A DNA stretch of 42,648 nt from Gammaproteobacteria bacterium (GTDB lineage: Bacteria > Pseudomonadota > Gammaproteobacteria > Pseudomonadales > Oleiphilaceae), in the NCBI GenBank assembly GCA_030427465.1, contig JAUIAZ010000002.1:1-42648 (forward strand), written 5' to 3'. The notes below the pieces were generated by a model that had not been told where the DNA came from, did no database searches, and saw nothing but the letters and a program-made list of their open reading frames with translations. Shown in pieces: positions 1 to 42,648 of the stretch; position 1 is the stretch's first letter, and every line of letters begins with the position of its first letter. The position numbers were made by a program, and so were the translations under genes.

Positions 1-42
1 ACGCAACTCGTTCACAATCCCAAACAGCACTAATGAGAGTAA

Positions 43-867
<825 letters not shown>

Positions 868-881
868 AACTTTCTTTTTAA

Positions 882-1163
<282 letters not shown>

Positions 1164-1195
1164 TTAGAAGCCCTTTTAACGAACAGGTTTTTATT

Positions 1196-1225
1196 ACACC
1201 GATCCACTGAAGGGGTGTTTAAGTG
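1196..1225 (+). promoter_or_regulatory. Possible hairpin over the atpF ribosome site
   Basis: ACACC (1196-1200) can pair with GGTGT (1214-1218), enclosing the AGGGG ribosome site of atpF just ahead of its GTG start at 1223. The stem is only 5 bp with a 13-nt loop, so it would be weak. Together with the GTG start it could lower subunit b synthesis relative to the neighbouring c subunit. This is inference from sequence only. Confidence 0.25.
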
Positions 1226-1696
1226 AATATCAACTTAACCATGTTGGGACAGGCGATCGCCTTCTTTATCTTCGTGGTTTTCTGCATGAAATATGTCTGG
1301 CCTCCCATTATCCAGGCATTGCGGGAACGCGAAAAGAAGATTGCTGATGGTTTACAGGCGGCCGAACGTGCGTCCAAAGACCTTGCTCTGGCTCAGGAAA
1401 AAGTGACGGCTGAACTGAAGGATGCCAAGCAGCAGGCAGCTGCAATCATTGAACAGGCGCACAAGCGCTCTAATCAGATGATTGAAGAAGCCAAAGAAGC
1501 TTCCCGTAAAGAGGGTGAGCGTCTTATTGAAGCTGCGAAGGCAGAGATTGACCAGGAGAAGAACCGCGCCAAAGAAGCTCTGCGTGCTGAGCTGGCTGTG
1601 TTGGCGGTAACAGGTGCTGAGAAAATCCTGGAGCAGTCGGTCGATGTCAACGCACACAATGCGATGCTGGAAAAATTGGCCGCGCAATTGAATTGA
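1223..1696 (+). CDS. atpF: ATP synthase Fo subunit b
   Basis: Peripheral-stalk subunit. The 157-residue protein has one N-terminal membrane helix (about residues 5-25) followed by a long charged Ala/Glu/Lys-rich coiled-coil stalk, as in E. coli AtpF (156 residues). The start is GTG, supported by AGGGG seven bases upstream and by alignment of [10 protein letters not shown] with the family N-terminus. It sits between atpE and atpH in the usual order. Confidence 0.96.
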
Positions 1697-1707
1697 GGTG
1701 AATAGCA

Positions 1708-2244
1708 ATGGCTGAAACCATCACGATTGCAAGGCCATACGCCAAGGCTGTATTTGAAAATGCCCGGCAGAACTCTAGCATCCCGGAATGGTCGGAGACG
1801 CTTGCGACTTTGGCCGCAGTATCTGACAACGATGAAGCGGAAACTCTGCTGCAACACCCTGGTGTGACTGCAGCGGAGAAAGCCTCTTTGGTAGTCGAGC
1901 TGAGTGGCGGGAAGCTGAGCGAGTCTGCACAGAACTTTGTGCATACCCTGGCCGAGAACAAGCGCCTGACCCTGCTGAAGGACATTCAATCCTTGTTTGA
2001 GCATTATCGCTCGCAGCTGGAGTCTACAGTCGATGTGTCCGTGGAAACAGCATTTGAAATCGACGAAGGCCTGCAACAGAAATTGGCTGGCGCGTTGCAA
2101 CAGAAATTAGACAGAAAAGTCACTTTGCAGACCACACTGAACAAGGCATTGATCGGTGGCGTGATTGTAAGAGCCGGGGACACGGTAATTGATGCTTCTG
2201 TCAGAGGGAAACTGGCCAAACTGGTTGAGGCTGTCAGTTCCTGA
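1708..2244 (+). CDS. atpH: ATP synthase F1 subunit delta
   Basis: The delta subunit (OSCP equivalent) joins the b-dimer stalk to the top of the alpha3beta3 head. At 178 residues it matches the family. It starts with the typical ARPYAKAVFE segment and ends with the conserved GGVIVRAGDTVIDASVRGKL region. It begins 11 bases after atpF. Confidence 0.96.
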   Translation: MAETITIARPYAKAVFENARQNSSIPEWSETLATLAAVSDNDEAETLLQHPGVTAAEKASLVVELSGGKLSESAQNFVHTLAENKRLTLLKDIQSLFEHYRSQLESTVDVSVETAFEIDEGLQQKLAGALQQKLDRKVTLQTTLNKALIGGVIVRAGDTVIDASVRGKLAKLVEAVSS

Positions 2245-2274
2245 CCCCCATTAAGGTTTTGAGGAAAACATACC

Positions 2275-3819
2275 ATGCAGCAACTGAATCCATCAGAGAT
2301 CAGCGAGATTATCAAGAAGCGTATAGAGAAGCTTGATATCAGTGCTGAAGCAAGAACTGAGGGCACGATTGTCAGCGTATCTGACGGTATTGTTCTCATT
2401 CACGGTCTTGCCGACGTTATGTACGGTGAGATGATTGAATTTGAAGGCGGGCTTTTCGGACTTGCTCTCAACCTGGAGCGTGACTCTGTTGGGGCGGTTG
2501 TTCTGGGCGATTACCAGAGCCTGGCCGAAGGTCAAAAAGTGAAAGTGACTGGGCGTATCCTGGAAGTTCCTGTAGGAGAGCCACTCCTGGGACGCGTTGT
2601 AGACGCTCTGGGTAACCCCATCGACGGTAAAGGCGCCATCGACTCCGACATCAGCGAACCGATTGAAAAAGTCGCACCAGGCGTTATCGCTCGTAAGTCT
2701 GTTGGTCAGCCGATGCAGACTGGTTACAAGTCAGTCGATACCATGGTGCCAATCGGTCGTGGTCAGCGGGAGTTGATTATCGGTGACCGTCAGACTGGTA
2801 AGACCGCACTGGCTATCGACGCGATCATTAACCAGAAAGGTACGGGTATCAAGTGTGTGTACGTAGCGGTTGGGCAGAAGCAGTCCTCTATCGCTAACGT
2901 TGTTCGCAAACTCGAAGAACACGGTGCGATGGATCACACCATCGTTGTAGCAGCCGGTGCAGCTGACCCTGCCTCCATGCAGTTCCTAGCCCCTTATGCC
3001 GGGACCACCATGGGAGAATACTTCCGTGATAACGGTCAGGATGCACTGATTGTGTTCGATGATCTGTCGAAGCAGGCTGTTGCCTATCGTCAGATCTCAC
3101 TGTTGCTCAGACGTCCGCCTGGTCGTGAAGCTTATCCTGGTGACGTTTTCTATCTGCACTCGCGTCTTCTGGAGCGTGCCTCACGCGTTAGCGAAGAGTA
3201 TGTGGAAAAGTATACCGACGGTAAAGTGACGGGTCAGACCGGTTCCCTGACAGCACTTCCAATTATCGAGACCCAGGGTGGTGACGTTTCTGCATTCGTT
3301 CCTACCAACGTTATCTCGATTACGGATGGTCAGATCTTCCTGGAAACGAACCTCTTCAACAGTGGTATCCGTCCTGCGATGAACGCTGGTATCTCAGTAT
3401 CGCGGGTTGGTGGTGCAGCTCAAACCAAGATCATGAAAAAGTTGGGTGGCGGTATCCGTCTTGCCCTGGCTCAGTACCGTGAACTGGCGGCGTTTGCACA
3501 GTTTGCTTCTGATCTGGATGAAAGCACCCGGAAACAGTTGGAACACGGTGCCCGTGTTACCGAACTGATGAAGCAGAAGCAGTACTCGCCAATGAATGTG
3601 GCTGAAATGGGTCTGGTTCTCTTCACCGCCAACGAAGGCTATCTGGATGACGTTGATGTCAAGAAAGTCGTAGATTTTGAAGCAGCCCTGCTGTCTTATG
3701 CCCGTAGTGAACATGCAGACCTGCTGGCCAAGATCAACGAAGCAGGTGACTTCAACGACGATATCGCGGCCGGTTTGAAATCTTGTATTGAAAAGTTCAA
3801 GTCAACTCAAACCTGGTAA
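2275..3819 (+). CDS. atpA: ATP synthase F1 subunit alpha
   Basis: Non-catalytic nucleotide-binding subunit of F1, 514 residues (E. coli 513). The P-loop GDRQTGKT is at residues 170-177, and the family signature around [14 protein letters not shown] is present. It is followed by a 56-base gap with a perfect 10-bp hairpin before atpG, whereas most other junctions of the operon hold no comparable structure. Confidence 0.98.
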
Positions 3820-3824
3820 AACCG

Positions 3825-3847
3825 GCGGGGCCTGAGACAGGCCCCGC
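3825..3847 (+). other. Stable intra-operon hairpin between atpA and atpG
   Basis: GCGGGGCCTG (3825-3834) and CAGGCCCCGC (3838-3847) form a perfect 10-bp, nearly all G-C stem with the 3-base loop AGA. No run of T follows (the next bases are TGAAAAGCG), so it is not a standard terminator. It lies six bases past the atpA stop and 28 bases before the atpG ATG. It may act as a 3' stabiliser of the upstream message or a partial barrier that lowers gamma relative to alpha (subunit ratio 1:3). Confidence 0.7.
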
Positions 3848-3875
3848 TGAAAAGCGTTAACAAAGGCAGATATTT

Positions 3876-4739
3876 ATGGCTGTTGGCAAAGAAATCAAAA
3901 CGCAGATAGGCAGCATCAAAAGCACTCAGAAAATAACGAGTGCGATGGAGCTGGTTGCTGCAAGTAAAATGCGCAAAGCCCAGCAACGTATGGCGGTCGG
4001 AAGACCTTATGCCGACAAAATCCGTCAGGTTGTTAGCCACATCGCAAATGCAAATCCGGAATACAACCACCTTTATCTCACAGAACGTGAAGTTAAGCGG
4101 GTCGGATACATTGTTGTTTCGACTGACCGTGGTTTGTGTGGTGGCCTGAACATCAACGCATTTCGTGAGTTGACTGGCGAAATGCGCGACTGGAATAGCA
4201 AAGGTGTTGAAGTTGACCTCTGTGCGATTGGTAGTAAAGCCATGGCATTCTTCCGAAGCTATGGCGGTAACGTCGTTGCGGCGCTGAACCAACTCGGCGA
4301 CGAGCCCTCGGTGGAAAAACTGATCGGTCTGGTCAAGGTCATGCTGGAGTCCTACGCTGAAGGTAAAATTGATCGGTTGTACATCGTTTATAACCGGTTT
4401 GTGAATACCATGACTCAGCAACCGACTGTCGGCCAACTGCTGCCCTTGCCGCCTTCAGATGACGACGACATGAAGAAAAGGCATTGGGACTATATTTACG
4501 AACCTGATGCCAAGGAATTGCTGGATGGACTTTTGACTCGCTTCATCGAGTCACAGGTTTTCCAGGCGGTAGTTGAAAACAATGCCTGTGAGCAAGCTGC
4601 ACGAATGGTTGCCATGAAATCCGCAACCGACAATGCCGGCAATCTGATCGATGAATTGCAGATGGTCTATAACAAGGCCCGTCAGGCAGCGATCACGCAG
4701 GAAATTGCCGAAATCGTTGGCGGTGCGGCAGCAGTTTAG
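3876..4739 (+). CDS. atpG: ATP synthase F1 subunit gamma
   Basis: Central rotor shaft of F1, 287 residues as in E. coli. The N-terminal [20 protein letters not shown] and the C-terminal region with [16 protein letters not shown] are the two coiled-coil halves of the shaft and are highly conserved. The upstream hairpin at 3825-3847 separates it from atpA. Its start is the conserved family N-terminus. Confidence 0.97.
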
Positions 4740-4752
4740 GATTAGCGAATAG

Positions 4753-6150
<1,398 letters not shown>

Positions 6151-6166
6151 GCTCTAGGAGGCATCA

Positions 6167-6592
6167 ATGGCCATGAGTGTTCATTGTGACATTGTGAGTG
6201 CTGAGAAAGAGATTTTCTCTGGACTGGTTGAAATGGTAATTGCAGCAGGTTCTGAGGGTGATCTGGGTATTGCTCCTGGTCACACACCTCTGCTTACTTC
6301 AATCGGTGCTGGCCCTGTTCGAGTTATCAAACAGGGTGGGGAGGAAGAAATTTTCTTTGTTTCCGGTGGGTTTCTTGAAGTACAGCCCAACGTAGTGACT
6401 ATCCTGTCAGACAGCGCCCAACGCGCTGATGATATGGATGAAGCCGCTGCACTGGAAGCGAAAGAGGAAGCTGAGAAGGCATTGCACAACAAAGGGTCTG
6501 AGTTCGATTACTCTCGCGCAGCTTCACAGCTGGCAGAAGCTGCTGCCAGACTTCGTACCATTCAGCAATTGCGGAAAAAAGCAGGTCGTTAA
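6167..6592 (+). CDS. atpC: ATP synthase F1 subunit epsilon
   Basis: Regulatory subunit that can inhibit hydrolysis through its C-terminal helices. At 141 residues it has the N-terminal beta-sandwich ([24 protein letters not shown]) and a charged helical C-terminal domain rich in Ala and Glu. AGGAGG lies just before the start. It is the last gene of the atp operon and is followed by a clear terminator. Confidence 0.97.
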
Positions 6593-6616
6593 ATCCGGTC
6601 AGCTGTTTTAATATCG

Positions 6617-6646
6617 AAAGGAAGCCTTCTGGCTTCCTTTTTTTTT
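6617..6646 (+). terminator. Rho-independent terminator of the atp operon
   Basis: AAAGGAAGCC (6617-6626) pairs perfectly with GGCTTCCTTT (6631-6640) around a TTCT loop and is followed by further T residues to 6646. It lies 24 bases after the atpC stop and ends 15 bases before glmU, so glmU transcription must depend on read-through or on a promoter inside this short gap. Confidence 0.9.
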
Positions 6647-6661
6647 GCTGAAAGAGAACTC

Positions 6662-8059
6662 ATGTCTGAAATGATCAACTCAAAGCTCCATGTGGTGGTA
6701 TTGGCAGCGGGAAAGGGAACCCGCATGCAAAGCGATAAACCCAAAGTCATCCATAAGTTAGCGGGTGAACCCATGCTCGGCCACGTTCTGAAAACAGCCC
6801 GTGAGTTGAATCCCGTCAAGTTGACGGTGGTGTGTGGTCACGGAGCCGAAGAGTTAAAAACGGTTTTTTCAGGTAGTGAGGATATCCATTGGGTTCTTCA
6901 GAAGGAACAGCTTGGTACCGGCCATGCGGTCAAGCAGGTTCTGGCTGATCTGGGCCGGGAATCCAACGTGTTGATTCTGTACGGGGATGTGCCTCTGATT
7001 TCAGCCTATACCCTGGGAAATCTGGTTGAAGTTCTTGATTCGTCTGATCGTGATGAGCTGGCACTACTGACGGTTAATCTGGATGATCCCAAGGGGTATG
7101 GGCGCATTGTGCGAGGTGCTACGGGGAGCGTGCTGAAAATAGTTGAAGAGAAGGATGCCTCTGAAAGTATACGTCAGATTAAAGAGGTGAACACGGGTAT
7201 CATGCTGGTGAAAGCTGAAGCTTTGCAGCGATGGATTCCAAAGCTCACCAATTCAAATCAGCAAAACGAATTTTACCTCACAGATATCGTTGGTATGGCT
7301 GTGCAGGACGGTCAGGAAGTAGAGGCGATACAACCCTCTCAAGCGTACGAAGTGGATGGTGTAAATAACCGTATACAATTAAGCCGTCTTGAGAGGATCT
7401 ACCAGAAAAACCAGGCAGACCAATTGATGGCCAAAGGTCTTGCAATGGCTGATCCGAGTCGTTTCGATCTGCGGGGCTCACTGGAGGTCGGCAAAGATTG
7501 CTTTGTTGATATCAACGCGGTGGTGGAAGGCAATGTTCGCCTGGGAGACCGGGTTATGGTAGGTCCGAACTGTATTATTCGGAACTCTGAAATCGGCAGC
7601 GATACGCGCATTGAGGCCAACTCGATCATCGAAGACAGTCGTATTGAAACCGCTTGCACTATTGGGCCATTCGCCAGAGTCAGGCCTGGTAGCCTGCTTG
7701 AGCAGGGAGCCAAAGTGGGTAATTTTGTTGAAATCAAAAAAGCCCACGTTGGGAAAAACAGTAAAATCAACCATTTGAGTTATGTAGGTGATGCCGAACT
7801 GGGTGAAGACGTCAATGTCGGAGCAGGTACCATTACCTGTAACTACGACGGCGTGAACAAGCATAAGACCCAGATCGGTCACCGAGTTTTCGTCGGCTCA
7901 AATACGGCTTTGGTGGCTCCGGTTTCAGTTGGTGATGATGCAACCATTGGCGCAGGCTCAGTGGTAACCCGGGAAGTCGGAGATGGGGAACTGGCGGTGG
8001 CCAGATCAAAGCAAAGGAATATTTCCGGATGGGATCGTCCGACGAAGAACAAGGATTGA
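6662..8059 (+). CDS. glmU: Bifunctional GlcNAc-1-P uridyltransferase / GlcN-1-P acetyltransferase
   Basis: Makes UDP-GlcNAc for peptidoglycan and lipopolysaccharide. The N-terminal nucleotidyltransferase domain shows LAAGKGTRM and the KPKVIHKLAG segment. From about residue 250 the C-terminal half is a left-handed beta-helix of hexapeptide repeats (acetyltransferase domain) containing the conserved GNFVEIKKA and GAGTITCNYDG segments. Length 465 (E. coli 456). glmS follows 13 bases later, giving the two steps around GlcN-6-P in one unit. Confidence 0.97.
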   Translation: MSEMINSKLHVVVLAAGKGTRMQSDKPKVIHKLAGEPMLGHVLKTARELNPVKLTVVCGHGAEELKTVFSGSEDIHWVLQKEQLGTGHAVKQVLADLGRESNVLILYGDVPLISAYTLGNLVEVLDSSDRDELALLTVNLDDPKGYGRIVRGATGSVLKIVEEKDASESIRQIKEVNTGIMLVKAEALQRWIPKLTNSNQQNEFYLTDIVGMAVQDGQEVEAIQPSQAYEVDGVNNRIQLSRLERIYQKNQADQLMAKGLAMADPSRFDLRGSLEVGKDCFVDINAVVEGNVRLGDRVMVGPNCIIRNSEIGSDTRIEANSIIEDSRIETACTIGPFARVRPGSLLEQGAKVGNFVEIKKAHVGKNSKINHLSYVGDAELGEDVNVGAGTITCNYDGVNKHKTQIGHRVFVGSNTALVAPVSVGDDATIGAGSVVTREVGDGELAVARSKQRNISGWDRPTKNKD

Positions 8060-8072
8060 AGAGGTTTAGATC

Positions 8073-9905
8073 ATGTGTGGAATAGTGGGAGCAATCAGTC
8101 AGCGTCCAGTGCAGGAGATCCTTCTGGAGGGTTTAAGACGGCTTGAATATCGGGGTTACGACTCTGCAGGCCTGGCTGTACTGAATGCGGCGGGTGAGAT
8201 ACAACGCTTGAGGGAAGTCGGTAAGGTACAGGCACTGGCCGACAAATTACATGAATACCCTGTTTCAGGTAGCCGGGGTATTGCACATACCCGTTGGGCC
8301 ACTCATGGCAAGCCTAGCGAGACCAATGCCCACCCTCACATGTCTGGTGGCGACATAGCCATTGTACATAACGGCATCATTGAGAACTTTGAAGAAATCC
8401 GGTCCGAGCTGAAAGGGCAGGGCTACGAGTTTGTTTCCGAGACAGACACGGAAGTTGTCGTTCATCTGATTCACCGTGAGTTGCAGTCGAGATCTTCCCT
8501 TAAAGAGGCTGTAAGCGCCGCGATCAGCATTCTGGATGGAGCTTATGCATTGGCTGTTCTGTGCCAGGCGTTTCCTGATGAAATCGTTGTTGCCAGGGCT
8601 GGCAGTCCGTTGGTTATCGGTGTGGGTATTGGTGAGAACTTTATTGCTTCGGATCCTTTGGCTCTGTTACCTGTGACTGACCGTTTCATTTATCTCGAAG
8701 AGGGCGATCTGGCTTGCATCAAACGGGATAAAGTCAGTATCCATGATGCAGAAGGGAACCCGGTAGAGCGCGAACGGGTTCAGTTTGAGCATGGCCATGA
8801 CAGTGCGGACAAGGGGGAATTCCGTCACTTCATGATGAAAGAAATTTTTGAGCAGCCAAAGGTGTTGGCTGCCACGCTCAGTGGCCGGATCAGTCATACC
8901 CAGGTACTGGAAGCTGCGTTCGGTACCGGAGCCAAAGGTTTGTTCGATAATGTCGGGTCGGTTCAAATAGTAGCTTGTGGAACCAGTTATCACGCAGGGC
9001 TGGTAGCTCGATACTGGATTGAAGAGCTGGCAGGAATACCTTGTCAGGTCGAGGTTGCCAGTGAATATCGTTACCGCAAGCACGTCGTTAAGCCGGATAT
9101 GCTGTTTGTCACCATATCCCAGTCTGGTGAAACTGCAGATACGCTGGCCGCACTGCGTCAGGCTAAAGCGGAAGGTTTCAAGGCGGCACTGTCTATCTGT
9201 AATGTGCCGGGCAGTTCACTGGTAAGGGAATCGGATCTGGTGTTGATGACCCAGGCTGGCCCAGAGATAGGTGTGGCCTCTACCAAGGCATTCACTACAC
9301 AGTTGATTGCGTTGCTCGTCTTCTCTATTGCGCTGGCGAAAAGGCATGGAATGGACCAGAAGACCGAGAAAGAGGTGGTAGAAGCCCTGCACCAGTTGCC
9401 GGATCTGGTGGAGAAGATCCTGGCTTACAACGACAGCATCAAAGAGCTTTCCGCCCACTTTGCGGAAAAACATCATTCTCTGTTTCTGGGTCGCGGTGCC
9501 ATGTATCCGATAGCTATGGAAGGCGCGCTGAAGCTCAAGGAAATCTCCTATATTCATGCGGAAGCCTATCCGGCCGGTGAACTCAAACACGGCCCGTTGG
9601 CCCTGGTTGACAAGGATATGCCGGTCATTACGGTGGCGCCAAACAACGAGCTACTTGAGAAGCTGAAGTCGAATTTACAAGAAGTTCGGGCTAGGGGGGG
9701 AGAGTTGTTTGTCTTTACCGATGAGCAAGTGACCCTGGAAGAAGCCGAAGGCATTTATCTGGTTCGCTTGCCCTCAGTCCATAACCTGATTGCACCGATT
9801 GCCTACACCGTCCCTCTGCAGCTCTTGTCCTATCACGTGGCGGTGCTGAAAGGCACGGATGTGGATCAGCCCCGAAATCTCGCAAAATCAGTGACCGTCG
9901 AATAA
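8073..9905 (+). CDS. glmS: Glutamine--fructose-6-phosphate aminotransferase (isomerizing)
   Basis: Converts fructose-6-P and glutamine to glucosamine-6-P, the first committed step to UDP-GlcNAc. The 610-residue product starts MCGIVGAIS, where Cys2 becomes the N-terminal nucleophile after Met removal. The glutaminase domain spans about residues 1-240. Two SIS sugar-isomerase domains follow, with CGTSYHAG and SQSGETADT and the conserved AKSVTVE C-terminus. No glmS-ribozyme-like leader is possible in the 13-base gap after glmU. Confidence 0.98.
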
Positions 9906-9914
9906 ACGGTCACT
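9890..9914. terminator. Shared hairpin at the glmS/glpK convergence
   Basis: AGTGACCGT (9890-9898) and ACGGTCACT (9906-9914) form a perfect 9-bp stem with a 7-base loop. The structure holds both stop codons: glmS TAA in the loop and glpK TGA in one arm. On the minus strand it is followed by GATTTTG, a short T run; on the plus strand there is none. It probably works as a terminator mainly for glpK, with a weaker effect on glmS. Confidence 0.55.
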
Positions 9915-11421
9915 GGTCGCAACCCGTATTCAGACGGCTGATCGTTTTGGTTCCTTCCAGAGCATTTAACCACCCTTGATGAAGACTCCGAGCGTCCTCT
10001 TCCGGCATGTCAGGTGAGAAGATGCTCTCCGTTTTCCACAGCTCGGCGATGTGCTCCAGGGACTTATAGGTGCCACTGCCCAACCCGGCCAAGTAAGCGG
10101 CACCCAGAGCCGTTGTCTCTGTGTTGGCAGGTCGCTCAACCGGAATCTGCAATATGTCGGCAAGAAACTGCAGAACCCAGTCGTTTACAGCCATGCCACC
10201 ATCAACGCGCAGGCTGTGCAGCTTGGCGAGGCCATCATCCTGTATAGCCTGTATCAGATCCTGGGTTTGATAGGCGACACTCTGAAGGCCGGCGGTTACT
10301 ATCTCGGGTATCCCGGTATTGCGGGTCATTCCAGCCAGGGTACCCCGCGCATTGGGATCCCAGTGGGGAGCCCCAAGGCCAGTGAACGCGGGTACCAGGT
10401 AAACGGACTGTCTGGATCCGACTTGCTGAGCCAGAGCCAGGCTCTCCGCAGCATCGTCAATCAGCTTCACTGCATCCCGAAGCCACTGAATGGTGGCACC
10501 GGCCATGAATATACTGCCTTCAAGGGCATAGGTCGTTTTGCCGTTGATGCGGTAAGCCACAGTGGTCAGCAGATTGTGTGACGAGGTGAGGGCAAGCTCA
10601 CCGGTATTCATTACCAGAAAACAGCCCGTACCGTAGGTGCTTTTGCACATGCCGGCTGAAAAGCAGGCCTGACCAATCAGAGCGGCTTGCTGATCACCGG
10701 CTACGCCGCGTATGGGAACCTCAGCACCCAACCAGTCGGCATCGATGTGACCAAAGTCTCCGGCACTGTCCCGGACATCAGGAAGCAGCGAGGCAGGTAT
10801 GCCGAACAGTTCGAGCAGCTCCGGGTCCCAGGTCTGTTTGTGGATATTGAAAAGCAGGGTTCTGGAAGCGTTGGTAGCATCTGTGGCGTGGACCCGCCCT
10901 TTGGTGAGATGCCAGATCAGAAAGCTGTCCACGGTACCAGTCAGTAGTTCACCGGCTTCCGCTTTCTCCCGGGCACCTTCGACATTGTCGAGAATCCAGC
11001 GGATTTTGGTTCCACTAAAATAGGGATCCAGAAGCAGCCCGGTTTTTTTACGAACCAGTGCTTCTTTCTTTTCCTTTTTCAGTCTGGCGCAGAATGCTGC
11101 GGTTCTTCGATCCTGCCAGACGATTGCCGGATAGACGGCTTCACCAGTGTTCCTATCCCAGATAAGCGTGGTTTCCCGCTGGTTGGTGATACCGGCAGCG
11201 ATCAGGTCGCTGGGGTTGATTTCAGCTTGTGCCAAGGCGTCCCGGCAAACTTCAAGAATAGTATTCCAGATATCAGAGGGGGCATGTTCGACCCATCCGT
11301 CTCTGGGATAGTGCTGTTCAAATTCCTTTTGCGCGCAGGCTAGTACCTCACCCTGTGGGCAAAATACAATGGCACGTGAGCTCGTGGTGCCCTGGTCGAT
11401 GGCGAGAAGGGCTTTAGTCAC
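9910..11421 (-). CDS. glpK: Glycerol kinase
   Basis: Phosphorylates glycerol to sn-glycerol-3-phosphate in the cytoplasm. The 503-residue FGGY-family protein (E. coli 502) begins [15 protein letters not shown] and has the substrate-binding [13 protein letters not shown] segment and the STYGTGCF motif. It overlaps the end of glpD by 8 bases, so the two are translationally coupled in the order glpD-glpK. No glpF facilitator gene is present in the window. Confidence 0.97.
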
Positions 11422-12919
11422 AGGAAACTCCTTTTACCTTGTTCTTTTTATGAGATTCAAGATAAGTGGCCAGCTCCAGTACTTCAAGAGGCTTGAGGAA
11501 TAATCCGAGTTTGCTTCTGCGCCAGAGGACATCTTCAACCTCTTTGGCAAACTCATGCTTGATCAGGTAATCCACTTCTGCCTGATAAAGTCCGGCACCA
11601 AAGTGCTGCCCCTGGTCTTTGGCGTTTTCAGTCAGGAATAGGTGGCAACGGCTCCCATAAGCTGTCGCGATACGCTTCGCCTGTTTACTGTCCAGATAAT
11701 CATATTTTTGCAGAAGGCCCTGGATAAAAGACTTGGGAGAATGCCCGAGATCTCCCCCGGGAAGTACAGCCTCGCTGGTCCACTCTTCTCCCATAAGGGG
11801 AAAAAAGGGCCGAATCTGCTTCATGGCAGATTCGGCCAGGCGACGGTAGGTCGTGAGCTTCCCACCAAAGACAGACAGAAGAGGCAACCCTTCCACTTTT
11901 TCAAGTTCCAGTGTGTAGTCCCGCGTGATCGCTTTGGGGTCGTCAGATTCGTCATCACAGAGAGGGCGGACGCCAGACCAGGACCAGATCACCTCCTGTG
12001 GTGTCATTTCCCGCGCGAAGTGTTTGTTGACCACATCACACAGATAGTGCGTCTCCTCTGTACTGATGGCGACCTGTGAAGGATCCCCCTGATACTCGAC
12101 ATCCGTGGTACCGACGATGGAAAACTCGTTCAGGTACGGAATCACAAAGACGATCCGGCTGTCATCATTTTGCAGGATGAAAGCGTTATCCCCTTCATAC
12201 AGCTTGGGGACAACGACGTGACTCCCTTTGATCAGACGAACTCCGTAGGGACTGGTACGCTGCATATTCTGTGTCAGGAATGACTTCACCCAGGGACCGG
12301 CGGCATTGATTAGGCTGCGAGCATGGTAAGTAGTGATCAGACCGCTTTCTGTATCTCTGGCGGTGATAGTCCATAGACCACGCTCAACCTTTGCGGCGGT
12401 GCATTCATGTCTCGTTTTGAGGACACCTCCGTTTTCAGTGAACTGGATTGCGTTCAAAGCGACCAGTCTGGAGTCATCCACCCAGCAATCCGAGTACTCG
12501 AACCCACGCAGGATTTCCGGCTTTAGAGGGCTGCTTTCAGCTTTGAACTCCACGTGACGGCTACCCGGAAGCAACTTTCGTTTGCCCAGCTGGTCGTAAA
12601 GGAAAAGGCCGGCCCTTATCATCCAGACAGGACGCAAGTGGGGCATGTGAGGTAACTGGAAACGCAAGGGTTTGATTATATGAGGCGCCTTTTTGAGCAG
12701 GATCTCACGCTCACTCAGAGCTTCACGTACCAGGCGAAACTCGTAGTGTTCCAGGTAACGCAGGCCACCATGAATCAGTTTGCTGCTGGCAGAGGAGGTG
12801 GCCTGCGCCAAGTCCTGTTTTTCCAGAAGTAAGGTGTCCAGACCGCGGCCCTGGGCATCGTTGGCGATTCCAACGCCGTTGATGCCGCCACCGATCACGA
12901 TACAGTCAAAAGTTTTCAT
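11414..12919 (-). CDS. glpD: Aerobic glycerol-3-phosphate dehydrogenase
   Basis: FAD-dependent membrane-associated enzyme that oxidises glycerol-3-P to dihydroxyacetone phosphate and feeds electrons to quinone. The 501-residue product (E. coli 501) starts with the FAD-binding [17 protein letters not shown] motif and contains the conserved [13 protein letters not shown] segment. It is first in the glpD-glpK unit. The upstream gap holds a TATACT -10 element and phased ACGAAA repeats that are a likely GlpR operator. Confidence 0.97.
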
Positions 12920-12953
12920 GACTACTGCGTCCCTGATTCAATTCATTTAGATC

Positions 12954-12997
12954 AGTATAAACGCGCCAAAACGAAAATAAAACGAAAATAAACGAAA
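12954..12997 (-). promoter_or_regulatory. glpD promoter with phased GlpR-type operator repeats
   Basis: On the minus strand TATACT (12959-12954) is a good -10 placed about 35 bases before the glpD ATG. Just upstream are three copies of ACGAAA (plus-strand 12971, 12982 and 12992), that is TTTCGT on the coding strand, spaced 11 and 10 bp and so on one face of the helix. Repeated TTTCG-type half-sites are typical of DeoR-family operators, and glpR is the adjacent gene. The repeats cover the -35 position, which fits repression. Assignment to GlpR is inferred. Confidence 0.6.
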
Positions 12998-13049
12998 TAA
13001 ATATATGGTAAATTAACCTTGTGACCGAGTGCTCAGAAAGAAAGCGAAA

Positions 13050-13826
13050 CTATCTGGCAGGCAGGTGTACCGGTATTTGCTTCTGGTCAAGCAGGCGTTG
13101 TACGGTTCTGGGCGGCAGCTGGTCGGTGAAAAAATGGCTGGCCTGGGTAATGTGACCCATCTCAACCATCGCCTTGCGCGAAAACTTGCTGTAATCGGCG
13201 GCCAGAATGACCTCCCGGCTTTGTTGCACGATGGTCTGTGCCACCCTGACTTCGCGGTAATCATAGTCCAGCAGCGTGCCGTCCCGGTCGATGGCACTGA
13301 TACCGACAATGCCGTAATCCAGCCGGAACTGTCGGATAAAATCGATGGTGGATTCGCCGACAATTCCGCCATCCCGGGAGCGAACTTCTCCTGAGGCCAC
13401 GATGACACGAAAATCTGGCTTCTGGTAAAGAATACTGGCGACGTGCAGATTGTTGGTCACAATCTGTAAGCTCTGATGATTCAACAAGGCCTTCGCTATG
13501 GCTTCTGTCGTCGTGCCGATATTGATGAAGAGGCTGCTGTTATTCGGGATGTAGGCAGCGACTTCGCTTGCGATCACGGACTTGGCATCCGGGTTGCGGA
13601 TCTGGCGATCCTGATAAGACAGGTTCTCGATTGAAGTACCCCAGTTGGCACCGCCGTGAAAGCGCTCTACGGGTGTTTGTTCAGCAAGAATGCTCAGATC
13701 TTTCCGCAGAGTTTGAGGGCTTACATCAAAGATACTTTGTAGTTCGTCGAGAGTCAGACTGCCATGCTCCTGAATCTTCTGGAGTATCTGACGTTGTCGT
13801 GCATTCAACGATTTTTTCTCATTCAT
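13050..13826 (-). CDS. glpR: Glycerol-3-phosphate regulon repressor (DeoR family)
   Basis: A 258-residue DeoR-type repressor (E. coli GlpR 252) with an N-terminal winged HTH (RQILQKIQEHGSLTLDEL, then DVSPQTLRKDL) and a C-terminal sugar-phosphate sensor domain. The sensor domain has IGTTTEAIAKALLNH, IVTNNLHVA and GEVRSRDGGIVGE, all closely matching E. coli GlpR. It probably binds glycerol-3-P as inducer and represses glpDK directly downstream. A gap of 130 bases with the operator separates it from glpD. It is divergent from the solute-binding protein gene. Confidence 0.93.
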   Translation of the reverse strand: MNEKKSLNARQRQILQKIQEHGSLTLDELQSIFDVSPQTLRKDLSILAEQTPVERFHGGANWGTSIENLSYQDRQIRNPDAKSVIASEVAAYIPNNSSLFINIGTTTEAIAKALLNHQSLQIVTNNLHVASILYQKPDFRVIVASGEVRSRDGGIVGESTIDFIRQFRLDYGIVGISAIDRDGTLLDYDYREVRVAQTIVQQSREVILAADYSKFSRKAMVEMGHITQASHFFTDQLPPRTVQRLLDQKQIPVHLPAR

Positions 13827-13903
13827 TCGATCTTTGGCTCTCCCATGGCATGGCTGAAAAACAGTCTAAACTAAGAAGTCATACGCGCATAATGGTATGG
13901 GTA

Positions 13904-15154
13904 ATGGTGAAGAAAAGTCTCCTTATCGCCCTTGGGTTTCTGGCATCTTGGGCAATGGCCCAGCAGCCACTGGTGATCGCCACCAATCCTACCGATTCGA
14001 CTCAGCGGCAAGTATATCTTGACCTGATCAGCAACTTTGAAGAACAGAGCCCGCAATGGGATGTGCGCATTCTGGCGTTTGAGCACGAGGCATACAAGGC
14101 CCGCTTCCTCAACAGCCTGGCAAGCGAGAAACCCGAGGCTGATGTCTATTTCTGGTTTGCGGGAGAACGCATGCGTTCGCTGGTGCGTCAGGGACAGATC
14201 CGCAGTCTGGCTAAGCTTTGGCAAGATTACGCGTTAACGGACAAAATGACCTCGGGTTCGGTGGCGGCCGTATCACTTGACCGTCAGCCTTACGCCTTGC
14301 CAGTGAACTATTACCATTGGGGTTTCTATTACAAGATATCTGTGTTTAAACGCTTAGGCCTGACGCCGCCCGAGAACTGGTCTGAACTACTTGATGTGAT
14401 CCGGACCCTGCGGGAAAGTTCGGTCACTCCGATTGCCTTGGGCTCTGAAGCGCCCTGGACGCTGGCAGCATTTTTTGACTACCTGAATTTGCGACTGAAT
14501 GGCCTGGAATTCCATCAGAAGCTACTGGCAGGCCGAGTGTCTTTTCTGGATCCGGGAGTCGCCCGTGTCTTTGATTACTGGGGGCAACTGACGTCGGCAG
14601 GTGCTTTTGACAGTAGTCATGCCCGACATAACTGGCAAGGCGTGCTGCCCTATTTCTATCGCAATATGGCCGGCATGATGCTGATGGGGAACTTTTTTAT
14701 CACCCAGGTACCTGACCGTATCAAGAGCGATATCGGTTTTTTTCCTTTTCCCTACATCGTACCCGACATGCCGCGGTATGAGGAAGCGCCTACGGATGTC
14801 CTCCTGATACCTGCAAGAGCCAGCAACCCCGAAGGTGCCGAACAGTTCCTTGCATTCATGGCTGGCGCAGAGCAACAGAGCCTGATGAATAATCGTCTGG
14901 GTAAGTCCAGTCCGAATCTGTATGCCAACTCCCGGGACGAAAACTTCCTGCGGGAGGGAAGGGCACTGCTTTCGCAGGCCAGTGCGGTGACCCAGTTTTT
15001 TGATCGCGATGCAGATCCGCGCCTGGTACCGGTTGGAATGGCTCTTTTTCAGTCTTATATGGCTTCACCGAAACGTCTCTCAGAACACCTGGCTGAGGCT
15101 GAGTCCCGACGTCAGGCCATCTTCGTGACAGGCTACGAACCTTCCCCTGATTAA
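13904..15154 (+). CDS. Orphan ABC-type extracellular solute-binding protein (family 1)
   Basis: Periplasmic sugar-type binding protein of about 416 residues. The open frame extends far upstream, antisense to glpR, but the Sec signal peptide (VKKSLLIALGFLASWAMA, cut before QQPLV) fixes the start at one of two ATGs, 13892 or 13904; the second is given. The mature part has the family-1 layout: LVIATNPTDS, LNSLASEKPEADVYFWFAGE, then a YYKISVFKRLGLTPPENWSEL segment typical of sugar binders. No permease or ATPase genes are adjacent, so its transporter is elsewhere or it serves as a sensor. Its position opposite glpR hints at a glycerol-phosphate or polyol ligand, but nothing in the sequence proves this. 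Confidence 0.8.
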   Translation: MVKKSLLIALGFLASWAMAQQPLVIATNPTDSTQRQVYLDLISNFEEQSPQWDVRILAFEHEAYKARFLNSLASEKPEADVYFWFAGERMRSLVRQGQIRSLAKLWQDYALTDKMTSGSVAAVSLDRQPYALPVNYYHWGFYYKISVFKRLGLTPPENWSELLDVIRTLRESSVTPIALGSEAPWTLAAFFDYLNLRLNGLEFHQKLLAGRVSFLDPGVARVFDYWGQLTSAGAFDSSHARHNWQGVLPYFYRNMAGMMLMGNFFITQVPDRIKSDIGFFPFPYIVPDMPRYEEAPTDVLLIPARASNPEGAEQFLAFMAGAEQQSLMNNRLGKSSPNLYANSRDENFLREGRALLSQASAVTQFFDRDADPRLVPVGMALFQSYMASPKRLSEHLAEAESRRQAIFVTGYEPSPD

Positions 15155-15175
15155 ATCTCCGGCATCGGTAGAATC

Positions 15176-15733
15176 TCAGCGGTTTGCGTTACCACCCTTG
15201 ATGTGGAAATTAACCCGAAGTTTTCCGCGGCGTACTTCAACATTTCGGACAACGGTTCGTGCCAGGCGGTGACGCCAGCTGCTTTCCCTGAATCTGAAAA
15301 TAGGGTTCTCTGAGAAAAAACGGGTCAACAATGCGCGGATCATATAGCGCGCCGGTTTCAGGTAGTTCCCTGGCAATGGGTGGATTTCGAAGAAAGTGAT
15401 ATCCGGGTTGGCCAGATAAAAAGCCCCTTGCTCATGTACATAAACCACCTCACCTTCTGTTTCAATATGTCCGGTTGCTGTGATACCGCCTGGCAATGAC
15501 AGGGAAAGGTCGACCCACAAGGCGACCCGATTACTATGATCGTGCAGCCGGACTTTGGGGTCCATGAGCGTCAGCGTAAGCAGATACTTACGCATCTGAA
15601 TCGGAAAATGCTGGGCAAGCCTCTCAGAAAGTGCTGCATCTGAAAGAGCCAGCCGATAAACCAGGCCTCTGACAATCTGTCGGCCGATATCCAGGGTACG
15701 GGTTTGCAAATCTGCCAAACGATGCTGGCTCAC
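15176..15733 (-). CDS. YceB/DUF1439-like protein without signal peptide
   Basis: A 185-residue protein of unknown function. It shares a pattern with the divergent lipoprotein gene at 15822: a G-x-x-x-Y/F beta segment (EGEVVYVHEQGAFYL), then SENPIFRF, then a C-terminal VEVRRGKLRVNF strand. I read the two as distant paralogs of the YceB/DUF1439 (LEAF) type. This copy has no signal peptide or lipobox, so it appears cytoplasmic unless the start is misplaced. The family assignment is by eye and moderate. Confidence 0.7.
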   Translation of the reverse strand: MSQHRLADLQTRTLDIGRQIVRGLVYRLALSDAALSERLAQHFPIQMRKYLLTLTLMDPKVRLHDHSNRVALWVDLSLSLPGGITATGHIETEGEVVYVHEQGAFYLANPDITFFEIHPLPGNYLKPARYMIRALLTRFFSENPIFRFRESSWRHRLARTVVRNVEVRRGKLRVNFHIKGGNANR

Positions 15734-15821
15734 AGAATCCTCTCGGGGACAATACGGATTGAGCTTGGGGTTGGTGGGAGCCCATCATAACATCCTTAAT
15801 TCAACAATGAGAGGATCATGC

Positions 15822-16394
15822 ATGGGCAGTTTCCAGGCAATAAGACGCGGAATGCTGGCCGCTTGTGTGGTGTTGGTTACGGCCTGCACATCAGCACTGA
15901 ACCCCCTCTCAATCAGCGAAGAACAACTGGCAGGATACCTGCGCGAGCAGATTGTCCGTTTTGATCACGAACAGCTGAAATCCGGAAGCCCGCTGAGTGT
16001 ACAGTTGCGCGATGCGGCGGTAGAAGTGGGCCCGGAAGGGCGTGAGGTGATCAGCCTGGCGTTTGAAGGTGAGGTGGCTGTGAACGCCGTTCTCACCAAG
16101 ATTCCCGTTGATGTTTCCATGAAACTGGAAGGCCAGCCCTTCTTTGAGCCGGGAGAGCAGGCAATTTACATTCGCCGGCTGACACTTGTAGACAGCGAAA
16201 TCAACTCACCTTTCTTCAAGGGTGATTTCAAACCGGTTACCGATATGCTGATGAAAGCTGTTGGTCGAATGCTCGAAGAAGCCCCCGTCTACCGTTTGAA
16301 CCCGGATGACTTCTCCTCCACGCTGATCAAGATGGCGGATCTGGATCTGCAGGTCACGAAAGGGCGCTTGGTGCTCGCGCCCAGGAAGAGCTAA
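15822..16394 (+). CDS. YceB/DUF1439-like outer-membrane lipoprotein
   Basis: A 190-residue lipoprotein. Start chosen at 15822 because GAGAGGA lies 6 bases upstream and the signal peptide then has normal length. The lipobox VTAC puts the lipidated cysteine at residue 22. The mature part is beta-rich with EPGEQAIYIRRLTLVDSEI and EEAPVYRL and ends in a VTKGRLVLAP strand, as in YceB-type lipid-binding-like proteins. An ATG at 15759 is possible but would bury the signal peptide. It is divergent from its presumed paralog. Confidence 0.78.
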   Translation: MGSFQAIRRGMLAACVVLVTACTSALNPLSISEEQLAGYLREQIVRFDHEQLKSGSPLSVQLRDAAVEVGPEGREVISLAFEGEVAVNAVLTKIPVDVSMKLEGQPFFEPGEQAIYIRRLTLVDSEINSPFFKGDFKPVTDMLMKAVGRMLEEAPVYRLNPDDFSSTLIKMADLDLQVTKGRLVLAPRKS

Positions 16395-16429
16395 TCAGAA
16401 TTCTGATGTTGGTTTCAGATAGAGAAACC
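16394..16429. other. Two small inverted repeats in a convergent gap
   Basis: The 68-base gap between the lipoprotein gene and the OmpA-like gene holds a 14-bp palindrome, ATCAGAATTCTGAT (16394-16407), and a 6-bp stem GGTTTC/GAAACC (16411-16416 with 16424-16429, 7-base loop). No clean T run follows on either strand. They may form a weak two-way terminator. Confidence 0.3.
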
Positions 16430-16462
16430 TGACTTTATCGCGGGCAACCCATGTCATTTTTT

Positions 16463-17365
16463 TCATCTCAGGGTAAGCTGCTTTTCTTTCAGATCCGGCC
16501 CTGTTTTTTCAATCCAGGTGACAGTCACTTTGCGCCAGGTTTTAGCCGGTAAGGTGTCGGAATCGGTTAGCCCTACTTTGATTGTCAGGTGAATACGGGT
16601 GGTACTCAGGCCGGCATTAACAAGAGATTGGTAAACGGTTTGCGCTCTTTTTGCGGACAGCTGACGGTTGAGTGGCGAAGGACCGCTGCGATCTGCATAA
16701 CCCGTGATTTCCAGTGTTCCCTCATGATTGCTCAGTACCTGGACCAGGTTGTGAAGGCTGTACTCATCCTGCTCCGACATCGAGTACTGGCCTGGCTCGA
16801 AATAGGCGACAGTGAGGGCTGCGCCGGGCTCAACACCCGACAAGGTTTCAGAGACAGCAGATTCGTACAGGCTGATTTTGGTCCGGTAGCAGCAGCCTAA
16901 TAGCTGGTGCTCAACGACTAGGTAGTCTCTGAAGCCGTCCATATGGGGAAGGCGTCCCCAAGCTCTGCTAGTAGAAGCTTCCGGTAGGGGTTGTGCGTCG
17001 TTGTTGGCGCTGGACTGTGAGCAGTCTGTTTGTTCAAGTGCACAAGTATCCAGTGTCTGCCACCTGCCTTCGGCAACGGAGCGCCTGTCGGCATTTTGAA
17101 TAGACCAAAGCGACTGTTCTTCGGGCCAGTCGATTGACCACACTTGTCTGGAGCTGATGATCCTCCGGGTTGAAGATCCCAGGGTCAACTCATGTAGTCC
17201 AGGCCCTTTTTTCTGATATTCAAACAGGTTGAATTCTGTCGGGCTGCTGCTATACCAATGTTCCGGGCTGAAAGTCGCTGGCTCCTTACTTTGGACAGAG
17301 CAGCAGAGCATCATCAGCAGCATCGTAATAAGAGGGTGTTGCTTGCTATCAAATGAAAACTTCAT
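16463..17365 (-). CDS. OmpA-family protein at the end of the Tad operon
   Basis: A 300-residue secreted protein. The frame is open upstream, but the start at 17365 is chosen because a signal-like N-terminus (KQHPLITMLLMMLCC) begins there and the preceding gene ends at 17380. The last 110 residues are an OmpA-like peptidoglycan-binding domain: YFEPGQYSMSEQDEYSL, then LEITGYADRSGPSPLNRQLS with AKRAQTVYQSL, including the Asp and Arg that bind diaminopimelate. It likely anchors the pilus machine or an outer-membrane part to the cell wall. The N-terminal 180 residues are not recognised. Confidence 0.85.
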   Translation of the reverse strand: MKFSFDSKQHPLITMLLMMLCCSVQSKEPATFSPEHWYSSSPTEFNLFEYQKKGPGLHELTLGSSTRRIISSRQVWSIDWPEEQSLWSIQNADRRSVAEGRWQTLDTCALEQTDCSQSSANNDAQPLPEASTSRAWGRLPHMDGFRDYLVVEHQLLGCCYRTKISLYESAVSETLSGVEPGAALTVAYFEPGQYSMSEQDEYSLHNLVQVLSNHEGTLEITGYADRSGPSPLNRQLSAKRAQTVYQSLVNAGLSTTRIHLTIKVGLTDSDTLPAKTWRKVTVTWIEKTGPDLKEKQLTLR

Positions 17366-17379
17366 ACATAAAATCCGTA

Positions 17380-18150
17380 TTAATTCTGAAGTGAGTTGGC
17401 AATAAATGGGGTTTGCATCCTGGCAGTGGCCGTCGTAGACAACACCAGTAGTTTTTCGTGTACAACCGGCGGCCCCTGAGTACCATTGCCGCGAATGCAA
17501 TAATCCAGAAAAGGGCCTGGATCAGGATCTGTTTCGAACCACTGCAAGGCCTCAATCGCGTCGGCGAAAAAAGGCGTAATGAGTTTGTGGCAGTACCTGA
17601 CCCTGATCTGCAGCAGATTGGCATCCTGAATACTGATCGCGCCTTCCCCTCCGGCAAGGGGAATGGCAGATGAGTTTCTGTGGCTCAGGTGGGTGTGGGG
17701 GATTACCAGATTCAGCTGATAGGGGGTTAATAGACCTTTGTCTTTCGCACAGGGCTTGATCTGCTCCGGTAACAGCGGAATCTTCTGCTTGTGTGCATTG
17801 AAGGTTTCGCGGTTTGGACTGAGTGTTTCGATAAACGTATAGGTTGGAAAAAAATGTTTCCGTATCCTGCTGGCATCCGTGTAGCTAGCCAGGTTTTTTT
17901 CATCTCTCATCAGAAGCGGTGCCATGCTCAACTGAAACTGATCATACATGGCTGATTTGCAGCCATGATTCAATGTACCGGCGCGGACTGTCAGGGTTGC
18001 GGCGTGGTTCAGAAGCAGCTTTGCGCGATAGATCAAGGCAAACTCCAGACAGCCGATCACCAAGACCAGCAAAAGGGGAATAGCGAGTATCATTTCTACG
18101 CTCGCTGCGCCTTTCAGGCGTCTTGTGAATGCACGGGGACATTGAATCAC
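17380..18150 (-). CDS. TadE/TadF-type pseudopilin
   Basis: A 256-residue minor-pilin-like protein. It has a short basic leader, then G followed by AASVEM (Glu at +5 after the predicted cut) and a long hydrophobic helix, LAIPLLLVLVIGCLEFAL, the classic TadE/TadF/TadG layout. The C-terminal part is periplasmic with several cysteines. It overlaps the TPR lipoprotein gene by 4 bases. In Tad systems these proteins are processed by the prepilin peptidase and prime pilus assembly. Confidence 0.85.
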   Translation of the reverse strand: MIQCPRAFTRRLKGAASVEMILAIPLLLVLVIGCLEFALIYRAKLLLNHAATLTVRAGTLNHGCKSAMYDQFQLSMAPLLMRDEKNLASYTDASRIRKHFFPTYTFIETLSPNRETFNAHKQKIPLLPEQIKPCAKDKGLLTPYQLNLVIPHTHLSHRNSSAIPLAGGEGAISIQDANLLQIRVRYCHKLITPFFADAIEALQWFETDPDPGPFLDYCIRGNGTQGPPVVHEKLLVLSTTATARMQTPFIANSLQN

Positions 18151-18590
18151 TGGCTTTCCCCGATGACCTGAATTCCGTTGTAATAGTGTTCGAACGCTGC
18201 CCGGTATTCTCTGTAGCCACCGAACTGACGGTGTCCTTCTGCACTTAACTGACTGGCTTGCTCCAGGCGCACCTGCATCAGGTTGTAGAGCGCACGCGGG
18301 TCGGTTGTATCCAGTTCACTGGCCAATGTGTAGTGGGTTGCAGCAGCTTCCCAGTGTTGCAGATGGTAAGCACTGTTTCCCAAGCGCAGTTGGATAAAGC
18401 TGGATTCCGGGAAGTCATCCGCCAGGCTTGAGTACTGCAGGTAGGCCTGATTGTACTGCTGGTTTTGATAGGCTTGATCGGCGAGTTCTATCTTGCTGGC
18501 ATGGTTATCAGCAAACAGGCCAACGCTCTGGCAACCGGGAAGACCCAGGAGGCAAGCCAGCATTACAGGCAGGCTAAGCGGTTTCAGCAT
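18147..18590 (-). CDS. TadD-like TPR lipoprotein
   Basis: A 147-residue protein with a signal peptide ending in LPGC (lipidated Cys20). It then has TPR-like helical repeats (ADQAYQNQQYNQAYLQYSSL and LGNSAYHLQHWEAAATHYTL). In Tad loci TadD is a TPR lipoprotein thought to act as a pilotin or assembly factor for the secretin; this one is shorter than most TadD proteins. It overlaps DUF192 upstream by 7 bases and the pseudopilin downstream by 4. Confidence 0.8.
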   Translation of the reverse strand: MLKPLSLPVMLACLLGLPGCQSVGLFADNHASKIELADQAYQNQQYNQAYLQYSSLADDFPESSFIQLRLGNSAYHLQHWEAAATHYTLASELDTTDPRALYNLMQVRLEQASQLSAEGHRQFGGYREYRAAFEHYYNGIQVIGESQ

Positions 18591-18931
18591 GGCTGCAGCC
18601 TCACGACATCCTGTGGTTTCAACTGCTTGAACAGAGCGTGATCCGCCCTAAGCTCTATACATTGCGAAGCGCGAAGATTTCCGGTGCATCTCTTTGGCAT
18701 AACGGAGGCTTTGAATGAAACAACCCGCCAGGATTTGTCCAGAAAAATGACACCAATGGGAATGCGCATAGTAAAGGTATGGATTATACGGCAATCAGGT
18801 ATCAGCAGTGCATCGCTATCCAGGATGAACCGGTGCCGCGAAAAGCCTTGCAAACGGCTTCTGAACTGGTCTGCAATCATAACGTTTTTCAGGCTCGTTG
18901 AGTTTCCGTTCAACAGCAGATTCAGGCTCAT
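18584..18931 (-). CDS. DUF192 family protein in the Tad operon
   Basis: A 115-residue protein with the DUF192 pattern: SRLQGFSRHRF near the N-terminus, then DCRIIHTFTMRIPIGVIFLD and a C-terminal CIELRADHALFKQL. The family's role is unknown. Many DUF192 proteins carry a signal peptide; this one does not. It overlaps tadC by 4 bases and the TPR gene by 7, so it is made together with Tad machine parts. Confidence 0.85.
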   Translation of the reverse strand: MSLNLLLNGNSTSLKNVMIADQFRSRLQGFSRHRFILDSDALLIPDCRIIHTFTMRIPIGVIFLDKSWRVVSFKASVMPKRCTGNLRASQCIELRADHALFKQLKPQDVVRLQPC

Positions 18932-19797
18932 AGGGTATCCTTCAATTTGATTAGCATGGGAAAAGCCAGCACAAGAAAAGTGACGGGGAAAATGAAAACA
19001 ACCAAGGGAAATATGAGCTTCACGGGCGCCTGCATGGCGTGCTTTTCCGCTCGCTGAAAACGCTCAACACGACGCTGAAGGGCCTGGGTTCTCAAAGTAT
19101 TAACGAGCCCGCTACCACTGATCTCGGCTTGGGCGAGTGTGCTTACGAGCGTTCGGATTTCTGACAGGTCACAGCGATCGGAAAGGCTCAGAAGTGCTTC
19201 CTTCCGGCTCAGGCCGGTACGAATATCTCTCAGAACCCGTGACCACTCGTCCCGCATGGCCCCTGGGGGACCGTGTCTGACAGCCTGTTGAATGGCTCCG
19301 TTCAGGTTGATCCCGGCTTCAACGGCCATCAGCATGAAATCCAGATAAACTGGTAACTGGCGTACAATCTGAAGACCTCTGGCGCGGGCGTGGTCCCGGG
19401 TCTTGAGGGGCAAAGCGGCTCCACTCAATAGAAAGATAGCCGCGAATAGCCAAGTGGGCAGATTGATCTGTGCCCAGCTACCCAGAAGCAAGAACATGCC
19501 AGTGAAGGATACAGCCAGTGCCAGAGCTGTGCAGATAAACTCAGGTACGGTGAACTGGTAGCTCAGGCCTGAACGGTCCAGCAATCGCTGGGTTGCTGAC
19601 CTGAGACTGTCTGGAATATGTTGCTCCAGGGGCCATTGGAGCAGTTTCACCAAGGGCCATAACGCGACTGTCCAGGCCGGAGGCTGATCCAGGTGTGACC
19701 TCTGCTCTTCCCGGATGAGTCGGGTCAACTGCAAGCACCCCAGTGCAGCCATCACGGCCGAGGTGGCCCAGAGCATGGGTATCAGATAATCAAACAT
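18928..19797 (-). CDS. tadC: Tad pilus inner-membrane platform protein TadC
   Basis: A 289-residue T2SSF-domain protein. It has N-terminal membrane helices, a cytoplasmic region with DFMLMAVEAGINLNGAIQQA and LRDIRTGLSRKEALLSLSDR, and C-terminal helices (LIFPLVVFIFPVTFLVLAFP). With TadB it forms the platform in which the TadA motor works. It overlaps tadB by 8 bases. Confidence 0.92.
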   Translation of the reverse strand: MFDYLIPMLWATSAVMAALGCLQLTRLIREEQRSHLDQPPAWTVALWPLVKLLQWPLEQHIPDSLRSATQRLLDRSGLSYQFTVPEFICTALALAVSFTGMFLLLGSWAQINLPTWLFAAIFLLSGAALPLKTRDHARARGLQIVRQLPVYLDFMLMAVEAGINLNGAIQQAVRHGPPGAMRDEWSRVLRDIRTGLSRKEALLSLSDRCDLSEIRTLVSTLAQAEISGSGLVNTLRTQALQRRVERFQRAEKHAMQAPVKLIFPLVVFIFPVTFLVLAFPMLIKLKDTL

Positions 19798-20635
19798 CGA
19801 TATTCACGATCTTTCGAATGGTAAGAAATCCTGCAAACAGCATCAGGAAGCCAACTGTCAGAACCACCGTGCCGGCCAGAGTGTTAAACAGAACCTGCAT
19901 CATTTCGGGCTCAAGCACTGAAACTGCCCCCGCTACCAGCACAGGAAGAGCAGTCATTACCCAGCCTTGCATGCGTCCCTGAGCCGTCAGTGCGTCGATT
20001 CGTCCTCGCATCTCAATTTTTTGCTGCAAGGTGTTGGCGAGTTCATCGAGAAGCTTGGAGAGGTTCCCTCCGGTTTCACGGTTCAGACGTACGGCTGAAG
20101 CAAAGAGGATGATGTCTTCGTCAGGCAGACGGCTCATGAAGTGTTCAAGACAGCTATCGAGTGGATAGCCCATTCTCATTTCTTTGAGTACCAGGCCAAA
20201 TTCCTCACTCAACGGGGGGAGACCTTCCTTGACCGCAGTCTCCAGCGCGGTCTGAAAGCTGGCTCCGGCGCGGATTGACGCAGCGATTGCTCTGAGCGCA
20301 TCAACCAGTTGTAAAACTGCCGATGTCTGCCGCCTTTTCCGGTACACGGAACGGGCGATGGAGGGAATCAGGAATCCCAGCATCATTGCCGCCGGGACGC
20401 TGATCAAAGGAGAGGTGAACAGGCTGAAAAGCAAGCCTGCAACGATGCCACAGGACAAGTAGACTGCCAGGACATTCAACCGGGTCAAAAACAGGAAATG
20501 ATCACCCCAGGCTTGTTTCTGAGCGTCAATGAATCTCAGCATATAGTGCAGCGCTTTCCTGAGCAGACTAAAACAAGCCGGTGCGAGTACCAGAGCGGCG
20601 AGGCTACACAGGATCGCGACTTCAGCGGGGATCAT
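19790..20635 (-). CDS. tadB: Tad pilus inner-membrane platform protein TadB
   Basis: A 281-residue T2SSF-domain protein with two N-terminal helices and two C-terminal helices around a cytoplasmic domain. That domain contains LVDALRAIAASIRAGASFQT and the FASAVRLNRETGGNLSKLLD segment typical of TadB. It overlaps tadA by 4 bases (ATGA), which suggests coupled translation. Confidence 0.93.
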   Translation of the reverse strand: MIPAEVAILCSLAALVLAPACFSLLRKALHYMLRFIDAQKQAWGDHFLFLTRLNVLAVYLSCGIVAGLLFSLFTSPLISVPAAMMLGFLIPSIARSVYRKRRQTSAVLQLVDALRAIAASIRAGASFQTALETAVKEGLPPLSEEFGLVLKEMRMGYPLDSCLEHFMSRLPDEDIILFASAVRLNRETGGNLSKLLDELANTLQQKIEMRGRIDALTAQGRMQGWVMTALPVLVAGAVSVLEPEMMQVLFNTLAGTVVLTVGFLMLFAGFLTIRKIVNIDV

Positions 20636-22344
20636 GTGGCACTCCTGAATAGGGAGCGATCCACAGTAATACCGCGATGGGTCAACTTTTCATAGAAGTC
20701 TGGCAACACACCGGTGGACTCGAAGTTGCCCTGTACCCTGCCTTTGCTGTCATAACCTTCAACACGAAACCGGAATATTTCACTGAGTTGTATGGTGCCA
20801 TTGTCAATGCCACTTACCTCGCTGATTGAGGTCACCTTTCGTTGACCACACGGAAAACGGCTTTGCTGAACTATGAATTGAAGGGCTGAGGAAATCTGCT
20901 CACGGATGGCGATGAGGGGCAGATCCATACCAGCCATCATGACCATCACTTCCAGTCGCACAAGCGCATCACGTGGTGAGTTGGCATGTGCTGTCGTCAG
21001 TGAACCGTCATGCCCGGTATTCATGGCCTGCAACATATCCAGCGCCTCACCGCCGCGACATTCACCGACGATGATGCGATCTGGCCGCATACGCAGACAG
21101 TTTCTGACCAGGTCCCGGATGGTGATCAACCCTTGCCCTTCCTGGTTGCCCGGCCTTGCCTCGAGAGAGACCAGGTTGGGTTGGGCCAGTTGCAGTTCAG
21201 CGGCATCCTCTATGGTAACGATTCTTTCGTGGGCTGGAATGAAGGTGGATAGCACATTCAGCAAAGTGGTTTTTCCAGACCCGGTTCCCCCGGAAATCAG
21301 CACATTCTGCTTGTGTCTGACTACGCTCTGGAGGAACTGAACCATGGCTTCATTCAGAGAGTTCCTGTGGACAAGCTGCTCAGCGCTGAGTTTGCCTTTC
21401 GCGAATTTACGAATAGTCAGGCTAGGCCCCTTTAAAGCCAGCGGAGGAATGACAGCATTCACACGTGACCCGTCCGGCAAACGGGCATCTACCATGGGCG
21501 ATGATTCGTCGATACGTCGCCCGATTGGTGCAACGATGCGGTCTATGGCAGCGAGTACCGCCTGATTACTGGTGAAGGTGACATCGCTTTTCTGCAGCTG
21601 GCCATCCTCTTCGAAAAACACTTCATCAAAGCGGTTGACCATGACCTCTGAAACGCTGTCCTGTCGCAAGAGGCTCTCGAGCGGACCAAGACCGATCGCC
21701 TCGTCGATAACCTGTTCAATGAGTGACTCTCTGGGCAGGTGCTTGGGCAAGCCTTCGGACTGGGCAAGTATGTCCGTGATCCACTCATGCATCTTTTGTC
21801 GCAGCTGCTTCTGGTCGTACTGATCCAGATCCAGGCGTTTCAGATCGATGGTCTTGACGACTTCACGGTGTAGCCGGCGTCGCCAGTCCAGCAGCTCCTC
21901 AGCATATTCCGTCCGGCTGCCAATGCCCTCGGAGGAAAAGGCAGAGTTGACTGGCTGTGGACTGTTGACCGGACTGAGGTCTGTCTCCGGTTTCGGATCG
22001 GGCCTGTTTTCTTCCGTGAAGGAAGCCTGCTTTTCCCCTTCACATCCCGAACTCCCGGGTACCAGGTGGAGACGATAACTGGCGACTGACAACTGATCAC
22101 TGATCGTCACTTTGGTTGACTGGCTGATGGCTTTTCCATTAAGAGCACAGTTCCCCGCCATCGGGGTGATGACGGTGCAGCCATCCACAAGATCAATCAG
22201 CAAGTGCTCCTTCTGGATTCCCCAGTGGCGGACTCTGGCTTCGCACTGTGAGCTCCGCCCCAGCCTGAGCGGAAATTGCGTGAAAGCTTCTCTGAAGAGA
22301 CAGTGTCCATGACGGTTATGAAGACTCAGAATCAGCATGCTCAC
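20632..22344 (-). CDS. tadA: Tad pilus motor ATPase TadA with N-terminal FHA domain
   Basis: Hexameric secretion ATPase (CpaF/TadA family) driving Flp pilus assembly, 570 residues against about 420-480 usual. Residues 1-95 are an FHA-like domain with LRLGRSS (Arg30, Ser31), His47 and a shortened NCALNG loop. The Ser-Arg before the conserved His is Gln44-Lys45 here, so phosphothreonine binding is possible but not certain. After a linker (about 96-150) the motor domain follows, with the Walker A motif SGGTGSGKTTLLNVLS near residue 350, Walker B region DRIIVGECRGGEALDMLQ and the His box TGHDGSLTTAHANSP. It overlaps rcpA and tadB by 4 bases each. No tadZ gene lies in the operon. Confidence 0.92.
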   Translation of the reverse strand: MSMLILSLHNRHGHCLFREAFTQFPLRLGRSSQCEARVRHWGIQKEHLLIDLVDGCTVITPMAGNCALNGKAISQSTKVTISDQLSVASYRLHLVPGSSGCEGEKQASFTEENRPDPKPETDLSPVNSPQPVNSAFSSEGIGSRTEYAEELLDWRRRLHREVVKTIDLKRLDLDQYDQKQLRQKMHEWITDILAQSEGLPKHLPRESLIEQVIDEAIGLGPLESLLRQDSVSEVMVNRFDEVFFEEDGQLQKSDVTFTSNQAVLAAIDRIVAPIGRRIDESSPMVDARLPDGSRVNAVIPPLALKGPSLTIRKFAKGKLSAEQLVHRNSLNEAMVQFLQSVVRHKQNVLISGGTGSGKTTLLNVLSTFIPAHERIVTIEDAAELQLAQPNLVSLEARPGNQEGQGLITIRDLVRNCLRMRPDRIIVGECRGGEALDMLQAMNTGHDGSLTTAHANSPRDALVRLEVMVMMAGMDLPLIAIREQISSALQFIVQQSRFPCGQRKVTSISEVSGIDNGTIQLSEIFRFRVEGYDSKGRVQGNFESTGVLPDFYEKLTHRGITVDRSLFRSAT

Positions 22345-23834
22345 TCCTTGATACTGCCAGCGATTGAGGTCTTGGCCATGGGGGTCATGATTTCCTGAAG
22401 CTGTTCCCCCAGTTTCGGCAAGGCACTGTTGTCCGTATCGGATTCAGTGGCCGTCAGATGTGGTGTCAGGAAAACAGCCAGCTCGCGATGGTTCACGTCA
22501 TCCAGTTCGCTGCGAAACAAGCGACCTATCCAGGGGATTTCCCCCAGACCCGGGAGTGCAGAAGAGCCCTTGTCCTGTTCAATAGACATCAGACCCGACA
22601 GCACGATGGTTTCTCCGAGCCGGCTGGTAACGACAGAAGAAACCGATTTTGAAACCAGGCCAGGAACGCCATTGATGGCGATGGCCTGATCGATGGAGCT
22701 CACCTCAGCATTGATTTCGACGGTTACGCCGGCCCGGGCTTTACTGACTCTGGGTAGAATGGTCAGGAGTACACCATAATCCCGGAATTCCACGCCAACA
22801 TTTCCGGTTCGCGCATCAATCACGGGATAGGGAATTTCTCCGCCGGAGTGGAATGTCGAGGGCGTGCCATCGCGGGTACTGAGCATGGGGCGAGCCAGCA
22901 TTCTGGCCTCACCGGCTTCCTTGAGCAGATCCAGTTGAGAATCCAGCTGGGTAATCAGGCCGACTGAACCGGCAGCACCTTTAAAACCTGCCGGAAGCCC
23001 GTTGGCAATGTTCTGAGCGCCGGGCGTCGGGGTGAAACTCTGAAAGAGTTCAGTATTACCACCCGTCAGTGCGATTCCAGCAGCCGGTCCACCCAGGGTG
23101 GATGCCCACCGAACACCCAGTTTCTCCAGGTGCCTGCGTCGAACCTCAAGAATCTGGACGTCCACCATCACCATGGACTTGTTGCTCGCCCGGTCCTCCT
23201 GCGCACTGTTAACACAGTTCGAACAGACTTTCAGAACCTGCTCCAGTACCTCACGGTCTTCAGGCGCGTAGGATCCTGAGATGGAAATCCAGCCATCCTG
23301 ATTCAACACCCGGAGGTTTGGCATGTCTGCCAATGCATTTTCGATCATACGGGACTGGTCAACGTGGACATTGATCCGGACTTGCTCCTGTAGTGATTTG
23401 CCCAGGCGCTCGCGAATATCTGCCAGCTGAGCGTCACTACCCACTTCCCCGCGGACCAGCACATTGCCGTTTTCAATCGAAACCCTGAGGCCGGGGTAAA
23501 GCTGTAAACGTTGGCGGACATCTTTCAGGACACTGTTGGGATCCTGATCTCGTACAACGACTTGAAACAGTGACTTCCGGTTGCCTGTATGCCACACAAC
23601 CAGATCTGTAGAGCCTGAGCGCTGGGGTATGATCAGCAACTCTTCCGGTGACAGGATGTGGGTGGAAATAAAAGAGTCATGGCCGACTGCAACACGCTCG
23701 ATATCCCTGACCCGAAGGGTTTCCACTTTACCTACATGCAGAGTCAGTGTTTCCTGGTGTTTGAATGGGAAGCGTTCGGCAGCAACGGTGATGGTGCATA
23801 CCAGACTAAGCAACAAAGACAGGAATCGCTTCAT
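22341..23834 (-). CDS. rcpA: Tad pilus outer-membrane secretin RcpA/CpaC
   Basis: A 497-residue secretin with a Sec signal peptide. An N-terminal domain (ETLTLHVGKVETLRVRDIERVAVG), a BON-like segment (LYPGLRVSIENGNVLVRGEVG) and a C-terminal secretin beta-barrel domain follow in order. The barrel domain has the family hallmark LPGLGEIPWIGRLFRS and ends in LAVFLTPHL. It forms the outer-membrane pore for the pilus. It overlaps rcpC and tadA by 4 bases each. Confidence 0.94.
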   Translation of the reverse strand: MKRFLSLLLSLVCTITVAAERFPFKHQETLTLHVGKVETLRVRDIERVAVGHDSFISTHILSPEELLIIPQRSGSTDLVVWHTGNRKSLFQVVVRDQDPNSVLKDVRQRLQLYPGLRVSIENGNVLVRGEVGSDAQLADIRERLGKSLQEQVRINVHVDQSRMIENALADMPNLRVLNQDGWISISGSYAPEDREVLEQVLKVCSNCVNSAQEDRASNKSMVMVDVQILEVRRRHLEKLGVRWASTLGGPAAGIALTGGNTELFQSFTPTPGAQNIANGLPAGFKGAAGSVGLITQLDSQLDLLKEAGEARMLARPMLSTRDGTPSTFHSGGEIPYPVIDARTGNVGVEFRDYGVLLTILPRVSKARAGVTVEINAEVSSIDQAIAINGVPGLVSKSVSSVVTSRLGETIVLSGLMSIEQDKGSSALPGLGEIPWIGRLFRSELDDVNHRELAVFLTPHLTATESDTDNSALPKLGEQLQEIMTPMAKTSIAGSIKE

Positions 23835-24667
23835 TGTGGTTTCCTCAGAAAAGCAGGGGTGAGCTGGCCATCTTTCTGGCGGGTTCCCGTGAAGACTGGA
23901 ATTACATTGGAACCGGCCTCGCCACTGTCCAGCAGCGTCTGAAAGGGCAGAGGCGACTGATCACCTCTGCCTCTGAGAAGGTAAACCAGAGAGCGGCTTT
24001 CCCTCGCCATCAGTGCCCTGGCCGCCAGCGCTGCATCCAACACGATAGTCAGGCTGCGGTAGCCCAGTTGTGCGACCTCCGCTTCCTGCACAACGGCCAG
24101 ATTCTGCTGGCTGGCCCGGCGTAGACTGCCTGTTGCTATTACCGGAACATTTTCAGCCAGGATGACCAGGCTGTTTTCCTGGCCATTTTTCTCACGGAGC
24201 AGCAAATCAATATGATCGCCGACGGATATCATGCCCTCAATGGAGCTAAGGGAGTCGACGTCAAGTGTGATTGCCCGTTGTCCGGGACCGACGAGCTCCG
24301 AAAAGAAATCACTGACCGCCGGTTGTAAGTAGCTGAAGAGCAGTGGCTTGCCGCGCACGATGCCGGTTTTGAGTCGAAACCCGTCAATCTGTGAAAAATC
24401 TTCTGTGCTGATAATGTCTTCTGGCAAAAACTGTGGATCTACCAGTGCAGCGGCCAATTTATCTACATTGAGCACGTCACCGGGTTCGAGATTCTGAGAG
24501 GCGACAATGATGTTGACCCGCTGACCGCTGTCTGCAAACAAGGCTGCTTTCAGCTCTGCATGTTCCTCAGCGAGCCAACCCCGCGAAAGCCACCATGCGC
24601 TTATGGCCAGAAGCCCGGCAAATATCAGTTGCAGCCAGACCATCTGCCTGGATTCAAGAAAGGACAT
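23831..24667 (-). CDS. rcpC: Tad pilus assembly protein RcpC/CpaB
   Basis: A 278-residue protein with one N-terminal membrane helix (QLIFAGLLAISAWWLSRGWL) and a SAF domain (VNIIVASQNLEPGDVLNVDK). The RcpC/CpaB C-terminal domain follows, with AITLDVDSLSSIEGMISVGD. It is thought to act in the periplasm with the secretin. It overlaps rcpA by 4 bases and starts 3 bases after the small gene upstream. Confidence 0.92.
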   Translation of the reverse strand: MSFLESRQMVWLQLIFAGLLAISAWWLSRGWLAEEHAELKAALFADSGQRVNIIVASQNLEPGDVLNVDKLAAALVDPQFLPEDIISTEDFSQIDGFRLKTGIVRGKPLLFSYLQPAVSDFFSELVGPGQRAITLDVDSLSSIEGMISVGDHIDLLLREKNGQENSLVILAENVPVIATGSLRRASQQNLAVVQEAEVAQLGYRSLTIVLDAALAARALMARESRSLVYLLRGRGDQSPLPFQTLLDSGEAGSNVIPVFTGTRQKDGQLTPAFLRKPQ

Positions 24668-24670
24668 GAT

Positions 24671-24886
24671 TCACTCCGAGTCTGGATTGGCCAGTCCGAA
24701 GACCCAGGCCTGGTGATTGCTTCTAAGGTTTTCGACCAACCAGCTGGCGAGACTCTGGTCATCCTGTCCCGGTACCGGTAACAACATCATCAGAGAGAGA
24801 ACAGTGCCAAGACACAGGGACTCAGCAGTTATACTGCCTGTTTGATAGGTTTTCATTTTTGAACATCCTTGTTCGTTAAAATTCAT
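24671..24886 (-). CDS. Small prepilin-like protein (71 aa)
   Basis: A short gene locked into the operon: its ATG overlaps the stop of the upstream gene (ATGA at 24883-24886), and rcpC starts 3 bases after its stop. The product has a polar leader of 17 residues ending in TG, then SITAES with Glu at +5 and a hydrophobic stretch (LCLGTVLSLMMLLPVPG), followed by about 35 polar residues. That layout resembles TadE-type class III prepilin signals. An internal ATG at codon 11 (MKTYQTG) is the alternative start. No known family is recognised; a minor pilin or an assembly peptide is the best guess. Confidence 0.65.
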   Translation of the reverse strand: MNFNEQGCSKMKTYQTGSITAESLCLGTVLSLMMLLPVPGQDDQSLASWLVENLRSNHQAWVFGLANPDSE

Positions 24887-25590
24887 AGCGTTTCCGTGAC
24901 GCGAATGATGTGGCTGCTTCCGTTGCGATTCATCAAGACGATGAAACGCTTATGCCCCTTTTTTTCCAGGTAAAACAGCTTTGAATCAGGCATCTCAGCC
25001 AACCCTGAAGTGAGAGCCCTGACTGACCAGTCCTGCGTCCTGGCCAAAGCCAGCATCTCCGCCTCAATGCGTTCGAGCGTGCTCTGGGACACAATGACCT
25101 CCACCTCGGAGTGCTTTATCTGATCATCGTAGGTCTGGTGAAGAATACGTTCTGAAGACGTACCGAATTCCCGCTTGAAGTCACTGGTCGCTCTGCTTTC
25201 TTCCTGACCCGATTCAGATAGTTCGGTCTGAACCAGCCAGGCAAGCGTGTGTCCGTCAAGCTCCTGGACCTGAACTCCACAGAAGAAGCCATCGGTTATC
25301 TGCCCCCCGACTTGCCAGTCACCGTAAGGCTGAAGGGTCGCCGCAGGCAGGGCGGGCTCAAGTGCCTGCCAGTGATCACGGAAGTGTGTAAACAGGGAGC
25401 TGGCGTCCAGGGAGCTGGAAAGCAGCAGAGTACGCTGGCGTATCCCGAAGTAATGGGTCGGGTCGGGCGCACCAAGCACCTGACTGTCCCGGGGGTAACC
25501 CCAGTCAGGCCAGTCCGGGCTGTCAAAGGCTGAAGCCTTGCCTGGCAGAACAAGAATTATCAGTAAAGAAATGAACATCAGGCAGCGCAT
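24883..25590 (-). CDS. Unknown secreted protein of the Tad operon
   Basis: A 235-residue protein with a clear Sec signal peptide (FISLLIILVLPGKASA, cut before FDSPD). The mature part begins DWPDWGYPRDSQVLGAPDP and has one internal cysteine in DGFFCGVQV and no membrane helix, so it is predicted to be periplasmic. No family is recognised. It begins 2 bases after the TadE-like gene and overlaps the small prepilin-like gene by 4, so it is surely co-made with the Tad system. Confidence 0.8.
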   Translation of the reverse strand: MRCLMFISLLIILVLPGKASAFDSPDWPDWGYPRDSQVLGAPDPTHYFGIRQRTLLLSSSLDASSLFTHFRDHWQALEPALPAATLQPYGDWQVGGQITDGFFCGVQVQELDGHTLAWLVQTELSESGQEESRATSDFKREFGTSSERILHQTYDDQIKHSEVEVIVSQSTLERIEAEMLALARTQDWSVRALTSGLAEMPDSKLFYLEKKGHKRFIVLMNRNGSSHIIRVTETL

Positions 25591-25592
25591 AT

Positions 25593-26423
25593 TCAGTTTT
25601 TTCCCAGCTTCATTTTCCGTTGTTCAGGGACTTGCTGCGTATCGACATGCCCCAACCGGAGCTCTGACAGATGATCCAGCCAGGGGATGATTGAAGACGC
25701 ATCGCTGACTCCGTCAGTCTGCGCGGTGAGGTCCGAAGCCAGGGCGGTGGGTACAAGCTGGCTGACCAGTGCGCCTGCATCGGAATAGCTCCCAGAGGCC
25801 CAGCCATCCTGAAGCATCAACAGTTTTGCCTTGGCAGAGAACTCCGGAGATGCGGCCTCAAAATAGGGGTGCCATGACATGACGGGGTAGCGCACTTCTA
25901 CCAATGCTTGTTGGTAACCGAGATGACCGGGTTCATAGTCGATTTTTTTCAGTAAGGACAGAACTTGGTTGCGGATTTCTGCGGCCAGGTTGCCGGGTGT
26001 TTCAGTCCGGGTAGCCGCACTGAAATGTGACCCCTTCAGGTCGGTCAGCAAGGGAGCATATTCACCGGTATCGGAATTGGCTGCCCAAAGAATAGGGTCG
26101 CCGATGTCCTCGCTGTCCCCACTGCTGTTATTCTGATTGCCGGGGTCAGTGCTCAACCGTTCATAAGGGGAGAGCCACAGGCGCGACCGCACTTCAGCAG
26201 CCATTTCATCGTCTGATTTAAGGGCGGTTTCCGTAGCAAAAGGCCGGGACTGCTTTGACCAGACGGTTCTTTCCCAGGCCATATATCGGGCACTCTCCTG
26301 CGTTCTGTGCTGTATTTCAAACATCTTGCTCAACAAGGGAAGCGCCAGGAAAAGTGGCAGTAGAAGAAACAGTGTAACGATCAGGAACTCAGTCAGGGCC
26401 TGCCCGGAATGTCTTGATTTCAC
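25593..26423 (-). CDS. TadE-like pseudopilin
   Basis: A 276-residue protein with a short leader MKSRHSG, then QALTEF (Glu at +5, aromatic at +6) and a hydrophobic helix IVTLFLLLPLFLALPLL, as in TadE-type pseudopilins. A periplasmic part of about 240 residues follows. The leader matches the pilin at 28000-28284 in form (G then Q-x-x-T-E-Y/F), so the same peptidase should process both. It overlaps the TadG-like gene by 4 bases. Confidence 0.84.
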   Translation of the reverse strand: MKSRHSGQALTEFLIVTLFLLLPLFLALPLLSKMFEIQHRTQESARYMAWERTVWSKQSRPFATETALKSDDEMAAEVRSRLWLSPYERLSTDPGNQNNSSGDSEDIGDPILWAANSDTGEYAPLLTDLKGSHFSAATRTETPGNLAAEIRNQVLSLLKKIDYEPGHLGYQQALVEVRYPVMSWHPYFEAASPEFSAKAKLLMLQDGWASGSYSDAGALVSQLVPTALASDLTAQTDGVSDASSIIPWLDHLSELRLGHVDTQQVPEQRKMKLGKN

Positions 26424-27937
26424 AAGGCATCCTCCGAAGCGAGCGCCCAGAAGCGTTTGGCTAGTCCGGTAGACTGAGTCAGCCGTGGTACCCAGAACGG
26501 ATTGTACAAATTGCCGAGTTCAACGCTGGAGGCTTTTGAGCCCTCCCAGGGAGCCTCAAATACAGCGTGGGCAGCTGATTTGGCGTACAGCATGGTCTGG
26601 GGTGAATCGTTACCCGTTTCAGGAGAGAACCCGGGCGAAACCCGCGAAGCACGTTCGCCCGTCCTGGAAACCGGCAGCTCCAAGAGAATGTTGATGGGGG
26701 TGCTGGCGTTGGTCGTGATTGGCGAATCTGGATCGCTGAAGTCATTGTCCGGCGTCAGATCCATGAACGAGCGCAGGCCCTGGATTTCACCACCGACAGC
26801 TCCTGTGCCCAAGCGGCCGAACCCTTCATTTCGACCGGTTTCACTGACTTTGAAGTGGCCAATGTGGGTGAGAGGATCGTTTTGTGGACCCTCAAAATAT
26901 GGGGCTTGCCCACTATTGTCGCGCCGTACTACCTGTTTCCAGGCGTATTTATTGCGGCTGCTTGCCTTGTTCCAATGGGTCTTTCTTCGTGTTTGTCTCC
27001 AGTTCAGAGCGGGCTGATGGTAAGTGGCCTGTCTGCCCCAGCCAAGAGGCACCCCTTCACGCCAACCCCGGAAGGGTAGTTTGCCCCAGAAACTCATGGT
27101 GTCGACCGCGGTCCAGCCATAGTAAGGTAGCGTTTTTCCAGGCACGGCTCCGAGGTAACTGCCACCATACTGTCGGAACTTGAACTTCATTACCCCGGTA
27201 CTGAAACTGAGGAAGTCACCCCGTCGGGATGCCGTGAAACCATCACGACTGCGCATGGTGATGTCGCGGAACTCATCAAGACGCTCACGATCCTTACCTG
27301 CTTCTTGCTCGGCTGTGTGCACGGAGTACCGGGAAATCATCTTTGACCAATCTTTGTAGTTCGCCAGGCTGACGCCGGTACCCACCCAGTTAAGCTGAAT
27401 GTCTGGATCATTTTCAGTGACCACAGCTGGTATATCACTGAGCAGGCTGCTCACTGTCTGTAGATGCCAGGCCGCTGAAGCCGCGCTGAGTGCTGCGTTC
27501 GCCAGATCAGCTGCGAAAGAAATGCCTGAGCCAATATGCTGGACGGCGAAATTAGCCGCTCCGGATACCCGTTCCAGAATCTGGATCGCCGAGCTGATGG
27601 CAGCGCCTATCGGGTGTACTTTGAGCAGATGGCTCAGCGTGGAGACGTTGTAAAGAATCTGCTGGTTATTCTGCAGGTAGGAGCTCAAGGCAACCATTTG
27701 ACCAATGGCGACCTGATTGGCGACCATTGCCCGATTCATGTGTGCATGAAAATTCAGCTCTCTGGCCTGCATAACGGCCGCTGAATAAGCGGTAGCATCA
27801 GCCACCTGCTGAAGTCGGGTCTTGTTCTGCACCAGGCGACCGGCGTCATGCAGCATGACAGTCACCATAACCAGGGCGATCAGAAAAAAAGACGCGAAAA
27901 CAGTCAGGTAGCCCTTCTGTCGAATGGCTCCTTGCAT
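26420..27937 (-). CDS. TadG-like Flp pilus assembly protein
   Basis: A 505-residue protein whose N-terminus is typical of TadG: a membrane helix (VFASFFLIALVMVTVMLHDA) followed by GRLVQNKTRLQQVADATAYS. The long periplasmic part has no von Willebrand A (MIDAS) motif that I can see, unlike many TadG proteins. It is the first gene after the pilin, which lies 62 bases upstream across a hairpin. A strong site, GGGAGGAG, precedes the ATG. Confidence 0.84.
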   Translation of the reverse strand: MQGAIRQKGYLTVFASFFLIALVMVTVMLHDAGRLVQNKTRLQQVADATAYSAAVMQARELNFHAHMNRAMVANQVAIGQMVALSSYLQNNQQILYNVSTLSHLLKVHPIGAAISSAIQILERVSGAANFAVQHIGSGISFAADLANAALSAASAAWHLQTVSSLLSDIPAVVTENDPDIQLNWVGTGVSLANYKDWSKMISRYSVHTAEQEAGKDRERLDEFRDITMRSRDGFTASRRGDFLSFSTGVMKFKFRQYGGSYLGAVPGKTLPYYGWTAVDTMSFWGKLPFRGWREGVPLGWGRQATYHQPALNWRQTRRKTHWNKASSRNKYAWKQVVRRDNSGQAPYFEGPQNDPLTHIGHFKVSETGRNEGFGRLGTGAVGGEIQGLRSFMDLTPDNDFSDPDSPITTNASTPINILLELPVSRTGERASRVSPGFSPETGNDSPQTMLYAKSAAHAVFEAPWEGSKASSVELGNLYNPFWVPRLTQSTGLAKRFWALASEDAL

Positions 27938-27956
27938 GCGAACGCTCCTCCCTGAG

Positions 27957-27989
27957 CGGACACAATGACTGAAAGTCGGTTTTTGTCCG
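27957..27989 (-). other. Hairpin between pilin and the rest of the Tad operon
   Basis: CGGACA (27957-27962) pairs with TGTCCG (27984-27989), and inside it GACT (27967-27970) pairs with AGTC (27974-27977). No T run follows in the minus direction. The structure may protect the pilin message or reduce read-through, giving more pilin than assembly proteins. Confidence 0.45.
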
Positions 27990-27999
27990 GCGTTAAGCC

Positions 28000-28284
28000 T
28001 TACTGCGTAATCGCAATACTCGCGGCTTCATTGTAGGTAGCCAGAGTGGCCCGGTTGCTCTGCTCGGAAACCTGCAGGGCAGCCTGACCGGACTCAGACG
28101 CACGGACCACGGCCGCAGAGCCGTCCTGGCCCCCGAGTTCCGATGCCATGCTGGCAACCTGGTTTCTGACCGCTGAGCCAAACAGGCCATAGACGCCGAT
28201 GGCGGCGACAGCAATCAGTGCAACGATGATGAGATATTCAGTCATGCCTTGGCCGGCATGGCGGAGTGACAGTGAAAAACGCAT
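28000..28284 (-). CDS. flp: Flp-type major pilin candidate
   Basis: A 94-residue prepilin. The leader MRFSLSLRHAG is cut before QGMTEYLII, placing Glu at +5 and Tyr at +6 as in Flp pilins. The hydrophobic helix is LIIVALIAVAAIGVYGLFG. The mature part is about 83 residues, longer than many Flp pilins (about 50-60), with an Ala/Ser/Gln-rich tail. It is the only pilin of this type in the locus and has its own promoter-like region, which suits a major subunit. The prepilin peptidase (TadV) is not in the window. Confidence 0.88.
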   Translation of the reverse strand: MRFSLSLRHAGQGMTEYLIIVALIAVAAIGVYGLFGSAVRNQVASMASELGGQDGSAAVVRASESGQAALQVSEQSNRATLATYNEAASIAITQ

Positions 28285-28327
28285 ATCCGAAATCCTTTCT
28301 TGAATGGCGCATTGTCTTGAGGTTGTG

Positions 28328-28369
28328 TCGCACTACATCCTTATAGTGCGAGTGGAAACTATAATTCAA
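28328..28369 (-). promoter_or_regulatory. Pilin promoter with overlapping inverted-repeat operator
   Basis: On the minus strand TTGAAT (28369-28364) and TATAAG (28345-28340), 18 bases apart, make a good sigma70-type promoter about 55 bases before the pilin ATG. An 8-bp perfect inverted repeat, TCGCACTA (28328-28335) with TAGTGCGA (28344-28351), covers the -10 and the expected start site near 28333. Only half of it would be transcribed, so it is more likely a protein-binding site than an RNA hairpin. The regulator is unknown. Confidence 0.55.
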
Positions 28370-28386
28370 AAGCTGGGGGAACCCCA
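28367..28386 (-). terminator. Weak terminator between the FHA gene and the pilin
   Basis: On the minus strand TGGGG and CCCCA (28386-28382 and 28378-28374) form a 5-bp G-C stem with a 3-base loop, followed after GC by TTTT. It sits 33 bases after the FHA gene stop and immediately upstream of the pilin -35. It may separate the FHA transcript from the pilin operon. Confidence 0.4.
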
Positions 28387-28419
28387 ACAGAATTATTCTT
28401 ACCGATGAACAGAATGTGA

Positions 28420-29331
28420 TCAGTTTAACGTGAAGTACGCAATTGTACCCACAAGTCCGAGCACGATAACGGCGATCATGACCCAGTAACTGGCTGGTTT
28501 GCCCGGGTTAGGTGCCTCAGCTGAGGCTACTGTATGGCTGAGATGAGGAGAGGTACTGCGACCGCCGCCGCTGACACTGGGTTCGGTTTTTGGCCGAATG
28601 GCTTTGACCTTGGGTTTATTGCTTCTGGGGGCTGTGGGCTGGGCTGGCTTTGGAGCGCCAGCCGTGGAGCCTGTAGCCTGAGGTGCCTGGCGGACGATGG
28701 TTTTGTTGGCATCTTCCTTGGGCCCCACCACGGTAAAGTTCACCACATCGAAGCGAACTTTATCACCGGGTTTTGCCCGTCCCTGTGTAATCCGCTCACC
28801 GTTCAGGAACGTTCCGTTGGTGGAATCGAGATCTTTGATCAACAAAAACCCCCCGGTTGGGGTCAGACGCGCATGCTGGCGTGAGAGGTGATTGACCGGT
28901 ACACAGATATCACATTCGGGGTCGCGGCCGATAATCACATTGTTCCCAATGGGAAACAGACTTTTCTGAGCCCAGCTGGCATCCGTGGCCAGACCCCAGC
29001 CATCGGCTTCGTGCTCCTGAGTAGGTTCCATCTTTTTGAGATCTTGAGAGGGGTGGATAATACGCAAACTGACGGGACCGATCTGAAACAGATCGCCGGC
29101 CTTGAGACGAACCGCTTTCTGTACCCGTTTTCCATTGACAACAACACTGTATTCCGGGTTCACATTTTTGAGGTAAAGCTCCTCATCCTTCTGGATCAGT
29201 TCGGCATGAAAGGCTTCGATTTCCGGCGCATCCAGAATCAGTTTATTCTGGCTGTCTTTACCGATTCTGAAACGCGCATCCACGAGCCAGATACTTTCCC
29301 GGCTGCCATCGGCAAACTGTAGTTTGAGCAT
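28420..29331 (-). CDS. Tandem-FHA protein with C-terminal membrane anchor
   Basis: A 303-residue protein. FHA1 (about residues 1-95) is degenerate: GK replaces the GR motif and no SRxxH is seen, though VVVNGKRV remains. FHA2 (about 115-205) is complete: GRDPECDI (Arg136), LSRQHARL (Ser150, Arg151, His153) and STNGTFLNG (Asn172), so it should bind phosphothreonine. A Pro/Lys/Ser-rich linker leads to a single C-terminal helix (YWVMIAVIVLGLVGTIAYF), leaving the FHA domains in the cytoplasm. It lies between the Tad operon and the kinase/phosphatase genes and is divergent from the latter. Confidence 0.9.
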   Translation of the reverse strand: MLKLQFADGSRESIWLVDARFRIGKDSQNKLILDAPEIEAFHAELIQKDEELYLKNVNPEYSVVVNGKRVQKAVRLKAGDLFQIGPVSLRIIHPSQDLKKMEPTQEHEADGWGLATDASWAQKSLFPIGNNVIIGRDPECDICVPVNHLSRQHARLTPTGGFLLIKDLDSTNGTFLNGERITQGRAKPGDKVRFDVVNFTVVGPKEDANKTIVRQAPQATGSTAGAPKPAQPTAPRSNKPKVKAIRPKTEPSVSGGGRSTSPHLSHTVASAEAPNPGKPASYWVMIAVIVLGLVGTIAYFTLN

Positions 29332-29489
29332 TACCCTGGGTTCCCTTCGTCAACGTGAGGCGGTGTGACGACCGACTGTAAGAATCATCTATAGCAGTAT
29401 AGCCAAAGAAAACCGGCACATAGCAAAAGCCAATCTATACTTTACTCAGGGAAAGCGTTCAATTTTCAAGCATTTGGAAAACACAGGGC

Positions 29490-30293
29490 ATGCAGGCCGG
29501 TTTCAGAACCCACATCGGACAGCGAGACAGCAATCAGGACAACGGTCTGATGGATCTCAAGCGGGGTCTTTTTGCCGTCGCGGATGGCGTTGGCGGTGGT
29601 CAGCTGGGTGAAGAGGCCAGTGCCTCGGTCTGTCTGGTACTGGAACGGTCCACGCAACAGGGCCAGCCGCTGATTCAGGGCATCCTCAATGCGCATGAAG
29701 CCCTGCGGGAAACCACACGTAATGAGGGTGGCAGACAGTATTCTGCGACCACTATTGCCGCGCTGCAGCTTAAGGGTGAGGAAGCGAATATCTGCTGGGT
29801 GGGCGATAGCCGGGTATACCTCGTGAGGGATGGGCGCTTGCTGCAAATGACGGAAGACCACGCGCTGGAAGGGGAGCAGCATGTTCTGACCCAGGCGGTA
29901 GGTGCCCCTCTCGGAAAACCCATGGAAGCAGGTACTCACTGCTATAAACGCCAGGAGGGAGATATCTGGCTGTTGTGCAGTGATGGTTTTTATAACCTTC
30001 TGCCAGATCAGGACTTGCTGGACATTCTTTCGCTGGAGAACGCTGCGGATGATCTTGCAGCCAGACTTATGCAAACCGCCCTGGAAAACGGTCCGGACGA
30101 TAACCTGACCTTGCTGGTGGTTCGCGATTCTGTAAACAGCCCCGAAAACGCTGAGGTTTTGGAATTGTTCGGAGACCATCAGGGAGCAGAAGCAGATGAA
30201 CCGAAGCCGATGGCGCGTTGGGCTGTCGTGGCGATGGTATTTGCCCTGATATTCACTGCCCTTATCCTGAGTCAGTGGTCGGGGGGGAAATAG
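29490..30293 (+). CDS. PP2C-family Ser/Thr phosphatase, membrane-anchored
   Basis: A 267-residue metal-dependent phosphatase with the PP2C motifs in order: RDSNQDNG, VADGVGGG, WVGDSRVYLVRDG with TEDHAL, CSDGFYNLLPDQ and GPDDNLTLLVV. All metal-binding aspartates are present. A single C-terminal helix follows (RWAVVAMVFALIFTALILS, about residues 243-261), so the catalytic domain faces the cytoplasm. The kinase gene starts 3 bases after its stop, so the pair forms an opposing enzyme couple. It resembles PppA/Stp-type phosphatases. Confidence 0.93.
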   Translation: MQAGFRTHIGQRDSNQDNGLMDLKRGLFAVADGVGGGQLGEEASASVCLVLERSTQQGQPLIQGILNAHEALRETTRNEGGRQYSATTIAALQLKGEEANICWVGDSRVYLVRDGRLLQMTEDHALEGEQHVLTQAVGAPLGKPMEAGTHCYKRQEGDIWLLCSDGFYNLLPDQDLLDILSLENAADDLAARLMQTALENGPDDNLTLLVVRDSVNSPENAEVLELFGDHQGAEADEPKPMARWAVVAMVFALIFTALILSQWSGGK

Positions 30294-30296
30294 GCT

Positions 30297-32108
30297 ATGG
30301 CCTGGCAGGGATACAAGGTCATCAGCAAGTTGGGTGAGGGCGGTATGGCAACCGTCTATAAGGCCATTCAGGAAAGCCTGCAGCGACCGGTCGCGATCAA
30401 GATTCTGGCTGCCAACCTGAAAGATCACCCCGAGATGCAGGAGATGTTTGAGTCAGAATCTCTCATCATCGCCCGTCTAAACCATCCGCACATTATCCAC
30501 GTGATTGATCGCGGGGTAACCAGTAAGGGGCGACCCTATTTCGTTATGGAGTTTGTCGAAGGTTTATCGCTTGAAGAAGCCATAAACCGGGACAAGCTTG
30601 ATTATCCGAAAAAGCTCGATGTGCTGGTTCAGATCTGCAAGGCACTGGCTTACGCGCACAAGAACAAAGTGATTCACCGGGATATCAAACCTGGCAACAT
30701 CATGATTGATCAGGATCAGCAGGCACGGGTGCTGGACTTCGGTATCGCTCATCTGTTCGATAAGTCTGAAAGTAATAGCAGTGAAAGCCCCAGTATTCTG
30801 GGCACCAATGCCTATATGGCACCCGAACTGCACCGGTCAGCGGAGAATGCGTCGGTCCAGAGTGACCTGTTTGCTCTGGGCATTCTGATGTATGAGCTGT
30901 TTACGGGGGTGCAGCCTCAGGGTGATATTCCACCACCGACGCAGTTTGAACCGGAACTGCCGCTGGAGTTGAACAATATTATCGTACACTGCCTGGCTGA
31001 AGAGCCTGAGGACCGGCCTTCATCGGCGGACGATGTGAAAAATGTGTTGCTGCATCTGTTGCGGGGTGGCCATCTCCGTAAGGATCAGAAAGCGCAGGCA
31101 GAACAGCAACAGCCAGGCGTCGATGGCAAGTTTGAACTGCTGGACGTACTTAAAGAAGACCGCAACAATTCGGTCTATCTGTATGAGGATGCCAGCCGAC
31201 AGAAGCTGATCATTGTGAAAAAGCTGCCACCCAATGCGGATGGCATGAAAGAACAGAAACTGTTGACCCGTCTGCGTCATGATCACATCGTTCAGGTTAT
31301 GGGCGTTTCCTGTGACAGTCAGCATTGTACGCTGGTCACCGAGTATCTGAGTGGGGGTAGTCTGGCTGAACAGTTGCTGGCGCCTGTGGATTCGCTCAAG
31401 GCAATGAGCTGGGGACGGCAGATGGCTGAGGCCCTGGTTTTTGCGCATAAAAACCGCATTACGCATGGCAATCTCAGACCCGGAAATGTGCTGTTTGACG
31501 AATATGGCTCTATTAAACTGAGTGACTTCGGCTTGCAGGCGCACTATCACAACAGCGAGGAAGTGAACTGGTACGAGCACCCGAGCCTTGAGGGTGCCCA
31601 GGGTGACCTGTTTGCGCTAGGGGCGATCCTGTTTCATGCGGTTACCGGTAAACCACCGCAGTTCCGTTCGGGACAGTTGATGCGAAGCCGGGCCTTTTCG
31701 GAGCTACCCGAGCGAGTGCAGGAGGTGTTGGGGCGCTTGCTGGCGGCTCCTCATCAAAATCGCTACCCGACGACGGAAGTGGTCGTTGCAGAGTTACGTG
31801 GTGTCCTTCAGGTACTGGCGGACCAGGCGGAGCAGAACCGCAAGCTGGAAGTGAAGAAGTCAGTGGCTGAAGTGGCAAAGGCGGAGCAGCAAAGCCGGAA
31901 GGAACCGTTTCCCTGGGGGCGCTGGATATTCCGGCTGATTTTGCTGGCCATCGTCGTCGAAGAAGTCATTCTGGGTTACGGCTGGAAAACAGCCTGGCCC
32001 TATCTTCAGCCCTGGCTGGAAGAAGCCAGACAGTGGGTTGAGGGCCTGAAGCAAAGCGACTCTTACATCGAATGGTCTGACAAGAGTCGCAAGCTGCTGG
32101 GCCAGTAG
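30297..32108 (+). CDS. Membrane-anchored Ser/Thr kinase with second, pseudokinase domain
   Basis: A 603-residue protein. Kinase domain 1 (about residues 5-265) is complete: GEGGMATVY loop, Lys35, HRD at 127-129, DFG at 147-149 and TNAYMAPE. A second kinase-fold domain follows (about 279-510). It keeps the ATP lysine (Lys308), Asn397 and DFG (Asp410), but lacks the glycine loop, and its HRD is HGN (390-392), so the catalytic Asp is Asn. It is likely a pseudokinase that regulates domain 1 or recruits substrates. A charged linker and one C-terminal helix (RWIFRLILLAIVVEEVILGY) end the protein, with no PASTA domains. It is coupled to the PP2C gene. Confidence 0.93.
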   Translation: MAWQGYKVISKLGEGGMATVYKAIQESLQRPVAIKILAANLKDHPEMQEMFESESLIIARLNHPHIIHVIDRGVTSKGRPYFVMEFVEGLSLEEAINRDKLDYPKKLDVLVQICKALAYAHKNKVIHRDIKPGNIMIDQDQQARVLDFGIAHLFDKSESNSSESPSILGTNAYMAPELHRSAENASVQSDLFALGILMYELFTGVQPQGDIPPPTQFEPELPLELNNIIVHCLAEEPEDRPSSADDVKNVLLHLLRGGHLRKDQKAQAEQQQPGVDGKFELLDVLKEDRNNSVYLYEDASRQKLIIVKKLPPNADGMKEQKLLTRLRHDHIVQVMGVSCDSQHCTLVTEYLSGGSLAEQLLAPVDSLKAMSWGRQMAEALVFAHKNRITHGNLRPGNVLFDEYGSIKLSDFGLQAHYHNSEEVNWYEHPSLEGAQGDLFALGAILFHAVTGKPPQFRSGQLMRSRAFSELPERVQEVLGRLLAAPHQNRYPTTEVVVAELRGVLQVLADQAEQNRKLEVKKSVAEVAKAEQQSRKEPFPWGRWIFRLILLAIVVEEVILGYGWKTAWPYLQPWLEEARQWVEGLKQSDSYIEWSDKSRKLLGQ

Positions 32109-32120
32109 GCGTGAAGCCTA
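32106..32120. terminator. Small hairpin at the kinase/DUF2505 convergence
   Basis: TAGGC (32106-32110) and GCCTA (32116-32120) form a 5-bp stem with a 5-base loop, and both stop codons (TAG on each strand) are at its ends. No clear T run follows on either side, so it is a weak candidate terminator. Confidence 0.25.
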
Positions 32121-32603
32121 GCCTTTCAGGTGATCAAGCCAGAAGTCGAACTCGTTCTTCAGGGACTCGTCAGACTTGCTGCCGATAAACTCGGCCAGCT
32201 TTTTGCCCACCAGGGGAATCCGGCTGTCAGCCCGCAGTTCCACCGTGTGCAGGGTGCTGCTGCCCTCGTCGGTCAGAGTCACGATGCCGTCGACCTTGAC
32301 GGGGATGCCCTCAAGTTCAACCTGAAAGGTACCCTTGATCTCTTTTCCCCCAATGGTCCAGTTATCTTGCTGGCGGATGGTATTCCAGTCAGCAACAAAC
32401 TTCTTCAGCATGGAAGGAGCTTCTGCGGGGACTTCGCGGACCACGTCGACCTGAAGGCCATTCGCGTCACGGGTCATTTTGCGGATATCTATGTTTCGAG
32501 ATCCGAGAAAACGCAGCTTGTCTTCCAGCAGGGCCGGATCGCTGAACGCATCAAAGACCTTGCTCATGGGTTGGTTATATCGCTGCTCGCGGATGATTTT
32601 CAT
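32118..32603 (-). CDS. DUF2505 (SRPBCC-fold) protein
   Basis: A 161-residue protein that I read as DUF2505, a START/SRPBCC-like ligand-binding fold of unknown function. It starts MKIIREQRYNQPMSKVFDAF and ends with KLAEFIGSKSDESLKNEFDF. The start at 32603 is preferred because GGAG lies 6 bases upstream; an upstream ATG at 32636 has no support. There is no signal peptide or membrane helix. It follows the RNase II gene by 33 bases on the same strand. Confidence 0.82.
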   Translation of the reverse strand: MKIIREQRYNQPMSKVFDAFSDPALLEDKLRFLGSRNIDIRKMTRDANGLQVDVVREVPAEAPSMLKKFVADWNTIRQQDNWTIGGKEIKGTFQVELEGIPVKVDGIVTLTDEGSSTLHTVELRADSRIPLVGKKLAEFIGSKSDESLKNEFDFWLDHLKG

Positions 32604-32636
32604 GCAGTCTCCAGAATTCCTTTCGTCTAGCGGCAT

Positions 32637-34535
32637 TCAAGCCAGCGAGAATATCACGCTCTGACGCTTGGGATCTGTTTCCTGAATCACAACCTGAACG
32701 GTCTGATCCAGCCTGAAGGCCCGCTCTTCACCCACATGCTGGAAATAGGTCGCGTCAAAGCGATATTTTTCGGGGAGTTCAGCCAGATTGACGAAACCTT
32801 CAATGCCATCATCCAGGGTTTTAGCCACGAAGCCCGAGCCGTTGGTCTGTACAATCTTGGCTGCGCTGGTCTGGCCCACGCGCGATTCAGCAAATCGTGA
32901 TATCAGCCAACGCTCGGCTTCCTGCACTGCCTGTCGGCCTGCCAGTACCTTGTCCTGCAAATTGGAGACCTGACTGTCACTCAGGTCCGGTGCTTTGCGA
33001 CCATTCAGAATGGCCTTGATGCAGTGATGAACATGCAGATCCACATAGCGGCGGATGGGTGAGGTAAATGTCGTATACAGAGGCAGACCCATGCCGAAGT
33101 GGGGTTCTGGTTGCAGGCTGATCTGGCCGCGGATCAGCAGGCGGCTGGCTATGGCCAGCAGGGGCAGTTCATGCGTGAGTTGGTTGAGGTGCTGGAAAGT
33201 CTGACGGAAGCCATCCAGAGATTCGAGCGACTGCGTGCTCAGATCCGGGACCTGCTCAGTGATCACCTGCCGGATCTGTTGCAAACGCTCAGGCCGGAAT
33301 CCGGCATGACCGACAAACAGACCTGCCTGGTGCTCAGCCAGGAAGCGGGCAGCACAGTGATTGGCCGCGATCATGGTCAGCTCAACCAGCTCATGCGCAG
33401 CCGTATTTTCCAGCCGGTTCGCGGCTTTGACCTGTTTTCTGTCGTCCAGTTCCAGACGGTACTCATCACGCTGGCTGCCGCCAGAAAGGTTTTGTGAGCG
33501 CCACTTCTGTAAGGCCGGGAGGCACTGTCGAAATGCTTCAAAACTCTGGTCGCCGGAATCCTGCAGACGCTTGCTGGCGCTGTCATAGTCCAGACGCTCA
33601 GCCACCCTGATCACCGCTTCCTGCAGTTGATAGTCAAGAATTTCGCCTTCAGCCGAAAGGGTCAGATCGCAGACCAGTGCAAGACGGTCGCGCGAGGGCA
33701 ACAGAGAGGCCCACTCATTGGCAATGACGGATGGCAGCATATTGATAATGCGATCAGGGAAATAGAGGGTCTGGGCCCGCTTCAGAGCCAGTTGGTCAAG
33801 GGGGCTGCCGGCCTCTACAAAGGCGCCGGGATCGGCGATGGCCACGCGTAGCCGCCAACCCTGTTCACTGGGCTCACAGAACAGGGCATCATCAATGTCG
33901 CGGGTGCTTGGTGCGTCAATGGTAATAAAAGGCACTTCCCGCAGATCCGTGCGCTTGCCCGACTCGTCCTGCAGGATCTTTTCCAGAACCGCTACTTCCA
34001 TGGTCAGCTTGTCACGCAGAACCAGATTGTGCTTGCTCAGGGAGTAGTCGGTAGCCAGACCTGGCTTGTCGGCGGTGCCGATCACCTTCACGATTTCCAC
34101 CTGGGGCTTACCATCTTTGAAGGGGTGTTTCTGAAGCTTGGCCAGTACATAGACTTCTGCGTCTTTCACACCTTTTCTTTGCTTGGGGGGCACAAATAGC
34201 CAGCGCTGCAGGCCAGGCATATCACTCTCGACGAACAGTGCCGGGCCTTTGTTCACCGTCTTTCCGGTGAGGAACTGGACGTTGCTTTTCAGCAGTTCAG
34301 CGACCTTCCCGTTGATCCGGCCTTTATCGTCTTCCTGGATTTCAACCAGAACCCGGTCTCCCGGCAATACCTTACCCATCTGCTCCGGATTCAGGAAAGC
34401 GTCACGGCCATCATCCAGTGTGGCGAAACCGAAGCGCCCCTGGGAGCCTCTGACGGTCGCTTCAAACTGGTTGCGTGATTCACGTAGGTCTTGTCGGATT
34501 TGTTTCAGCTGACTGAGGGCATCTGAGTTGAGCAT
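32637..34535 (-). CDS. rnb: Ribonuclease II (3'-5' exoribonuclease)
   Basis: Degrades single-stranded RNA from the 3' end. With the start at 34535 (MLNSDALSQLKQ, matching the E. coli N-terminus) it is 632 residues (E. coli 644). It has an N-terminal cold-shock/OB domain (GRFGFATLDDGRDAFL), the RNB catalytic domain with IDAPSTRDIDDALF near residue 205 and VAIADPGAFVEAGS after it, and a C-terminal S1 domain (GSGFVAKTLDDGIEGFVNL). The frame is open 45 codons further upstream, but that extension has no family match. Confidence 0.93.
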   Translation of the reverse strand: MLNSDALSQLKQIRQDLRESRNQFEATVRGSQGRFGFATLDDGRDAFLNPEQMGKVLPGDRVLVEIQEDDKGRINGKVAELLKSNVQFLTGKTVNKGPALFVESDMPGLQRWLFVPPKQRKGVKDAEVYVLAKLQKHPFKDGKPQVEIVKVIGTADKPGLATDYSLSKHNLVLRDKLTMEVAVLEKILQDESGKRTDLREVPFITIDAPSTRDIDDALFCEPSEQGWRLRVAIADPGAFVEAGSPLDQLALKRAQTLYFPDRIINMLPSVIANEWASLLPSRDRLALVCDLTLSAEGEILDYQLQEAVIRVAERLDYDSASKRLQDSGDQSFEAFRQCLPALQKWRSQNLSGGSQRDEYRLELDDRKQVKAANRLENTAAHELVELTMIAANHCAARFLAEHQAGLFVGHAGFRPERLQQIRQVITEQVPDLSTQSLESLDGFRQTFQHLNQLTHELPLLAIASRLLIRGQISLQPEPHFGMGLPLYTTFTSPIRRYVDLHVHHCIKAILNGRKAPDLSDSQVSNLQDKVLAGRQAVQEAERWLISRFAESRVGQTSAAKIVQTNGSGFVAKTLDDGIEGFVNLAELPEKYRFDATYFQHVGEERAFRLDQTVQVVIQETDPKRQSVIFSLA

Positions 34536-34770
34536 GGGAAATAAAGGGTCCGCAGATGAATGTGGGGTTATAGCCGGGTCGGCTAAAAAAAGAACGGAGA
34601 TTTTACTCATTCTTCGCTGGCACGGCCAGTCAAGAAGCCCAGAAGGCAGTTTTTGTGGAGTGACTGGCATTTTTGTCGGACAGGATAGGGTAAAGTCGCT
34701 ACCTCAACATTTTGTTACGCCCCGACATATACGGTAACGACAGATTATGCAATTAGGGAGGCTCCACACG

Positions 34771-35775
34771 ATGGGCAAAGGCATGACAAGGCTGTTGGCT
34801 GGTGCTCTGGTCAGTATGCTGGCTATTCACGCGCAGGCAGCAGAAAAACGTAAATTTTGTGTGTTCGATCCACTGGGAGCAACTGGCCCGGTTTTCAACC
34901 TGAGCAAGGAAACCAAGGTTAAGGCTCTGGGTTGGGGCTACGACCTGGAAATGACCGCTTACACGGATGAGAAGATCGCTTCTGATGACTTCAAGGCGGG
35001 TCAGTGTGACGCAGTACTGCTGACTGACGTTCGTGCACGTGAGTACAACAAGTTCACTGCGACGCTGGTGGCTGTCGGTGCCATGCCGGATTACGGTCAG
35101 CTGAAAACGGTTCTTTCCACACTGTCTACACCGAAAGCTTCCAAGCTGATGATCGACGGAAACTACGAGGTTGTGGGTATTGCACCAGCGGGTGCCATCT
35201 ACCTGTTCCTGCGTGATCGTAATATCGACAAGGTCGAGAAGATCCAGGGCAAGAAAATTGCCACTCTGGATTATGATCCGGCTGCGGTCGTTATGGTTCG
35301 CCGTGTAGGTGCCTCTGTTGTCAGCGCAACGACTTCAAGCTTCGCTGGCAAATTTAACAACGGCAGTGTTGATGTGGCCTATGCCCCGGCTGTTGCTTAC
35401 ACGCCTCTGGAACTCTACAAAGGGGTTGAGCCTGATGGTGGTATCTTTCAGTATAACTTTGCCCAGATGACCTTCCAGGCCATCATGCACCGTGATCGCT
35501 TCGATCCGGAGTTCGGCCAGAAGATGCGTGAGTACTACCACGGTCGCCATGGTGAGTTCATGGACATCATCGAACAGGCAGAAAAGGATATTCCGGACAC
35601 GGTCTGGATGCGTCCGAGTGCTGAAGATGCCCAGGGTTTCGACGCCATGCTTAAAGATGTTCGTATAGCGCTGCGTGATGACGGCCTCTATGACCCGAAG
35701 GCTCTCAAGCTGATGCTGAAAGTTCGCTGTAGCGAAGACCCGACCAAGGCAGAGTGTGTTGACGGTCGCGAATAA
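34771..35775 (+). CDS. Periplasmic solute-binding-like protein
   Basis: A 334-residue secreted protein. The start at 34771 is preferred because GGGAGG lies 9 bases upstream; an earlier ATG at 34747 lacks a site. The signal peptide ends AIHAQA before AEKRKFCVFD. The mature part looks like a PhnD/TRAP-type binding protein (FKAGQCDAVLLTDVRAREYN, KIQGKKIATLDYDPAAVVMV), and it ends in a cysteine-containing tail. I believe it belongs to the DUF6091 'putative solute-binding' group, but this is from memory of the pattern. No transporter membrane genes are adjacent except a DAACS symporter, which needs no binding protein. Confidence 0.75.
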   Translation: MGKGMTRLLAGALVSMLAIHAQAAEKRKFCVFDPLGATGPVFNLSKETKVKALGWGYDLEMTAYTDEKIASDDFKAGQCDAVLLTDVRAREYNKFTATLVAVGAMPDYGQLKTVLSTLSTPKASKLMIDGNYEVVGIAPAGAIYLFLRDRNIDKVEKIQGKKIATLDYDPAAVVMVRRVGASVVSATTSSFAGKFNNGSVDVAYAPAVAYTPLELYKGVEPDGGIFQYNFAQMTFQAIMHRDRFDPEFGQKMREYYHGRHGEFMDIIEQAEKDIPDTVWMRPSAEDAQGFDAMLKDVRIALRDDGLYDPKALKLMLKVRCSEDPTKAECVDGRE

Positions 35776-35798
35776 GCCCAGAAACGACAAGCTGTGAG

Positions 35799-35825
35799 AA
35801 AAGCGCCCTCGGGGGCGCTTTTTTT
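35799..35825 (+). terminator. Rho-independent terminator
   Basis: AAAGCGCCC (35800-35808) pairs perfectly with GGGCGCTTT (35813-35821) around TCGG and runs into further T residues to 35825. It ends the transcript of the binding-protein gene 25 bases after its stop. Confidence 0.92.
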
Positions 35826-35861
35826 ATGCCCGTCGAACAGAGACTTATGCTGCTGCCTGAC

Positions 35862-35889
35862 TTGTATCCTGCACAGATCGGCGTATGGT
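35862..35889 (+). promoter_or_regulatory. Possible promoter of the DAACS symporter gene
   Basis: TTGTAT (35862-35867) and TATGGT (35884-35889), 16 bases apart, are a fair sigma70 match located after the terminator and 37 bases before the symporter ATG. Sequence match only. Confidence 0.35.
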
Positions 35890-35925
35890 TACAGATAAGT
35901 CATAAATAGCCAGGAGGGTGTTCTG

Positions 35926-37257
35926 ATGAATCTGACCATCAAAGTGCTGATAGGGATGTCGCTCGGTATTATCGTCGGGCTGATTATTAACATTGGTGGC
36001 TTCAACAGCGAAGGAAGCTTTGTTCAGGTTTATCTGACCGATGGTGTCTTTTATGCCGTGGGCAAGATGTTCGTCAACGCCCTCAAAATGCTGGTGGTTC
36101 CACTGGTATTTTTCTCCTTGCTATGTGGTGTTTGTGGTATCGGAGACATCAACTCTCTGGGGCGGGTTGGTGGCAAATCCTTCGTTCTTTACCTGATGAC
36201 TACGGCTCTGGCAATTACGGTGGCGCTGACACTGGCCAGCGCGGTTGGCATTGGACAGGGTATGGAACAGACTGCCGATGCTGACTTTACCCCGCCGCCA
36301 ACGACCCCTATTGCCGATGTCTTCGTCAATATCATCCCAACCAACCCTGTGCAGTCCATGGCCAATGGGGAAATGCTGCCGCTGATCTTCTTTACCATTC
36401 TATTGGGCGTCTGTGTTCTCAAGCTGGGGGAATCAGCGACTGGAAAGGTGCTGCGTGCCTCTGAAATCGGTAACGATGTCATGATGAAGATGGTAAATAT
36501 CGTCATGGCGGTTGCCCCGTATGCAGTATTTGCGCTTCTGGCCAGATCCATGGCCCAACTCGGACTCGACCTGCTGGTCGAGCTGGTCAGTTATGTGGTC
36601 GTTCTTGTGGGGGCTTTGCTGTTCCACCTTTTTGTGGTTCTGATGATCGTCCTGAAGTTGTTCAGTGGTCTGAATCCCCTCACCTTCCTGCGGAAAATGC
36701 GGAATGTGCAGGTGTTCGCATTCAGTACCGCCAGCTCAAATGCCACGATTCCGGTAACACTGCGTACCGTGACTCAGAGGCTGGGCGTAAACAATTCGGT
36801 TGGCTCTTTTACCGTGCCCTTTGGTGCGACCATCAACATGGACGGCACCGCCATCATGCAAGGGGTGGTTACTGTATTTGTGGCCAATGTCTATGGCGTG
36901 GATCTGGGGCTGGCCGGGTATGTGACGGTGATTCTCATGGCTGTGCTCGCCTCAATTGGCACAGCAGGCGTGCCGGGTGTGGGTCTGGTCATGCTTTCAA
37001 TGGTGTTCAATCAGGTCGGGTTGCCGGTTGAGGGTATTGCTCTCATCATCGGGGTGGACCGGTTGATGGACATGATCAGGACGGCCGTTAATGTAACCGG
37101 TGATGCAGCGGTCAGCTGTATCGTTGCCAAATCCGAAGATGAGCTGGATCCTGCCATTTATAACGACCCCCAGGCTGGTATCAGGGATCCTCACCCGGAT
37201 GCGCCGCTACCTCACAATCCGCATCACGGTGTGTCTCATCAGAGCGAGGCGCAGTGA
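35926..37257 (+). CDS. Dicarboxylate/amino acid:cation symporter (DAACS family)
   Basis: A 443-residue inner-membrane secondary transporter of the GltP/DctA/SstT family, taking up dicarboxylates or acidic amino acids with H+ or Na+. Multiple hydrophobic helices are present. The first re-entrant loop has the serine-rich STASSNATIPVT segment, and the signature TINMDGTAIMQG follows. The second loop IGTAGVPGVG and the helix with RLMDMIRTAVNVTGD are also typical. AGGAGG lies 8 bases before the ATG. The C-terminal 30 residues are His/Pro-rich and polar. Substrate cannot be told from the sequence. Confidence 0.92.
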   Translation: MNLTIKVLIGMSLGIIVGLIINIGGFNSEGSFVQVYLTDGVFYAVGKMFVNALKMLVVPLVFFSLLCGVCGIGDINSLGRVGGKSFVLYLMTTALAITVALTLASAVGIGQGMEQTADADFTPPPTTPIADVFVNIIPTNPVQSMANGEMLPLIFFTILLGVCVLKLGESATGKVLRASEIGNDVMMKMVNIVMAVAPYAVFALLARSMAQLGLDLLVELVSYVVVLVGALLFHLFVVLMIVLKLFSGLNPLTFLRKMRNVQVFAFSTASSNATIPVTLRTVTQRLGVNNSVGSFTVPFGATINMDGTAIMQGVVTVFVANVYGVDLGLAGYVTVILMAVLASIGTAGVPGVGLVMLSMVFNQVGLPVEGIALIIGVDRLMDMIRTAVNVTGDAAVSCIVAKSEDELDPAIYNDPQAGIRDPHPDAPLPHNPHHGVSHQSEAQ

Positions 37258-37283
37258 TCCGGTTGAGGTGCAGTCAGGCTTTT

Positions 37284-37310
37284 TTGTGAACAGGGTAATT
37301 CGGGTATACT
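37284..37310 (+). promoter_or_regulatory. Possible tonB promoter
   Basis: TTGTGA (37284-37289) and TATACT (37305-37310) are near-consensus boxes, but the 15-base spacing is short. The pair lies just before the SD of the tonB-like gene. Confidence 0.35.
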
Positions 37311-37338
37311 TCCGCCTCGAAAACTGAGGGGCCCCGCT

Positions 37339-38088
37339 TTGAACCGTTTTGCCTGGATGACGCTGTCTGTTTCTGTGCTTATGCACGGTGCTGCGCTGGC
37401 TGCGCTCTGGTGGCAGGGTTCTGCCTCCGGGAAGGCGGTACCGGATGTTCAGGTTTCGCCAAGCTCACTGATAGTCAGCATCCAAAACTTGCCTGCGTCA
37501 GAAAGACAGGCAGTAACCCCGATAGAAACACTGTCAGAAGCACCGGCAGAGGCACCAGCAGGCCCCCGGCACCCCCCCATGGCTCGGGTTGAACGATCCA
37601 CCTTGAGCCCACCACCCAAAGAGAAATCGGTGCCACAGCCAGTACCAGTACCGACGCCGACGTCAGTGCCTATGCCTGTGGTGCAAGGGGTCGACATTGC
37701 ACCAGTGGTCCAGGCGCCATCCCGATACCAGGCGATTCCCCCGGCTCCGAAGACTGAACCCTTACCGGCTTCACAGGGCATGGCCGCTCCCGCCTACCCA
37801 GTCATCGAAGTGGCAAAGGCGAAACCGCGCTATGAGATGGGACAAGCTCTGACACCACGGCCAAAATATCCAATGATGGCCCGGCGCCAGGGTTGGCAGG
37901 GGCGCGTGGCGCTGAAAGCCCTGGTTGCACCGGATGGCCGTCTGCTGGAAGTGACGCTGGAGGAATCCAGCGGCTTTGCAGTACTGGATCAGGCTGCCAT
38001 TAAAACAGTCAATCGCTGGCAGTTGCAGGCCAGCTCTTCTGCGGCTAGCGAATGGATACGGATTCCGGTGGAGTTCCGTTTACGTTGA
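37339..38088 (+). CDS. TonB family energy-transducing protein
   Basis: A 249-residue protein that would energise outer-membrane receptors such as the adjacent BtuB. It starts at TTG (37339) behind GAGGGG at 7 bases; an internal ATG six codons in is the alternative. It has an N-terminal membrane helix (TLSVSVLMHGAALAALWW), then a long Pro/Val/Ala-rich periplasmic spacer (about 45-155). The C-terminal TonB domain follows, with YPMMARRQGWQGRVALKALV and AIKTVNRWQL. No exbB/exbD genes are in the window, so it must share those from elsewhere. Confidence 0.9.
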   Translation: MNRFAWMTLSVSVLMHGAALAALWWQGSASGKAVPDVQVSPSSLIVSIQNLPASERQAVTPIETLSEAPAEAPAGPRHPPMARVERSTLSPPPKEKSVPQPVPVPTPTSVPMPVVQGVDIAPVVQAPSRYQAIPPAPKTEPLPASQGMAAPAYPVIEVAKAKPRYEMGQALTPRPKYPMMARRQGWQGRVALKALVAPDGRLLEVTLEESSGFAVLDQAAIKTVNRWQLQASSSAASEWIRIPVEFRLR

Positions 38089-38114
38089 CACTGGCGCCTA
38101 ACAGCCGTTAGGCT
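38085..38114 (+). promoter_or_regulatory. btuB promoter overlapping the tonB stop codon
   Basis: A perfect -35 TTGACA (38085-38090) includes the tonB stop codon, and TAGGCT (38109-38114) lies 18 bases further as a weak -10. Transcription would start near 38121, just before the riboswitch aptamer (from about 38128). This gives btuB its own start separate from tonB. Confidence 0.5.
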
Positions 38115-38118
38115 TCTG
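38096..38118 (+). terminator. Hairpin after tonB
   Basis: GCCTAAC (38096-38102) and GTTAGGC (38107-38113) form a perfect 7-bp stem with the loop AGCC, followed by TTCTGCGCTTT. The T run is imperfect. It could end the tonB message, but it also covers the -10 region of the presumed btuB promoter, so it could instead be an operator. Confidence 0.45.
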
Positions 38119-38127
38119 CGCTTTCGA

Positions 38128-38300
38128 GGCTTGGTGTTCCGCTCTGATACGAGTGCGGAATTAAACGGGAAGCCGGTGACAAACCCGGCACTGCCCCCGC
38201 AACGGTAAATAAGGAAGCTCCAGAAAGCCACTGTGACCTGCTGTCATGGGAAGGCCGGAAGCGCGCGCAAGCCCTTATGAGTCCGGAGACCGGCCAGTCC
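38128..38300 (+). ncRNA. Cobalamin riboswitch
   Basis: Adenosylcobalamin-class aptamer upstream of btuB. Landmarks in order are GGGAAGCCGGTGACAAACCC (from 38169), ACTGCCCCCGCAACGGTAA (about 38190-38208), GCCACTGTGACC, GGGAAGGCCGGAAGCG, and the B12 box AGTCCGGAGACCGGCCAG (38280-38297), which matches the family consensus. Closing pairs are possible between GGCTTGGT (38128) and ACCGGCC (38289). It should turn down BtuB when cobalamin is plentiful. This explains most of the 337-base stretch between tonB and btuB. Confidence 0.93.
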
Positions 38301-38304
38301 TTGA

Positions 38305-38422
38305 GATCCGACGCCACGGAGGGTGGTGGGATCAGCGGGACTCCCTGTCATCATCTCCCCTGTCTTCTTCCCCTCTTGTGGTGCCCAATAATTCAGGCGC
38401 GGCGGGCGCTTATCAGGAAGAA
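38305..38422 (+). promoter_or_regulatory. Riboswitch expression platform with possible anti-SD pairing
   Basis: After the aptamer a hairpin GATCC...GGATC (38305-38309 with 38329-38333, inner CCAC/GTGG) is seen, without a T run. A pyrimidine tract TTCTTCC (38365-38371) is a perfect 7-base complement of GGAAGAA (38416-38422), which contains the btuB ribosome site. Control is therefore more likely at translation than by termination. The pairing is inferred. Confidence 0.45.
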
Positions 38423-38425
38423 TCC

Positions 38426-40288
38426 ATGAACAAGTATCTGAACCACACCCCCCTTGGTCTGGCTATACTGGCCAGCAGTATCGTAATTGCACAGTCTCCG
38501 GCGCAGGCAGCGGAAGAAGATTCCGTTTGGGATCCGGTGATTGTCTCTGCCAATCGCCTGCCCCAGACCGCGGATGAAGCCCTGTCGTCAGTGACGGTTA
38601 TTACTCAGGAAGACATCGCCCAGCGGCAATATCGTTCGCTGGTACAGGCACTGCAGAATGAGGCTGGTATCAGTGTCGCCACCAATGGTGGTGTCGGAAA
38701 AACCAGCAGCCTGTTCCTTCGCGGAACGGAATCGGATCACACCCTTGTCCTGCTTGACGGAATTCGTGTCGGTTCAGCGAGTCTGGGTACCTTTGCCTGG
38801 CAGGATATGCCGGTGGATCTGATTGATCGTATCGAAATTGTCCGTGGCCCGCGCAGTAGTCTTTACGGATCCGATGCGATTGGGGGTGTAATCCAGATAT
38901 TTACGCGCAAGGGCCACAGTGAGAAAACCCGCATCACCGCGTCCGTGGGCGCAGGCAATAACCAGACCCGTGAAGCCAGTATGAGCCTGTCAGGGGGGGC
39001 TGGCGGCCTGTATTCGCGTATCGGTGTCAACTATGAGGAGACCGAGGGTGAGAACAGCTGTCGTGAGGATGCGGGTGTCCTCTTCGGTGGCTGTTTTACC
39101 ACAGAGCCGGACGATGATGGCTATGAGCGCCTGGCGGCGCAGCTGGCAGTTGGTTATCGGTTCAAGCCCGGAAACTACGTGGAGTTGCAGGGCCTTTACA
39201 GTGAAAATGAAAATGAGTTCGACGGTGGATTTGAAAACGAAAGTGACGGACAGCAGAATCAGGTTTCTGTAACGGCGGCTCTTACACCGGCTGATATCTG
39301 GTCTGTCAGGCTGGTGGCAGGTCGCAGCGAAGACAAAATTGACAGTGCCAAGGATGGCGTATTTGCGAGCCGTTTCAATACCCTCAAAGACACAGTGTCA
39401 TGGATAAACGGGCTTGTTCTGGGAGAAAACGTCACACTGAGCCTTGGCTCAGATTATTTACGCGAGGAGCTGACCAGCTCCACAGAGTTTACGGAAGAGG
39501 AACGCGAAACCCTGGCGGGCTTCGCTCAGTTGGGTGTGCAGTGGGGTATCCTCAGCACGGAACTTTCCGGTCGTTATGATGATACCGATGGCCAGTACGG
39601 TCGCTGGACCGGTAGTTTCGGAGCAGGTCTGGCGCTGAGTGAGTCGACGCAGCTCTTCACGAGCGTCGGCAATGCTTACAAAGTGCCCAGCTTCAATGAC
39701 CTTTATTTCCCCGGGTTTGGTAACCCTGATCTGGAACCTGAAGAATCGATCAGTACAGAAATCGGGCTGCGTCACCAACTGGAGTCCTGGCAGTTCAGCG
39801 TTACGGGCTATCGAACGGAGATAGAGGATCTGATCGCTTTTGATCCTGTTTTGTTCATACCGGTGAACGTGGATGAGGCCCGTATCAAGGGGGTTGAATT
39901 CAGTGTTGACTACCGCGACAGCGACTGGGTCGCGGGCGCTGATCTTGACTGGATGCAGACAGAAAACGTCAAGGGCAACAATGCGGGGAACGAGCTTCCC
40001 AGACGTCCGCAGAGAAAACTGAGCCTGTATGCAGACCGCAGTTTTGCCCGCTGGAGTATCGGTGGTGAATTACTGTTCGTCGGTAAAACCTATGATGATC
40101 TCGCGAACAATCGGGAACTCGGTGCCTGGCAGACGCTGGCTCTGAGAGCTAGTGTGGATCTGACCAAGAACCTGGTACTGAAGGCGCGTGTCGACAATGT
40201 TTTCGACAAGCAGTATGAAACTGCGTCGTTCTATTTAGAACCGGATCGCAGCTTCCTGCTTAGTCTGCACTACGATACCGGCGCATAA
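38426..40288 (+). CDS. btuB: TonB-dependent cobalamin receptor BtuB
   Basis: Outer-membrane receptor for vitamin B12, 620 residues. The start at 38426 is chosen because AGGAAG lies 5 bases upstream and a signal peptide follows (LAILASSIVIAQSPAQA); the open frame further upstream lies inside the riboswitch. The TonB box is DPVIVSANRLP. The plug domain has LFLRGTESDHTLVLLDGIRV and GPRSSLYGSDAIGGVIQIF, closely like E. coli BtuB. A 22-strand-type barrel follows and ends in an aromatic-containing strand (SFLLSLHYDTGA). The riboswitch supports cobalamin as substrate. Confidence 0.93.
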   Translation: MNKYLNHTPLGLAILASSIVIAQSPAQAAEEDSVWDPVIVSANRLPQTADEALSSVTVITQEDIAQRQYRSLVQALQNEAGISVATNGGVGKTSSLFLRGTESDHTLVLLDGIRVGSASLGTFAWQDMPVDLIDRIEIVRGPRSSLYGSDAIGGVIQIFTRKGHSEKTRITASVGAGNNQTREASMSLSGGAGGLYSRIGVNYEETEGENSCREDAGVLFGGCFTTEPDDDGYERLAAQLAVGYRFKPGNYVELQGLYSENENEFDGGFENESDGQQNQVSVTAALTPADIWSVRLVAGRSEDKIDSAKDGVFASRFNTLKDTVSWINGLVLGENVTLSLGSDYLREELTSSTEFTEEERETLAGFAQLGVQWGILSTELSGRYDDTDGQYGRWTGSFGAGLALSESTQLFTSVGNAYKVPSFNDLYFPGFGNPDLEPEESISTEIGLRHQLESWQFSVTGYRTEIEDLIAFDPVLFIPVNVDEARIKGVEFSVDYRDSDWVAGADLDWMQTENVKGNNAGNELPRRPQRKLSLYADRSFARWSIGGELLFVGKTYDDLANNRELGAWQTLALRASVDLTKNLVLKARVDNVFDKQYETASFYLEPDRSFLLSLHYDTGA

Positions 40289-41295
40289 AGCGGTGTCTGA
40301 CTGAGCTCGCGGGGCTTCGCCTTGACCTGCGCGCTCAGTGCGTCCCAGGAAAGCAGACATTCTTTGGCTCCGCGAAACTGGAGTACGGATTCCGCATTGG
40401 TCATCGCGTAGTCCAGTGCTTGCGGAAGGGCCAGGCCTTTGATCATGGCACCGGTGAAGGTCGAGGCGAATGCATCGCCTGCCCCGGTCGTCTCTTTGAT
40501 GCGGATATCCGGCTGCGGGAGGCCGTGGTGAACGGTTTCTCCGTCACATACCCAGGCACCGGCCTTACCATCAGTGATCAGAATGTACTCACATGCCAGA
40601 ACATCGGTGAGTTCCTGTAGCAGGACTTCCACCGGGCGCTGCTCGGCATAGTCCAGGCCCAGCAAGGCACAGGCTTCTTCCCGGTTGATTATCAGGGCGG
40701 TGACTTTGTCGAGCATGGTCTTGAGTTTTTTGTAACCTTGCTCGGCCTGATAGTTACTGGGGTTGAAGGCGACTTTTCCGGAACTTGTATCCAGTATTTT
40801 CTGGACCGTCTCAAGGCTCTCCCCCAGCATGCTGGAGATGTAGAACCAGTCCGTAGAGAAGGGCTTGACATCAGTGGGCTTCAGATGATCGTTGCTGCCC
40901 TTGTAAGCCAGTATGGAGCGATCCTGTTCAATGCTGTTGAGAATCACTGAGAACCCGGTCTGTCCTTCCCTGCCACCGAGAAAGTCGATCGATTCTGCCC
41001 TCAGCTTGTTGAGCACAAATTCCGCATTGGCGTCATCCCCCAGTTTTCCCAGGAAACCGGTTTTCAGTCCGAGACGCGCAAATGACACGGCCGTGTTGGT
41101 TCCGCCACCGCCCGTGGTTACCTGCAAATCCTTGATCAGCAGTTTACTGCCGAGGGGGAAAGCGATCAGTGCTTCATGGGTGGTGCGGGTGTCAATCTTG
41201 ATCAGTTCCGAATCCGTGTCGGCGAAGTGATCTACTGTGGCGCTACCGATGGTGACGACCTGGTAGTGTGCTTCCTTGGATGTATTGTCGCTCAT
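40270..41295 (-). CDS. PfkB-family carbohydrate kinase
   Basis: A 341-residue ribokinase-like sugar or nucleoside kinase. It has the N-terminal GGGGTNTAVSFARLG motif (PfkB signature 1) and the C-terminal ATP-site signature KETTGAGDAFASTFTG with the catalytic Asp. GGAG lies ahead of the ATG. The substrate is not clear; the sequence is nearer the ribokinase/adenosine-kinase branch than PfkB itself. It follows the SDR gene by 15 bases, so the two are probably one transcript. Its 3' end overlaps the convergent btuB end by 19 bases. Confidence 0.9.
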   Translation of the reverse strand: MSDNTSKEAHYQVVTIGSATVDHFADTDSELIKIDTRTTHEALIAFPLGSKLLIKDLQVTTGGGGTNTAVSFARLGLKTGFLGKLGDDANAEFVLNKLRAESIDFLGGREGQTGFSVILNSIEQDRSILAYKGSNDHLKPTDVKPFSTDWFYISSMLGESLETVQKILDTSSGKVAFNPSNYQAEQGYKKLKTMLDKVTALIINREEACALLGLDYAEQRPVEVLLQELTDVLACEYILITDGKAGAWVCDGETVHHGLPQPDIRIKETTGAGDAFASTFTGAMIKGLALPQALDYAMTNAESVLQFRGAKECLLSWDALSAQVKAKPRELSQTPLYAPVS

Positions 41296-41310
41296 GTGCG
41301 ATCTCCAGAG

Positions 41311-42054
41311 TTACAAGCGTTTCAGTAAGGCGGTGGGGGCCAGTTTCAGGGCCTGCTGAAGCAAATTCCAGGGAAAAACCGGAACGGTCGACTTCTTGAC
41401 GCCGCGTTCGATAAGGTCCACCAGAATCTTGCCACCTTTCTCAACGTCAATCACAAAGGGGCGGTTCTTGACGGACTGATTCAGTGGCGTATCGATATAG
41501 CCGGGGAACAGGGTGGTTACCTGTATCGCGCTGCCATGGAATTCGGCTGCCACGGATTCCATGTAGGTGGCAAGAGCGGCCTTGGAGGCAGCATAGGCGC
41601 CGAAACCCGGAAGACCGCGTGCGGCAGCGACCGAAGAGATGGCCACCAATTGGCCGTGACCCTGCTTCCGGAAAAGGCTAGCGGCACAGTCGATCGTGGC
41701 AATGGCACCCTGGACATTGGTCTGAAGCGTGAGCATATCTCCTTCCAGTTTCCCGCTACCCACCCGGTTATACAGGGCAACACCGGCATTAGCGATCACT
41801 ATGTCCAGTTGTCCCAGCTTGCTCCGGGCTTCGGCCAGGGCGGGTTCGATGCTGCTGATATCACAGACGTCGAGATAAGCGGTATGCACCTGACATTGCG
41901 GTTGTGTGGCTTTGATGCTGTTGGCCAGCTCATCCAGTTTCCCGGTGCTACGAGCCAGAAGCGCCAGGTGATAGCCTCGCCCGGCAAATTCCCTTGCCAT
42001 AGCGGCTCCGAGTCCGGAGCTGGCGCCTGTTATGAGTACCCGTTTTCCGTTCAA
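41311..42054 (-). CDS. Short-chain dehydrogenase/reductase
   Basis: A 247-residue NAD(P)-dependent SDR. Motifs are GKRVLITGASSGLGAAMARE (cofactor), IANAGVALY, and the catalytic SSVAAARGLPGFGAYAASK with Ser, Tyr and Lys. A TTG start at 42054 is preferred: it gives the usual length and has AGGGGA 6 bases upstream. ATGs at 42084 or 42153 would add 10-33 unmatched residues. The substrate is unknown. It lies upstream of the PfkB gene on the same strand and is divergent from the MBL gene. Confidence 0.88.
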   Translation of the reverse strand: MNGKRVLITGASSGLGAAMAREFAGRGYHLALLARSTGKLDELANSIKATQPQCQVHTAYLDVCDISSIEPALAEARSKLGQLDIVIANAGVALYNRVGSGKLEGDMLTLQTNVQGAIATIDCAASLFRKQGHGQLVAISSVAAARGLPGFGAYAASKAALATYMESVAAEFHGSAIQVTTLFPGYIDTPLNQSVKNRPFVIDVEKGGKILVDLIERGVKKSTVPVFPWNLLQQALKLAPTALLKRL

Positions 42055-42199
42055 GGTCTGTCCCCTGCAGAAAAGAAAGACCATGAAAACACAGCGTCCG
42101 GTTGGCAGCAATGCGGCCTTGATGAAGGGGCGCACAAAATTGATCCGTATCACAGGACTAGTGCTTGCGTTACGACCAGACAGTCGACATTATGGCGCG

Positions 42200-42648
42200 A
42201 TGAACACGATTCAGAAATCCATTCGCTGGCTGTCAGGCGATCACGGCTTTGATCAGCGGCCTCATCACCGGAAAGGTCGCTTTGTTTCCCCGGCTTCTCC
42301 CCACAAGGATGGACGTCATTCCGCGCGGATGTCGAAGGTCTTGCTGCAACTTCTCTATCAGGGTAACCGGGAAGTGTCCTACTCCGAGAGTGACGTGCTG
42401 CCCAGAAGTCGTGCTCTTCAGGGGTTGAGCAAACATCGCCAGGAAGACGCCCTGACGATCAGCTGGCTGGGGCAGTCGACTTTTTATTTCCATCTGGGAG
42501 GCCGGGGTATATTGACCGATCCTTTCCTTGGGAGCCGGGCTTCTCCGATGCGGCGTATGGGACCCAAGCGCCTGGTGCCTTCGCCGTTGGCGGTGACTGA
42601 CCTGTCGGTCGACTATCTGGTGGTTTCCCACAATCACTATGATCATCT
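42200..42648 (+). CDS. Metallo-beta-lactamase-fold hydrolase, partial (5' part)
   Basis: An open frame from ATG 42200 runs off the window end (149 codons seen). It begins MNTIQKSIRWLSG and has a charged N-terminal extension. It then shows ISWLGQSTFYFHLGGRGILT followed by DPFLGSRASPM, and the metal-binding motif HNHYDH at the edge. The pattern is that of NAPE-PLD/UlaG-like MBL proteins (often named L-ascorbate-6-P lactonase-like or phospholipase D-like). The 3' half is missing, so the function is left open. Confidence 0.85.
   Translation, partial: MNTIQKSIRWLSGDHGFDQRPHHRKGRFVSPASPHKDGRHSARMSKVLLQLLYQGNREVSYSESDVLPRSRALQGLSKHRQEDALTISWLGQSTFYFHLGGRGILTDPFLGSRASPMRRMGPKRLVPSPLAVTDLSVDYLVVSHNHYDH

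Follow-up and report, generated by a model that had tools for sequence, protein, structure and literature searches.

The question raised by this locus is whether a Tad pilus may be controlled by threonine phosphorylation. The window, that is, the whole stretch of DNA analysed here, is one complete contig of 42.6 kb (C3) from a draft genome that totals 3.96 Mb over 535 contigs, and it carries a Tad cluster on its minus strand (16463-28284) that adjoins a tandem-FHA gene and divergent PP2C and Ser/Thr-kinase genes. An earlier note had proposed a phosphothreonine-controlled pilus on the model of PpkA/PppA/Fha, the kinase/PP2C/FHA threonine phosphorylation pathway of type VI secretion. TadZ is taken to belong to the core of Tad systems; to our knowledge, the positioning and activation of Tad motors are poorly understood.

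Regarding the pilus genes, the canonical Tad (type IVc) core of RcpA, RcpC, TadA, TadB/TadC, and a Flp-type pilin is present in a single cluster (Table 1). Its minus-strand order from 28284 down is Flp-type pilin, TadG-like protein, TadF/E-like pseudopilin, secreted 235-aa protein, and 71-aa protein, followed down to 16463 by RcpC, RcpA, TadA, TadB, TadC, DUF192, TadD-like, TadE, and the OmpA-domain protein. The operon had been called full: the core assembly genes and the pilin are confirmed, and the completeness is not, as the cluster contains no TadZ (MinD-like) gene and no prepilin peptidase; a Peptidase_A24 match is also missing from the rest of the assembly (94% complete), which may be a gap.

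In a draft of 535 contigs, with the window being one of them from end to end, the adjacency of Tad genes and trio might be an assembly artefact. This is very improbable, given that the left, Tad, and right parts have tetranucleotide profiles like each other and like other contigs of the same genome, and that no genes are broken at the junction between the Tad and trio parts. The short trio segment has a weaker tetranucleotide correlation with everything compared. A chimeric contig was considered as well, and composition shows no sign of it.

Table 1. Tad genes, kinase/PP2C/FHA genes, and the intervening terminator-like site in the window, in descending coordinates
Feature	Coordinates	Strand	Basis
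Ser/Thr kinase, 603 aa: kinase + pseudokinase + transmembrane segment	30297..32108	+	Pkinase 256.6 bits, two stretches
PP2C phosphatase, C-terminal transmembrane segment	29490..30293	+	PP2C 53.5 bits
Membrane-anchored tandem-FHA protein, 303 aa	28420..29331	-	FHA 112.9 bits, two stretches; C-terminal transmembrane segment
Terminator-like hairpin between FHA gene and flp	28372..28388	-	7-bp stem + T-rich tail; fold z -1.77
Flp-type major pilin, 94 aa	28000..28284	-	G/MTEYLIIVALIAV motif; conserved homologs
TadG-like protein	26420..27937	-	Pfam Tad 36 bits
TadF/TadE-like pseudopilin	25593..26423	-	G/QALTEFLIV N-terminus; conserved in position
Secreted 235-aa protein, position conserved	24883..25590	-	no Pfam match; homologs in L038, L041, L046, L047, L236, L237
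71-aa small protein	24671..24886	-	phmmer matches in L036, L037, L045 and f1 loci
RcpC/CpaB	23831..24667	-	Pfam RcpC 53.9 bits + SAF
RcpA/CpaC secretin	22341..23834	-	Pfam Secretin 121 bits
TadA/CpaF motor ATPase, N-terminal FHA fold, class III architecture	20632..22344	-	T2SSE 212.8 bits; structure model, PDB FHA matches, residue alignments
TadB inner-membrane platform	19790..20635	-	T2SSF 64.3 bits
TadC inner-membrane platform	18928..19797	-	T2SSF 62.3 bits
DUF192 protein, conserved in Tad operons of this type	18584..18931	-	Pfam DUF192 40.4 bits; same place in most relatives
TadD-like TPR lipoprotein	18147..18590	-	weak TPR matches, lipobox-like N-terminus, position conserved in relatives
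TadE-like minor pilin	17380..18150	-	Pfam TadE 36.3 bits
OmpA-domain protein, 3' end of Tad cluster	16463..17365	-	Pfam OmpA 48.6 bits; ORF start possible further upstream, at 17500

As for the trio, the two-FHA gene lies upstream of the Tad genes on the same strand, and the PP2C and kinase genes are divergent from it; the arrangement is the standalone type found in Pseudomonadales, in which a two-FHA membrane protein gene diverges from a PP2C-kinase pair. Both the tandem-FHA membrane protein next to the Tad genes and the divergent PP2C and Ser/Thr-kinase genes had been described before and were found as described, on the two FHA stretches and C-terminal transmembrane segment of the former and the Pfam PP2C and Pkinase matches of the latter; the kinase gene is a tandem, in which an apparently active domain (HRDIKPGN) precedes a putative pseudokinase domain (HGNLRPGN). 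All three proteins have a membrane segment. In the FHA protein, the phosphothreonine-binding signature (IGR, SRQH, STNGT) is found in FHA2 only, FHA1 being degenerate; judged by these residues, FHA2 looks like a proper phosphothreonine reader, and the family conserves a DKTxVR-like motif after FHA2, a candidate phosphosite. The terminator-like site that separates flp from the FHA gene, which is a consensus match only (four such sites were found in the region and 1.7 expected), argues, not decisively, against co-transcription of the two genes.

Like PpkA/PppA/Fha, the window has kinase, PP2C, and FHA genes together, but its trio adjoins Tad genes and not a T6SS cluster. The window FHA protein scored 57 bits against T6SS TagH (cut-off 120 bits), and a T6SS origin of the trio was rejected, as the sheath gene VipB was not found in this genome. 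GarA/OdhI and FhaB-type switches have a canonical FHA domain; the window trio likewise has one, with a kinase and a PP2C nearby, but its FHA protein differs in being membrane-anchored and in having two FHA domains, the first of them degenerate.

The distribution of both gene sets among relatives bears directly on their linkage. A TadA match at E<=1e-30 was obtained in 93 of the 294 genomes of the order, and in the maximum-likelihood tree of TadA cores, from which five rows (L048 among them) were left out for want of the anchor motif, the window pairs with L044 (99/93), and both belong to a clade of 19 (99/96). Within this clade the window is the only member with a kinase nearby, its sister L044 having none; no kinase, PP2C, or second FHA gene was found at the loci closest in gene order (L036-L048, L053; stretches of up to 20 kb), nor at the FHA-TadA loci of the same family f1 that belong to the window's clade (L233-L237, with extra flanks for at least four). 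The tandem kinase, in turn, is strongly matched (E<1e-100) by 20 relatives in the order, and no Tad genes were found in the 19 neighbourhoods of its orthologues that were inspected, which speaks against a conserved trio-Tad linkage by orthology of this kinase. For the FHA protein, a search at E<=1e-8 gave matches in 91 further genomes. The complete trio, in the divergent layout of the window and with no Tad gene nearby, occurs at L191, L192, L194, L195, L199, L200, and L204, that is, in at least seven Pseudomonadales genomes, and in six of these seven no TadA passes E<=1e-30. In relatives, the trio was not seen in synteny with the DUF2505 and RNase R genes of the window. The earlier note had named a wide occurrence of the trio in relatives lacking the Tad operon as the finding that would speak against its proposal, and the trio does occur in this way, recurring complete without Tad genes. 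The Tad clade of the window otherwise lacks nearby kinases.

The second pillar of the proposal was an FHA-like domain on the motor itself. The Pfam FHA match on the window TadA is marginal (18.4 bits in one search and 22.5 in another, with a cut-off of 20.7); nevertheless, the domain claim holds. An AlphaFold2 model, built from the window sequence together with 15 relatives, has high confidence over residues 1-97 (pLDDT mostly above 90), and FHA domains (Ki67, GarA, OdhI) lead its PDB matches, with T3SS YscD lower in the list. On this evidence the fold is real, and the protein has the class III CpaF/TadA architecture of an N-terminal FHA fold, a linker, and an ATPase core. FHA-bearing CpaF/TadA proteins have already been published as class III, with most of them placed in betaproteobacteria, and their FHA was described as a phosphothreonine-binding domain (PMC12019362). 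The window resembles them in its FHA fold, linker, and T2SSE core and in the Tad assembly genes around it, and differs in that the signature is lost, as in most of the class III relatives examined, and in that the loci have no TadZ. A motor that carries an FHA fold need not bind phosphothreonine, a caution that applies to the class III description.

In residue alignments, the window TadA FHA keeps the Arg after the first Gly (Arg30), the serine of SRxH is replaced by Gln44, and the TNGT motif is not intact, with the Asn column being ambiguous in the alignment. The domain looks degenerate in its phosphothreonine-binding residues, and it is probably a phospho-independent docking domain. It is improbable that it still functions as a phosphothreonine reader partnered with kinases from other parts of the genome; Arg30 might allow residual phosphopeptide binding, the confident fold resembles GarA and OdhI, and a further kinase, with Sel1 repeats, is located at G000:C6, but the loss of the SRxH serine and of an intact TNGT speaks against such a reader, as does the absence of the signature in 42 of 64 TadA FHA domains, 29 of the 42 having a Trp there, which suggests a changed function.

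Comparison of loci with and without the motor FHA indicates what its role may be. A TadZ-like gene, called by a Walker-A motif scan, lies beside TadA in 0 of 65 FHA-TadA loci and in 31 of the 50 loci whose TadA has no FHA (Fisher 3e-15, a guide only, as with all p-values here, since loci were unevenly sampled, rows are related, and the flanks are limited, in many cases to 10 kb or less); this difference suggests that the FHA domain replaces TadZ as the motor docking part. Signalling genes cluster at FHA-TadA loci: a kinase gene is near 18/65 of them (1/50 FHA-less), a PP2C gene near 15/65 (0/50), and other FHA genes near 24/65 (0/50). Among the TadA FHA domains, 22 have the signature, with a kinase near 15 of these and near 3 of the 42 that lack it, under a call that depends on the alignment and counts L112 as signature-bearing by position; when a 13-locus clade is collapsed to one, the proportions become 4/10 and 3/42 (p 0.02, read with the same caution).

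This separate FHA-TadA clade, sister to that of the window, comprises 13 loci (L050-L052, L054-L056, L058, L211-L216) from families f28, f17, and f21, and it carries signalling genes of its own. The pilin gene is divergent from a Ser/Thr kinase gene (about 325 aa), DUF192 and TadD flank an FHA gene (about 525 aa), and TadD and TadE flank a PP2C gene (about 222 aa), although the kinase was not found in L055 and the PP2C was not found in L056. In the TadA FHA domains of this clade, SRxH and TNG of the signature are present and Lys replaces Arg. The window differs in that its TadA belongs to another clade and its trio lies outside the operon, whereas the FHA and PP2C genes of the sister clade lie inside. 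G411 and G418, two genomes that share the family of the window, combine a signature-bearing TadA FHA with a kinase gene that closes the operon at its 3' end (L238, L239, L241, L242); they were found later, by a family search, and the signature test was chosen after the sister clade had been seen. Because the tree groups this pair near the 13 loci (98/81 with L053, then 100/98 with the 13), its kinase is a further observation and perhaps not an independent gain. As far as gene content and motifs can tell, a kinase-controlled Tad pilus is better supported in the sister clade than in the window. The earlier idea is thus divided: it loses ground for the window, where relatives have the trio without Tad, the clade has no other kinases, and the TadA FHA is degenerate, and it gains ground as a general idea in the sister clade.

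Another Tad-like system with FHA proteins is Myxococcus Kil, which has an FHA-bearing ATPase, KilF, and extra FHA proteins, and for which a T6SS-like FHA signalling cascade was proposed in 2021 (PMC8460266). Kil is split into two clusters and has no TadG or TadD (PMC8460266); the window, instead, has a single cluster with TadG-like and TadD-like genes, and the two organisms fall in different clades of the TadA tree. No report of a kinase/PP2C pair in Tad operons, or of an FHA domain replacing TadZ, was found in the literature searched, whose incomplete coverage makes this weak evidence of novelty.

An alternative is that, in this lineage, the Tad locus acquired the portable trio, which now controls pilus assembly. 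In such a scheme, contact or envelope stress would activate the kinase, the membrane FHA protein, and possibly TadA, would read the phosphothreonine, and the PP2C would reset the system. The adjacency and divergent layout, the membrane segment in all three proteins, the higher counts of kinase and other FHA genes at FHA-TadA loci, and the sister-clade operons with their own trio fit this scheme; even so, it is rather unlikely, as the trio is absent from every other member of the window's Tad clade and common without Tad, the TadA FHA has lost binding residues, and a terminator-like site separates the FHA gene from flp.

The preferred reading, with a probability of roughly 0.6, is that the window holds two self-contained neighbouring modules, a Tad pilus and a portable trio, with no obligatory link. 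The first would be a class III Tad (type IVc) operon without TadZ, whose motor TadA has an N-terminal FHA fold that would tether or position it independently of phosphorylation, the task of TadZ elsewhere. The second would be a portable, membrane-tethered FHA/PP2C/Ser-Thr-kinase switch, in which the kinase would phosphorylate threonines, the PP2C would take the phosphate off, and the canonical FHA2 of the membrane protein would read phosphothreonine. The gene content, the FHA fold, the residue states, and the independent occurrence of both modules are observed. We infer that the FHA fold docks the motor, that the enzymes are active as described, and that no obligatory link exists. The main client of the trio need not be the Tad pilus, because the trio occurs in relatives without any pilus.

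Trio and pilus may nonetheless be coupled in the window, and some observations go against a division into two modules: chance alone is an unlikely cause of such adjacency within 4 Mb of genome, even if the window was picked for it; other lineages, too, have kinases next to FHA-TadA operons; TadA keeps Arg30 and might retain some phosphopeptide binding; and the canonical FHA2 could still read a phosphorylated Tad component.

In conclusion, FHA-TadA loci may tentatively be seen as a Tad class in which an FHA dock takes the place of TadZ, mostly free of phosphorylation, with the sister clade and the kinase-bearing pair switchable by an operon-linked kinase, PP2C, and membrane FHA protein. The pili of the sister group, with their built-in kinase, phosphatase, and FHA gene, are a better place than the window pilus for testing phospho-control. 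If this view is true, a large class of Tad systems would have exchanged TadZ for FHA, and one clade of it, with its kinase and phosphatase, would offer a direct genetic handle on pilus switching.

Regarding the FHA domain of the Tad motor ATPase TadA, a Trp, often as part of a GW pair, occupies the position where the lost binding loop begins in 29 of the 42 domains lacking the phosphothreonine-binding signature, whereas only one of the 22 signature-bearing domains has it; this residue hints that the signature-less domains may share a common non-phospho contact. In the Bdellovibrionota Tad loci L140, L142, L143 and L144, TadA (~715 aa) carries a fused N-terminal MinD/ParA-like domain (Pfam evidence from L140), and genes for FHA, FHA-TPR and PP2C proteins lie upstream of that for the assembly protein RcpC. 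Separately, the FHA-TadA genes at L049, L057, L217 and L218 (529-544 aa) are orphans: no Tad genes were recognised beside them. Their genomes also encode a complete Tad operon, and a PP2C gene is close to L049.

As for the remaining pilus functions, no Peptidase_A24 (prepilin peptidase) match was found across the G000 assembly, the 94% complete genome of the window, yet pilin genes are present; this reflects either an assembly gap or a true absence.

Features of the window at and around the Tad cluster
Feature	Position	Remarks
Two DUF1439 genes	15176-16394	divergent; adjoin Tad cluster
71-aa protein and secreted 235-aa protein	24671-25590	unknown family; both conserved in this Tad operon type
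Two-FHA protein	28420-29331	carries NKTIVR, version of DKTxVR-like motif

Away from the window, G000 encodes a second FHA protein, ~786 aa long and with two FHA domains (contig C298; L110, from 10323 on). In the two-FHA protein family (window; L191-L196, L198, L203), a DKTxVR-like motif is conserved directly C-terminal of FHA2; it is a candidate phosphothreonine site, comparable to those of GarA/OdhI.
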